Part shown: one piece after another, positions 1-64,000 of the stretch
How the letters are laid out: the number at the start of each line of letters is the position of its first letter
Numbering within the stretch: position 1 is the first letter of the stretch
Origin: Arion vulgaris
Lineage: Eukaryota > Mollusca > Gastropoda > Stylommatophora > Arionidae
Reading direction: 5' to 3'
NCBI GenBank assembly: GCA_020796225.1
Contig: CM036759.1
Coordinates: 71,339,512-71,403,511 of the forward strand
DNA length: 64,000 nt
Position numbers and translations under genes: made by a program
Notes under the pieces: model-generated
What the model was told of the DNA's origin: nothing
Seen by the model: the letters and a program-made list of their open reading frames with translations, nothing else
Database searches by the model: none

Positions 1-65
1 GTCGCTATTTTGTCACCTAGAAGTCGTGTTGTCAACTTACGCCAAACTGACGTTGCTTCTCCTAA

Positions 66-255
66 CTATTCTACTATGCTGTGCAATGTTTGGTGTGCAT
101 CTTATATACACTGTCTGCCTATATGTCTTCTATGCTGTGCAATGTTTGGTGTGCATCTTATATACACTGTCTGCCTATATGTCTACTATGCTGTGCAATG
201 TTTGGTGTGCATCTTATATACACTGTCTGCCTATATGTCTACTATGCTGTGGTCA
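66..255. repeat. 56-bp minisatellite, about three units
   Basis: The motif GTGCAATGTTTGG recurs at 81, 137 and 193, giving a 56-bp period. The units are nearly identical, so the array is young. The open frames here are by-products of the repeat and are not genes. Confidence 0.9.
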
Positions 256-351
256 ACTATGCTTTACCTGTCTAGTATGATAGCAGCTACTTCTATCAGG
301 AATAGCTATATATCCTTCTACAGCCTCAATTAAGTAATAGCTTCAGCATCT

Positions 352-1640
352 TCTTCTTCTTCTTCGCAACGTTCTTCACGGCCAATTTGATCATTCTTAT
401 TGTGATGTATACTTGGTCCACTGGCAAGAACGGAGTGATCTACGCCGGGACGATTGTGCGCCCATGGTGACTAGGCCCCGTCCGTTTCAGCCAGCTTTGA
501 TTTACTAGGTGAACTTTCCCTAGGTACGATCCTTTCGGATCTACGCCTTTCGATCAACTTTGCCGTATATTTGGGCTTTGTGATCTACGCCAAGACAGTG
601 AGTTATGCTGCTTTACCGCTCTGACTGAGAAATATTTCTCGGGCTTGTCAGCTTGTCCTCGGACGGCGTCTTACTCGTATAAAACACTGTGTAAAGTATC
701 TGCCTTCGCCAATGTTCAGACCCGAACTTCCTGTTTGATCCGCATTGTCGGCCTTGCTTACCGATATTTTGAGTTTGATCCGGGAAGGAACATTCTCAGC
801 CTTTTCTAGACGCGATCGGTAGCGGCAATTTGCAATTAACCTCGAAAGCACTGGCATGGGGCCCAGTACAAACAATGTAGAGGGTCGTTTCAGTCGGCAC
901 TATCAGCGCAACTGAGGATTTTGCGCTCGCGCCATCACCCGCCCCAGTTATTCCGGGGATGTTAGTTACGACTGCAATCGAACCTGCCCAGTTGCCCCAA
1001 GGCTGGCAGTTCCGTTAGGCATCACCAACCTCAGTTCTTCCGGGGATGTTAATTTTAATCGCACAGTACCTTGCACGGTTTTCCCAGGGCGGATAGTTTC
1101 GCTATGCTCTAAACGCAACTTGTTCTTTTGCGCGCGGCAAACCTTGCCCAGTACATGTATCTGCACCAGGCTACCAATGCGGGGTCAGCTGCAATCTTCT
1201 CTCGCACCAACACGAGGGTAGACTTTCATTCGGTACGGTCCTGTCTTATTTATTCTTGCCGACGGGCTGGCAATGTTTGCCCCTCCTCAGGGCTTCGAGC
1301 TTCGCCCACGGGGCATACGCTTGGTCACTGGATGCACCTCTCATCCATGTCTGAGACGTTTCGTTGCTGTTTCTTTGTGCTCAGGGACTTGGGCAATATC
1401 TTGTTGGACATCGGTCAGGAGATTTGTGCATTTTATTTGTATGTATCTTTATCGTATTTCCGTAATTGCACTGCTACCACTACCAGTAGTTTCTCCCCGA
1501 TCCCTGCCCCTCTTAGCCCGACCAGAACCAGAGTCTGTTTCCAGGGTCACCGCGTGGAGGTTAGGGGCAGGGTCTTGCTAGCGCTCCTCGCTAACCCTGG
1601 CTCATGTTACCACTATGACCTCATGAGCCTTTTTGACCCC
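352..1640 (-). mobile_element. Element A copy 1 (non-autonomous LINE-like)
   Basis: This is about 1.29 kb and aligns throughout with the copies at 12646-13932 and 15465-16719. On the minus strand it begins GGGGTCAAA, passes through the structured 5' module (roughly 1640-1500) and ends with a segment matching GGCCGTGAAGAACG followed by GAA repeats. No frame encodes a recognisable protein. Microsatellite tails and variable-length duplications elsewhere point to LINE-type target-primed insertion driven in trans. Confidence 0.8.
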
Positions 1641-1771
1641 TCGTGTCATCTATTGAACCTCGACTGATTTAATGAGCCATTCGGGGTTTCACCGTGAGAC
1701 AGTGTGAACTTAGACATGCATGGCTTAATCTTTGAGACAAGCATATGACTACTGGCAGGATCAACCAGATA
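1641..1771 (-). pseudogene. 18S rRNA 5'-end fragment
   Basis: The reverse complement begins TATCTGGTTGATCCTGCCAG and continues through the universally conserved start of small-subunit rRNA, including the stretch around AAGCCATGCATGTCTAAG and GAATGGCTCATTAAATC. It stops after about 131 nt at GATGACACGA, where element A starts. The variable bases (TTCACACTGTCTCACGGTGAAAC and CAGTCGAGGTTC, quoted separately) resemble lophotrochozoan or molluscan 18S. A fragment this short cannot be a working rRNA. Confidence 0.93.
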
Positions 1772-2284
1772 GCTGTCATGGATGAGACCGGACCGACAAT
1801 GCTCGGGGTAGGGAGACAGCGCCTGTGCAGAGCGGATCCCGACGTCCCCGGCGAAAATGCGAATTGAAGCGAACGACGAGGCCGCTTCCCACAGTTTTGC
1901 CGGCAAGACTTGCGCCGCCAAGCAAAAACGACACCATGTTACTACCTCGGACCCACAAGCTCGTAGAGCCGGGCCTTTAACGAGACCACCGCCGAGCGTT
2001 TAAAATTTTAGACTGACTGCATCACACCGCGACCGAGAAACTTCGATATACGGACACACACACACCACCAAAGACCGCGCAGCGAGCGAGCAGTCTTAAA
2101 GCAGACGCCTACCTTGTCCCTTATTCGCTGGGAGCCTCGTCCGTGAAAGCGAGGAGGCACGCGCAGCCGTTAGAGACTATGCATGCAATTGGTTATCGAC
2201 ACTGGGGAACGCGCTGCTGACTGGCTCGCCCGTCCGGTTATTTTCAAAACGGGGAGGCACAGTTTGCAGACGCACAACCCAGAT
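1772..2284 (-). other. Probable 5' external transcribed spacer of rDNA
   Basis: This sequence lies directly upstream of the 18S start and is repeated upstream of the second 18S fragment at 36514-37025, where it is 512 nt long against 513 nt here. Both copies begin at the same place, near ATC(T/G)GGGTTGT. A shared abrupt 5' end directly upstream of 18S is what a pre-rRNA transcription start would give. The assignment is inferred from position and from the second copy, since spacers are not conserved between species. Confidence 0.7.
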
Positions 2285-2625
2285 GCTTCAGCATCTATTA
2301 AATTATACCCTCAGCCACAATTAAATCACACACTCAGCCTCAATCAAATAATACCCTCAGCATCTATTAAATAATGCACTCAGCCTCAATCAAATAATAC
2401 CCTCAGCATCTATTAAATAATGCGCTCAGCCTTAATCAAATAATACCCTCAGCATCTATTAAATAATGCGCTCAGCCTCAATCAAATAATACCCTCAGCA
2501 TCTATTAAATAATGCGCTCAGCCTCAATCAAATAATACCCTCAGCATCAATTAAATAATACCCACAGCCTCAATCAAATAATACCCTCAGCATCTATTAA
2601 ATAATGTGCTCAGTCTCAATTTGAT
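2285..2625. repeat. AT-rich minisatellite, CTCAGC-based units
   Basis: Alternating motifs CTCAGCATCTATTAAATAAT and CTCAGCCTCAATCAAATAAT repeat with a ~46-bp double period. A remnant of the array lies at about 318-351, on the far side of the composite retroinsertion, so the insertion landed inside this array. Confidence 0.9.
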
Positions 2626-2638
2626 TATGACACATAAA

Positions 2639-2885
2639 TTTCTTCTTCTTCAATGCTCCATATCGACCATTTGTTAACCACTCTGTGTGATTTGTATGTG
2701 ATCTTAGCCTAAGAGTGATTGTACGCTGTGCAAGTTAGAGCTACAAGTAGGCCAGCACATCTGATTTCTGAGATGCTTTTTATTTATTAGGGTAACTTTC
2801 CTAGGCCCCTATGTCAGTCACCTCTTATGATATGCCTTGTAGGTAGCAGTGGTAGTATTCTTTGCTTCCCTTTGCAGGCCCCGTG
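2639..2885 (-). mobile_element. SINE family R, copy 1
   Basis: On the minus strand it carries a core reading AAAGAATACTACCACTG...GGCATATCATAAGAGGTGAC, then AAATCACACAGAGTGGTT and a GAAGAAGAA tail. Related copies lie at 18100, 20020, 22290 and 22935. The 3' half is also the 3' end of the longer element at 57115-57810. No clear pol III box was found in this copy, so calling it a SINE rests on size, dispersal and tail. Confidence 0.65.
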
Positions 2886-3168
2886 AGCACACAGATGACA
2901 CATAAAAGTGTACTAACCTTGCCAGCTAGTCAAGTAAACATAGAGTTGTGGTCTTCAGCTGTGCCAACTTTCTCTTGTGAGCACACAGATGACACATAAA
3001 AGTGTACTAACCTTGCCAGCTAGTCGGGTAAACATAGAGTTGTGGTCTTCAGCTGTGCCAACTTTCTCTTGTGAGCACACAGATGACACATAAAAGTGTA
3101 CTAACCTTGCCAGCTAGTCGGGCAAACATAGAGTTGTGATCTTCAGCTGTGCCAACTTTCTCTTGCTC
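2883..3168. repeat. 94-bp tandem repeat, three units
   Basis: GTGAGCACACAGATGACAC starts at 2883, 2977 and 3071. The units differ at only a few bases. The array runs directly into the next minisatellite, with which it shares the word CAACTTTCTCTTG. Confidence 0.9.
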
Positions 3169-3595
3169 AACCTGAAATAATAGAAGTGCCAGCCAGTTTT
3201 ACAACTTTCTCTTGCTCAAACTGAAATAATAGAAGTGCCAGCCAGTTTTACAATTTTCTCTTGCTCAACCTGAAATAATAGAAGTGCCAGCCAGTTTTAC
3301 AACTTTCTCTTGCTCAACCTGAAATAATAGAAGTGCCAGCCAGTTTTACAACTTTCTCTTGCTCAACCTGAAATAATAGAAGTGCCAGCCAGTTTTACAA
3401 CTTTCTCTTGCTCAACCTGAAATAATAGAAGTGCCAGCAGTTTTACAACTTTCTCTTGCTCAACCTGAAATAATAGAAGTGCCAGCCAGTTTTACAACTT
3501 TCTCTTGCTCAACCTGAAATAATAGAAGTGCCAGCCAGTTTTACAACTTTCTCTTGCTCAACCTGAAATAATAGAAGTGTCAGCCAGTTTTACAA
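3163..3595. repeat. 49-bp tandem repeat, about nine units
   Basis: TTGCTCAACCTGAAATAATAG recurs every 49 bp with near-perfect identity, apart from a one-base deletion and a few substitutions. It probably arose by local expansion from the end of the 94-bp array, since the words overlap. Confidence 0.9.
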
Positions 3596-3837
3596 AATAT
3601 GAATCTTGTTCGGACAATTATTAAACCATTTCTCAAGCAAAGAAATTTTCGTATAAATACAAAAATGACTAGCTAAATAGAGCAGAACAGGTTGTCATTT
3701 TTCCACTAGGAACAGGGAACAATAGGCTGAGGTACCATTTGTTTAACAAGTACAAAATAGGCCTTTCTGACATCTGCACAGGTGGCACCAGCAAGCTGAC
3801 AGAAACACACATACTGCAAGAATGTCCAACATTCTTC

Positions 3838-4225
3838 TGCGAACACTCCATATCAACCACTTATTAAACCACTCTTTGTAGTTTGTATGTGATATGAGCC
3901 TAAGAGCAATTGTGCTTGCCAAGTTATACGCCTATGGGTGCCCAGCACATTTGATTTCTTGCCACACTTTTTATTTACTAGGTAGCTTTCCTAGAACTGA
4001 GGGACGGATGGGCTTGTCACTTGACGCATCTTACTCAAGTAGGGTGATCGGCATCCGAAAAGTATCGCCCTTCACCAATGTTTGGGTTTGTACCAGTCAA
4101 CCTTTACATTATCTGCCTTATTTTTCTATCCAGTGATATTTTCCAGATTAGGAGTATTCTCAGCCGTTTTGGGGTGCATGTCGGCACTTGGCAATTTGCA
4201 ATGTCTACTCTGCATTTTCCCACCC
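3838..4225 (-). mobile_element. Element D fragment, 3' end
   Basis: The reverse complement matches 57380-57810: GCTGAGAATACTCC, a CTAGTAAATAAA word and a tail shared with SINE R (ATCACATACAAAC...GGTT...GATATGGAG). It is truncated at its 5' side. Element D is another non-autonomous relative using the same tail as SINE R. Confidence 0.65.
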
Positions 4226-4430
4226 AATATAAAATGAATAGAGAAAAAGGGGTTTAGGGACCCCAAATTGGATGAAAGAATAAAACCATGTACCTCCATA
4301 TGTCAAAGAGGGATGAGGAGGTTGGGTGTGGGGCTGGCTAAAACACCAGATAGCTACAGAAACCACAACCAAAAAAAATTCAAAGCTCGCCACCCGGGGG
4401 AAAAGGGGGACCCCAAGTAGAGGGACTCAT
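4226..4430. other. Unassigned sequence
   Basis: I see no gene or repeat relationship here. G and C runs increase, marking the start of a moderately corrupted stretch that continues into the LINE below. Confidence 0.4.
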
Positions 4431-4439
4431 GAATTGCCC

Positions 4440-7430
4440 CGGGTAAAATTCGAAAGAAAATGGGCGCCGATCACCTTTTTAAACCCGAAGTTTCCCCGGG
4501 ATTGGCACCTGGAATGTCCGCACGATGTTCGAAACTGGGAAGACAGCACAGGTGGCACGGAAATGAGGACATAGGGACTGGTCATCCTGGGACTGGGGAA
4601 ACCAGATGGACAAATGCAGGACACACTAGACTTACAACGGGGAATCATTACTGTATGGGAAGAGAGGGGGAAGACGCCCACACATGGGGGGATAGCATTG
4701 GGGGCCAAACAAGCACAAAAGGCATTAATTGAATGGGAGCCTTTAGGACCAAGAATGATCCGGGAAATTTTTAAAAACCTCAATGAAAAAATTAAACTGA
4801 AATAGTCCAATCTACGCCCAACAAATGACAGAAAGAACAAATAAAAGAAGATTTTTACAAAAAACAGGGTGTATTAGGCAAATTTAAAAGAAAGGATCTT
4901 ACTATTTTCAGGAGATTTTAATGAAAAGATAGGCAGAGACAACTTTCAAGGAAACCATGGGAAAACATGGTTTTGGGGGAAATAAATGAAAATGGAGAGA
5001 TGTTTGTGGATTTTTGCGCGAAACCAGTTGGTTATAGGAGGAGCCCCCGCAAAAAAGAACCCAAAAGCACATGGATATCACCAGCCCACGGGACAGAAAA
5101 AAAACGACCACATCTGCAAAGGAAGTTCAGAAGGCCTTCCACGAAAATTTGAAGGAGGTGGGCCTCTGATCACCCCCTTTTTATGCATGGGTAATAAACT
5201 AAGAGATTCGACGCCCACCCTTTAACGGGGGAGATACAATGGGGAAATCTAAAGAGCAAAAGGGAAAGGATATATTTAGGTCGCGTTTTCAAAAAGAGGC
5301 CCTAGAAGTTGATGAAGGAAGTATTGAAGACCACGGAAAAAGTTAAAGAAGCCTGGACTAGCACGTGTGAAACTACCCTTGGAGAAAAGATATGCCACCA
5401 CAAGGAATGGCTATCAGAGTCAACCTTAGATAAGATAACAGAGAGAAGAGGTAGAAAGGCTGACCTCTTTTGGCAGAACAAGTGGGCAAAGGCCACAGCA
5501 CAAGAAAAATCACAAAACCCAAAACAGGGGGGGGAAGAAAGAAAATTTTTTGTTTTTTGGGCCCTCACGCCTGATATAACCAACAAAAAGGTTCGCCTTA
5601 GGTTAAAAGGGGGTGCCTCGGCAAAGGGGCTTTAACCCCAATAAACAAACAAAATATAGATGCCCTCAAGAGAAGCAGAAGAGGCAGCAAAAGGGAAACC
5701 CAAAAGATTTATACGATAACACAAGGAAATTGACAGGGAAATACCAACAAATAAATAAATCAAGGACAGGGCTGGAAGATTCCTGCAATGCTCAAGAACA
5801 GATGAGGGGGGGAGAAATTTCAAAGATTTTTAATGGGCCCAGTTCTGGGCCAACGGACATAGATCCAGCTGCAAAGATCAACAATCGCTGACAAAAAAAA
5901 AGCAGAAATAAAGAAGGCCATTCTCCAACTACGAAATGGTAAAGCACGGGCCCAGATGGTATACCTGGGGGAGGCAAAAGAAAATGCTGACATCTCAACA
6001 GACATGCTACATGGCTTGTTGGGGAAAATTTGGGGGGGGAAAAATCCAAAAGACTGGAGAGAGGGCTAAAAGTCAAACTCCCAAAAAAGGGTGCCCTCTA
6101 AGAATGTTTGAACTATGAGGAAAATGCCCCTGTCTGTACCACAAAATACTAAGTCAATCACCCTAGAGAGACTCAAGGAAACACAGATGAAACTAAGGGA
6201 TGAACAAGCAGGATTTAGGCAAACAGATCCTGCACAGATCAAATTTTGGGCCCCTTTATCATGGGGAGCAGAGACAGTGGAACTCACCCCTCTACATAAA
6301 CTTTGTACTATAAAAAAAGGCATTCATAGCCTGACAGGAAACACTCTGGGAAAATTTTACGACACATGGTCCCCGGGCCAACCAATTTAATAAAGAAAAA
6401 GGGGAGACTAGGGAAGTACTGCATGAAGGAAAACGCAGAGGCCCCGAAATAAAAACTGGTGTGCACAGGGCTGCCTTTTTTGCCCTTCCTTTTTCCCGCT
6501 GGCTATTGACTGGATAATGAGATCAACAACTGCCAGGGGAAAAAATGGAATACAATGGGCCATGATGAGTCAATTGGGGGATCGATTTTGCAGATGATCT
6601 TAAATTCTCTCTACAACCCTCAGCAGATGCAAAAGAAAATAACAAAAATAGAAACAATCTCACAGCAACTAGGCCTGACTATTCAGGGGAGAAAACAAAG
6701 ATCTAGTTAAATGCTGGTTAGAGACCCAATCTTTTGAGAGGATCACCACTAAAAAAGGTGGACAATTTACATATGTGGGGAAATGTTGTCAACATTCAAG
6801 GTGGCACAGATGAAGATGTTAAGGTTAGGGAAAACAAAGGCAAGATGCATTTTCCATTCTGAAGCATATGGAGTTCAAGAATGATTAGGAATGAACTAAG
6901 ATAATGATATTTAACCAAATGTCAAATCTTCCTTCTGTTTGGGGCAGAGACATGGAGAAAACAAGGTGAACACCAAAAAAGGGAGAATTATCAATAGATG
7001 CCTACGGATACTCCATCTGAGATGGGAAAGGGCCACAAACAGAGAACTGTGGGTGGGGAGGACAACAGCAGGTGGGAACAAGAGATAAGAGCAGAAGGTG
7101 GAGATGGATAGGGCACACACAGGAAACCCCTTCCCGACAGCATGTGAGACAGGCCCCATGGGAACCCCCAGGGCAATAGAAGTAAGGGAAGACCCAGAAA
7201 CACCTGGGGACGGGAGTTAGAGATGGAATGCAAGAGGACGGGGGGAGAGTGGCGAGATCTGGAAAAAATGGCCTTTGGGTAGGGAGGGTTAAGGCCTTGG
7301 TTGGGGCCATGCTTCCCCAGGGCAAGGGTGAAGAAGAGAAAACATACATGGTCAACCCCCCTGTCATCCAAGACAAGCATATGGGATTCCTGGACTCTAG
7401 GGCCACAGAGTAGAGAGTAGAGGGCCCTTT
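4440..7430 (+). pseudogene. Decayed RTE-like LINE: endonuclease-reverse transcriptase
   Basis: This once encoded an APE-type endonuclease and reverse transcriptase. At 4501 the frame reads IGTWNVRTMFETGKTAQVAR, the usual endonuclease start of RTE-like elements. Further along are SGDFNEKIG at about 4908, a DHIC word at about 5108 and RT pieces such as LRDEQAGFR near 6190. The carboxyl end at 6990-7400 reads WIGHTLRK-like, then GRPRNTWRRELE-like, the terminal domain of these proteins. The frame shifts many times, so it is a dead copy. Many changes create G, A or C runs, as in the region beyond 31.8 kb, so part of the damage may be sequencing error. The clade is inferred from motifs only. Confidence 0.75.
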
Positions 7431-8255
7431 TTTACCAGGTGGTATATGAGTTAAATGTTGGTCCAATTTCATTGACTGTGGAATGATGGGTGATGTGGTA
7501 ACATACACCGGTGCCTTTATTCCTAGTGCTTTTCTTGGTACCCAATAAGGCTGGGGCAACCTGAGAGCCGAGTTACTAACTACTTTGATACAAGTAGATG
7601 TCTGAAAATGTTGGAGGTAGAAGAAAAATAAAATATTTTTTTTATGTGTCAGTACTGGCATGGCTAAATATTGATTTACCTATGCTAGTACTGGCATGAA
7701 AAAATTGATTTACCTATGTGTTAGTACTGGCATAATATTGATTTACCATGTGTCAGATGATAAAAAATATTTTGTTCTTCTTTGCGTTTTTCTCATCAAC
7801 TAAAATTTAAACCAACATATGAACAAAAACTACCTAGGTATATCAAATCTTTCTTTTTTCTAATCCCGTTTTACCTCACAGCCAGAATAAGAATAGGTTT
7901 CTAGAACATGCTTTTTGTGCGTCCGAAAGTGTTTTTGCCGCTCTGTTATCTTGAGGTCCATCTTTAGCGCGAATGTCCTTTTACTTTGTGTCCACTGTAT
8001 TGGAGTAAAAATTTTTCTTTGAGGTGCATTGTTTGTTGGTAATCTGTTTTGTGAACCGACAAGATGGTGCCAAAGCTGGATGTGAACCAGCTGGCCCCTA
8101 ACCAAGTCGGTTTTCAGTTTTCTTTGGGTGGAGTTTATTCTAGCCTGAATGTGATAGACTAGGGACCATTTACCCATCTAGGATTCTGAAGCCACTGTGA
8201 CGGCTCAAGCCCACAGTGGTTTAATCTAATTTATATCAAAAATTTTGAAAAAATC
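7431..8255. repeat. Unassigned, with a 36-37 bp repeat at 7644-7755
   Basis: GTACTGGCAT recurs at 7651, 7688 and 7724, each followed by ATTGATTTACC. The rest, including an open minus-strand frame at 7860-8177, matches nothing I recognise and has no coding signature I trust. Confidence 0.5.
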
Positions 8256-8305
8256 ATTGAAGCAACCTACCAACATTTGTATTTCTAAAATTAATGAAAC
8301 AAATT
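8256..8305. repeat. Isolated monomer of the 37-bp satellite
   Basis: GAAGCAACCTACCAACATTTG and the following bases match one unit of the satellite at 10806-12341. It sits 2.5 kb away across a block of LINE fragments, suggesting those fragments were inserted into the satellite's edge. Confidence 0.75.
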
Positions 8306-8659
8306 AATAAATTTAAAGAAGATTCTATGGGGAAAACTATAAAAAAAAATATGGGGTCAAGGGGAAATCTAGAAACATCGAGCAAATATACAAATTGCCA
8401 CAGTGTGGGAAGAAAACAGATGGAATGACAGACTCATTCCAAACAAAATCAGAGTAAGAAGGGTTTGTGCCCCCACCTCTTTCTTCAACAAAATATATAT
8501 ATGCAGAAAGGAAAGAGGACAGTGCGAAAAAAACCTTTTTGACAAGACAATGATTGGAAAATTAAACAACCAAATCAATGAATTCTTTTTGGGGTGACCA
8601 AAATTTAATCTATGATGATGAAGATCAGCCAAACATCACATGAATTTTTGTAAAAGTAT

Positions 8660-8985
8660 AAAAGTCTTCGTTTCACCCTTCGCCCCTAGGAAGCTAGGTC
8701 CCAACCAAGGCCTTCCAAACCCACCTATCCAAGGCCTTCCGCCCACCTATCCCAAAGGGCCCTCTTTTCCAGATCTCGCCACTCTCTCCCGTTTTTTTTC
8801 ATTCCATTCTAATCCCATCTCCCGGGGTTTCTGGGGCTTCCCTTACTTCTATTGCCCCGGGGTTCAATCGGGGAGCCTGTCTCACGATGCTGTCGGGGGT
8901 TTCCCCAGTGCGTGTCCTATCCATCGCCACCTTCTGCTCATTATCTTCTGTTCCACCTGCAGTATATGTAGAAAATACAACACGA
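8660..8985 (-). pseudogene. RTE-like LINE carboxyl-terminal fragment
   Basis: On the minus strand this reads a terminal domain (MDRTRTGETPDSIVRQAP, then EAPETPGDG) matching 7080-7330 on the plus strand. The two fragments are in opposite orientation about 1.5 kb apart. Frameshifts and C and G runs are present. Confidence 0.7.
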
Positions 8986-8989
8986 AAAT

Positions 8990-9330
8990 CAACAAATAAA
9001 AGACCGAGAGCATGAAAATCAGCAGAACACCAAACCAAGCAAACATTCAAATAGATAACACCAGAGTAAAACAAGTATCTGAATTCAAATATTTAGGCAG
9101 CATTTTCAACACAGGATGGAAACTAGATAGAGAAATAGAGACAAGGTGTCAAAAGCAAATGCAGTGACCTACCAGCTGGCACCATTACTACAACACCCAA
9201 AGATCAAGATGGAAGTGAAAAGACAGATGATAAAAAGTATTTTCCTACCAACACTTTGTTAACAGTGCCAAACTTGGTCTCTTACAGCAACACATCACAG
9301 AAAACTCACCACGTGTGAAATGAAAAAAGT
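8990..9330 (+). pseudogene. RTE-like LINE, end of RT domain
   Basis: Translated pieces VSEFKYLGSIFNTG, REIETRCQKQ and TYQLAPLLQHPKIKMEVKRQ match the same region of the better-preserved copy at 53390-53640. It is frameshifted. At about 9330 it passes directly into an unrelated I-type LINE fragment. Confidence 0.75.
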
Positions 9331-9335
9331 AGTAC

Positions 9336-10435
9336 TTGCAGAAAAACTCAAACGGCTCGAATCTCATCCAATGCATGAAAGAATGTATGAATCTGGAAAG
9401 TGGAGAATACAGAGATCTCAACTCTAGAATCTCTAACGCATTGACCACAGACCATCCAGTCCTTTCCAAATGCACACCCAAACCAATCCCGGCAATCGAC
9501 AAGTGCCCACCATGGAAGACCACAATGCCAGAACTAAGGGAATCAATCCCAGGCATACTGAACAAAAGAGACCAAAAAAACCTAGAGAGAAAAATTGCAA
9601 CAGAAGAACACATAGAATCAGAGTACCCTGAAAATGAGTGGACGCACGTATACACGACGGATCGCAAACAACGCAATAAGCGATGGCGGAGGAGGAATAG
9701 TGCTTAAAATCTCAAAGAAAGAAACAGTCACAAAAGTGATTGCCACTGGCAAATACTCGAATAACTACCGAGCAGAGGCAGAGGCAATCAAAGCGGCGCG
9801 AAATGATCTTGAGAGAAGAAACACTACACGAACAAGGTCGTGATATTCACCGATGCTCTATCGGTCATCACGGCACTCAAATGCGCCGGCAAAACTGAGA
9901 TGAATGAGCTCAAACGTCCTCGCTGAACTAACGAATTCACCCAAACGCACCTATCCAGTGGATACCGCCACACTGCAACGTTAGGAAACGAAGCAGCCGC
10001 AAGCTAGCCAAAGAGGCGGGGACTACCTCAGACTGATCTCGAGATCGGTTGTAGGAAGTCAAACAACCATCGGTTCGCACTATAGTAGCAAATGGGCAAA
10101 AGACCACACTCAGCACACAGCCAGTGACGGATACTATGGTCTCTCTCGACGTGAACAAGTTGCCATACTTCGCCTCCGTCCCGGCCACAACAAGCTCCGA
10201 GCCCACATGTTCCATAAATTTAAAATAGGCACAACTAGTCTGTGCCCTGCAATATGGCAGGACATGACGGCAGAACACGCTCTTGCAAGACTGTCAACGC
10301 TATGAGTATAAGGAAAGAGTACTGGCTACAACACACAGAGCTTGCGAAAGCTGTAGGAGAAACGAGTCCCAAAACAAAAGTAAAATTCATGATAAAAATT
10401 GGTTCACCAGTCTAGGCTGGGAACGCAAAGCAAGA
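9336..10435 (+). pseudogene. I-type LINE RNase H and zinc-finger tail
   Basis: This is the carboxyl part of an I-superfamily LINE polyprotein. An RNase H domain is visible across frames: (Y)TDGS-like RIANNAISDGGGGIVLKIS at 9650, NNYRAEAEAIKAARNDL at 9760, VIFTDALSVITALK at 9840 and a degenerate PPHCN...EAA near 9960. The tail LSRREQVAILRLRPGHNKLR at about 10140 follows, as in other such LINEs. Homologous, far noisier copies lie at 35550-36500 and 40850-41265, and a less noisy one at 46405-47110. It has several frameshifts and stops. Confidence 0.8.
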
Positions 10436-10439
10436 AATG

Positions 10440-10805
10440 CTTGAGGAAGGCAGTGGAGTCACCAGGAAAGACAGACTACGAAATGAGGACATCAGAAGCA
10501 GAGTGGGCATAACTTAATGCACCAAATACATTGAAAGACAACAAATGCAGTGGTTTGGAAATTTAATGAGAATGAAATACAACCAACCACCAATAACAGC
10601 ATACAATAAAAAGAGATCGGGTACTAGAGCTAAGGAAGACCAAGAAAAAGATGGATAGACAATATCAAAACCAAACTACATAAACACGGATACAACACAA
10701 CAAGGGCGACTCATCTAGCTATAGAACGCAAATTAAAGCTCTCATCCCTACGCTTAACGGCAAGAGTGGACAGCCAACTACATCTTCCACCTGGGAATAG
10801 ATAAT
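10440..10805 (+). pseudogene. RTE-like LINE 3' end
   Basis: The pieces RQQMQWFG-LMRMKYNQPP and RPRKRWIDNI-like match the carboxyl end at 17690-17900 and 53770-53990. The sequence ends at 10805, where the 37-bp satellite begins. No intact frame remains. Confidence 0.75.
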
Positions 10806-12341
10806 AGACAATGAAACAACCTACCAATATTTGTATTTCTAAAATTAATGAAGCAACCTACCAATATTTGTATTTAAAAAGTCAATGAAACAACCTACCA
10901 ATATTTGTATTTATAAAGTCAATGAAACAACCTACCAATATTTGTATTTATAAAGTCAATGAAACAACCTACCAATATTTGTATTTATAAAGTCAATGAA
11001 GCAACCTACCAATATTTGTATTTATAAAGTCAATGAAGCAACCTACCAATATTTGTATTTATAAAGTCAATGAAGCAACCTACCAATATTTGTATTTATA
11101 AAGTCAATGAAGCAACCTACCAATATTTGTATTTATAAAGTCAATGAAGCAACCTACCAATATTTGTATTTATAAAGTCAATGAAGCAACCTACCAATAT
11201 TTGTATTTATAAAGTCAATTAAACAACCTACCAATATTTGTATTTATAAAGTCAATGAAACAACCTACCAATATTTGTATTTATAAAGTCAATGAAGCAA
11301 CCTACCAATATTTGTATTTATAAAGTCAATGAAGCAACCTACCAATATTTGTATTTATAAAGTCAATGAAGCAACCTACCAATATTTGTATTTATAAAGT
11401 CAATGAAGCAACCTACCAATATTTGTATTTATAAAGTCAATGAAGCAACCTACCAATATTTGTATTTATAAAGTCAATGAAGCAACCTACCAATATTTGT
11501 ATTTATAAAGTCAATGAAGCAACCTACCAATATTTGTATTTATAAAGTCAATGAATCAACCTACCAATATTTGTATTTATAAAGTCAATGAAACAACCTA
11601 CCAATATTTGTATTTATAAAGTCAATGAAGCAACCTACCAATATTTGTATTTATAAAGTCAATGAAACAACCTACCAATATTTGTATTTATAAAGTCAAT
11701 GAAACAACCTACCAATATTTGTATTTATAAAGTCAATGAAACAACCTACCAATATTTGTATTTATAAAGTCAATGAAACAACCTACCAATATTTGTATTT
11801 ATAAAGTCAATGAAACAACCTACCAATATTTGTATTTATAAAGTCAATGAAGCAACCTACCAATATTTGTATTTATAAAGTCAATGAAGCAACCTACCAA
11901 TATTTGTATTTATAAAGTCAATGAAGCAACCTACCAATATTTGTATTTATAAAGTCAATGAAACAACCTACCAATATTTGTATTTATAAAGTCAATGAAG
12001 CAACCTACCAATATTTGTATTTATAAAGTCAATGAAACAACCTACCAATATTTGTATTTATAAAGTCAATGAAGCAACCTACCAATATTTGTATTTATAA
12101 AGTCAATGAAACAACCTACCAATATTTGTATTTATAAAGTCAATGAAGCAACCTACCAATATTTGTATTTATAAAGTCAATGAAGCAACCTACCAATATT
12201 TGTATTTATAAAGTCAATGAAACAACCTACCAATATTTGTATTTATAAAGTCAATGAAGCAACCTACCAATATTTGTATTTATAAAGTCAATGAAACAAC
12301 CTACCAATATTTGTATTTATAAAGTCAATGAAGCAACCTAC
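10806..12341. repeat. 37-bp satellite, about 41 units, abutting a CWF19L2 exon
   Basis: The unit CAATGAAGCAACCTACCAAT plus ATTTGTATTTATAAAGT repeats about 41 times with almost no length change. The main variation is GAAGCAACC versus GAAACAACC. On the minus strand each unit contains ATTGGTAGGTTG, the same word that forms the 5' splice site of the adjoining exon (ACATTG|GTAGGTTG). The array therefore starts exactly at the splice junction and repeats the donor-like sequence. Confidence 0.95.
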
Positions 12342-12416
12342 CAATGTTTTCAGATCAAACTTGTCATCATCATCAAAGTATATTGTTCTCTCTCCTTTGA
12401 CGTCATGTGTTGCCAC
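12342..12416 (-). CDS. CWF19L2: CWF19L2 homologue, 75-nt exon
   Basis: CWF19-like proteins associate with late spliceosomes and, in yeast, assist the lariat debranching enzyme. This exon encodes 25 residues including THDVKGERTIYFDDDD, which matches the conserved acidic motif just before the CwfJ domains. On the minus strand it follows a strong acceptor (TTTTTTTCAG at about 12417-12426) and ends at TTG|GTAGGT. Both ends are phase 0, fitting the phase-0 exon at 18505-18774, so the two join as ...GGKRRKRN-VATHD.... The following CwfJ/HIT-like exons must lie below position 1. The donor is embedded in the first unit of a 37-bp satellite. Confidence 0.8.
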
Positions 12417-12645
12417 CTGAAAAAAACACACAAATATCATGACACCAAAACTTGCAGTTCAGCATCACAATCTTAGAACAGTAAAGTCGTAGTCAGCTGA
12501 AATTGCCTATCAACCAACAGTGTGTTGCACCAATAGCCAAGTCAATAGCACACTTCCTAGTAACCAAATTATGTGCTAATTTTGACAATTGAGGCTAACT
12601 TACGTTGCTGGACTACAGGTTTCCTGGTTGTTTACTTGAGGATCT

Positions 12646-13932
12646 TCTTCTTCTTCTTCGCGAACGTCTTCACGGCCAATTTGATCATTCTTATTGTGAT
12701 GTATAATTGGTCCACTGGCAAGAACGGAGTGATTCACGCCGGGACGATTGTGCGCCATGGTGACTAGGCCCGCCGTCCGTTTTTTGCCAGCTTTTGATTT
12801 ACTAGGTCAACTTTCCTAGGACGATCCTTTCGGATCTACGCCTTTTCGATCAACTATGCCGTATATTTGGGCTTTGTGATCTACGCCAAGACAGTGAGTT
12901 ACGCTGCTTTACCCGTTCTGACTGGAAATATTTCTGGCTTGTCAGCTTGTCCTCGGACGGCGCTTACTCGTATAAAACACCGCAAAGTATCGCCTCGCCA
13001 ATGTTCAGGACCCGAGCTTCCTGTCTGATCCGTACATTGTCGGCCTTGCTTTACCGCATATTTTGAGTTTGATCCGGAGAAGGAACATTCTCAGCCTTTT
13101 CTAGACGCGCTTTGGTACGTGACAATTTGCAATTAACCTCGAAAGGCACCGGCATGGACCCAGTACAAACAATGTAGAGGTCGTTTCAGTCGGCGCTATC
13201 AACGCAACTGGGGATTTTGCGCCGCCACTATCACCCGCCCAGTTATTCCGGGATGTTAGTTACGACTGCAATCGAACCTTGCCCGGTTGCCCCGATGCTG
13301 GCAGTTCCCTTAGGTCTCTCCAACCTCAGTTCTTCCGGGGGTGTTAATTTTAATCGCACAGTACCTTGCACGGTTTTCCCAGGGCGGGTAGTTTCGTTAT
13401 GCACTAAACGCAACTTGTTCTTTGCGCTCGGCAAACCTTGCCCAGTACATGTATCTGCACCAGGCTACCAATGCGGGGTCAGCTGCAATCTTCTCTGCAC
13501 ACACAGGGTAGACTTTCATTCGACTGGTCCTGTCTTATTTATTCTGCCGACGGGCTGGCAATGTTTGCCCTCCTCAGGGCTTCGAGCTTCGCCCTACGTG
13601 GCATACGCTTGGTCACTGGATGCAACTCTCATCCATGTCTGAGACGTTTCGTTGCTGTTTCTTTGCGTTCAGGGACTTGGGCACTATCTTGTTGGACATC
13701 GGTCAGGAGAATTGTGCATTTTATTTGTATGTATCTTTATCGTATTTCCTTAATTGCACTGCTACCACTACCAGTAGTTTCCTCTCCCCGATCCCTGCCC
13801 CTCTAGCCAGACCAGAACCAGAGTCTGTTTCCAGGGTCACCGCGTGGAGGTTAGGGGCAGGGTCTTGGTTAGCGCGCGCCCTCGCTAACCCTGGCTCATG
13901 TTACCACCATGACCTCATGAGCCTTTGACCCC
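12646..13932 (-). mobile_element. Element A copy 2, complete
   Basis: This 1287-bp copy is bounded by the perfect 12-bp duplication ACTTGAGGATCT (12634-12645 and 13933-13944). On the minus strand it starts GGGGTCAAAGG, contains the 5' module with the pair GGTTAGCG/CGCTAACC, and ends in GAA repeats. It inserted into an intron of the CWF19L2 gene in the same orientation as that gene. There are no coding motifs. The exact duplication makes both ends certain. Confidence 0.92.
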
Positions 13933-14029
13933 ACTTGAGGATCTAATTTACAAGGGCTAACTTTGGCTCAAAACAATTTCAGCATGCACAATATATGATG
14001 CTGGACTAACAATTTCGGCATGCACAAGG

Positions 14030-14508
14030 CTGAGAATGTTCCTTCTCCGGATCAAACTCAAAATGTACGGTAAAGCAAGGCCGACAATGTATGGAACAGA
14101 CAGGAAGTCCGGTCCTGAACATTGGCGTGACGATACTTTACACGGTGTTTTATACGAGTAAGACGCTGTCCGAGGACAAGCTGACAAGCCCCGAGAAATA
14201 TTTCTCAGTCAGAACGGGCAAACAGCGAACTCACTGTCCTGGCGTAGATCACAAAGCCCAAATATACGGCAAAGTTGATCGTAAAGGCGAGATCCGAGCC
14301 GACATAGTCGGCAGAAAGGATCGCATCTAGGAAAGTTCACCCTTGTAAATCAAAAGTTGGCTGAAACGGACGGGCGGGCCTAGTCACCATGGGCGCACAA
14401 TCGTCCCGATGTAGATCACTCTGTTCTTGCCAGTGGACCAATTATACATCACAATAAAAATGATCAAATTGGCCGTGAAGAACGATCGCAGAAGAAGAAT
14501 CTCAATTG
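14030..14508 (+). mobile_element. Element A copy 3, 5'-truncated
   Basis: This is the 3' ~475 bp of element A on the plus strand, from GAGAATGTTCCTTCTCCGGA to the AGAAGAAGAA tail. It lies in inverted orientation to copy 2, about 0.9 kb from that copy's matching half. 5' truncation is typical of LINE-type insertion. Confidence 0.85.
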
Positions 14509-14539
14509 ATGACTTTATTTCTTCATCGAAATAAATAAT

Positions 14540-15464
14540 TCTAGCAGGAATTATAAGTTTTTAATATGTCAATGTATTTTGTACTGAGAACAAGCTTATA
14601 ATAATAGGTTTCTTAGTATGTGTCAATGTATTTTGTACTGGGAACAAGCTTATCTTCTTCAATGTATTTTGTACTGAGAACAAACTTATATTCTTCAAAA
14701 TATCAATGTATTTTGTACTGAGAAAAGTTTATCTTCTTCAATGTATTTTGTACTGGAACAAGCTTTATAATAATAGGTTTCTTTGTATGTGTCAATGTAT
14801 TTTGTACTGAGAACAAGTTTATCTTCTTCAATGTATTTTGTACTGGGAACAAGCTTATAATAATAGGTTTCTTAGTATGTGTCAATGTGTTTTGTACTGA
14901 GAACAAGCTTACCTTCTTCAATGTATTTTGTACTGAGAACAAGCTTATATTCTTCAATGTATTTTGTACTGAGAACAAGCTTATATTATTCAATGTATTT
15001 TGTACTGAGAACAGGCTTATCTTCTTCAATGTATTTTGTGCTGAGAACATCTTATAATAATAGGTTTCTTAGTATGTGTCAATGTATTTTGTACTGAGAA
15101 CAAGCTTATAATAATAGGTTTCTTAGTATGTGTCAATGTATTTTGTACTGGGAACAAGCTTATCTTCTTCAATGTATTTTGTACTGAGAACAAGCTTATA
15201 TTCTTCAATGTATTTTGTACTGAGAACAAGTTTATATTCTTCAATGTATTTTGTACTGAGAACAAACTTATATTCTTCAATGTAATTTGTACTGAGAACA
15301 AGCTTATATTCTTCAATGTATTTTGTACTGAGAACAAGTTTATATTCTTCAAAATATCAATGTATTTTGTACTGAGAACAAACTTATATTCTTCAAAATA
15401 TCAATGTATTTTGTACTGAGAACAAACATATTCTTCAATGTATTTGTACTGGGAACAAGCTTAT
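14540..15464. repeat. 36-bp satellite, left part
   Basis: Units based on TTCAATGTATTTTGTACTGA plus GAACAAGCTTATATTC repeat with a 36-bp base period and some longer units carrying AATAATAGGTTTCTTAGTATGTG (20 of these bases at most are shared). Because 36 is divisible by three, long frames stay open on both strands with a 12-residue period. I regard these as artefacts. Confidence 0.9.
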
Positions 15465-16719
15465 TCTTCTTCTTGATCGTTCTAGGCCTGTTTTAATCAT
15501 TCTCATTGTGATATATAAACATCGAACATCAGAACGTGATGTACGTGCACCAGCCTTCAGCACCTATTTGAGCCCAGTTGCTTATCCTTCGGTGGGGTGT
15601 TCGATTTCAGCCAGCTTTTGATTTACTAGGGTGAGCTTTCCTAGGTACGATCAGCTTTGCCGTATTTTTGGGCTTTGTGATCTACGCCGGGACAGTGAGT
15701 TACGCTGTTTATGCCCGTCTGACTGAGAAATATTCTCGGGCTTGTAAGCTTATCTCGACGGCGTCTTACTCGTATAAGACACCGTGTAAAGTATCTGCCT
15801 TCGCCAATGTTCAGACCCGAACTTCCTGTTTGATCCGTACATTGTCGCCTTGCTTTACCGACATTTTGAGTTTGATCCGGGAAGGAACATTCTCAGCCTT
15901 TCTAGACGCGCACGTACGTGGCAATTTGCAATTAACCTCAAGCACTGGCATGGGGCCGAGTACAACAATGTAGAGGTCGTTTCAGTCGGCACTATCAGCG
16001 TAACTGAGGATTTTGAGCGCCGCCATCACCCGCCCCAGTTATTCCGGGGATGTTAGTTACGACTGGAATCAAACCTGCCGCTGCCCCAGGCTGGCAGTTC
16101 CGTTAGGCATCACCAACCTCAGTTCTTCCGGGATGTTAATTTTAATCGCACAGTACCTTGCACGGTTTTTCCAGGGCGGGTAGTTTCGTTATGCACTAAA
16201 CGCAACTTGTTCTTTGCGCTGGCAAACCTCGCCCAGTACATGTATCTGCACCAGGCTACCAATGCGGGGTCAGCTGCAATCTTCTCGCACCAACACGAGG
16301 GTAGACTTTTTCGTACGGTCCTGTCTTATTTATTCTTGCCACTGGCTGGCAATGTTTGCCCTCCTCAGGGCTTCGAGCCACTCACGTGGGCATATGTTTG
16401 GTCACTGGATGCACCTCTCATCCATGTCTGAGACGTTCGCTGCTGTTTCTTTGCTCAGGGACTTGGGCAATATCTTGTTGGACATCGGTCAGGAGATTTG
16501 TGCATTTTATTTTATTTGTATGTATCTTTATCGTATTTCCGTAATTGCACTGCTACCACTACCAGTAGTTTTTCTCTCCCGATCCATGCCCTCTTAGCCA
16601 GACCAGAACCAGAGTCTGTTTCAGGGTCACTGCGTGGAGGTTAGGGCAGGGTCTTGGTTAGCGCGCCCTGCAACCCTGGCTCATGTTACCACTATGACCT
16701 CATGAGCCTTTTTGACCCC
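15465..16719 (-). mobile_element. Element A copy 4, complete
   Basis: This 1255-bp copy sits inside the 36-bp satellite. GAACAAGCTTAT flanks it at 15453-15464 and 16720-16731; because this word is also part of the satellite unit, the duplication is suggestive and not proof. The clean junctions show the 5' end as GGGGTCAAAAAGG and the 3' end as a short GAA tract. Confidence 0.88.
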
Positions 16720-17036
16720 GAACAAGCTTATATTCTTCAATGTATTTTGTACTGAGAACAAGCTTATATTCTTCAATGTATTTTGTACTGAGAACAAACT
16801 TATATTCTTCAATGTGTTTTGTACTGAGAACAAGCTTATATTCTTCAATGTAATTTGTACTGAGAACAAGCTTATATTCTTCAATGTGTTTTGTACTGAG
16901 AACAAACTTATATTCTTCAATGTGTTTTGTACTGAGAACAAGCTTATATTCTTCAATGTAATTTGTACTGAGAACAAACTTATATTCTTCAATGTGTTTT
17001 GTACTGAGAACAAACTTATCTTCTTCAAAATATCAA
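16720..17036. repeat. 36-bp satellite, right part
   Basis: This continues the array of 14540-15464 after interruption by element A copy 4, with about nine regular 36-bp units. The regularity gives a 152-residue plus-strand frame made of a repeated 12-residue unit (FCTENKLIFFNV), and a comparable minus-strand frame. Confidence 0.9.
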
Positions 17037-17417
17037 TGTTTTCTGGCAGACGATTATTCAGCTCTTTGTACAGGCTAATCAAAGAGTTTATGCTCTTTTT
17101 CGGATGTGAGTTACTTGAGAAGCTTGAATCATCAATTTTGCTAATCATCAATTCTCCAATCCTTTCCTAAATCTATTATCTTTAATGTCCAACACTTAGA
17201 GGGAGAAATTCATTATTACTTTGATCTTGCTGTAGTAAATTTCTGTGTTTGTCTGTTTTATTTGTGTTGATTTTCTGATTCATGGACAAAACTAAAATAA
17301 ATATATAACAATCCTATCTAATTTAATTTTAATGCTGATTTTCCTACTAAATGCTAGATCCAAATCTTTAATGCTAAATTGCAAAAAATAATGCTAAATC
17401 TAGCATTAAAAATAAAA
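17037..17417. other. Unassigned intron sequence
   Basis: This is AT-rich. A minus-strand frame of about 40 residues (from 17151) resembles no family I know and runs into the satellite. I see no splice sites that would make it a convincing exon. Confidence 0.4.
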
Positions 17418-17604
17418 ATAATGTGGATCTACTATCCTGGGCATGTGGTGTTCACGGCAACGAGAGAGTGGACAAGCTTGCATTGAAATCATCAATTGTT
17501 GAGAGTTAGGATGGATATGGGGATGTTCTTCAGCCTCTTACGGCAACGAGAGTGGACAAGCTTGCATTGAAAAAGGGATCGATGGAGAGCTGTCGTGATC
17601 TAAG
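17418..17604 (+). pseudogene. RNase H scrap of LINE family 2
   Basis: The frame reads close to IYYPGHVV and NERVDKLALKSS, the histidine motif of an RNase H also present at 56757-56830 (YCPGHAGVYGNERADRLA). GGCAACGAGAG...GTGGACAAGC occurs twice (17456 and 17542), a small internal duplication. Confidence 0.6.
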
Positions 17605-17935
17605 ATAGGCATGATGATAAGCGTCCTTGATCGGTTGAGAATATCAGAAGCATCGTGGTACTATACCATGCATACAGTCATCGAGAAGCAAAGAATCAAG
17701 TGGTTCGGCCATCTAATGAGAATGGAACCACATTTACTACCATCATGTGCCTACAATAATCAGCACTCAGGCGAGAGCACAGGCAGGCCAAGAACACAAT
17801 GGATAGATAACATCTCAGAGTCCCTGCGAAAGCATGGACTGACAACGTCAAGTGCAATACACCTGGCACAAGATAGAAAACTAAATCTCCCCACGACGCT
17901 TCATGGCAAACGTGGTTAAGATAAGATAAGATCGG
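17605..17935 (+). pseudogene. RTE-like LINE 3' end
   Basis: An open frame from 17611 ends an RTE-like polyprotein: RIKWFGHLMRMEPHLLP, GRPRTQWIDNISES and a lysine/arginine-rich end. It closely matches 53740-54000. The 3' end is an AAGATAAGATAAGATC tract, the usual short-tandem tail of this clade. It is 5'-truncated. Confidence 0.85.
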
Positions 17936-18104
17936 TAGAGAATGTTTCAAAACCAGAACGACTTCACAGTCAGTAATGTTGCAAAGAATGAACATGCTCT
18001 TTGGCTCAGATAACACAGATGCTACATTGAGCGGCTGAAAAATGATCAATAAAGAGTGAACAACGTTCTGTGTCTGAGAATGCAAGGTTAAGCAAACCCA
18101 GGAC

Positions 18105-18270
18105 TGGTCCAGTCTAGGAAGCTACCTAGTAAATAAAACAATCACATAAATCGGATGTGCTGGTCTACTTGTAGGCACATAACTGGCTCAATGTACAATC
18201 GCTCTTAGGTATAAATCACATACAAATCACAAAGAGTGGTTTAACACATGGCTGATATGGAGCATACTTC
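18105..18270 (+). mobile_element. SINE family R, copy 2 (5'-truncated)
   Basis: It matches the 3' two-thirds of copies at 20020 and 22935: CTACCTAGTAAATAAAAC, GGATGTGCTGGTCTACTTGT, ATCACATACAAATCACAAAG and a degraded GAA-type tail. It lies downstream of the CWF19L2 exon, in the intron. Confidence 0.7.
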
Positions 18271-18289
18271 TTTTTCTTCAGCAATCTCT

Positions 18290-18475
18290 GGTCATGTACT
18301 TAGTTTACTGTGGACCACAAACTGGGCAGTCAGCTTCAGATTTTCCCAAAGCTTAGTGTTTAGGTCAACTGGGTGTGGTCACATGTTACTTCTCAGCTCA
18401 CACAGGAGAGGGCAGTCTTGCAGGATATGCTCCGGTGTCTGTTCCACCTGATGACATATAGAGCGCATGACAAAG
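18290..18475 (-). pseudogene. LINE zinc-finger tail fragment
   Basis: On the minus strand it reads VEQTPEHILQDCPLLCELR, the conserved CCHC-like end of I-type LINE polyproteins (compare QHILLECPGL at 55950-55975). It happens to continue the reading frame of the upstream CWF19L2 exon but belongs to the intron. Confidence 0.7.
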
Positions 18476-18504
18476 AAGAAAACATACACATGCAAGCTAC
18501 ATAC

Positions 18505-18774
18505 ATTTCTTTTTCTCCGCTTTCCACCAGCAGCCTCCGCATCATGTGATGTGCCAAAAACAGGTCGAACTAAACCACCCTTGCTTGTCCGAGATAAAAC
18601 CACAACATTATCTTCATCATCATCATCTCTTCTCTTTCTTGCATGATCCTTCATCCCTTTTTTCTTTCTTCTTCTGTGAGAGAAGTCTGGGACTGAACCC
18701 TTGTTTTCTGACTTGCTTGTCTCCCTTATGGCTCTAGCACTATCTAGTTGCAGTTTTAGATTTGCTGCTGTCAC
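18505..18774 (-). CDS. CWF19L2: CWF19L2 homologue, 270-nt exon
   Basis: This exon encodes 90 residues of a lysine/arginine- and aspartate-rich nuclear protein: a helical start (NLKLQLDSARAIRE), a basic run (SHRRRKKKGMKDHARKRRDD), then VVVLSRTSKGGLVRPV and GGKRRKRN. The last two blocks match the segment of CWF19L2 just before its GER...DDDD motif, found in the next exon at 12342-12416. Minus-strand acceptor TTTTGACAG precedes 18774 and donor GTATGT follows 18505; both ends are phase 0. The intron to the next exon is about 6.1 kb and full of transposons. The amino-terminal exons were not found. Confidence 0.78.
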
Positions 18775-18966
18775 CTGTCAAAATAGAGAAGAGAAAACCC
18801 TTATTATCTGTGTCACATACAATGTACAACACAAACATTAAGAATATCCAGAATTGTAACATTTAGTAAAACGGTCAACCATAAGTAATAACAGAAAGTG
18901 GCAATTGCATGGTATATGGAACAATAAGTTATATAGTTTTAAAATTAAATTATTTTTTCTTCTTCT

Positions 18967-19288
18967 TTAACACTTTGGCTGCGACCGACAACAAATGTCA
19001 GCAAAATACCAAGTCCCTTTCGCTGCCGTAATCGACTTTTGTCGTCCGACATTTGTCGGCGATGATGTATTTTTGAAACGAGGAGTTTCGCTGACCGTAC
19101 ACCGGTATTACATTACGCACTTCTTCCGTATTGTTACCAAAAGCCCTCCAAAATGGCGGATCTAATGTACACGTTGTAAACATATCGTAAGTCCGATTTT
19201 GAATGATTTTCAAAATGGTCGATGTAGCTGATGAATAGTGATGTCCAAAATACTCTTTTTCTGACTTTTTAGCCATGAATAGTGTTAA
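18967..19288. mobile_element. Possible piggyBac-like MITE
   Basis: TTAACACTTTGGCT at the left is mirrored imperfectly at the right by the complement of TTAACACTATTCATGGCT, both starting at TTAA. An internal inverted pair around GACAACAAATGTC and GACATTTGTCGGC adds structure. TTAA targeting is the hallmark of piggyBac. The imperfect right end keeps confidence low. Confidence 0.35.
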
Positions 19289-19690
19289 AACAGACTCTGA
19301 ATGTGATACAAATTTTAACTTTGATCCACGTGACGATGTTTATAGATCAATGGCAGATATTCCCATGGGTACAGAAGTAGGTATTGGACACCCATCACGA
19401 AACGGTGGCATATCATACTGTGGATAGGTATGGAGCGTGACGCCAATATTAGTTACAGCAATAGCTTGTGGATTATGAAGAATATACTCTACATATAGAC
19501 AGATTAGTAGCTCATTAACACTTTGCTGACCAGCCATCCTGAGCATTACTGTCTCCCATTACCAAGGGTGTTTGCAGTTTTCTTACAAAATAACTATTTT
19601 TAAAATTAAATTCATAAAAAATTTAAAAAGCGACATACCGCTTCAAAATTTTCTGAGCACCATTATGAATGGTTGTACATCCAAAAAAAA
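19289..19690. other. Unassigned
   Basis: A plus-strand frame of about 50 residues from 19275 (SVKTDSECDTNFNFDPRDD) is acidic, as some piggyBac transposase starts are, but the resemblance is too weak to name. Nothing else is recognisable. Confidence 0.3.
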
Positions 19691-20010
19691 TTTTATGTAC
19701 ATAAGGTACTTTTAAAATCTTGTTACTGACCATAAGGTAATTCTTAAATCTTGTTACTTGCTGTAAGGTACTTTTTAATATTGTTACTTGCTGTAAGGTA
19801 CTTTTAAAATCTTGTTACTGACCATAAGGTAATTCTTAAATCTTGTTACTTGCTGTAAGGTACTTTTTAATATTGTTACTTGCTGTAAGGTATTTTTTAG
19901 TCTTGTTACTTGCTGTAAAGTATTTTTTAATCTTGTTACTTGCTGTAAGGTACTTTTTAACTTAGCTACTACCTATCAATAAGATTTTTTAAAACCTTGT
20001 TATCGCCCTT
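19690..20010. repeat. Minisatellite, TTGTTACTTGCTGTAAGGTA units
   Basis: The 30-32 bp unit TTGTTACTTGCTGTAAGGTA plus CTTTTTAAT repeats about nine times, with an alternating GACCATAAGGTAATTC variant. Related words reappear at 20262-20300 beyond a SINE, so the SINE inserted within the array. Confidence 0.85.
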
Positions 20011-20019
20011 GTGTTGCTG

Positions 20020-20250
20020 CAAGGGGAGCAAAGAATAGTAACACTGCGACCTACAAAGCATGTTGTAAGAGGTGACGGAGGTAGGGGTATAGGGAAGCTA
20101 CCCTAGTAAATAAGCGTTACAGAAATCAAATGTACTAACCTACTTAAAGGCACATAAATGGCACAATGTACAATCGTTCTTATGCTCAAATCACATACAA
20201 ATCACAAAGTGTGGCTAACAAGTAGTCGATATAGAGCGTTCAAAGAAGAG
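20020..20250 (+). mobile_element. SINE family R, copy 3
   Basis: It carries the core AAAGAATAGTAACACTGCGACC, quoted in part, and GCATGTTGTAAGAGGTGAC, then CTACCCTAGTAAATAA, ATCACAAAGTGTGG and a GAAGAGAAAG tail. It is inserted in the TTGTTACTTG minisatellite. Confidence 0.75.
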
Positions 20251-20299
20251 AAAGAAACTTTGTTATTGACTCAGGTATTTTGTAACCTTGTTACTGGTT

Positions 20300-20560
20300 G
20301 AAATTAAAACAGTTGGAGCAACAGCTGCTATTAGATTCACTGAAAAACAGAAACTCAAATGGTTTGGCCACTTGGTGAGAATGAACTCGATTACACCAGT
20401 TGCACAAGCATACAACCTGAAAATGCAATCATTAAGAGGAAGGGACAGACCAAGGAAAAGATGGATTGATGGTGTCACAGATATCTTTAAAATCCACAAT
20501 ATCACAGCATATCAGGCGACAGAGTGTCCAATATCTCGGAAACCGATTATCAGTTAAACA
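20300..20560 (+). pseudogene. RTE-like LINE carboxyl-terminal fragment
   Basis: The frame reads EKQKLKWFGHLVRMN and GRDRPRKRWIDGVTDI, the terminal domain of an RTE-like polyprotein from a subfamily different from the 17605 copy. It is 5'-truncated. Confidence 0.75.
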
Positions 20561-20848
20561 TGCGATACTTACTTCTTCTCTTCCACCATTTACTTCTTTA
20601 TAGAAGTGTCGGGGGGGGAAGGAATGTAGTGATCTTGTGTGTGCTTATTCTAAGACACTTTGTAAGCTGTTATTCATTTTTGTAAGGCTGTTCGTGATGC
20701 TGTCGCCCCATCTTTTGTGTGGTCTTCCTCTTGCTATATACTTGTTATACTTTTTCGGTGTGGCTCTCTGTGGTAGGCGATACCAGGACATTCTTGTTAG
20801 GTGTCCAAACCAATTAATCTTGTTGTTCTTTTATGAATTGCATGACTG
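20561..20848. other. Unassigned
   Basis: I see only a short G run and generic sequence, including a word TGTGGTAGGCGATACCAGGA reminiscent of LINE carboxyl ends on the minus strand. No feature can be supported. Confidence 0.3.
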
Positions 20849-22185
20849 ATATACTACTACTACTACTACTACTCGCGATAATTCTTCACGGCCAATTTTA
20901 TCATTCTTTTTGTGATATATAATTGGTCCTTGACAAGAACGCATTGATCTACGTTGAACCCAGTTGATCTCAGTTGATGCGCCCATGGTGACTAGGCCCG
21001 TCCACCCGTTTTTAGCCTGCATTTGATTTACTAGGGTGAGCTTTCCCTAGGGTACGATCCTTTCTACCGACTATTTCAGCCCGGATCTTCGCCTTTTCGA
21101 TCAGCTTTGCCGTATATTTGGGCTTTGTGATCTACGCCAAACAGTGAGTTATAACTGTTATGTCCTTTCTGACTGTGAAGTCGTTCCAGATTAGGAACAT
21201 TTCACGGGGCCTATAAGCTTGTCCTTGAACGGCGTCTTACTCGTATAAACCACTGTGTAAAGTATCGGCCTTCGCCAAGCACAAATAATGTAGAGGGTCG
21301 TTTCAATCACCGCTATCAACGCAACTGAGATTTTGCACTCGCCACCATCACCCGCCCCAGTTCTTCCGGGATTGTTAGTTGTGACTGCAACAGTACTTGC
21401 CCTGTTGCCCCAAGGTGGCAGTTCCATTAGGTATTACCCGCCTCAGTTCTTCCGGGGATGTTAGTTGTTATCGTAACCGTACCTTGCACAGTTTTCCCAG
21501 GGAGGGCAGTTTCGTTATGCACTAAAACGCAACTTTATGTTTTGCGCTCTGCCAACCTTGCCCAATAATTGTATCTGCGCCAGGCCACTGATACGGAGTC
21601 AGCTGCAATCTTCCCTTGTACCGAAACGAGGGTAGACTTTTATTCATTACTCATCTGACTTATTTATTCTTGCCCCACAGCTGGCAATGTTTGCCCCTCC
21701 TCAGGGCTTCGAATTTCGCCCTATGTGGGCACATGTTTCGTCACTGAATGCACCTCTCATCCTTTCATGTTTACTAATCTCCCCATCGGCAGAGAAACGG
21801 TAATTTGTGGCCGGACCTTTGACTTACACATCGAGCTTGTGTATGGAGTCTCTTGCTCCGGAGATGGCAATTTGTATTCAGCCCTTACTCTGGTGGAATA
21901 GGGATTCTATTAGACGTTTTGCTGCCGTTTCTTTTTGTTCGGGAAATTGGGCAATATTTTGTTGGACATCGGCCAGGAGATTAGTGCATTTTGTTCGTAT
22001 GGACCTGCATTGCTTTTCCGTACTTGCACTGCTACCACTACCAGTAGTTCTCTCCGATCCCTGCCCCCATTAGCCAGACCGGAACCAAAGTCTGTTTCCA
22101 GGTCACCACGTGGAGGTAGGGGACAGGGTCTTGATTAGTGCCAGCTCACTAATCCTGGCACACCTCCTCATGCGCCTTTGACCCC
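20849..22185 (-). mobile_element. Element A variant, copy 5, complete
   Basis: This 1337-bp copy is bounded by ATGACTG at 20842-20848 and 22186-22192. Its 5' module reads GGGGTCAAAGGCGCATGAGG with the helix GATTAGTG/CACTAATC, a compensatory change from TTAGCG/CGCTAA in copies 2 and 4. Its 3' microsatellite is (TAC)n on the plus strand and not (TTC)n. The middle has diverged from copies 1-4. Confidence 0.85.
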
Positions 22186-22289
22186 ATGACTGGTATGTGA
22201 TGCCTAGTGACAAAAACGCTGAAAAGACATAAGAAGAATCCGAAGAATTTTTGTTGGTTTGTCCGCTATGAATTCATACGTAGTCATAC

Positions 22290-22505
22290 TGTATCTTTTT
22301 CAAATGCTCCATTTTGTGATTTGTAGGTGATCTGAGCCTAAGAGCGATTGTACATTGTGCCAGTTATACACCTACAAGTAGGCCGGCACATCCATTTTTG
22401 CGACACTTTTACTAGGGTAGCTTTCCAAGGCCCCTATCTCAGTTGCCTCTTATGACATGCCTTGTGGGTTGCGGGGTTACTGTTCTTTGCTTCCTTGCAG
22501 CCAGG
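22290..22505 (-). mobile_element. SINE family R, copy 4
   Basis: On the minus strand it has the core AAAGAACAGTAACCCCGCAA, the GGCATGTCATAAGAGGCAAC word and GGATGTGCCGGCCTACTTGT. It is in opposite orientation to copy 5 at 22935. Confidence 0.72.
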
Positions 22506-22934
22506 CAACACATGGTGGTGTCTCTGACTAATGTCTGAGATTAGAGGTACTTGTAATTGAGGTCCCCAAGTAAAGGATCAAGGTTTCCTGTAGTTTACCC
22601 GTGTGCCATGTACCATGTGCACACACCCACCATTTTGTCCAACCTAAGCTGGACTCAAACCCCATAATTTCCATGTCACATGATCACTAGTTGCAATGTG
22701 TTATCAACGTTGCTTTCGGCAACCTCACTCACTTCTTATGCTAGAGGTCCGGGTTCAATTTTGCAGTTTAATTTTATTCAGACCGTAATGGCTATCAGGT
22801 TGACCCAACCTTAATTGGATACAAGGAAAGGCACTTGGGAGTAAAGGAGGCCGGCGTGATGTTGATCACATCATCCATTGTGTACTGATGGTCAATGCGG
22901 GCCTGACACCATATTTCAAAAGTGTTGCCACCTG
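22506..22934. other. Unassigned, with one tRNA-like word
   Basis: GGTCCGGGTTCAATTTTGC near 22746 resembles a pol III B box and precedes a SINE R copy by about 170 bp, so it might be part of a SINE head. The remainder shows no recognisable feature. Confidence 0.3.
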
Positions 22935-23200
22935 TGTGGTGCCGAGGCTCGCAAGGAGAGCAAAGCATAGTAACACTGCGACCTTCAAGGCATGGAGTAC
23001 GAGATGACTGATGTAGGGGCCTAGGATAGCTACCATAGTAAATAAAAAGCATATCAGAAATCGGATGTGCTGGTCTACTTGTAGACACATAACTGGCACA
23101 ACATACAATCACTCTTAGGCTGAGATCACATACAAATCACACAGAGTGGTTAAACAAGTGGTTGATATGGAGCGTTGAAGAAGAAAAAAATTGCAAAACA
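22935..23200 (+). mobile_element. SINE family R, copy 5
   Basis: It contains the core GCATAGTAACACTGCGACCT, GTACGAGATGACTG, CTACCATAGTAAATAAAAAG, ATCACATACAAATCACACAG and GATATGGAGCGTTGAAGAAG. The last part is its microsatellite tail, after which an RTE-like LINE fragment begins. Confidence 0.75.
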
Positions 23201-23224
23201 GACATTGTTTTGAAACAAGCAGGG

Positions 23225-23390
23225 AAAGAGGAGTATGGGAAGGCCTAGAAATACCTGGAAAAGAGAGCTGGAGACTGATATTAAAAGGATAGGCAAGACA
23301 TGGAAAGAATTGGCAAGAGAGAGGAATGGTGGGAAGAAGATCTGTGCTCCGTTGGGAGTTGAAAGGTGATGAAGAAAAAGAACACTGTAT
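23225..23390 (+). pseudogene. RTE-like LINE carboxyl-terminal fragment
   Basis: The frame gives GRPRNTWKRELETDIKRI, GKTWKELARERN and a stop after APLGVER. This matches the end of the 4440-7430 LINE (GRPRNTWRRELE). It is 5'-truncated, a few bases beyond the SINE tail. Confidence 0.8.
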
Positions 23391-23489
23391 TACCCAACAA
23401 ACCTCAAGGTATGAAAAAGGGTTCCTTTTTATCATCATCCTCTTCCATAGAGTATGAAGTTTTATCTCGAACATTCTTGATCTTTTCAG

Positions 23490-23758
23490 GAAATTGAACG
23501 GCCTACATGAAGTCTCTCTGTCACGGTGCTACTACCAGGAACTTGCAAATACTGCAGTCATCCTAATGAATCAGTCCCCCAATGAAACAAACACATGCCA
23601 TCTGTCAATGAACAAGACTCTGATGATGAAGTTGACCAGCATGAATAAACAATGCTCATCAAGCCGTCTTCCAGACATTAATAGCTCTCTGGCAATATTT
23701 CTTATAAATGGTGTGAACTCTAGAGAACAATGTGGATTAGGCTTGCATATGTTGAGTG
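23490..23758 (+). CDS. Extracellular exon of a type I membrane protein (unidentified)
   Basis: This is a candidate host exon: acceptor GATCTTTTCAG|G, 269 nt fully open, donor GAGTG|GTAAGC. It encodes about 89 residues with cysteines in CYY, TCHLS, QCSSS and QCGLGLHM, and four N-glycosylation sequons (NQS, NET, NKT, NSS), so it is probably extracellular. It starts with the last base of a split codon (phase 2) and ends phase 1, which fits the exon at 49113-49250. I do not recognise the family. The 25-kb intron that would follow is transposon DNA. It could be a lone exon or an old duplicate, but splice sites, openness and sequons agree. Confidence 0.6.
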
Positions 23759-23817
23759 GTAAGCACAACTTTATTTCACTATTTAAGTATTATGCTAACT
23801 TTTCCCTTCAGTATTTC

Positions 23818-24690
23818 TCTCGCGATCGTTCTTTTTTTTCCATTTTGATATTCTTATTGTGATATATAAACAGCCTTTGCCAAGAACGTTTTTTACGGCA
23901 CATCATTCAGCGTCATTTGGAGCTCTGGTGCCTATCCTTTGTCGATGTGTCTTCTTCTTCTTTCATTCACCCGCTATTAATTCAGGCGTAAAGTCATGAC
24001 GCCTGGTATTGCGCTTCTGGCTGATTTTTGCATGGGCCAATATTACCCTTTACAGGCATCCTCAACCATATGGACAGCCTCGCCGACTTCCGAGGCACTT
24101 GAAGCTTAGATCCTTCAAGAGTGATCGTTGCAGGAGACCTAATATCCTTGTAACTCTTTCTCGGGCAGAGTTAGTTTTAGTGAGGGCATATCGGGTGCCT
24201 TCTCTAACGGCTTTCCTGCCTTTGGTGAGGTCGTTCCATACACAACGTAAGATACCACTCCTTAATGATCCTTTAGTGCCAGAAATTTGGGGTGAGGTCG
24301 CTACGGTAAAGACCCGAACGATCTCGACCCTTCTAGGGCTAGTCACAGGAAGTATCACCTTTTGTGTTGCTTTGTCAAACACACGATCATATGTTGGCAG
24401 TATGCTTAGCCTTTATGTGATCTGAGCCATGACATTAGGACATCATCTGTGTAGGATGATTGGCGTCCGAAAAGTATTGCCCTTTGCCAATGCTTGGGAT
24501 TGTACCAGTCAATCCTTTGCATTATCGGCCATACTTTTTTATCCACGGTTTGTTCCTGAGTAGGAGTATTCTCAGCCGCTTCGGGTCACGTGTCATTACT
24601 TGGCAATTTGTAAGGATTTTACCCTGTATTTTCCCAGTCTCTGGGAAACACTGAACTGGGGCTGCACACAGATATTCTAGGGCATAGGTT
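23818..24690 (-). mobile_element. Element D-prime, minus-strand copy
   Basis: The reverse complement matches 63360-64000: GCTGAGAATACTCCTA, a CCATGGCTCAGATCACATAA-like word, AGGCTAAGCATAC and CTTGAAGGATCTAAGCTT. The 3' end has ATATATCACAATAAGAAT and a weak GAA-type tail as in element A. An open 106-residue minus frame (24062-24382) is not recognised and is disrupted in the other copy. Confidence 0.7.
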
Positions 24691-24930
24691 CCCAACCTTT
24701 TTGAATGAGCGCCCTTTTCAGTGAATAATTCGCAACCGCCCCACCTCCCTGAGTAAACTATATTGTACATACTATATACTGAAAACAAGGACATATTTTT
24801 CATTTATTTTATTAGATAATAATACCCATATTGGTGTATTTCTCACAGTATCATTGACACAATTTATGTTACAATGTTTTTATTGGAGCTGAGCTTGATG
24901 TGATGAAACTAATTTTTCGATGTTTGGTGA
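24688..24930. mobile_element. Possible hAT-type terminal fragment
   Basis: ATAGGTTCCCAACCTTTTTG at about 24690 resembles the CAGNGGTTCCCAACCTTTTT inverted terminus of hAT elements. The following GAGCGCCCTTTT also fits. No opposite terminus or 8-bp duplication was found. Confidence 0.35.
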
Positions 24931-24934
24931 CATT

Positions 24935-25815
24935 TTTGTCATCATCATCAAGGTGCTATCCTTTATAGGACGTTGCTCTCTTTGCAGCACATCTGAAATT
25001 CACTCTGTCTCTTGCGAGTTCACCCACTTCGTCGATGGTCATGTTCTTGGTCTGCTTCTGCGTCCTGGGACCCTGCCTTCTAGTATTGTTCTTTCCAGGC
25101 CATCGTGACGCTTGATGTGACCAAAGTATGTAATTTTTCTGTATAGTATGTTGTTTATCAGCCAATTCTCTTTAACATTTAGTTCTTTCAGGACATCAGT
25201 GTTCTTTCTTTTTCTGTCCATGGTATTCGTAGGATCTTTCTGTAGCATTTAGTTTCAAGGACTGGATTTTCGTTCTTAATTTCTGTGTAATAGTCCATGA
25301 TTCACAACCATAAGTAGCCACTGGGATGATGCATGCTCTCAATATTTTTAATTTTAGTATTTTGCAGGTGCTTTGCCACATGTTCTTCATTGTGTTTAAC
25401 TTCTTGATTGCTGTTGCCAATCTTCTTGAGATCTCTTTGGAGCAGTCACTGTTATTGTTAATTATTGAGCCCAGATATTCGTAGCTCTCTACACATTGGA
25501 GGTCTTCATTGTTTACTTGGATGTTAGGTGAGCCTTTTGCTTTGTCAGTTGACATGATTTTTGTTTTTTGTGTATTCAAATATAGATGTTGGTCTTCACT
25601 ATGTTTCTTGGTCGTCATGATTAGGATTATTTTTGTCATCAATAGTCCTAAATCGTCGCATTTCTCTATTGACAATGTTTCGTTTCCTTGTGAATAGTCT
25701 GGTGACCATGCTAATTTCTCTTTCAACTAAATAGCGTGATGAGAATACAATAAACAACTTCTTTCTGCAGCCCATTAGGATAGATATAATATTGGAATCT
25801 GACTTTGTAGCCACA
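24935..25815 (-). pseudogene. RTE-like LINE, RT end and carboxyl terminus
   Basis: The minus strand reads, in order, LYLNTQKTKIMSTDKAKGS (25580), VNNEDLQCVESYEYLGSIIN, KILRACIIPVATYGCESWTI (25330), ITYFGHIKRHDGL (25120) and RRSRPRTRNMTIDEVGEL (25040). These are the end of RT, the thumb and the terminal domain of an RTE-like element. Two overlapping frames show a frameshift at about 25200. A corrupted homologue of its 3' half lies at 32170-32450. Confidence 0.85.
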
Positions 25816-26035
25816 ATTCTTGATATCCATTATTCAATTTTCTATTTCAACTCTTCATTTGTTGACAATTCTTCCTCCAGTAATAATTCTATTATTTGTA
25901 CATTTTCTTCTTCTTCTGCACTCTCACTAGACTTGGATTTCGGATTCTCTAATAAAGGCCACTATCAGCCATGCCATACAGTTTTCTTGGATGCTGGTGG
26001 AAGTGGGCCACATCTTTCTTCTCATGTCTGCATAC
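25816..26035. other. Unassigned, between LINE fragments
   Basis: This is AT-rich with TTCTTCTTCT near 25905, possibly a microsatellite tail. No feature is otherwise recognised. Confidence 0.3.
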
Positions 26036-27126
26036 TAGGGGCAGTTCTGTAAGATGTGCACTGTCGTCATATTAGCCAAACCACAGGGGCAAAGGTCATT
26101 TGTCCCTATCTTGAATCTAGTTCTGGTCTCATTCTGTTGTGACCCGTCCGATGGCGAAGTATAATGAATGTGGTCTCTTCTGGGCAGTAGGCAGTATACA
26201 TCATGCTTGTGTTTTGTGTATTTTCCCCACTTCGTTGTGTAGTGCCCTCTGGCGATGGTTGTTGCTTCTTCCTAGCTGACCAGGTTGTCATCTTGATGTA
26301 TCCCTGTTCCTTCTTTAGCCAGTCTGTCAGCATCTTCATCCACATTGAGCTTGCAGTGTGAGGGTATCCACTGGATTACTACACTCTCAGAATCATGGGC
26401 CAACTGGGCTGCGGTTGACCTGAGAACACTTAGTTCTGTGTTCCTATCAGATTTCACTGCTGAGATAGCAGATTAAAAGCACAATTTTTCCATGTATTTG
26501 TTTCATATGTTGTAGTGCCATTTTTACAGCTGCATTGAGGGTATCCAGCTCTTGGAGCCTGTATGACCAGGGAGGAGAGGTGCTGGCTGGTTGTGTGTGT
26601 CTTGGTTGAGCTAGTGCCAATATTTGGGTCTGCGTTGTCAAGCTCTTTGGAGTATGCCATGAAGCTACTCCTTTTATTCTGCCCTACCGTAACTGTTTAT
26701 TTGTGGGTGCATTGGGTGGTTCATCAGTCTCTTACATTTTTCTCATCGTTGAAGCACTTTCATGTTCCGTCTGTCCTTCATTGGCTGAAGTTCTAGGGCC
26801 ATTTTCAGTACTTCTATGTGGGTAGACTTATGGTTTCATTGATGATCCTTGAGGCCTGACTTAACACTCGGCTTAGCTTTATGAAGTGTGTCTTGGAGAT
26901 TATGACCTAGACTGCTATGCCATCCTCAAGTACTGGTAAACTCTCCCAGTGTAAAGCCTTTTCAGAGATGCTACAGCCCACACCCTGTTGGTGCCTGCTA
27001 ATTTGTTCAGATCCCCATTCTCTTCTTTGCTTTTTCCCAGATTTGCCTATCTGTGTTTTCCCCGCCTGCTGTCCATTATGACTTATATATTTGACATTCT
27101 CCATTGAGAGTAGTGGTTTTGAACTT

Positions 27127-27272
27127 AATTTGGCTGAAATCGATGCATGTGTCCTAAACGTGTAGAAGTCTATGCTTAGCCTACCAAACCAATGTCATGG
27201 TATACGCGTTCTTGGCAGATAAAACATATCACAAAAGTAATTAAAATTGGTCAGTCTAACGCAAAAGAAGAA
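27127..27272 (+). mobile_element. SINE family 1, 5'-truncated copy
   Basis: It matches the last 145 bp of the copy at 27687: TTGGCTGAAATCGATGCATG, CTACCAAACCAATGT, GCGTTCTTGGCAGAT, AACATATCACAAAAGTAATT and AACGCAAAAGAAGAA. It lies inside the minus-strand LINE. Confidence 0.75.
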
Positions 27273-27686
27273 TGAACTGAGTTTGAGCATTTGTTTCTTC
27301 TGGATAGACTGAAGACTGAAATTGATTTCTTCATTTATAAATGGCAGTCAAGACCTGGATATTTTTCTAGTGTTTTAATTACATCTGCACCTTGAGGTGA
27401 CTACTGCTATTGATTCTTCTCGTGTCCACAGTGCCAGATCATCAATGTAGATTGCACCATGCACTCTGTTGGGGATGGTTTCATAATCATTTATGAAACT
27501 GAACTAGCGCTGAGCAGTGAATCCTTCCTTGGGGAACAACTTTCGATGATTGCCTTCTGTATGTTTTTCCTGATAGTGACATATCCAGATATACATGTGC
27601 TTTTTGATTTTGAGCAGTTTGATTTTGAGTCCCTCTCTCCAGATCCTGTCGAAAGCCTTCTCCATGTCAACCCATACCGTTAGTGT

Positions 27687-27949
27687 TGTTTTGCCCGAGT
27701 GGTTACCTGGGCCCAAATTTGGGGTGTAAAGAATAGAACCACTGTTACCTGCCACGCATGTCGTAAGAGGCGACTAAGCAGGTTTGGCTTAAATCGGATG
27801 CATGTGTCCTAAAAGTGTAGAAGTCTTATGCATTTAGGGGCCTACCAAACCAATGTGCAACGTTACACGTTCTTGGCAAAATCAAACATATCACAAAGAG
27901 TGATTAAAATTGGTCGTAAAGAACGAACGCAAAGAAGAAGAAGAAGAAG
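27687..27949 (+). mobile_element. SINE family 1, full copy
   Basis: This 263-bp insertion within a LINE RT reading frame has the duplication AGTGT (27682-27686, 27950-27954). Its head GCCCGAGTGGTTACCTGGG resembles a tRNA A-box region. The middle carries ACCTGCCACGCATGTCGTAA and GAGGCGACTAA, the core also present in SINE R. The end is ATTGGTCGTAAAGAACGAAC followed by GAA repeats, like the 3' end of element A. The B box is not evident. Confidence 0.88.
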
Positions 27950-28248
27950 AGTGTATGTTTCTTTTCTTGAAATCCACCTTCGATCTCCTGTACAATGTAA
28001 GTTACTTGGTCTTCTGTTGATCCATGCTGACTGAATCCACTCTGCTGTAGTAGTATCAATTGTTTTTGCTCCAATTGCCACATGACTCTTCTATTGAGAA
28101 GCCTATCCATCACTTTTCCAACACACCTAAAGAGGCTAATTGGTATACAATTGCTTGGATCGAATCTGTCTTTTCCTTGTTTTAGATTGGGCACTGTGAT
28201 AGCTTCTGTCTATTAAGTAGGTATTTCCGCGACTTTCCAGCTGCATTC

Positions 28249-29539
28249 TTCTTCCTCAATCGCTCTAAATTAGTTTTCATCATTCTATTGTGATATATAA
28301 ACAGCCAAACATCAGAATGTAATGTACTTGCACCAACCTTCAGCACCTATTTGAGCACAGTTGCTTATCCTTCGGTGGGGTGTCGATTTCAGCCAGCTAT
28401 TGTGTGCGGTTCACTCTCCGCTAGCCTTTGACTGTCCCCAGCCGTAACCCTCAAGGCAGTGGGCTGCTATTTTCTTTCAGGGCAGCGACCCTTAGACGGC
28501 CTGCCCTCTCGGGCTTATGAACGCCATCTGTCCAGCAAAACCAGTCGTTTTAATGAACACCTTGATTTGCGCCGCTCAGGTTTGTTTGCGTTTGTTCGCT
28601 AGCTTTTGATTGTCCCCAATCAAAACTACAAGGCAGTAGTATTTCCCTGCGAGCGGAAACGCGCACTGGCTTTACCTCTGCTGGGCTTTCCAATTGTTCT
28701 GTACATTTGGGTGGGACGCACACCCTGCCTGCCGCGCTTGCCCTGGTTTTGCCTCTGCTGGGCTTTCCAGTTCTACTCATGTGGGTGGACGCACACCTCT
28801 TGCCGTGCTGGCCTGCCCTTCGATGGGGCCCACTATGACTTTGCCAGCGTGTGTGCTAGCCCTGCCCTGATACCGTCATCATCGTCTTTTTCCATGCTCA
28901 CATTTTTCGCCACATGTGGCGCCACCTTGCACGTCCTATGCGCGCTCTGCCCTGGTGCCTACCTCCTACCACTTCCATCAATTCCTACTGGACTGTCCGA
29001 CTTTGAGTGGGCAAAACCGAGTTTACCCCATGTTGCCCACGTGCAACTCAACTCATTATCCGGCATTCCCATCGGCTCAAGAAATATGCAACAAGAGAGA
29101 GAATGAGTGGGCTCCGAACTCTGCCACCCGCGGTCAACCTCCCTTCAATGGTTTTTATTCGAACTTTTGACCCATGTGGACCAATGCGTGGTCCAACTCG
29201 TCACCCGGCATTCTCATCGGCTCAAGAAACATGCAACAAGAGAGAGAATGGGCTACGAGTTCCGCCTCGGCTGTTCCACATGTGTCGCTCAAGCTTCTAC
29301 CGGGAGAGGCGAGCATTAAGTCACTCTGGAAGTTTGCTCGTCTGTGTTGCGGGCGGATCCCATCAAGCATGACTACCTTTGCATCTCTACTTGCCCCAGA
29401 GTAGCTCTCCCACGGCACCTACCCTCTTAGCCAGACCGGAACTACCGTCTGTTACCAGGGTCACCACTTAGAGGTGAGAGCAGGGGATTAGAGCCACCTC
29501 CTTAATCCTGGCGCGCCGCTTCCTTGCGCCTTTGACCCC
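28249..29539 (-). mobile_element. Element A variant, copy 6, complete
   Basis: This 1291-bp copy is inserted in a LINE RT frame. The flanks AGCTGCATTC (28239-28248) and AGCTCGCATTC (29540-29550) are a near-identical duplication. The 5' module is present (GGCGC/GCGCC hairpin; CAGAC/GTCTG hairpin) but the ACCCT arm is degraded. Its interior (28380-28570) matches the 5' untranslated region of the LINEs at 33460-33700 and 37780-38000, tying the element to that LINE. It contains two internal duplications (about 83 bp at 28670-28800 and about 145 bp at 29065-29260). Confidence 0.87.
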
Positions 29540-29696
29540 AGCTCGCATTCAAAACTTTTAGCAGCTTTTTCTTGGCTTTCTTGCCTAGGTTGATGAGCAT
29601 CTCATTTGTGATGCCCTCCTTTACTTGTGACTTCTTAAGGTTAAGACCCTGGAGTGCTTCTTCAATCACCTCTGTCTATGTTGAGACGTCTTGTCC

Positions 29697-30240
29697 TTCC
29701 TTCCTTTCGTTCGCTTGAAATCAGTCTATGTATTCAATGTTGTCTCTTGTATGAACTTCACTGTCTTTTGTAGCTCACACAGAGGTCCGTGTAGTTTTCT
29801 GTCAAGTGTTGTTTCGTTAGGCCAGTGAGTTTGCCTCAGTGTATCATATTCGGGGCAGTCTTGAAGTATGTGGTCTGGTGTGCCTGTCCACATGTACACA
29901 TGGCTGAATTGCCAATCTTGAATTTTGTATACATGTGGCTGCGGAGCTGATTGTGTCCTGTTCTAATGCGCAGAATGACAACTTGTTCCAATCTGCTCAT
30001 ATTATAGTAATCGCCTTGTGTTGGTATTTGTGGCTTTCTCATTGATTTCCTTCCTTTCGTTCGCTTGAAATATGTCTATATATTCAATGTTGTCTCTGTA
30101 TGAACTTCACTGTCTTTTGTAGCTCACACAGAGGTCCGTGTAGTTTTATGTCGAATGTTGTTTCGTTAGGCCAGTGAGTTTGCCTCAGTGTATCATATTC
30201 GGGGCAGTCTTGAAGTATGTGAATCAATTCCTGCGTATTA
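29697..30240. repeat. Direct duplication of a LINE 3' segment, about 178 bp
   Basis: TTCCTTCCTTTCGTTCGCTT begins at 29697 and again near 30050, and both copies continue in parallel to TCTTGAAGTATGTG. The segment is the minus-strand end of an I-type LINE. Confidence 0.8.
29830..30050 (-). pseudogene. I-type LINE carboxyl-terminal tail
   Basis: The frame reads MSRLEQVVILRIRTGHNQLR, SHMYTKFKIGNSAMCTCGQA and HQTT, the conserved region between RNase H and the zinc finger. It matches 10140-10260 and 46820-46950. Confidence 0.8.
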
Positions 30241-30329
30241 GAACAGGACATCAATCAGCTCCAGCCACATGTATACAAAATCTTGTACCATAATAGTATA
30301 AGGACGGTACTCTTGAGGGTACACGTCAT

Positions 30330-32115
30330 AGAGAGACATGGCGTAACGCAGCGGTGTTCGCTCACGATGTCTATGAGGTTTCACTGGGCATTGAGACATG
30401 TGCTGCGCAATTGACCCTTGAAGATGCTCTATCAGAGTGCCGTTGCATTTTTTTAATGGTGCAGCTGACTGAACTCAATATCAGCCCATTCCTCCTCAAT
30501 TGGATCTTTGCGGCTCTCTTCCAGCGAAAGATAGTGTTTAAATGTGGCAGTTAGCTCATCACCAACAAAATCCACCCTGGCTTACCAAAGGGTCACCATT
30601 ATCTCCGTGTGTTCAACCTATACTGTGAGAATCCGAAGAGCAGATCACGGGTAGAGGAAGACATGTCATATGCAGATGATGTGTTGTGTATCGTCAGGCA
30701 AGGATAGAGAACAGCTTGTGGAGGAACTTCAGTCAGAACTCGACCGCATAGGTAGATGTGCTGAAGCAGAGCATTGGTCAACCCCACAAAAGCAGCGTAC
30801 ATGGTTCTCTTTAAGCAACTACATATCAACACTCCAACACCATCTGGTTTTGTGTTCAAAGGTGGTGGAGCGATCTCAGCTATGAAATACCTGGGGTTGC
30901 GTTTGATCGTAGTCTAGCTTTTACGGACACATAGCTCATGTGATAATGAAGGCGAGGAAAGGTTTGCTGGCGATGAGGGTAATGGCTGCGCGGATTGTGA
31001 AAGCGCCATCTTTGTCATACCAGGGTCTGGTCCTTTCGTGCTTAGTATGCCTGGCGATCCTGACTCTCAGTCATAGTCAGATAGAACGACTGAAAAGAAT
31101 ACAGAACGAGGTCGACGATTATACTTGGTTGCACCAAAGACACGGCCGTGCAGGGCGATGCGCATCTCCTGACTATCCTACTATGGAGTATAGAATACTG
31201 ATGAGCCGGCACAGCATACTTCGAGTCAATGCTGACACACAACATCCCTGCACTTGGAAATAAAGAGACAAAAAGGAAATAGGTTAAAAAGAGGAAAATC
31301 TTGAATGGGTCAGGCCGAGGACTGTATTGAACAGGTGTGTACACTTGAAGACATTGATCCCGTTGAAGAATGGATACCAGTGCCAAGAGCAATCGCTACA
31401 TCCTTTCTGTATGCATCGAACTGATAAAATGCAGGCCTAAGCCCACTTGTTGTGGAGGCAGAGGTTCAGGCATTAATTTCCGAGAACGCATCTGAGCATG
31501 ATGTAATCATTTATACGGATGTTTCGGTGATTCGACATTGCGAAGGCTCGATGGGCTTTCACTGCTCAGGTCGGAGGTGATGTTGTGAAGGAAGACAGTG
31601 GTGGTTTTGCTGACTACAACAGTCTCACTATGGAAATCATGGCGGTTACCAAAGCGATGATTTGGCTAGAATCACAGACTTTATCCATGCATGTTTTCTC
31701 AGTGACTCAATGAGTATGCTCAGGAAGATAGAAACTGGATGGGCGGGAAATTGGATAGAATGTGGGGGTCTAACGAAAAAGATCAGTTTTATTTTGTGCC
31801 GGGGCATGCAGGTGTAAGGGAATGAACGTGGGGATAGGCTTGGGTTTGGCTGCTGCCCAAAAGGACGAGCAATGGACCGGCTGATATTATAAATTCCTTA
31901 AGAGAGGGCGGTGCATGATTCACGTAATGGGTGAACCCACAACACAAACCCAGACTGCAAGAACTCAAAGTTAAGTGGGGGTGCTGCAAAAAGCTTTTCA
32001 GACAAAGAAAATTGAAACCAACAAAGAACGGTTCGTTGTGCCCCGCTGATGGACATCTGGGGGAAATCAGCACTTATGGACTTTTGCCTGCAGTATGGTA
32101 TCCGGCAAAATCCCA
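30330..32115 (+). pseudogene. LINE family 2: RT and RNase H
   Basis: This is a second RNase H-bearing LINE family. In RT, GLPKG (about 30580) and MSYADDVLCIVRQ (catalytic YADD at 30669-30680) are visible, then AISAMKYLGVAF-like, MKARKGLLAMRVMAARIV and LSRHSILRVNADT-like sequence to 31260. RNase H follows: EHDVIIYTDVSV at 31497 (the usual glycine and serine of TDGS changed), CFLSDSMSMLRKIETGW at 31690, and FVPGHAGV near 31795. Stops and shifts break the frame. From about 31800 the text becomes homopolymer-rich. Relatives are at 56380-57110 and on the minus strand at 62360-63010. Confidence 0.82.
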
Positions 32116-32169
32116 TCTGAAATTCCTCTTCTTTTCCCCCAAACCCACCCGATTTTTCATTTCTGGTTT

Positions 32170-32450
32170 TTTTAATTTTTTAGCCATCTTCTTCTTGATC
32201 TCCTCTGTGTCCGGGACCCCCCCTCTAGTATTGTTCTTTGGGCCATCGGGGCGCTTGAGGGACCAAAGTATGAATTTTTCTGAAAATTAGTTTTTATCAC
32301 CAATTCTCTTTAACTTTTATTCTTTGGACATCAGTTTTTTTTTTTTCTTCCATGGTTTCTGGATCTTTCTTCATTTATTTAAAGGGACTGGTTTTTTTTA
32401 AATTTTCTGTTAATAGTCCATGATTCACAACCAAAGTCCACTGGGCATGG
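32170..32450 (-). pseudogene. Corrupted copy of an RTE-like LINE 3' segment
   Basis: Base by base this parallels 25030-25330: CTTCTAGTATTGTTCTTTCC becomes CTCTAGTATTGTTCTTTGG, and a segment around GTGTTCTTTC becomes a T run. Almost all differences extend an adjacent run. It is a useful reference pair for judging the quality of this part of the window. Confidence 0.75.
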
Positions 32451-33400
32451 TGGGATTTATCTACAAGATTTCCTGCCGCCCCTTTTGCTTTAGCACCAGT
32501 GACAGCGTAAACCCCAGATTATTTTTGACCCTCGTGATGGTGGTCAATGTTCTTTCTTGGGCTAAGTCTCGGAGGCAGAGCGGCCCATAAATCCGTTATT
32601 CCTTTCCCTCTTTTTGGGGGGTCATTGCACCAGTGTACCAGACCTGGTGCATCTGGTTCTCAAACTTTTTTTGGGTTAGCCTTCCTTAGTTGTTGTTTGT
32701 TTGTCCTGAAAGGGGCAGATTCTATCCATCCATCGGTCCCAAATGGGAAAAAAAAGAAAAAAAACATAAACCCTTATTAACTACAAAATTTATTCCCCAT
32801 GCGAATTTTTAAAACCTGGTACAGAATCAAAAGGAATTTCTTAATTTTACGGGCGCCTTCACTAGACAAAACAGTCAGCCGCCTTTTTAAAAACCGGGAA
32901 GGCAGTTGTAATATTAAAAGAATGCCTATAAATCTGGAGTGGTCATATTATAAAAATTCTGAAAACTTATTGAAAAATTTTCTTTTGTTTTCCCAAATGT
33001 GAAAACCAAATATGACATCATTTTTACAGAAGAAAGGTTGAGAAGTTTTAAAATTGTAAAAGAAACTTTTTACCGGGTTTGTTTTGTTTGATCAAATTGT
33101 ATTTTTTTGTTTAGCTTTCAAAAAATTTGTTGAAAAAAATTCCCTGAATTTTTTTTTCCAAAATCTTCAAAAGAATCATTTTTTTTTAAAAAAACTTTTT
33201 TGATTAAAGGTTTCCCAAATTATTTTGGGGTTGGTTGACAAACGAACCTGGGGCAATAGTTTTTAAAAAGTCTTCGTTTTTCTCACAGAGTTTTTAAAAT
33301 AATCCATCAAGTTTTTTCTTCTGGTCATTTTCGTGTATCAAAACATTTTTACAAATTTTTCATCTTTAAACAACATCGGATTAATTTTCAAAAAACCCCA
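32451..33400. other. Unassigned low-complexity stretch
   Basis: Long A and T runs dominate. I found no protein or repeat match. The sequence quality looks poor, so absence of features here is not informative. Confidence 0.4.
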
Positions 33401-36400
33401 AAATACACAAAACCCTGACCAAAGCCCCAAAAATCTTCAAAGCGCCCCAAAAAACTGCCGTTTTTTGAGGAACTGCGCCCTTTGGTGTCAGGGTTTGGGG
33501 TAACGGCAGGAGCAAACCGTAAACAAACCTGACAGTACAACCCAAATTGTTCAAAAAAACGACGGTTGGGTGGGAAGAGGGGTCATAAGCCGGGAGGCAG
33601 GTCATCAAAGGGGTGCACCCCTGAAAAAAAATGGCAACTCATTGCCTTGTGTTTTTTTGGCTGGGGCGTAAGGTAACGGGCGAACCGTATACAAACGCGG
33701 GTTTAAAACGGATACCCGTCCGAAAGATAAGCCCCTGGCTCAAAACAATCTGTTCCTCATCACGCCCCGGGGCGACCCCCAAACTTTCCCGGAACTGGCA
33801 CGGAAACCCAATTTGGCCGAAAAAGCGTTATACAAATATCATGGGTTCCCAAACTGGGATAGTGACCATAGACCTGTAAAATTCAAGGGGGCCTCAATTT
33901 GTCCCTGGCCCAAAATGGTTCCCACGGTGGAACTATAAAAAGGAAATTTGGGAAAACAGTATGGGCACGACTGATCAAATGTTGAAGAATCAACATGCAT
34001 GACAAAAAAACGTGCGTCGGCAAGGAACTGTCGAAGAATCCTGAAAGTGGCAAAACCATCCCCAGGGGCGCAGAAAGGTTAAAAGCCATACTGGACAGCA
34101 GAGGTTCAAAGCGAAAAGACCATGAAAGACAAGGAGTGGGGCAGAGCAGGACAGTCAGGGGAGACAAACACTGTCTACAAGGCGGCACACAAAAAACAGA
34201 AAAGAGGTAAAAAGGGGGGCGGACAAGTTGGGGCAAAACCTTTAATCCCTGAACCTCGATAGGGCGCCAAAAATGTGGGCTGGGCCAAAAGGGGGCCGAT
34301 GTCCACAGACCCCATATATGAACAAGACAAGAAGATGGGGGAGGGGAACAACAAAAATCCATGCAACAATATCCCCAAAACAGCAAGACATAACAAAGAA
34401 AATTGATCCCCCCAAAAAAGCTCCCCCCAAGGGACCGAAAAACAGATATCACCTAGGGAAATTTCCCTTTGAACTGGGAAAAACTTTAAAAGGGCCTGAA
34501 ACAAAATCGCCCCAAAGATGGATCAAATGAATGAAAAAAATTTGGGGAAACAGGGGCAAAGGTGTCCCGTGGGTTTTCCGTTGGGAACGGCTAGTACCAA
34601 AAAATGGAAAAAAGCAATCATGGTGCCCATCCCCGGCAAAAAAAAAAAAAACCCAGCGGGGTTCGGCCTAAACCCCCTAAGCTCCGGCAAACTTTGGGGA
34701 AGGGTAAATTACCTGGCATTTGGAGAGGAAAAAGGGTGCTTTTGGCCCGGGGTTTGGGGAAAACAGATAGACAGAGGATCAAAACCTCATTTCCAGGGGA
34801 ATGAGGGGTTTCCAAGAAAAAAAAAAAAACTGGCGGTCTTGGAGATATGGGGAAAGGGTTTTTCACAGTCTGGAAAAAAAAGGTTAAAGGGTAAAACTTC
34901 ACCCCGCTAAAAAAAAGAATGCAATTCCATGATACCCAAGAACAGAACAGCAAGGGGTTTAGGGTTTAGGGGGACAAAAAATTAAAGGCCACACTGGAGC
35001 AAGAGTCCCCCAAGGAGGAGTTTCCCCGACTCTCTTTCGTCTTTCCCCTACACAACATCCTCCCAGAGGGGTTCCCCCATTTGCCCAAAATTGGGAATAA
35101 AGGGGGAGAGAAATAAACCCCCAGCAGAAAATCAGCAAAACCCTTTTTTGGTGGGTAGGTGGAAAATTTTAAAAATTAAAAAACCCCTTACATGCCCCAA
35201 TCAAAGGTTCAAGATAAAGCAAATTGGGCGAACCTTCCAAAAAAAAACCCCAGTCCTGGGGGCCCCTGCGAAAACTGACTTTGGGGCCCAGATCAAATCT
35301 TTGAAAAACGGGGACAGGCAACAATGATGCTAAACTCGGGGTTCCAATGGGAGCAAACAGCAATTCTCAAAATTTCTCTGGGAAATGGCCGGTCCCCTTC
35401 GGTTGGCGCGTGGGCAATGCATCGAACAAGCAATTGCAAAATAAACAGCAAACCGGCCCCCCCTTTCACTGAGCCATAAAGTCCACCCCATCAAGGGGAT
35501 GGAACCATCACAGGCATCCCCCAAAAAATTTGGAAAGGGAAAAAAATAGTGGGCGGAAAAACTCAAAGCCAAATCGACCCTGATGAAAAAATGTTTCAAT
35601 CCAAAATGGAGAATCAGAATCTTTGGGGTTTAATCTCTACGCCCCACCACAGACCACCCCGTCCTGCCAAATGCACAGCTAAACCAAAACCCCTCGCGAT
35701 GGGGAAAACAAAAAAGGGAAATAAAAAGGGAAACTCCCAGGCAAATGAGCAAAAAGGGGCCAAACGACCCCGAAGAAAAACGCGGGAAGACAAATCAAAT
35801 CCCCGAAAGGGGGCCCCGCTCACGGACGGATCGGGCAAATAAAGAAAAAGCGGGGGAAGAAAACAAAACCCAAAAATCACGTCAAAAACTTTCAACTAAA
35901 TCTCGAAAAACTAAGGGGAGGCAGAGGCAATCAAAAAAGGGGGGAAAGGTCTTGGGGAAAAAACCTAGCCCAAAGGGCTGATATTCCGATGCTCTATCGG
36001 TCATCACCGGGACTCTCGTCGGGAAACTGAGATGAATGAGCCAAAACGTCCTCGCTGAATCGGTTCCTCAGCACTGTCATCAGTGGGTACCGTCCACCAA
36101 AATTAGAAAGGGGGCCCACAAGCTAGCCAAAAAGGGGGGGCGTACCCCCCGCATCTGACCTCAGCTTTAAACAAAACCCAGTTCGCCTTCGAACAAGTGG
36201 GCAAAAAACCACCCCAGAAAAAAGTGCGGATACTATGGTCTCCGCAGTGAAAAAGTTACCCTATTTGCCCCCGTCCCCAAAAAAGCTCAACATGTTTTAA
36301 AATTTAAAAGGGTTTTGGCCCTTTCAAATGGCAGACATGACGGCAGAACACCTTGCAAGTGTCCCCGTTTAGCAGGTATACAAAAATATGGGCCCCAAAC

Positions 36401-36513
36401 ACACAGAGCCGCAAAAACTGAGGGGGAACGGGTCCCCAAAAAAAAACAGTTAAATTCATGATAAAGTTGGTCCATCAGGGGGGGCCCGGAAAAAAGGAAA
36501 GGAAGTTTCGATC
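33401..36513 (+). pseudogene. I-type LINE, corrupted copy 1
   Basis: A 5' untranslated part (33455-33740) matches 37780-38060 and the interior of element A copy 6. The end of the endonuclease is visible (DHRPVKF-like, PRWNYKK at about 33860-33950), followed by RT traces (QMNEKNLGKQGQ, KKWKKAIMVPIPGK at 34600, VPQGGV near 35010) and RNase H remnants to 36380. It closes with the LINE 3' end (AAAGTTGGTCCATCAGG...GGAAAGGAAG). Much of the amino-terminal endonuclease is missing. Frames are broken by homopolymer-type changes. Confidence 0.7.
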
Positions 36514-37025
36514 ATCGGGGTTGTCGTCTCCCAACTGTGCCTCCCCATTTAAAATAACCCGAGCAGGGACCGGTAAAGCGAGCGGGTTCCCCCAGTGTCG
36601 ATAACCAATTGGTGCATAGTCCCCAAACGGCTGCGGCTTGCCTCCTTTTTAAAGGGGCGGGGGCTCCCAGCGAAAAAAAGGGAAAAAATGCGTCTGCTTT
36701 AAGACTGGCTCGCTGCGCGCGGGTCTTTTGGTGGTGTGTGTTTTCCATTATGTGGGTTTCCCGGAGCGGTTGTGATGCAGTCAGTCTAAAATTTTAAACG
36801 CTGGGCCGGTGGTCTCTTTAAAAAGGCCCGGCTCTTTGGCGACTTGTGGGTCCGCAGGTAGTAACATGGTGTCGTTTTTTGGGCCCGGCGCAATTTTTCC
36901 CCGGCAAAACTGTGGAGGGGCTAAATTTTTCCCTTCAATTTGCTTTTTCCCCGGGGGCGGGGGGAACCCGCTCTCCCAAGGCGCTGTCCCCACCCGGGCA
37001 TTTGGGTCGGCCCGCCCATGACAGC
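36514..37025 (+). other. Second copy of the 5' ETS leader
   Basis: This is homologous end to end to the reverse complement of 1772-2284, with 512 versus 513 nt. It contains AACTGTGCCTCCCC, GTGTCGATAACCAATTG and GATGCAGTCAGTCTAAAATT. It ends at the 18S start. Upstream sequence is the 3' end of a LINE and not rDNA, so this too is outside an rDNA array. Confidence 0.72.
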
Positions 37026-37160
37026 TATCTGGTTGATCCTGCCAGTAGCCCAATGTTGTCTCAAATTAAGCCATGCATGTCTAAAGTTCACACTGTCTCA
37101 GGTTAAAACCCGAATGGCTCATTAAATCTTTGAGAGTTCAATGGATGCCCACGATCCGTC
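37026..37160 (+). pseudogene. 18S rRNA 5'-end fragment, second copy
   Basis: It starts TATCTGGTTGATCCTGCCAG and runs through AAGCCATGCATGTCTAAAG and GAATGGCTCATTAAATC to about GATGCCCACGATCC. It stops at about the same point as the copy at 1641-1771. Base changes relative to that copy are of the homopolymer type. Confidence 0.88.
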
Positions 37161-40100
37161 AAACCCCAAATTTTTCCGGCGGAAAATAAAACCAGGGTTA
37201 GCAAAGGGGCGCTAACCAAACCCTGCCTCTAAATCCCCACCGGTGACCCTGGAAAAGACCCCGGGTTTCCCGGTCTGACAAAAGGGGGGCAGGGAGGGGA
37301 GCCCGTAAAAGAAAGAAAAAGGGCCGAAAACCCCTGGAAATTCACACATCCCCGGGCCCGGGTTGCCCCGAAATAGGCAAAAAAACAGCAGCGTCGAAAA
37401 TTTCTTGATGATAGGGGAGCTTAGGGCCCCTTAAGCAAAAAGGAAACCCCTGAAAAAAAACCACACATTTCCCCGGGGAAACCCTAAAATTACCCCATAC
37501 TCAGAAAGAACTGGAGAAGGCAAGCCCGGGAAACCGCCTTCGTGGTCATAAAACTGGGGACTGGAAACCCCAAAAATCAAAATTTCGGGCCCAAAGCCCC
37601 AAAAAATCGCTTGAGCCCCAAAAATCGAAACAGTAGAGTCGTGAGTCCGCGCCAAAACAGTGGTCCTGCAATGCAGAAAAACGGGGAAGTCCCTGAAAAT
37701 ACACAAAATTTCCTGCCCAAAAGGGGCCGCAAACAAAGTCTTACAAAAAGCGCCCCAAATGAAACATAGCTCTGTTCTTTTTGAGGAACTCCCGGCTGCC
37801 TTTGGTGTCAGGGTTTGGGGGTTACAATAAAAGGCAAAGCGGGCAAACCGTAAAAAAACCTAAACAGGACGAACCAATGTGTTCAGTAAAGCGACCGGTT
37901 GGGGGGAAAGAGGGCCCTCATAAGCCGGGAGGGCAGGTCATCTAAGGGTAGCAGCCCTAAAAAAAAAGGCAACTCATTGCCTTGTGAGTTTTGGCTGGGG
38001 ACAGTCGAAGGCTAACGGGGCTTAAACCGTTACAAATGCTGGTTTGGCGGATCCCGTCGAAAGATAAGCACCTGAGCTAAAAACGGCACTGAAAGTGAAA
38101 CCCGTAGCTCCCCATGCTGACGCTGCTGGACTAAATTTTTTTATCATGAAATGTTTATTAATTGAAAATCGATTGGTGCTACGCCTGAAAGTCCCCCGGA
38201 GCGGGGCGGGGGGGCCCCCATGCCTAAAGGGGGCCCCGCTTTATCTGGCTTTCCCGCCCCCCAAACCGGCCCCCAGCGAGCGGGGGTAACCGGGTTAAAA
38301 CTACTGGAAAAATACGGTGTTTGCCATAAAAATTAAATATCACCCAATGGAATGCGGAAGGTATCCCCCAAAAAAAAGAAAGCATTAATAAGACTTGCAA
38401 AAGGGCTTTATAGTTTTGGTGCATACAAAAGCACCTAAATCCCAGACATAAGTTGAGACCCAAGGTTCCAGCCCTTAGAACAGACAGAAAGGACAAAAGG
38501 GGTGGAGTCCTCCCCCTAGCCCAGAAATGGCTTTCCCGACCAAGCAGATGGAAGGAAAAAAGGGAAACCCGGGCAGTTGAGATCATAAATTTTGCAAATT
38601 TTTTTAAAAAACATACAGATCATTCGGGCCAATTTTTTCCTGCCCAAATTTTTAACAGGTGTCTCAAAAAATTTGAATATCAGTGAAACTCATGTATTGT
38701 GGTGGTGATTTCAACACCCTTTTCGGAGAAGGGGGGTATCGAAACAAACGGAAAGGGGGTTGAGGTGGAAAGACGGGGAGATCGAGAACAATCTTTTCCT
38801 CTTTGGCCAGGCGATCCACCAACTTTCTGGCGTGGCACAAAATAGTCCCCCTGTTTTGGGCCCTTTTGCAACAACGATATATCCCCCAAAGTAGTCCGTC
38901 GGTTCCCACCAACAGGGATATTGACCATGGACCTGTCAAATTGCAAGTAGACCTCAATTTAAATGCCTGAGCCCAAAATGTGGTTGCCAGGGGGGAACTA
39001 AAAAGGGGCCAATTGGAAACATTTGGAGCACTGACTGATGAAAATGTTGGCAATCCATGAAAAAAAGAAAAACGTCCGAATCGTGGAAAGGGAACTGTCA
39101 AAACAATCCTGAAAGGGGCACGGGAAACCATCCACAGGGCCCGAAGGATTACAAAGCCATCTGGACCCCCAGAGGTTCAGAAGCTTAAAAAAGACCTTGA
39201 GAAGAAAAAGGGGTGAGGAAAGAGCAGGCACAGCCCCAGGGGAGACAAACACTGTCACAAGGCGGAAAAGCAAAAAATACAGAAGAGAGGGTCAAACGAG
39301 CGGCGAGACAGAGTTGGGTCAAAACAACCGAACCCCTAACCTGGGAAAAGGGCGGCCATAAACTGGGGAAGCTCCCCAAAGCGCTGGCGAAAGCAAACAG
39401 ACCACCTATGGCCCTCGAACAAAAACAAAAAAGATGGCTTGGGGGGAAGCAGCAAACACCCCTGATGCAACAATATCCCAAAGTCAGCAAGAAAAGCGCG
39501 GGGGAAAAAAGTTGATGCCACCAAAAAGAAAAAGCTGGGCTCCCCAAAAAGTGGGGCCAAGAAAAAGCAGATAGTCACCAAACGGACATTCACCAGAAAC
39601 GGGGCTGGAAGAGGTTTTAAGGGACCTAAAAGGAAAGCCCCCGGAAAGATGGGATCACCAATGAGATGCTTAAAAATTTGGGGGAAACAGAGCAAAGGTG
39701 GCTCTCTGGCCGTTCTCAATTTCGTGGAAAACCCCGGGCCCAAGTACCGAAGAATGGAAAGAAGCAACCCCATGGTACCCATCCAAAAAACCAGGCAAAA
39801 ATAAACCCCCCCGGCGATTACAGAAATAAGCCCCCTAAGCTGCGGGCAAACTTTGGGCGCATGGTGAACAAAGCTTATCCTGGCATTTGGGGAAAGAAAA
39901 GGGGGCTGCTTATGGCACAACAAGGGGGGTTTTCCCCGGGGAATCCAATCCCCCAGGGGACCCAAGAAACCTACATTGCCCGGGGAATGGGAAGGGTTTT
40001 CCCAAAAGAAAAGAAACAGACACTGGGTCTTGGTAGATATGGAAGGTTTTTGACACAGTCTAAAAAAGAAGGACAAAGGCTAAAACTGCTCCCCCTGGGC

Positions 40101-41267
40101 GTAAAGGGAAGAATGTAAAATTTGGGCGATAGATACCTAGAGAAAAAGAACAGCTAGAGTTCAGGTTCGGGGGACAAAAGTATAAAGGACACGGAAAAGG
40201 AGTCCCCCAAGGAGGAGTGCTCTCCCCCGGCCTCTTTCTAGTCCCGTAAATGACATTGCAACATGCCCCCCAAAGAGCGAGTTCACTCTCCCATGTATCC
40301 CGGGCGACTTGGCAATATGGGCGAGAAAAAAGCCCAACCCCACAGCAGAAAATCGACTAAAACTACGTTAAATAACCTTGAAGTGGTCAGCAAAGGGGAA
40401 ATTTAAAAAATAAATCCCTTCCCAAAGACCCCCCACACTGTGTTCCCCCCAGAATAAAAAAGGATTACAAGATAACCCCAAAGTCAATGGGCAGAACCTT
40501 CAGAAAAAAAAACCCCCAAAGTTTTCCAGGTCACACTCCGACAGAAACTGACTTGGTCAGCAGATCGAAAATCTTTCAGGGCCCAGCGAGACACAGGCTA
40601 ACAATATAAAACCCAGGGTTTCCACAGGGAGCAAACAGCGAATTCCCCAAGACACTTTACTCGGGTAGAGTGGGCCGGCCCCTAGAGTGGGGTTTGGCAG
40701 CGTGGAAAAATTTTGGGGAAAAAAGAAATTTAAAAAGTAAAGGCAGCAGTCAAAACCAGGCCTCGCATTATCACTGGAGCCATAAAGTCCACACCCATCA
40801 AGGCGAGGGGAGACCATCACAGGCACCCAACCAATGACGACCGAAGGGACAAGAAAGTAATAGTCCGGAAAAACTAAAAGGCTCAAATCCCCCCCAATGC
40901 ATGAAAAATGTATAATCCGGCAAGTGGAGAATACAGAATCTAACCGTTAGAATCTCTACTTGCTTGAACCCGAACCACCCCAGTCCTGTCCAAATGTCAC
41001 CCAAAACCAACCCCGACAATTGACAATTTCCCGCCATGGAAAACAAAAATCCCCCGGGAAAAAAGGAATCAATCCCAGGCATACGAAAAAAAGGGGATCA
41101 AACAAACCTCGACAGAAAAACTGCAGCAGAGGGAACACATGAATAAAAATTACCCTGAAAATGAGTGGGAAAACGTCTCACGGACGGATCGGCAAATAAC
41201 GCAAAAAAGCGATGGCGGAGGGGGAATAGTCCCCAAAATCCCCAAAAAAAAAAACCGTAATTAAAAA
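37161..41267 (+). pseudogene. I-type LINE with rRNA leader: 5' UTR, endonuclease, RT, start of RNase H
   Basis: After the 18S fragment comes the element's 5' module (CCAGGGTTAGC...GACCCTGG at 37190-37260) and a long 5' untranslated region. At about 38336 QWNAEGI opens an APE-type endonuclease, with GGDFNT at 38700 and TNRDIDHGPVKLQ at 38910. RT traces follow, including GVPQGGVLSP at about 40200, and then the stretch before RNase H and its start (40860-41260). It is then cut by a ~5.1-kb insertion and resumes at about 46400. Corruption prevents any long frame. This looks like a nearly full-length autonomous relative of element A. Confidence 0.72.
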
Positions 41268-41639
41268 TCTGTATTTTTACAAATTACAAAAACAATGCCC
41301 AAAATACAGCAACGTTTGGCCAAAAAAGGGCCTTTATAAAACAACAAAGAAACGGGAAGTGACAAATTAAAATGAAACACAAAGGGGCAACCAAAAAAAA
41401 ACGTATCTAAGGAAAATCGGGAAAAAAAACGAATACGAAATAAATGTAACAAAAAAAACACACAAAAACTAGAAATAGAAAAAGGAAAAAAAAATAAAAA
41501 CATCTTTTAAATAAAAACGGGCCATATACCCAAAAGATTACAAAGCGGGGGAAAAAGTACAAAAGAAGCATAAGAAGGGAAAATATAACATGTATTAATA
41601 TACCCATTAGATTAAAAAAGCAGGGGAAGAAAAGTCTAA

Positions 41640-44130
41640 GAAGCATAAGAATGTAAAAATTTGAGCCGCGTGGTATGAGTACCATAAAAAGGGAAATCAA
41701 CGATTTCCAGAGCAAATGGGCTCGATCATCCGGGGAAAACATTTGGATGGCTGTGACCTGGACATCGTGAGCACCTAAATACCCCGTGTCATTGAAATGG
41801 GGTGGCTACAGGGTCCAAAAAGCATTGGCGTATGTCGCGTAAGTGTTGGGGGAATCGGTCACTGAGCCTCTTGCCTGTCTCACCGATATAAGCCTTGTTA
41901 CCAAAAGGGTAATAGCATAGATAAGATTAAAGGACCCATGTGAACCCCTCGTCAAAAGAAACGTGCCTAAAAAAAAGATACAGGGGCGGGGTCTTTTCAC
42001 ATGGGCCCCGTGTTAACCGGCCCCGACCACACTGGACAGTGCCAAAATGATCGGGTTTGGACTTAAACGTGACCAAAAATATCCTTTAAAACTTCTGTCC
42101 TCTGTAAAACACCAAAGGATAATTGGGGAAGAAAAAACAGGTCTCAGGATCTGATCTAAGGAGAGACAGATGAGGGGAAAAAAACATTTTTTACCCAAAG
42201 GGGAAATATGGGGGGGGTAAGTTAAGATTAAAATTTTTCTCTGTCAGAGTTAGATTTTCCCCCCTGACTGGTAAGGGCCTGCTGGGGGTGATTTTCTGAA
42301 CTCGATGCATGGGCCCAGACAAGCACCCTCTCCCCGGGGATAGGGGCCTCCGAAAGAAATCAAACATCTCGCAGCTCTAAGAAAATCATCGTCCTCACTA
42401 CAAAAGCGGGCGTAAGAAAAAGCGAGTGGAAAAGTACGACAAGACCGGGGGGTGGGAAAAAGTATAGAGGGGAAAACTATTTGCATCAGTGGCTTGTAAT
42501 ATCTGATGTATAGATAGTGGTTGGAAGGGGAAGGGGATAGTAATGTCAAAAAAGTTGACACAAGTAGTGGAGATGTGGAATAAAGCGAATAGAAGGGGTT
42601 TAAAACTTTTAAATTAATGAAGCGTGACAAATCGGCTTAGGGAATTTAGTGATCCAAACCGGGCATAATGTTTTGTGATGAAAAGACGGAAGGGCCATCA
42701 TATGTAGTCCGTACTGGTGTTCAAAATAACCCCGGGAAAAAAAACGCCCAACTGGTCCCCTTTTAGTACCCATCAACCCACTGATTCCAAAAAATTTGGG
42801 CATTAAACTGAAAGGGTTAAAAGTGAGAACTAGTTTCCCCAAGGCGAAGGAGAGCAGAAGTTAACAAGTGGATTAGTTCTCCTATTGAAAAGAAAAGGAA
42901 AAGGGTATAAGGCCGTCAGGATGAGGGGATAGAAATGTACAATGAGCACACTAAAGGAGGAAGAGCGGTAGGTTCTCTCGGGTGAACTTTAATGGTAGAA
43001 AAAAAACAGACAAAACGTGGTTTGTATCCTTTAAAAAAAAGGCCCCGGGGTGTGGTGACTATGGGATTAAAAATGCTATCCCAAGGAATTTGGAATGTGT
43101 TCCGTGGGGGGAGGAACAACCCAAAACATTTGGCCTCCGGGGTTTGGGGTTTTTGAATTTTGGGGGGCATATAAAGGCGGGTTTCCCCAAAAAGCTATCG
43201 ATCACCAGGTGATGATGCCCCCTGGATGGAAGGTTTTTGGCAATTAAGTTCTTAATGACCCCCCGAACCTTATTATTTTAGCCCGGGGGGCATCAGTAGG
43301 GGTGGTTTTTTAAAACTGAGTGTCACGCATTGGGTATGACCTTCCTGAAGGTGAATCTTTTTCTCCCAAAAGACTATAGCTCTGCCTTTGTCCGGGTTTG
43401 ATAACAATGTCATCACGTCGGGTGTGATAGAGCATGAAACTCCGGGGGTGACATTTAGATAAAGGCGTTTTGGGGGGAAAAAGTCCCAAAATCATGATAG
43501 TATTCTTGATGTAGAGATCCCAAAAACGTTAGAGGGCCCCGGTTTGGGGTGTCCAGTCATGTTTGTGAAAACTTGGAAAACATCTCGTGTCAGGACATGG
43601 TCCCAAATCCCCTGGTTCTGGTGAAACCCCAAACGCAAACCACGGTGAAAACAAATCACATCTTGAAAGTTGAGTAGTGGTCAATAATTTGGGTCGGGAG
43701 GAACAAACTTAAGACCCTTACCCAAAAAGATCTCTCGTTGTCCGATAATGGAAGGTCTGGAGGGGAAAACAAACCACCTTTTGGGGGAGAAGATCGTAGT
43801 GGACAATTGGAAAGGAGTATTTAAAAAGGGACAGGGCAAAAAAGGTTAAGTTTTTTTTGTTGATGGGTGCAAAGAAATTCATACAGTTGTCTGTTAAGTA
43901 CATGGAAAAAAACGAACAAAAGGGGAAAAAGGGATTTTTTTTAGAAGTGAGAAGTCGTAGGCGCTGAAGAAGTTGGGACTGGGAGGGGGTCCAAAATCAG
44001 ACAGAAAATGTTGTTAGCCCTCTTCGTCGGCGAAATCCCAATCCCAACTAAGCTTTTTGGGTTCCTGGGAAAGCTCCTTTTCTCCCCGTCATTCTTTCCA
44101 AAAGGCCTGTATAAATTTTTTGCCCCTTCC
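41640..44130 (-). pseudogene. Penelope-like RT and GIY-YIG endonuclease remnants
   Basis: Penelope-like elements encode an RT and usually a GIY-YIG endonuclease. On the minus strand: SLVGIGISPTKRANN (about 44050) resembles the amino-terminal LSxGLxFxPT block; RRDDIVIKPG (43414) followed by MRDTQF matches the RT start; PPKIQKPQTP (43170) is the PKIHKP motif; ISGLMGTKRGP (about 42780) is the GTxMGT motif; the carboxyl part (42000-41640) reads DSPNTYATYA and ends LISLFMVLIPRGSNF, in the position of the endonuclease. Frames are broken throughout. Assignment rests on the order of motifs. Confidence 0.62.
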
Positions 44131-46395
44131 AAAAAAAAAACCCTTTTTTAATTTTCCTTCCAAATTGGCCCCCGTCTTCTCCCCCCACAGGTTTTTATTC
44201 TCCCGACTTGATCGGGCAACGGGAAAATCCCGTTTAAGCAAAAAGGGTTTGGGTTTTTTTTCTCCCACCCCCATTGACCCCTCTCAACCTTCAAAATGTG
44301 ACTCGTTTTCCCGTAAATTCTTAAAAACGCCTTTAAAGGGCCCGGTTTTTTCGACCATGTCCCCCGTATGTTTTTTAAATTTTACTAATCAAAGGAAAAC
44401 CCCAAAAGGGCCCCCTTTTCCTCATCCAAAAACCAACATGTTTGGAAATGCTCCCCCAAAAGCCTTTTCAATCTAAAATGTCAGGGGTCAGTTCTCCCCT
44501 TTTACACCCCCACGTCCCGTGATACATTGTTTTCAAAAGCCGTGCAAACTGAGCCCCCCCGGGCGTCTGGAAACAAAAATTTCCCTTGGGGGCATCCCAA
44601 CTGCGTGACCTTTCGGGTTTTCCAGCCTCGATTGCTCGGTCAATTTAAAAAGGGTTCGTGAAGTCTTAAACCCAATTGCCCGGGGGCCTTTTCCCTCCGT
44701 GCAAAACCTTTTTGTGTGTCGGGGGGGGGAAACCCCCTTTCCCCAAAAGCCCAAAATCCGCAATCCCCCGGGGTATCTTTTGCTTGTCCCCCGAAGTTCC
44801 CAAGGTAAAACTCAAAAATCCCACTGTCATTTGAAAAATTTCAAACCCATTTGGCCCCCTTTTTTACCATTGGGGGGCGAAAAACCCGTCTCTTTCACTT
44901 GATTTTGCTTTTATGTACTTCCCCTTCCCCTCCCCGGGGCCTTTTGGGTTTCCGGGGGTTTCTCAATAAGGGGAACTGTCCCCTTTTGTTTCTTTCCCTT
45001 TCCCAAAACTTCGAAAAAGTTCCACTCTTCTCCTTTCCCCCTTTCCCCAAATTTTTTGAAAAAACAGTGGGAAAACCATGGGTCAAAAAGGGGCCTGGGA
45101 AAAGCTTGGTCTTTTTATGGGTTATGGGAAAACCCATGCGGGGCTACCTATGAGGCCCTTTCCTCTGTCTATCACAGGCTCATTGATACCGTTTGGGATG
45201 CCAAAAATGCCTGAAACCCCTTTGTCAGCTTTTGTGGTTTGTTGTTTTTAACCCTTTTTTTTTGCTTCTCATCTCCCCCGCTGTTCAGCCAAAGCATTAC
45301 TATCCCCTTGGGTATCCCTTTTATACCTCGATAAAATTCAAACCTCCCCTTTTCCCCCTTAAATTCTTCCCCCCATTTTTGTCGTGCTTTATTCTGGAAC
45401 TCTTCCCCCTTTAAAAGCTTTTCCTGGGGGCGATAAAATTTGAAAAACGCCGGGGCTTGTTTCTTTTAAGCCGGGCCGGAAAACCGTCGGTTTAGTTCAA
45501 AAAAGCCAGCAGGCCCGCAACCGGCTGGGAAACCGCTCGACAGGAAAAAACAACCCAAACCCCCATAATTCCCGGTGAAAAATGTTTTATTGTTCTGTTT
45601 TTCTTTGATCAGATCTGAACCGTTCCCCAATGTTTTTCCCTTTATTTCTTTAAAAAGGGGTTGGCGAAAATTTAAGTTGGTTGTTGCTTTAATATCCCCG
45701 GCTCATTTTCAATTGGGCAAACGTTCCCCGCGTGAATGTATTTCGGGCCGCGTGCTTATCTTTGGAAAAGCGTTTCTTTGAACGGCATGGGGAATCCTTT
45801 ATCTTTTTTACTTCGGGAAAGCTTCTATCGGCGGAAAAGGCAGAAGACTCGGTTTTTGCGGACCTCGCCAAGCCGGACCAACCCCCCTTAGGTTCCCCCG
45901 ATGTCAAAGGGGCAACCATCGTCTTTCCCCCGGAAGGGTAGCGGTCGTCTGGGTCGGTTATTTCTTTTTATGAAATTGCGGCCGTTAAAAATTTTTTTCT
46001 TGTAAGCTTTTCTCTTTCCCCCTCTTTTTATGTTAAATGTATTCATGTTTATATTCCCTTCTTATCTTCTTAGCTCCTTTTTCCCCCCCCTTTAAACTTA
46101 AAGGTTATTTGCATTTTCAAGGGTTTTTTTACTAGATTTTCATTTTTTCTTTTTTCCCCTTCAGTTTTTATGTTTGTTTTTGTTGCATTTAAAATTAATT
46201 TTTCCGGGGGTCGTTTGTATTTGTAAATCCCCTTGTGTTTCATTTAAAATTTTTTTTTTTGTTTAAAACTAAAGGGTTTTGGGCCGCGAACCAAAAATTT
46301 TTTCTTTTTGTAATTTTTTAAAAATACGGGACTATGTTCGTGTTTTAATCAAATGGTTTTTTCTGCGGTTTTCCAAAAATATCCCAAAAAAACTC
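44131..46395. other. Unassigned, heavily corrupted
   Basis: Runs of C, G, T and A are extreme and no motif could be matched on either strand. I would not interpret any frame in it. Confidence 0.4.
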
Positions 46396-47130
46396 GAAGA
46401 AAGTCCCGGTCAAAAACGTTGCAACTGGCAAATACTTTTGAATAACTTTGGGCAGAAGGGAATCAAAAAAACGGCGAAATGATCTTGGAGAAGAAAAAAA
46501 CAACCCCAACAATGTCGTGATATTCCTGATGCTCTTCCCCGGGCCTCCCTGGCACTCAAATCGGGCTGCAAAACTGAATGAATGAGCTCAAAACGTCCCC
46601 CGCTGAACTAAAGAGTTCACTCAAGCACTGTCATCCAGTGGATACCGTCACACTGCAACATTAGGGAAGCAGAAGCGGCGACAAGCTAGCCAAGAGGCGG
46701 GCGACTACCCCAGACTGATCTCGAGATCGGCTATGAGGAAGTCAAAACAACCATCGGTTCGCACTATCGAAGCAAATGGGCAAAGACCATCCATGATACA
46801 CAGACAGTGCGGATACTATGGTCTCTCTCGCAGTGAACAAGTTGCCATATTTCGCCTCCGTACCCTGACAACAAGCTCAGAGCCCACATGTTCCATAAAT
46901 TTAAAATTGGCACAACTAGCCTGTGCCCATGCAATATGCAGACATGGCACAGAACACGTCTTGCAAGACTGTCAACGTTTAGCAGGTATCTGAAAAAGTA
47001 CTGCCACAACACACAGAGCTTGCGAAAACTGCGGAGGAGCGGAGTCCTAAAAACAACAGTAAAATTCATGATAGAAGTTGGTCCATCAGGCTAGGGCGGG
47101 AACGCAAAGGAAAAGGAAGGAATCAAAAGT
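46396..47130 (+). pseudogene. I-type LINE RNase H end, after the Penelope insertion
   Basis: It continues the LINE broken at 41267: ATGKYF-NNFG-like, VIQWIPSHCN-like (about 46640), RSEQVAIFRLRT (46830), MFHKFKIGTTSLCPCNMQ (46888) and RHGTEHVLQDCQRLAG. From 46640 the text is clean again and closely matches 9900-10430. The 3' end is near AGGCGGGAACGCAAAGGA. Confidence 0.8.
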
Positions 47131-47249
47131 CATGGCGAGTATCTCGGAAAAACACGATAACGCAGCATCGTGACGCTGCATGTGAAAGGTTCTACAAACT
47201 CCGTACATGAGGCCAAGCGCAGAGAAACCTATTGGGTAAAGTTGACTGA

Positions 47250-47400
47250 GCGCAAATCCTAAAGTTGCATTTAGTGCCACATGAAAATGCCCTCCCTGGA
47301 ACAACCGGGTAGGATACTCTTGCAATAACAACTAACATCCCCAGAAGGCAAGGTGGTGATGTTGGCGCGAAAATTTCACTTGCGTTCTAGCCAATTTCTT
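47250..47400 (+). mobile_element. Element D fragment, plus strand
   Basis: TGCCCTCCCTGGAACAACCG, CTAACATCCCCAGAAGG and GTGATGTTGG match 57245-57315. The adjoining piece at 47405 is in opposite orientation and overlaps the same part of the element, so two copies meet here. Confidence 0.6.
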
Positions 47401-47404
47401 TACT

Positions 47405-48225
47405 TTTAGTTATTTTCTATCCACTTGAGTTTGTTCCTGGTAGGAGTATTCTCAGCCGTTTCGGGCGTGTGTCGCACTTGACATGTGCAATGTCTACTCT
47501 GCATTTTCCCTGTTCCGGGAAACACTGGACTAGGGCTTTGCACAGGTATTCTAGAGTGTTGTTTCAATTGGTGCTAATACGAACCTGAAATTCTGTGCTC
47601 GTCAACATCACCCACCTCAGTTCTTCTAGGGATGTTAGTTGTTAATACAACAGTACCTTGCCCGGTTGTCCCAGCGAGGGCAGTTTCGTTAGACACTAAC
47701 ACGCAACTTTAGAATTTGCACTTGGCCAACCTTACTCAGTAAATGTATCTTCGCTAGGCCTTTGACACGAGTTTGCACAATCTTCCCATGTGGTGTCACG
47801 ATACTCTACAGTGTTTTCAGAGACACTTGCGAGACTATTGATTACACAGCGTTCTCATTTATTCTTGCCCAGCTAGCAATTTTGGTGCTGCCATTTGCTC
47901 AAAGGAGTTGGCATTCATTCACAGCGACTCTTACGCTACTATTTCTTCGTTTCAGCAACTATTTTGGCAACTTTTCATCGGACTTCGGCCAGGAGATGCG
48001 TGCATTTTGTTCAGGGTTTTGGACCTGCATTACTTTTCTGTACTTGCCTACTACACTACCTGTAGCTCTCCCTCAATCCCTACCCGCTTAGCCAGACAGG
48101 ATCCACTGTCTGTTTCAGATCACCCGTGGAGGTGGTGCACCACGTGGAGGTGGTGTAGGATCTTGAATAGTACTAGCTCACTAAACCTGGCGCGACGTTG
48201 TCCCTAGAACTACGTCTATGACCCC
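47405..48225 (-). mobile_element. Element A/D relative with complete 5' module
   Basis: On the minus strand it begins GGGGTCATAGACGTAG at 48225. The module has ACGT-based first hairpin, TTTAGTG/TACTATT second hairpin, and CAGACAGTGG/CCTGTCTG, all in the positions seen in element A. The interior matches 57170-57560. The 3' boundary is unclear. Confidence 0.72.
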
Positions 48226-48290
48226 GGATCACATACAAATCATAAAGAGTTGTTTAACAAGGGGTTTGATATGGAGCATTCAAATAACGC
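48226..48290 (+). mobile_element. SINE R tail fragment
   Basis: ATCACATACAAATCATAAAG and GATATGGAGCATTC match the final part of SINE R. Confidence 0.55.
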
Positions 48291-48376
48291 TCTAAAAATG
48301 TTAATTACAGACCTCCTAAGATATTCAAAATATATGACGCTCTCAATGTCTTCATTCATCATCATCATCATAATAT

Positions 48377-48562
48377 GCCAGAGTGGTTACCGGGGCCCAA
48401 TTGGGGTGTAAAGAATAGAACCACTGTTACCTGCCATGCATGTCGTAGAGGTGACTAAAGAGGTTTAGCTGAAATCGGATGCATGTGTCCTAAATGTGTA
48501 GAAATCTATGCGTTTGAGGCCTACAAACCAATATACAAGTATACAGTTCTTGGCGAAGAAGA
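48377..48562 (+). mobile_element. SINE family 1 copy
   Basis: AGAGTGGTTACCGGGG, AAAGAATAGAACCACTGTTA, CATGCATGTCGTAGAGGTGA and GAAATCGGATGCATGTG match the copy at 27687. It lacks part of the 3' region, ending ACAGTTCTTGGCGAAGAAGA. It inserted into a (CAT)n tract, whose ATCATCATCATCA flanks resemble a duplication. Confidence 0.8.
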
Positions 48563-48565
48563 AAG

Positions 48566-48990
48566 ATCATCATCATCAAATAGCTTGTCCTGGCAGAACT
48601 CTGCCACCTTAACAGATCTTTAGAATTTCTCTCAAAGGCCAAATGTCCTGCCTCTGCAGCCATCATGCTCAAACCATCAGTTACATCCTGTATCCATCTT
48701 CTCCGTGATCTTCCTCTTCTCCTCTTTGCCGGTATGCCTCCTTCCATGAAGCCCTTCGTGTCTTTTTATATGTCCAAAATATTTCAATTTTCTTTTGTAT
48801 CAACAGCCAGTTTTTTTGTTTGAGTTCTTTCTGGATAGATCTAGTTTGTTCTCTTCTCTGTCCAGGCCCTTCGAAGGACTCTTCTGTAATATTATATTCA
48901 AAAGCAGATATCTGTTTTCTACTGTCTTGATGTCTTCATTATCAATGTTAGTTAAACAAAACCAACACATAATCTTAATATATGATTCGT
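48566..48990 (-). pseudogene. RTE-like LINE carboxyl-terminal fragment
   Basis: The minus strand reads RRRGRSRRRWIQDVTDGLSM, AAEAGHLAFERN and WQSSART, the terminal domain of an RTE-like polyprotein, preceded by a piece with LTNIDNEDIKTVENRYLL. The frame is broken between them. Confidence 0.72.
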
Positions 48991-49112
48991 TACAGAGAGA
49001 AATGGTGATTTTTATTTCCATTTATTTAGACATGAAAGTTGAGAAATATTGTGCCAGCAGTGTGGATGAAATTGGTGTTCAATTTCTCGTGAGATCAGCC
49101 TTTCAAGATCAG

Positions 49113-49250
49113 CTGTCTCTTATCACAAGTGGATATCAGACTTTTCTACTACGACTGTCGAAATTCTCTGGGATACCAGGGAATTCTTTGCCATGAGTGC
49201 CTGTGACCAGGGATGCTTCCCTAAGGAGGAACCACCCACAAAGCCTGATG
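49113..49250 (+). CDS. Juxtamembrane exon of the unidentified type I membrane protein
   Basis: This 138-nt open exon ends at CCTGATG|GTATGT. It encodes SYHKWISDFSTTTVEILWDT, then REFFAMSACDQGCF and a proline/lysine-rich stretch PKEEPPTKPD. The final base completes an aspartate codon with the AC opening the exon at 57879, giving ...KPDDNRIRV.... The acceptor (CTTTCAAGATCAG|CT at 49112) is the one that matches the phase of the 23490 exon; it has a modest pyrimidine tract, so the 5' end is less sure than the 3' end. The family is not recognised. Confidence 0.55.
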
Positions 49251-49742
49251 GTATGTTGTAAACTTGATGAAAGGTGTGATGGCAGTAGTGGCTCGTCATT
49301 TAGGGCCAGTGAACCTGCCCATCAAAAATAATGTGTACGTGTATTTATTATTTGATAAATTATTTGTTCATAATTATTACTTTTTACGTGATACTGATAG
49401 CTTTGAAAGTTGAATATGTAACGCTAAAATATCATATACAGTCTGAAATTTATCTTTCCTCCTAATTAGTATACTTCTGCATTTTCAGTGCATTTATTTT
49501 TTAGGACCAGTAGAAATGTGGTCTATTCAGACCGTCTATTAGCAATGCGACCTCTGACCTCTCTCTTGACTGGTTATCTAGCACAGACATATATGTGATT
49601 TTTTTCATTCATTCATTAGGGAAATTCTTACGCTTCCAAGCCTTCAAAGCGGTGTTATTGCACTAAAAATTATTCTGGGTGCTTAAATACCAAATGATAT
49701 ATAAAAATATTATAAATAATTAACTAACCATTATAGAATAGT
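49251..49742. other. Intron sequence, no feature seen
   Basis: This is AT-rich with no repeat or coding match. It may be old intron DNA. Confidence 0.4.
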
Positions 49743-49879
49743 TTAACTCCTTGTGGACTCAACACCCACTATGTTGTAAGGTTGGTCACCTTTTTACAAG
49801 GAACCACACTAAAGGGCGTTTTTATTGTAAAAACAAATGGCTTGTAAAACATGCTTTGCCCCGGTCCACTAAGAGTTAA
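49743..49879. mobile_element. piggyBac-like MITE 1
   Basis: The left end TTAACTCCTTGTGGAC is inverted at the right (GTCCACTAAGAGTTAA), two mismatches in 16. TTAA at both outer edges is the piggyBac target. At 137 bp it has no coding capacity. Confidence 0.6.
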
Positions 49880-50097
49880 CCTTTCGCTGCTACATACTTT
49901 CTGAAGGCTGAGCTAAAAATAGCTAGTCTTTGTTTCTAGGTCACAAACGTGGATGCACGCCTATAGCAGTGACATAGAAATGTATACGATGTTAACACAT
50001 GTTTAGCCCACAGAGGAGAGATAATAACAGCGTGTTAATCGTCTTTAGATGTGAATGGGAAAACGTATTATATCGTCCTTAGCAGCTAAAGGGTTAC
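49876..50097. mobile_element. piggyBac-like MITE 2
   Basis: It begins at the same TTAA that ends MITE 1: TTAACCTTTCGCTGCTA, inverted at the right as TAGCAGCTAAAGGGTTA. The CCTTT-rich terminus is typical of piggyBac. The last base of the right TTAA has decayed. Confidence 0.6.
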
Positions 50098-50524
50098 AGT
50101 GTCGCCCGATCCATAATTATAAATCTGTATACAGCAATATGCGTTTAGACAAGTCAAGAGTTGTGACATAGTAAACAAGTAATCAAAACATCAAGGACAG
50201 AATCGAGGAAAATAGGAGAACAACTGTTATTACTATTTTTCAAAAGTGTCAATTCCATGAGGATAAGAGCAAAGTTTCAACCCCACTGACATTATTAATG
50301 ATAAAAACGGTACACGGATATTTAATACAAACGGAAGGAAGAACAGATGGAAAGAATACTTCAGAACTACGAGGCGTGTTCAAATGAAAGCGGACTTGTT
50401 ACACCACGCGTGCTAGAGTGCACGGATATTGATGACATTTGCACTAGTAATGAGTATTCAATAATTAACATACGGTCACGTGTTCATCTTCCCAGCATGC
50501 ATATGTGCTGCATGAGACTGTTAA

Positions 50525-51860
50525 CAATATGGCGGGTGTGATTCCGAACCCGTCCAAAGCAAATCAGCGTGCTGTGATCCAGTTTCTTTCATTTGAAGGA
50601 TGTCAAGCAGTAGACATTCATCGGAGAATGAAGGCAGCATATGGTGACAAATGTTTGTCGAGGACAAGAGTGATGGAATATGCGCGTATGTTTAAAAGTC
50701 TGCGTGAGTTAGAGCAGATCTTGACGCGCCAGGTCAGATTCGCTATTATTGCAACAGGAAGAAGCCATAGCCTTGCTTGATAAAGCAGTACTGACACAGC
50801 AGATCTTGCATGGTCAGGTCAGAGCATATTGTTGCAACAGAAGAAGCCATAGCCTTGCTTGATAAAGCAGTACTGACACAGCAGATCTTGCATGGTCAGG
50901 TCAGGCGCATATTGTTGCAACAGAAGAAGCCATAGCCTTGCTTGATAAAGCAGTACTGACACGCAGATCTTGCGGCCAGGTCAGGCGCATTTTGTTGCAA
51001 CAGAAAAGCCTAGCTTGCTTGATAAAACAGTACTGACTGACCGTCGTCGGAGCATTCGTTCACTTGCAGAAGAATTCCATATGTCAATTGGGACAGCCCA
51101 CATGGTTGTTCGGAAGAAATGAACTATCGGAAGGTGTGTTCGATGGGTCCCTGGATATTGACTTACCACTAAGGAAGAATGGATGGGGTGGAGTTTGAAC
51201 CACTTGATGCGTTACAGGACAGAGGGTGATGCATTTCTGTTGAGCATTGTGACAGGTGATGAATCGTGTACTACTATAGAACCGAGCAGCAAAATTGACA
51301 GCATGCAATGGAAACATCCAGGTTCACCAAAGCCCAAAAAATTCAAGACACAGGTTTCTGCTGGGAAGGTTATGGTGACCGCATTTTTTACCATGAAGGG
51401 CTTTGTTGGCCGATTTTAAGGAACCTGGTGTCAACATCAATGCCGCCCATTATAAGACACTTTAGACAAGCTGCATAAGGCCATCAAGGCTAAGCGACCA
51501 GGCAAGCTTTCTCAAGGTGTGATTCTTCTCCCCGACAACGCTCGTCGCAGTCGCAAAAATTGTGCAGGAAACATTGGCAAGAAGAGATTGGGTTCTTCAT
51601 CACCCAGCCTATAGTCCGATTTGTCCCGTGTGATTTCCATTTGTTCGGACCGTTGAAGAAAGCACTAAAGGGACAGCGATTCACTGGACGCAGGCGTGAA
51701 GACAGCGGTGACCACATGGTTCAGTGAGCAGCCACGCACCTTTTCTCGGACGGCATTCGACGTCTACCTAAACAGTGGGATGCTTGCCTAAATGACATAC
51801 TGAGATTTTTTTTGATGAACCCAGGTGCATTCTTATTCACAAGTGGTTGCTTTGTTTAAT
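50525..51860 (+). pseudogene. mariner transposase, inactivated
   Basis: Mariner transposase cuts and joins at TA with a DDD triad. Visible are the start of the DNA-binding domain (NQRAVIQFLSFEGCQAVDIH), a second helix-turn-helix region (RRSIRSLAEEFHMSIGTAH near 51050), IVTGDESC (first Asp, 51245), SPKPKKFKTQVSAGKVMVT (51330), LLPDNARR (second Asp, 51530) and YSPDLSPCDFHLFGPLKKAL (third Asp, 51610). The spacing of the last two suits mariner's DD34D. It has frameshifts and an internal tandem expansion of about 82 bp (50764-51010). Confidence 0.88.
50747..51015. repeat. 82-bp tandem repeat inside mariner transposase
   Basis: GCCATAGCCTTGCTTGATAA starts at 50764, 50846 and 50929, with a decayed fourth at about 51007. 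The unit carries part of the transposase coding sequence. 82 is not a multiple of three, so the expansion shifts the frame. Confidence 0.85.
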
Positions 51861-51998
51861 TCCGTTGAAACTGTTAATTTGCTTATGATACTTTTTAAAT
51901 AAATCCACAAGTCCCTTTTCATTTGAACACGCCTCGTATAACCAACCACCAACATCAATTGCAAATAGATTTTAAAATAACACAAGCATAGTAGAACC

Positions 51999-52237
51999 GT
52001 AGGTGGCGTCTGTGGCCTAGGGGTTAGTGACTCGGTCTATTAACCCCGGCGTTCTGAGTTCGAATCACGCTGCGGACAGTTTGCTTGCAAATTGTTTCCG
52101 TTGATTTAACAAAAGGACGATGGCGCCACCCGTTCAGAAAGCAATGGCAAACTACTGAACGTATAAGTGGTGCCTAGAAAATCAACGCGTGTTTACTGTG
52201 GTTGATGGCTCGTCCTTTAGGATATGCCACGATTTTT
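51999..52237 (+). mobile_element. tRNA-derived SINE with 12-bp target duplication
   Basis: CATAGTAGAACC flanks it at 51987-51998 and 52238-52249. The head has a pol III A-box-like TGGCCTAGGGGTTAGTGACT and a B-box-like GAGTTCGAATCAC about 40 bp later, as in a tRNA. The body contains GGCGCCACCCGTTCAGAAAG and CAATGGCAAACTACTG, and the tail is short and T-rich. It has no relation to SINE families 1 or R. Confidence 0.9.
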
Positions 52238-52666
52238 CATAGTAGAACCAAATATACTCCTCCAAGAAATAGAAGAAGTTGTGAAGAAGAGTCCATGTCA
52301 CAAGACCTTAGGCATAACGGTATAACTAATGAAGCAATCAAGGCATGCGGAGAAACAGGAATAAAATGGATACATAGAATCTTCAAGTCAGCCTGGACAG
52401 AAAGAGAAGTCCCCAAAGATTGACAGAAAGCCATCATAATACCAATATGGAAAAAGAGGCAACAAAGAGAATGCTATACATACAGAGGCATATCATTATT
52501 AAGTCATGTTGGGAAATTATATGCTAAAATTTTGGAATCTAGAATCAAACCTATAATAGAGCCACAGCTGAACATCGCTCAGTTTGGGTTCAGAAAGGAA
52601 ATAGTTGACCTATGCCCTGTTCACACAAGGGCAACTAGCGAAAACACCATAGAATATGACAAACAG

Positions 52667-52921
52667 CTCACGCCCGAGTGGTTACCTGGACCCAAATTAG
52701 GGGTGTAAAGAATAGAACCAATGTTACCTGTCACGCATGTCGTAAGAGGCGACTAAGGAGGTTTGGCTGAAATCGAATGTACATGTCCTAACGTGTGAAA
52801 TCTCAGAGTTTATGGGCCTACAAACCAATGTGCAGCGTATACACGTTCTTGGCAAGATCAAACATATCACAAAGAGTGATTAAAATTGGTGGTAAAGAAG
52901 CGACGCAAAGAAGTGAAAGAA
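52667..52921 (+). mobile_element. SINE family 1, full copy in LINE RT
   Basis: GACAAACAG flanks it at 52658-52666 and 52922-52930. It has the same structure as 27687-27949: GCCCGAGTGGTTACCTGG head, CACGCATGTCGTAAGAGGCG core, CACAAAGAGTGATTAAAATT and a GAAGTGAAAGAA tail. It interrupts the LINE protein after TIEYDKQ. Confidence 0.92.
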
Positions 52922-54010
52922 GACAAACAGGTCAACTTAGCATTCATGACCAAGAAAAGGTCTTTAATAGAATAAACAGAAGCAAACTATGGGCCATACT
53001 AAGTGAATACGAATTCAGGCCAACTATTGAACAATATTAAGCGCTATACCAAAATGCTCAAGCGTAGTACAACAAGCGACGGCCTGATAGACAAATGTGA
53101 ATTATCATCAGGAGTAAGGCAGGGATGTATGCTTTCGCCTATACTTTTCAATATATACATAGATAGGATAAGCATGCTTAAGAAACCAAGACAGATAACA
53201 ACCTGCGATAACAACTACAATTTAATAAGAACTACTCTTTGCTGATGATCAGAGTATAATTTACAACAATGAACACATTCTTTAACAACATGTAAATGCA
53301 CTGCAAGCGACATGCGAAAAATATGACATGCAAATTAACATCTCCAAAACAGAAGTCATAACAATAAGTAGGTCAGCAGGTCAACTAAATATACAAGTGA
53401 ATAATGTCAAAATACAACAGACTCCAGAATTCAAATATCTCAGGAGTATATTCACAGCAGATGGAAAGATGGACAGAGAAATCGAGACTAGATGCCAGAA
53501 GCAAAGCGCGGTGACCTACCAACTGTCACCATTATTAAAACATCCAAGCATTAACATGGCAGTCACACGACAACTGATAAACTGCATATTTATTCCAACT
53601 CTCTGCTATCAGTGCCAAACATGGCCCTGACTAAGACACAAGAAAGAAAGATTACAACATGTGAAATGAGATGTCTCGAAAGCTATCAACGTTACAAGGA
53701 GAGATAGAGTGAAAGCGAGAATATCAGAAGCATCGTTGGTACTATACCATGCATACAGTACATCGAAGCAAAGAATCAAGTGGTTCGGCCATCTAATGAG
53801 AATGGAACCACATTTATACCATCACGTGCCTACAATAATCGACACTCAGGCGCAGAGCACGAGGCAGGCCAAGAACACGATGGATAGATAACATCTCAGA
53901 GTCCTGCGAAAGCATGGACTGACAACGTCAAGCGCAACACACCTGACACAAGATAGAAAACTACTCTCCACAACTCTAAAACTGCAAATGTGGTTAAGAT
54001 AGATAAAATA

Positions 54011-54690
54011 AGATAGAGAGTTGTAACCTACTGTATACAACAATCTACGTTAAAAACAAGTCAAGAGTTGTGACCTACTGTACTACAACAATCTACATTT
54101 AGACAAGTCAAAGAGTTGTGACCTACTGTATACAACAATCTACGTTAAGACAAGTCAAAGAGTTGTGACCTACTGTATACAACAATCTACATTTAGACAA
54201 GTCAAAGAGTTGTGACCTACTGTATACAACAATCTACATTTAGACAAGTCAAAGAGTTGTGACCTACTGTATACAACAATCTACGTTTAGACAAGTCAAA
54301 GAGTTGTGACCTACTGTATACAACAATCTACATTTAGACAAGTCAAAGAGTTGTGACCTACTGTATACAACAATCTACATTTAGACAAGTCAAAGAGTTG
54401 TGACCTACTGTATACAACAATCTACATTTAGACAAGTCAAAGAGTTGTGACCTACTGTATACAACAATCTACGTTTAGACAAGTCAAAGAGTTGTGACCT
54501 ACTGTATACAACAATCTACATTTAGACAAGTCAAAGAGTTGTGACCTACTGTATACAACAATCTACATTTAGACAAGTCAAAGAGTTGTGACCTACTGTA
54601 TACAACAATCTACATTTATACAAGTCAAAGAGTTGTGACCTACTGTATACAACAACCTACATTTAGACAAGTCAAAGAATTGTGACCTAC
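54011..54690. repeat. 47-bp satellite, about 14 units
   Basis: GAGTTGTGACCTACTGTATA recurs every 47 bp (48 once), with the variants TACATTTAGAC and TACGTTTAGAC. One diverged unit lies at about 50120-50170, on the other side of the LINE stack. The array starts at the LINE's 3' end. Confidence 0.93.
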
Positions 54691-54769
54691 ATATTCTAGT
54701 AAAGGTGTGATAACATCCTGAAATATACAAATAATAGTAAATACTAAAATTTAACCTAACCCCAATAAC

Positions 54770-56200
54770 TGCCTTCCTCTCCAAGCTATAGCAAGTAAGC
54801 ACATCACAACATCCCTGGACAGAGTGCAGAATCAGGGTCTCAGGTTTATATGTGGGGAATGAGAACGACCCCAACTGCTGCTTGTGAAGTTGATGCCAAC
54901 ATCGAACCACTAGATATTAGGAGACGAAGGGCACTAATAGAAGCAGTCGAGCGATATAAAAGAATAGAAAAAACCATCCCAACAGACAAACTATTGACAG
55001 GTGGAAATCCAATCAAAGAATCCAGCAAAATCATTGCTGGAAGTTGGGAAAAATCTCGAAGAACACTACCATCTCCCAACTGACAGAGAACCGATCACAA
55101 GATGCCCCGCCCACCACCATGGCTAAACATAAAACAACCAGTAATCCAGAAATACCTCCTTGACAAAACTATAAACAAAACAACACTTGCACCGATCTTA
55201 AAAACCTGCGCACTGGAGACAATAGACAGTTATCCAACTTCCTCTATCCATGCCTACACTGATGGTTCAGCTTTCAAAGCCACTACTTACGCTGGCTTCG
55301 GCATATACCTGAAATATCCAGATGGAACTACCTATAGTTACTGTGCTCCTTGTGGTAATATATGTTCCAACTATGAGGCAGAGATTATAGCCATAAAGAC
55401 CGCTGTAGAACTAGTCCACCAGCAGTTTGAACTTGGAGAGAATATTGTCCAAGACATGATAGTATTTACTGACTCACAGTCCACACTACAAGCTTTAGAA
55501 GAACAGCAGAATCAGTCAAGCGAGATCCAGTCATTGGCATTAGTCATCCACAATCTGATTTCCTCCTTTGATATTAATGTCATTCTACAGTGGATTCCTG
55601 GGCACACAAATATCCCAGGAAATGACAAGGCAGATCATCTGGCCAAACAGGGATCATCAAAACCACAAATAGACAAACCTGTTAGCATACAAAGTATAAA
55701 ACAGATTCTGAAAAACATCTCCAGAGAAGATTGGCTGAACCGATGGGCTATGGGGACGACTGGTCAGGACATGTATGCAGAGATGAATAGACCAAACCCC
55801 AAGGACAATATAAATCTGCTACAACGAAAAGATCAAAGCACTATCTTTCAGTTAAGAACAGGACATGTTGGACTGAATTACCACCTACACAGAATAAACC
55901 CCACACACCTACCACACTGTAGAAAGTGCAGTCACTCATGTGAGACAGTACAGCATATCTTGCTTGAATGTCCTGGACTACATAAAGCTAGACAAGAACT
56001 CCTCCCACCACACCCATCTATTCATAATACCCTTTACACTAGTCTCCCACAACTACAGAACACATGCAGATTCTACAAACTGGCATTGGCTGCCCAAGAG
56101 TGAAAACTCGCAGCCCTGGTTAGAAGAAAAGAAGAAGAACCTAACCCAAAACCATGATTTTTGGGGAAAAATTGTGTCTGGCCCTCACCAACAAAAGTGA
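54770..56200 (+). pseudogene. I-type LINE, 5'-truncated
   Basis: It starts within the RT thumb (LDRVQNQGLRFICG-like at 54815, then MRTTPTAACEVDANIEPLDI). A small frameshift around 55070 separates this from the open RNase H frame at 55102. The 3' untranslated part ends near 56200. It is one of the best-preserved I-type pieces here. Confidence 0.85.
55102..56103 (+). CDS. Intact RNase H and zinc-finger tail of an I-type LINE
   Basis: This 333-residue open frame is the carboxyl part of a LINE polyprotein. The RNase H catalytic residues are all present: D54 in YTDGS, E94 in NYEAEIIAIKTA, D124 in FTDSQS and D178 in GNDKADHLAKQ, with the conserved H168 in WIPGHTNIPGN. RNase H removes the RNA strand after reverse transcription. 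A C-x2-C-x8-H-x4-C zinc knuckle follows at residues 273-290 (CRKC...H...C). The annotated start is just the first in-frame methionine after a frameshift; the natural protein began far upstream. It could still give a product only as a fragment. Confidence 0.85.
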   Translation: MPRPPPWLNIKQPVIQKYLLDKTINKTTLAPILKTCALETIDSYPTSSIHAYTDGSAFKATTYAGFGIYLKYPDGTTYSYCAPCGNICSNYEAEIIAIKTAVELVHQQFELGENIVQDMIVFTDSQSTLQALEEQQNQSSEIQSLALVIHNLISSFDINVILQWIPGHTNIPGNDKADHLAKQGSSKPQIDKPVSIQSIKQILKNISREDWLNRWAMGTTGQDMYAEMNRPNPKDNINLLQRKDQSTIFQLRTGHVGLNYHLHRINPTHLPHCRKCSHSCETVQHILLECPGLHKARQELLPPHPSIHNTLYTSLPQLQNTCRFYKLALAAQE

Positions 56201-56218
56201 TTACGAGTTACGAGTAAG

Positions 56219-57110
56219 GTGCACTCAGATGGACAACATAACGCCAGGTTTATTGAGCTTGCACTTATCAAGATCCTACCCCACCTTGACATGGTGATCC
56301 TTGAAACAGACAACGGATCTTGTCTGTCTAAGTGGGTAGGTATTGAGGGAGAGCCTATCTCAACGTTATCATTACTCTTAGAAGAGAATGTAGAGATTGG
56401 GGCAACATGAAGGCTGATCTCGCAGTTAAGCAGCTGATAGAAAATGATGCAAGGGATGATGATGTTGTTGTATATACTGATGGGTCGGTTCAACATGGTG
56501 AGAAATCCGGCTGGGGTTTCTTGGCTAATGCGCATGGTAGGGTTGTTGCAGGCGAAGTGGGGCATACAGGACAACTACTTCTAGTATGAGGATGGAGGTT
56601 GAGGCCGTTACTGCTGCCCTCCATTGGATTTCTGGGACTTCATTTACTGGGGCAGTTGTTGTATCTGACTCTCAGTCGATGCTTCACAAGATCAGAAGGG
56701 CAGGTTTCGGTATGAGTGGATGTCGTCTATAAAAGTTTCTAACCTCCAGCGGCTTACGTGGATATACTGTCCTGGGCATGCGGGTGTTTACGGTAATGAG
56801 AGAGCGGACAGGCTTGCATCAACAGCATCGATTTTTGGGGAGTTGAAGATGGATAAGGGAGATATTCTTCGGTCTCTTTGCGACTGTCTGTTGGATGAGG
56901 AAACTAAAATCGATGTTGAATCGATCAAGCGATTTAAGCAGTTTGGAGTTACCCGTTGTTCAAGTCGAACTGGATGCCTGAGAGGCAGAGAGGTGTGTTT
57001 AATCAGCGAGCCACAGGAACAATCAGTATGCATACTCTTTGATATCTATTGGGGAGACTGAGCACCTATGGGTCTGCCTGGAGTGCAATGGCGTCAGTTT
57101 AGTAACCAAT
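56219..57110 (+). pseudogene. LINE family 2 fragment: 5' module joined to RNase H
   Basis: 56219-56360 is the conserved 5' module (CGCCAGGTTTATTGAGC, GCACTTATCAAGATCCTACC, CAGACAACGG...TTGTCTGTC). It is followed at once by RNase H: DVVVYTDGSVQHGEKSGWGF (56460), VVSDSQSMLHKI (56660) and WIYCPGHAGVYGNERADRLA (56757). The endonuclease and RT are missing, so this is an internally deleted copy. It shows that the 5' module belongs to family 2 as well as to the I-type LINE and element A. Confidence 0.78.
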
Positions 57111-57114
57111 AACC

Positions 57115-57810
57115 AATAAGGAGAGCCACTCTGGTATAAGTAGTTGTGCAGATGCAGTTACGTTTGATGAGATTTGTGTCAACACAGGCAGGCAGAATCC
57201 CAGAGTGAATATTTCTGCACGTCTCTCGGTCAGTGCCTACGAAACTGCCCTCCTGGGACAACCGGGCAAGGTACTGTTGCACTAATATCCCCGGAAGAAC
57301 TGGAGTGGGTGATGTTGGCAGCGCATAATTTCAGTTGCGTTGCTAGCGCCGAATGAAACGACCCTCTAAAATATCTGTGCGCAGCCCCAGTCCAGTGTTT
57401 CCAGGGGACAGGAAAAATGCAGAGTAGACAGTGCAAATTGCCAAGTGCAGACCCGTGCACCGAAATGGCTGAGAATACTCCTAATCAGGAACAAACTCAC
57501 CGTGAATAGAAAAGTAAGGCCGATAATGCAGAGGGTTGACTGGTACAAACCCAAACATTGGCGACAGGCGATACTGTTCGGACACCGATCATCCTACTCT
57601 AGTAAGATGACATCCAAGTGGCAAACCCATCCGTCACACAGTTCTAGGGAATGCTACCCTAGTAAATAAAATGCTGGCAATAAATCTGATGTGCTGTCCT
57701 AGGCACCCATAGGTGCATAACTTGGCATAAAGCACAATCACTCTTAGGCTCAGATCACATACAAACCACAAAGTGGTTTAATAAGTGGTCGATATAGAGC
57801 GTTAAGTAGA
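57115..57810 (+). mobile_element. Element D, 3' part
   Basis: It contains AACTGCCCTCCTGGGACAAC, TAATATCCCCGGAAGAACTG, GGCTGAGAATACTCCTAATC and then from about 57655 the SINE R 3' half (CTACCCTAGTAAATAAAATG, CAGATCACATACAAACCACA, GATATAGAGCGTT). It ends in AGAAGAAGCAGCAG. SINE R therefore shares its tail with this longer element. Confidence 0.75.
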
Positions 57811-57878
57811 AGAAGCAGCAGTATCCAAACTGCTCAAATTTTACTGTCTTGTTTTGGTTATATTAATTATTATTTCAG

Positions 57879-57987
57879 ACAACAGAATACGTGTGACAAT
57901 AGCTGTGGTGATATCATGCATTGGGGTGTTCCTGATTGTGGTCCTGTTTGTTTATCTTTACCTGAGACGGAAGAAGAAAGGCATCAT
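57879..57987 (+). CDS. Transmembrane exon of the unidentified type I membrane protein
   Basis: This 109-nt exon lies between a strong acceptor (ATTATTATTTCAG) and a consensus donor (AT|GTAAGT). It encodes NRIRVTIAVVISCIGV and FLIVVLFVYLYL, about 22 hydrophobic residues, followed by the basic stop-transfer sequence RRKKKG. It opens with two bases (AC) that complete the codon begun by the 49113-49250 exon, and ends phase 2. Small basic-flanked exons like this are typical of single-pass receptors. The cytoplasmic exons must lie beyond the window or among the LINEs. Confidence 0.72.
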
Positions 57988-58214
57988 GTAAGTTTGTGTA
58001 GTTGCGGAACATGATGTGATATTTTATTTGTCATAATAATAGTTTCAGTTTGGATTATCTTCATTGCACTCCGGACATATTGTGTTAAGTTATTCGATCG
58101 ATGTCATAGAACATTGGACATTCTCATGCATGTTCAGTCTTACGCTGCAGCAGCCACCCCAAAGTCCACTTGCACACAGTACCCATGAGAAGTTGATTAG
58201 TATATTTTCTTGGG

Positions 58215-61200
58215 ACGATGTTGCGCCAGGGTTAGTGAAGGGGCACTAATCAAGACCCTGTCCCCCACGAAAACCGACCCGACCTACCCTTCCCATAGAC
58301 CTCGAAAGACACCCGCGTATCAAGTGACAATATATTGAACATGAATCAGAAAACGGGCATGCCAAAGTGCCACTTGCCATTATGCACTGGAACGCAGAAG
58401 GAGCAAACAGCAAGCAAGCTGGATATAACAAGAAAACGGAATTGGAAAATGTCTTGCACGAGAAGCAGGTCAGTGTTTGTTGTATCCAAGAGACTCACTT
58501 GCAAGTAGACCAAGCATTCAAAATAAGGGGATACCAATGCCATAGATCGGACAGACAAGATAGGAGAAAGGGAGGAGTACTCACTCTAGTGAAAAACAAC
58601 ATACATTCCATTGAAAAACAGACACACATGGACGGAGCCAGTACCAACTCCTCAAACTACAAACAGATAGCACAAACATAGTTACTAAATTATTACTGCC
58701 CAAACGACAAACCACAGAACCTCAACACAATACAGGTACCAGCCACTAATTTTATCGCAGTTGGGGATTTCAAGTCACTCCCAGAGCTGGGGATACAACC
58801 ACCTAGATCGCAGGGGAAGAGTAGAAACATGGCAAGAGCGATCACTCTCTTATACTAATCAATGCCCCCTCTGACACCCCTACCTTCTACTCCAGAAGAT
58901 GGCACTCAACTTCCACTCCTGATCTAGCCTTCTCTACCCCAGACATATCTGGCCTGATAAGCAGAGAGATAGGAGATCAACTAGGAGGAAGTGACCATCG
59001 GCCAGTATTTCTTACCATCATGAGTGTAACCATTGACACCAGCCCTGCCATCACTAGATGGAACTATAAAAAGGCCAACTGGGACTCTTCAGACACCAGA
59101 CAACTTCACTTTTGTCTGAACTAATTGTGAAAGATGGTGATATCAATAAAGTAGTAAAAGACTTTAACAGATGCATCCTTCTAGCAGCAAAAGAAGCCAT
59201 TCCTAGAGGATGTCAACGGGGATATATTCCATACTGTTCAAGCAAACTGCAAAAGTGTCAGGAGGACATGAATGAAGCCAGGAAAAATGCAGAATCTCTA
59301 CCTTCACTAGAATCCCACAATAAATGGAAAAGGGCGGTAGCAGCATTCCAGAAAACAAAGCTAATAGAAAAAACGGAAAAGCTGGAGAGACAAAACAGCA
59401 GCTCTATACCTAGAAAAGATGGTGAAAACTCTGGCAGCTAGTTAAGTCCCAAAATGAAGAACCCACATCATCAAGACAGAGCATTGCACTGGAGGAAAGT
59501 GGCAACATTATAAGAAAAAACAAGCAGCAGATCTTCTAGCTACTACATATAGTATAGAAAGCAATCTCAATATAAACAAAGACCATAAAAAAGAAATTAG
59601 AGCAGAACTACAAGTGAATGAAAGCTGCTTACACCCCTCTGCTTCAATGAGAGAACCTATCACTCTCGGAGAACTACAAAACTCAATTTCTAAATTCAAA
59701 AATAAACAATTCACCTGGCCCAGACAAAATCAGCAATGAAATGCTCATAAACCTGAGCTTAGTAGCTAGGTTAAAGTTATTATAAACGAAATTATAAACC
59801 ACAGCTGGCAGAAAGGTATAGTCCCCCAAATCTGGAGAGAAGCCATCACATTACCTATACTGAAGAAAGGAAAGTGCAAGATCCATGGCTTCAAGCTATC
59901 GACCAATCAGTCTGACAAGCTGTGTTGGTAAAACCATGGAAAGAATCATCAACAACAGAATGAAAGGGTTTTTTAGACTCGGAGCAGATTTTGGTTCCGG
60001 AACAAGTAGGATTCAGGAAATGCCATAGCATAGAAGACCATGGTAACTTTGTAGCCCAGGCCGTTGAAGATGCCTTCCAGGAGAAAAAAAGGTCCTAACA
60101 TTATGGGTAGATTTCAAGTAGGCCTTCGACAAGGTGTGGAAAGATGGTCTTTTTGCACAGCTTAAAAGAAATGGAATCCAAGGCAACATGCTAAGATGTA
60201 TCCAATCGTTCCTGCACAATAGAAGAACCAGAGTCACACTCGATGGACATCAGAGCAAAAAAGGGCTTAATACGTCAGGGGTACCTCAGGGAGGAGTTAT
60301 GTCTCCAATCTCTTCCTTGTCTACATCCACGACCTAGTAAAGGATCTGCCAGCAGGAGTGAAGGCTGCTTTATATGCAGACGACTTAGTTCTATGGTGCG
60401 CAGACAGACACACAACATCTGCAACTAGTAGAATACAGCGAGCAGCAGATAAACATGGAATGGGCAGAGAAGTGGTACGTTACAATCAACACAGACAAAA
60501 TCTCCACAACACTGTTCTCCCTCTCCCCCAGGGACAAAGTAGCCAACATACACTTAGGAACCACTCCAATACAAGAAGAAAGCAATCCAACTTATCTAGG
60601 GATCACATTTGATAATCGACTCACATGGAACAAGCATATAGAAAACACAGAAGGAAAGGCCAGACGAAAAATTGTAATACTCAGAAAACTGGCAAGTACC
60701 AACTGGGGAGCTAATGAACACACACTTAAGAAAGTCTATAGCGGAACAATTGGGCCCCACTAAATTCGGCTCAACAGCATGGGCTATAGCTGCTAACACA
60801 CACCTGCAGACGCTGGACAGAGTGCAAAATCAAGCACTCAGGATCATTACCGGAGCAATGAAATCTACGCCTATCACAGAGATGCAAAATACCACTGGAG
60901 TACAAGCCCTGACTTACAGAAGGGAAACCAAAATATATTCCAGATGGAAAAATACACCAGTATGCCCTTGCATCCAATGAAAGCAAGATTAAATGATCTG
61001 GCACTTGGGCAACTAAGCAGCGCAGCTTTGTCCATCGGGAAAGCGACTAAAGACAGTTCCAAGATGACCTACCAATGCACACAACACCGCTGATACCTAA
61101 TCTCTACCCTGTCCCTGGGAACAATTTAAAGCGATACAGCAAAATCATCACAACAATTAGTGGACTCACAACTGGAGAAATACACAATGACCGGGGGACT

Positions 61201-62355
61201 GCCTAGAGTAGTTGATAGTAGCTCGGCCTGCTAGCTGTGAGGCGCCTCATAGCTCGGGTTCGAACCTACTGTCCGGCATTTGTTCGAGTCCCTGGTCTTA
61301 CTCAGGACGATAACGTGAGTACCTCTGAAGTCGGAGAAAATCTGCCTGTATGGCGAGGAATACTAATTACGAGTACATTGAGCACACGGCTGCCAGTGTA
61401 AAGTAATTTACAATGTCGCACGCTGCTGCCATTGTAAGAAATTGGAAAAACAGATTTTCACGCAAAAATCAGTTTCAGAGATGAAACCGTTTGAGTTGAA
61501 AGCAGGCGAAGGAAAAAAAGAAAAAAAACAAAACAATGACCTGCAGAAGAGAACAGCTACTATGTGCATGATCCAAGAAAACTACCTAAACAATCATGGA
61601 TCCATGCCTACACCGATGGATCTGCAACAGATGCAATTAAGAACTGAGGGGCTGGTATCTATATTACATATCCCAACAATCACACGAAACAAAGTACATG
61701 CCAACTGGTAAATATTGTTCAAACTACAGCGCAGAGGCTCAAGCACTGCTACAGGCCGCAATCATGATCAATAATTCCAACTCTGACTGCCAACAAGTGG
61801 TATTTTCACAGATGCACTATCTGTTTTCAAGCCCTACAAGTAACCATCCATCCCTGAAAAAGAGCTCAGCAAGATCTCTACAAACAAAGAGTTACACTTC
61901 AGTGGGTACCATCACACTGCGGAGTGCCAGGTAATGAGAAGGCAGACACACTTGCTAAAAAGGGAACAGAATGTGAACAAATAGATAATGAAATCACATA
62001 CTTTGAAAAAAAAAAAGCTATCATGGACATTAGAAAAGAACCTACACCATCCAACGATGACTACCACACACTTGACAGACATGGACAGACTATCATCTTC
62101 CGACTCAGGATAAGTCATAACAGACTGAACAAACACCTACACAGGCTAACCTTGTCCCCATCCCTTCTGTGGCACCCTGAAAAACCACAGAACATGTTCT
62201 GCAAGACTGTCCCTGTATGTCCTCCCAAGAGAAATGCTGGCCTACAACACTACATTCAAAACTACATGGCACTAGAGATGAGCTCAGACAACAGTCAACT
62301 TCATCATAAAGCGCGTCTAACAGTATAATCATCAAAATAGCGATGCAAAGAAGAA
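58215..62355 (+). pseudogene. I-type LINE, nearly full length, decayed
   Basis: A 5' module (CGCCAGGGTTAGTGAAGGGG, CACTAATCAAGACCCTG) starts at about 58232. Endonuclease: IMHWNAEGANSKQAGYNKKT (58379), VCCIQETHLQVDQ (58475), then VGDF (58762) and GSDHRPVFLTIMS (58988). RT: PRGCQRGYIPYCSSKLQKCQ (59205), TLWVDFK-AFDKVWKDGL (about 60100, one stop), TSGVPQGGVMSP (60270) and ALYADDLVLWCA with YADD at 60373-60384. RNase H is poor (KYCSNYSAEAQALLQAA at 61700; MPGNEKADTLAKKG at 61924). A tRNA-type SINE lies at about 61207-61440. The 3' end is GCAAAGAAGAAG. Confidence 0.87.
61207..61440 (+). mobile_element. Probable tRNA-derived SINE in the LINE
   Basis: GGTTCGAACCTACTG at 61257 is a good B box and TAGTAGCTCGGCCTGCTAGC about 35 bp upstream is in the A-box position. 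GTTCGAGTCCCTGG at 61283 is a second B-box-like word. The body ends about CTGCCATTGTAAGAAATTGG. It separates RT from RNase H of the surrounding LINE. No target duplication was identified, so the limits are approximate. Confidence 0.6.
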
Positions 62356-63010
62356 GTTCTTACAGTCTGGTTAGAGTTGTAGATTCTCGCTATTCGTGAA
62401 TCATGTCGCGTCCTCTCTCCCTTAATGAATTTATAATATCAGCCTGGTCCATTGCTCCCCCGCTTTGTACAGCAGCCATACCTGCAAGCCTTTTTAATTT
62501 TAGTTTAGTTTAGTCGTCAGATCACCATCATTGCACGTCGAACAAATTAGTCCATAAGTGCTCCGATCTCTCCCTCAGTATGTCCATCAGCTGTGGCGAC
62601 TAACGACACGGTTCTTTGTTGGTTTACAATTCTTCTTTGTCTGCCAGCATAGCGTTCTTGTCGAGCTACACCACACTTAACTTTGAGTTCTTGCAGTCTG
62701 GTTAGTGTTGTGGATTAGCCGCTATTACGTGAATCATGTACACGCCCTCTCTCCCTTAAGAAATTTATAATATCAGCCTGGTCCGTTGCTCCCGCTTGGA
62801 CAGCAGCCATACCTGCAAGCCTATCCGCACTTTCATTTTCCCCTTACACCTGCATGCCCTGGCACAAAAATAAGTGTTCTTTGTCAGCCTAGACCTCCTC
62901 AGTGACTCCATCCAGTGTCTCCTAGCCCATCCTGATTCAATCTTCCTGAGCATACTCATTGAGTCACTGAGAAAACATGCATGGATAAAAGTCATGTTGC
63001 CGAAAAGTAA
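62356..63010 (-). pseudogene. LINE family 2 RNase H fragment
   Basis: The minus strand reads FIHACFLSDSMSMLRKIESG, SLRRSRL and further decayed RNase H, homologous to 31670-32090. A segment of about 140 bp is duplicated (62362-62490 and 62683-62820, both with ATAATATCAGCCTGGTCC). Confidence 0.75.
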
Positions 63011-63334
63011 GAAACAGCAGTGTACAGTCGTCTCGACAATACAAACTCCCGGGTAAATGATCGCACCAAAATTAAAGGGATGAGAGGTGTATCCAGCGAA
63101 GAGACGTTGACCCACGTGGGGCAAAACTCTGAGCCAGTATAGCTCTAGCTCTCTCGTCCCCTAGAGCCCGATATGCCGGGTCCCAGGTTGAGTTGCATGT
63201 AGCCCACATAGGGCAGAAACTCGGGGCTCTGATGAGGGCCGGGTGAGCTCTGTGTCCAGGCAGAGCTAGAGGCAATGGGAAGGCGTGCACTGTGAGAAAC
63301 ATAAGAAACAGTAGTCGTCAGTGAAGGAGTCCTT

Positions 63335-64000
63335 ACTTTACAGTTGCGTTGCTAGAGCCTATTGAAACGACCCTCTAGAATATGCTTGCGCAGCCCCAGA
63401 CCAGTGTTTCCTGGAGACAGGAAAATGCAAAGTAAAATCCTTGCAAATTGCCCAGCAAAGAATCGGCTGAGAATACTCCTATTCAGGAACAAACTCACCT
63501 TGGATAGAAAAGTATGGCCGATAATGCGAAGCTCTGGCTAGTACAACCAAACATTGGCTAAGAGGCAATACTTTTGGACGCCGATCATCCTACACAGATG
63601 ACGGTCAAACACCATGGCTCAGATCACATAAAGGCTAAGCATACCGCTAACATATGATCGTTTGTTTGAAAAGCAATACAAAAAAGGTCATACTTCCTAG
63701 ACTAGCCCTAGAAGGGTTGAGGTTGCTCTGGTCTTTCGGGCGACCTCACCCAGTCAGCACATGTAGCTAATGCTCTTTTGGCATAGATCTAAGCCCAAAT
63801 AAATGGCACTGAAGGTCATTAAAGAGTGGTTACCTTACGATGCGTATGGAACGACCTCACCAGAGGCAGGAAATCCGATCGAGAAGTCATCCGTTCTGCC
63901 TTCATTAAACTAACTCTGTCCGAGAAAGAGCTGTCCGAGAAAGAGTTACAAGGACAATAGGTCTCCTGCAACGATCACTCTTGAAGGATCTAAGCTTTAA
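63335..64000 (+). mobile_element. Element D-prime, plus-strand copy running off the window
   Basis: It matches the reverse complement of 24080-24690. CAGTTGCGTTGCTAGAG, GGCTGAGAATACTCCTATTC and GGACGCCGATCATCCTACAC also match element D (57330-57600). From 63615 it continues CCATGGCTCAGATCACATAA and, to the end, CTTGAAGGATCTAAGCTT. The 3' end is outside the window. Confidence 0.72.

Follow-up and report, generated by a model that had tools for sequence, protein, structure and literature searches.

Pre-rRNA leaders, often stacked, on retroelements of Arion vulgaris: probable passage of a LINE family through the 18S rRNA gene

How does the beginning of a ribosomal RNA precursor come to stand in front of a mobile element inside a minisatellite? 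The question is raised by an insert on the minus strand of the window analysed here (the whole 64,000-nucleotide stretch of Arion vulgaris DNA, from an assembly of 1.52 Gb). Direct reading bore out the anatomy proposed for it by a first-pass annotation, namely a duplication, a 513-nt leader, 18S nt 1–131, an element (element A) and a GAA tail (Table 1). The 12-bp duplication GCTTCAGCATCT brackets leader, 18S, element A and tail, and in the reading of this locus within the genome survey (L031) AGATGCTGAAGC is present at both insert ends. The Rfam model of eukaryotic SSU rRNA matched from position 1768 on the minus strand with 44.3 bits against a gathering score of 50 (E 3.4e-10); at the gathering threshold Rfam gave no match anywhere in the 64-kb window, and ARAGORN detected no tRNA genes there. 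The leader is part of native rDNA on C7, which is 97% identical to the majority head (leader plus 18S part) of dispersed copies (L153, L154), and about 150 nt upstream of the leader's first bases, ATCTGGG, are common to two C7 rDNA units. The window leader is an outlier among heads, being 23 nt shorter than the majority head and 95.6% identical to it, while 37 of 47 head rows are at least 99% identical to the majority (gaps ignored; some rows represent the same copy twice). Its joint is without the TCC found at the usual joint, hence 18S nt 131 rather than nt 134. The body of element A in this insert contains no sense reading frame of at least 150 aa and looks non-autonomous.

Table 1. Features of the insert and of related copies in the window
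Feature	Position	Strand	Basis
Target site duplication, copy 1, GCTTCAGCATCT	340..351		Sequence read directly
(GAA)n tail of element A	352..365	-	Sequence; tail type matches other A copies
Element A body, about 1.3 kb	366..1640	-	Headless copies begin at the base equivalent to 1640
Predicted HDV-like ribozyme	1503..1640	-	P1 = element nt 1-7 (GGGGTCA) with TGACCCT; predicted cut 1641/1640
18S rRNA nt 1-131	1641..1771	-	RF01960, E 3.4e-10; nt 1 at 1771, nt 131 at 1641
Pre-rRNA 5' ETS leader, 513 nt, first base 2284 (A of ATCTGGG)	1772..2284	-	Majority head versus native C7 rDNA, 97%
Target site duplication, copy 2, GCTTCAGCATCT	2285..2296		Sequence read directly
23/46-bp minisatellite, recipient of the insert	2288..2621	+	Repeat analysis
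Headless element A, duplication GATCCTCAAGT	12635..13932	-	Alignment; starts at 13932
Headless element A (aligned part), in a 36-bp minisatellite, duplication ATAAGCTTGTTC	15605..16719	-	Alignment
3' portion of a further LINE B copy, immediately before the headed one	33856..36491	+	73% to L061
Second headed copy, leader and 18S joined to LINE B (poor-quality-looking)	36513..41249	+	L061 72-4896 at 80%; head match

The 18S/element junction at 1641/1640 is real, as the same junction of head and element A was found on other chromosomes. Because this junction recurs and headless A copies start at the same base, it is not a product of chance; within the window, the A copies starting at 13932 and 16719 begin exactly at the base that follows 18S in the insert. 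A search with the insert, in which 40 of 6066 candidates were scored, returned 41 long matches to element A, 37 of them headless (27 read base by base, 10 judged solely from the start of the match) and four headed (the window copy, L002, L003 and L055 at C7:12.03 Mb). The headless loci that were read (L004–L030) start with GGGGTC in 26 of 27 cases and with AGGGTC in L020, so that most copies of element A are headless and begin at the base with which a predicted HDV-like ribozyme would start.

Heads themselves proved to be common. The best 40 of 1123 candidates from a search with leader and 18S gave 60 places on 17 contigs, many of them head to tail, and the 30 loci fetched from these represent 28 distinct ones. 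Heads start with ATCTGGG at 26 of the 28 headed loci (L036 and L039 deviate in the first bases) and comprise about 670 nt of leader and 18S in dispersed copies; an exact duplication lies directly in front of the head at 16 of the 28, and for most of the others the far end falls outside the locus. The usual joint to element A is GACACGATCC/GGGGTC, at 18S nt 134, while other joints have lost the start of the element, as many as some 20 nt of 18S, or both. L055 has a second kind of 18S joint, its head reaching nt 1061, another predicted target site, before element A. A single accidental fusion is ruled out by heads read at 30 distinct loci (these 28 and two more) and found upstream of 39 of 40 LINE B 5' ends (see below), and segmental duplication of one insert by the separate flanks and duplications of the inserts. 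Where the first-pass annotation saw one escaped insertion, the insert instead belongs to a family that recurs in the genome, has stacked heads and bears a predicted ribozyme at its joint.

The second kind of body behind these heads, LINE B, is a non-LTR retrotransposon (LINE) with an endonuclease, a reverse transcriptase and a target duplication, AAATCACTGATGC. Its reference copy, L061, measures 5.6 kb with its head and has a frame broken into pieces, in which Exo_endo_phos (41.4 bits; Exo_endo_phos_2 also matched) and RVT_1 (70.4 bits) were identified together with an RNase_H match of 23.3 bits, below the cut-off of 25.8. Members of the R2 clade possess a restriction-like endonuclease and no APE domain, and R2 itself is not known to have an RNase H part; the APE-type endonuclease match is contrary to a placement of LINE B in that clade. 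A search with the LINE B 5' UTR, a query free of head sequence, showed 18S head sequence directly upstream of the LINE B 5' end in 39 of the 40 scored among 6002 candidates (five already known, 20 of 20 and 14 of 15; mostly only the 18S part was read). The sole headless copy among those 40, L114, has the P1 strand GGGTCA, as do three headed copies. Several dispersed LINE B copies have junction classes in common (for example GACACGAT/GCAGGGCC and GATCC/GTCAAAGG), which speaks against the template jumping considered below. When head starts were read at nine LINE B loci, five lay at ATCTGGG behind other sequence, one was a stack joint, two lay about 10–21 nt inside the head, and C927 had no head at the place read. 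The LINE B 3' end was found at seven of eight loci, C755 being the exception. Tails of LINE B at L084, L085, L088, L089 and L091 are GGAAA- or GAGA-rich, as against the (GAA)n of element A.

Element A could be a deletion derivative of LINE B, yet the matches observed between the two lie only in the 5' ribozyme region and their tails differ. At 56229–57800 of the window lies an element whose 5' end resembles a ribozyme and whose 3' part matches element A; it also holds a fragment that looks, by eye, like RNase H. It may be a LINE with an internal deletion, connecting A with its helper. The neighbouring reading frame at 55084–56103, with a clear RNase H domain (E 7e-15), probably belongs to another LINE. 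Positions 34000–44000 of the window are homopolymer-rich, strongly A-skewed and only 73–80% identical to LINE B L061, and LINE B 5' parts elsewhere in the genome are 93–98% alike; this part of the window (about 34–44 kb) looks like a poorly polished, low-quality consensus, leaving the details of the second headed copy uncertain. The window also contains, at 10801–12349, a minisatellite with a 37-bp unit in about 42 copies (97% matches).

Why should so many heads end at 18S nt 134? A target motif was built from 43 dispersed insertions (42 of element A with or without a head, one of LINE B), a spread of sites that excludes an R2-like restriction to a single rRNA site. The nick motif is AAT^RA, and duplications measure 10–14 bp in 38 of the 43 insertions. 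Across 18S nt 1–1061, a nick after nt 120, which would give a duplication of nt 121–134, ranks fourth of 1047 positions; it ranks third with a motif derived from the 22 headless sites only, and sixth and seventh with narrower motifs. The usual 18S joint at nt 134 fits the element's own target motif. The 18S ends at nt 345 (in a stack at C4:14.9 Mb) and at nt 1061 (in L055) have fair but less robust nicks 10 nt upstream, that at nt 1051 falling to ranks 31 and 50 with the narrower motifs. For the ends at nt 134, 345 and 1061 the fractions of positions as good are 0.026, 0.062 and 0.053, respectively (combined p 0.005).

These ends bear on template jumping, in which the reverse transcriptase would leap from the 5' end of the element RNA to a fragment of pre-rRNA and copy this as far as its 5' end, repeatedly in the case of stacks, and no element would need to reside in 18S. 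Jumping agrees with the facts that most heads end at the same base, and that joints shift by a few bases, some of them without the 5' end of the element (joints at nt 117–129 with loss of the element 5' end are also produced by jumps), and it explains well why L056, a LINE B fragment starting within RNase H, bears two heads. Human L1 makes chimeras with 28S, 5S and U6 RNA (PMC13174262). The position of the 18S ends on the element's own target motif argues against jumping.

A resident element should interrupt 18S, which would resume on its far side. A search for 18S sequence downstream of nt 134 gave 42 rows, and 35 upstream flanks were read: 28 have the 18S 5' part in place (five of them in the C7 rDNA cluster), one has another break and six are resident-like. 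At these six (L121, L129, L134, L138, L147 and L150, all outside the C7 cluster) a LINE B-type 3' end, recognised by eye, and a tail are followed by GATGACACGATCC, after which 18S resumes. GATGACACGATCC is a second copy of 18S nt 122–134, with a one-base change in two of the six; this resumption after the same duplicated target again counts against jumping. Judged by eye, the six belong to at least two subfamilies, and in L147 the 18S is altered. A LINE B-type element thus interrupts 18S sequence in six of 35 flanks, at loci that may or may not be working rDNA units. The five units read in the C7 cluster are all uninterrupted near nt 134, and an A-type (GAA)n tail before resuming 18S was seen in none of the 35 flanks, a weak absence given that the rDNA is likely incompletely assembled. 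On the 5' side, L121 and L134 show neither a head nor a LINE B 5' end where expected, and L147 has poorly matching heads in a row instead of a native promoter.

The first-pass annotation had envisaged an 18S-resident family near nt 131, rDNA units carrying the element, and fused transcripts of that family inserted elsewhere, with a template jump as the main alternative. Residence is upheld for LINE B by the joint at the target motif and the six flanks with resuming 18S, and is not seen for element A itself; interrupted 18S sequence occurs at those six loci and not among the five units read in the C7 cluster. The guess about fused transcripts fares well for the family, the interpretation as a whole is partly supported, and the case for a template jump is weakened by the joints at the target motif and by the duplicated 18S target.

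The usual joint is also the place at which the predicted ribozyme would cut, since the predicted cleavage would coincide exactly with the start of element A and with the 18S joint. The drz-agam-1 model scored 29.4 bits at 1503–1583 of the window and 28.0–35.6 bits at five A loci (gathering score 37), and LINE B L061 gave no Rfam ribozyme match at E 0.5. We take J1/2, P3 and the J4/2 cytosine of A to fit the HDV layout, a nested double pseudoknot of P1–P4 that is cut before G1. Diverged relatives of the A 5' end occur on the minus strand of the window at 29407–29540 and 22044–22186 and start with GGGGTCA together with the P1 partner. P1 pairing with TGACCCT is complete (7/7) in five A copies and in the relative at 29540, and 6/7 in the relative at 22186; two LINE B copies, in the register applied here, reach 4/7 and 3/7. 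Random 7-mers pair fully in 0.14–0.18% of cases. With the register moved along by one base, many LINE B copies show, by eye, a single mismatch in P1, which may leave cleavage possible.

Copies read with the P1 5' strand comprise 28 headless (27 A, one B) and six headed ones (three A, three B), and those without it comprise no headless and 37 headed ones (one A, 36 B). The pooled contrast (p 4e-17) counts the 10 unread A copies as P1-intact, one of which, at C7:56.2 Mb, matches only from element nt 9; the contrast is moreover confounded with family, as A supplies 27 of the 28 headless copies and LINE B 36 of the 37 headed ones lacking P1. Within families the contrast gives p 0.10 for LINE B alone and p 0.10 for A alone. 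Stacks differ from single heads in the complementary P1 strand, which is absent from 7 of 7 stacks and from 7 of 22 single heads (p 0.002; 29 headed loci with known body, taken from the 40 of 1123 candidates with the most similar heads). L040, in which no body was recognised and the second of two heads is diverged and shortened, was excluded from this test.

Stacks consist of two to six heads, mostly joined as GACACGATC(C)/ATCTGGG, and in the stack at C4:14.9 Mb one head extends to nt 345 before the next starts. How a stack arises can be read at C638, where the order is head, a second head joined to LINE B, the LINE B 3' end and tail, GATGACACGATCC, and a 5'-truncated LINE B (about 4 kb of the middle are unread). 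Here a headed LINE B is inserted at nt 134 of another head, and insertion alone made the stack, which counts against template jumping. Remnants of an older head within joints (GACACGATCC-GACACGAT-GCAGGG in L039 and L047, GATCC-AT-GCAGG in L061) fit such an insertion at nt 134 with a shortened copy. In stacks, neighbouring heads are for the most part no more alike than heads from different loci, and the different variants they carry disfavour duplication at the DNA level; the stack at C4:14.9 Mb is more homogeneous, three of its four neighbour pairs being only 3–4 bases apart. The idea that the oldest head lies next to the body, prompted by more mismatches to the majority at the body than at the outer end in five of seven stacks, is too weakly supported to keep.

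Stacks also bear on RNA ligation, a route proposed for U6 and L1, in which ribozyme cleavage would leave the element RNA with a 5'-OH, RtcB would join this end to the terminal cyclic phosphate of a pre-rRNA fragment, and retrotransposition would follow. Head-to-head joints start at the presumed 5' end of the transcript, the chemistry of which is unsuited to RtcB, so that no substrate would be available, and the stacked heads belong to copies lacking P1. Ligation seems to us very improbable, even though the usual joint coincides to the base with the predicted ribozyme cut and a review describes the joining of U6 to L1 RNA by ligation (PMC13247085).

Heads and bodies have different histories. 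Among 18 A inserts with heads, divergence is 1.8% between heads and 4.4% between the bodies belonging to them, with the body distance exceeding the head distance in 138 of 153 pairs and a correlation of 0.32; without the diverged heads of L031, L003 and L051 the values are 1.0% and 4.05%, 104 of 105 pairs and 0.15. Nearly all these loci were chosen for the similarity of their heads, among the best 40 of 1123 candidates (L003 came from the insert search), and this selection lowers head distances, yet it leaves the divergent bodies unexplained. As heads are more alike than bodies, rDNA was likely the single homogeneous pool from which they were drawn repeatedly. That heads vary largely independently of bodies is compatible with template jumping as well. 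It is at odds with a captured internal promoter, by which dispersed headed copies would transcribe themselves from ATCTGGG and propagate without rDNA: fresh draws from rDNA predict, as observed, heads that resemble one another more closely than their bodies do, and the head stubs in L039, L047 and L061 together with C638 point to passage through nt 134. Rodent L1 elements have monomer promoters, with tandem head-to-tail monomers in the 5' UTR, and the stacks look like such monomers; a captured promoter would also suit the heads on 39 of the 40 LINE B copies scored among 6002 candidates and their common junction classes, but on balance we regard it as improbable.

We therefore favour, as the probable explanation, that LINE B, likely with its partner A, inserts at 18S nt 134 and is co-transcribed with pre-rRNA, and that retention of the leader stacks the heads. 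LINE B would enter 18S at nt 134 by target-primed insertion, for which both site and duplication are seen, and element A likely in the same way, to judge from its joints. Resident copies would likely be transcribed with pre-rRNA from ATCTGGG, presumably by Pol I, and likely be freed from the leader by self-cleavage of the predicted ribozyme. Where the ribozyme is defective or misses its cut, the leader would be kept and headed copies inserted elsewhere, as in the window. A headed transcript that re-entered 18S would yield leader-18S-leader-18S-element, and the stack would grow; C638 shows such a step, and the order of events in the other stacks is inferred. Template jumping appears unlikely as the full account, and it may contribute alongside this route. 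On the same grounds the window insert is probably a fused transcript of pre-rRNA and element A that was inserted once into the minisatellite. We also lean, somewhat less firmly, towards a ratchet, by which a LINE with a failed ribozyme gains one complete leader at each passage through 18S, so that the stack is a count of these passages and a record of their sites (nt 134, nt 345).

If this is correct, the 18S gene serves as the site of transcription for a LINE family that has an APE-type endonuclease and whose insertions also occur outside rDNA. The role of the ribozyme would be to keep the host leader out, with none retained where P1 works and leaders kept and stacked where it fails. LINEs would have a way of gaining tandem 5' monomers, the origin of which in other LINEs is to our knowledge an open question, and dispersed copies would mark the start site of pre-rRNA. 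Among the titles and opening lines of abstracts that literature searches listed, none was recognised as describing LINEs with stacked pre-rRNA leaders.

R2, and R8 of hydra, resemble the present elements in inserting into rRNA genes, R8 into 18S (PMC5035012). For R2, a further paper describes an HDV-like ribozyme at the element 5' end that cuts the element from the rRNA co-transcript, and variable 5' junctions when the cut lies at the element end (PMC3774820). Unlike R2 and R8, the elements described here are not confined to rDNA and enter other DNA too, at a short A-rich motif and with duplications mostly of 10–14 bp; unlike R2, LINE B possesses an RNase H part and an endonuclease of the APE type, and the copies retain and stack heads of some 670 nt. 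LINE-1 chimeras with 28S, 5S and U6 likewise fuse part of another RNA to the front of a LINE in one insertion, and one report lists 18 cases with 28S, of median length 269 nt, often starting near nt 3636 and mostly in sense orientation (PMC13174262). The heads described here, in contrast, start at the first base of the leader, one joint dominates, and 39 of the 40 LINE B copies scored are headed. SINEs have a Pol III promoter in their head, and those derived from 5S or 28S rRNA form families with an rRNA module of their own. They share with the present copies an rRNA-derived part on an element mobilised by a LINE (PMC13174262), whereas the heads studied here match native rDNA, are re-drawn and include leader spacer. 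The 5' UTRs of rodent L1 are similar in placing head-to-tail monomers before the LINE body, but the units in A. vulgaris are pre-rRNA from ATCTGGG to 18S nt 134, and the step by which they are added is visible.
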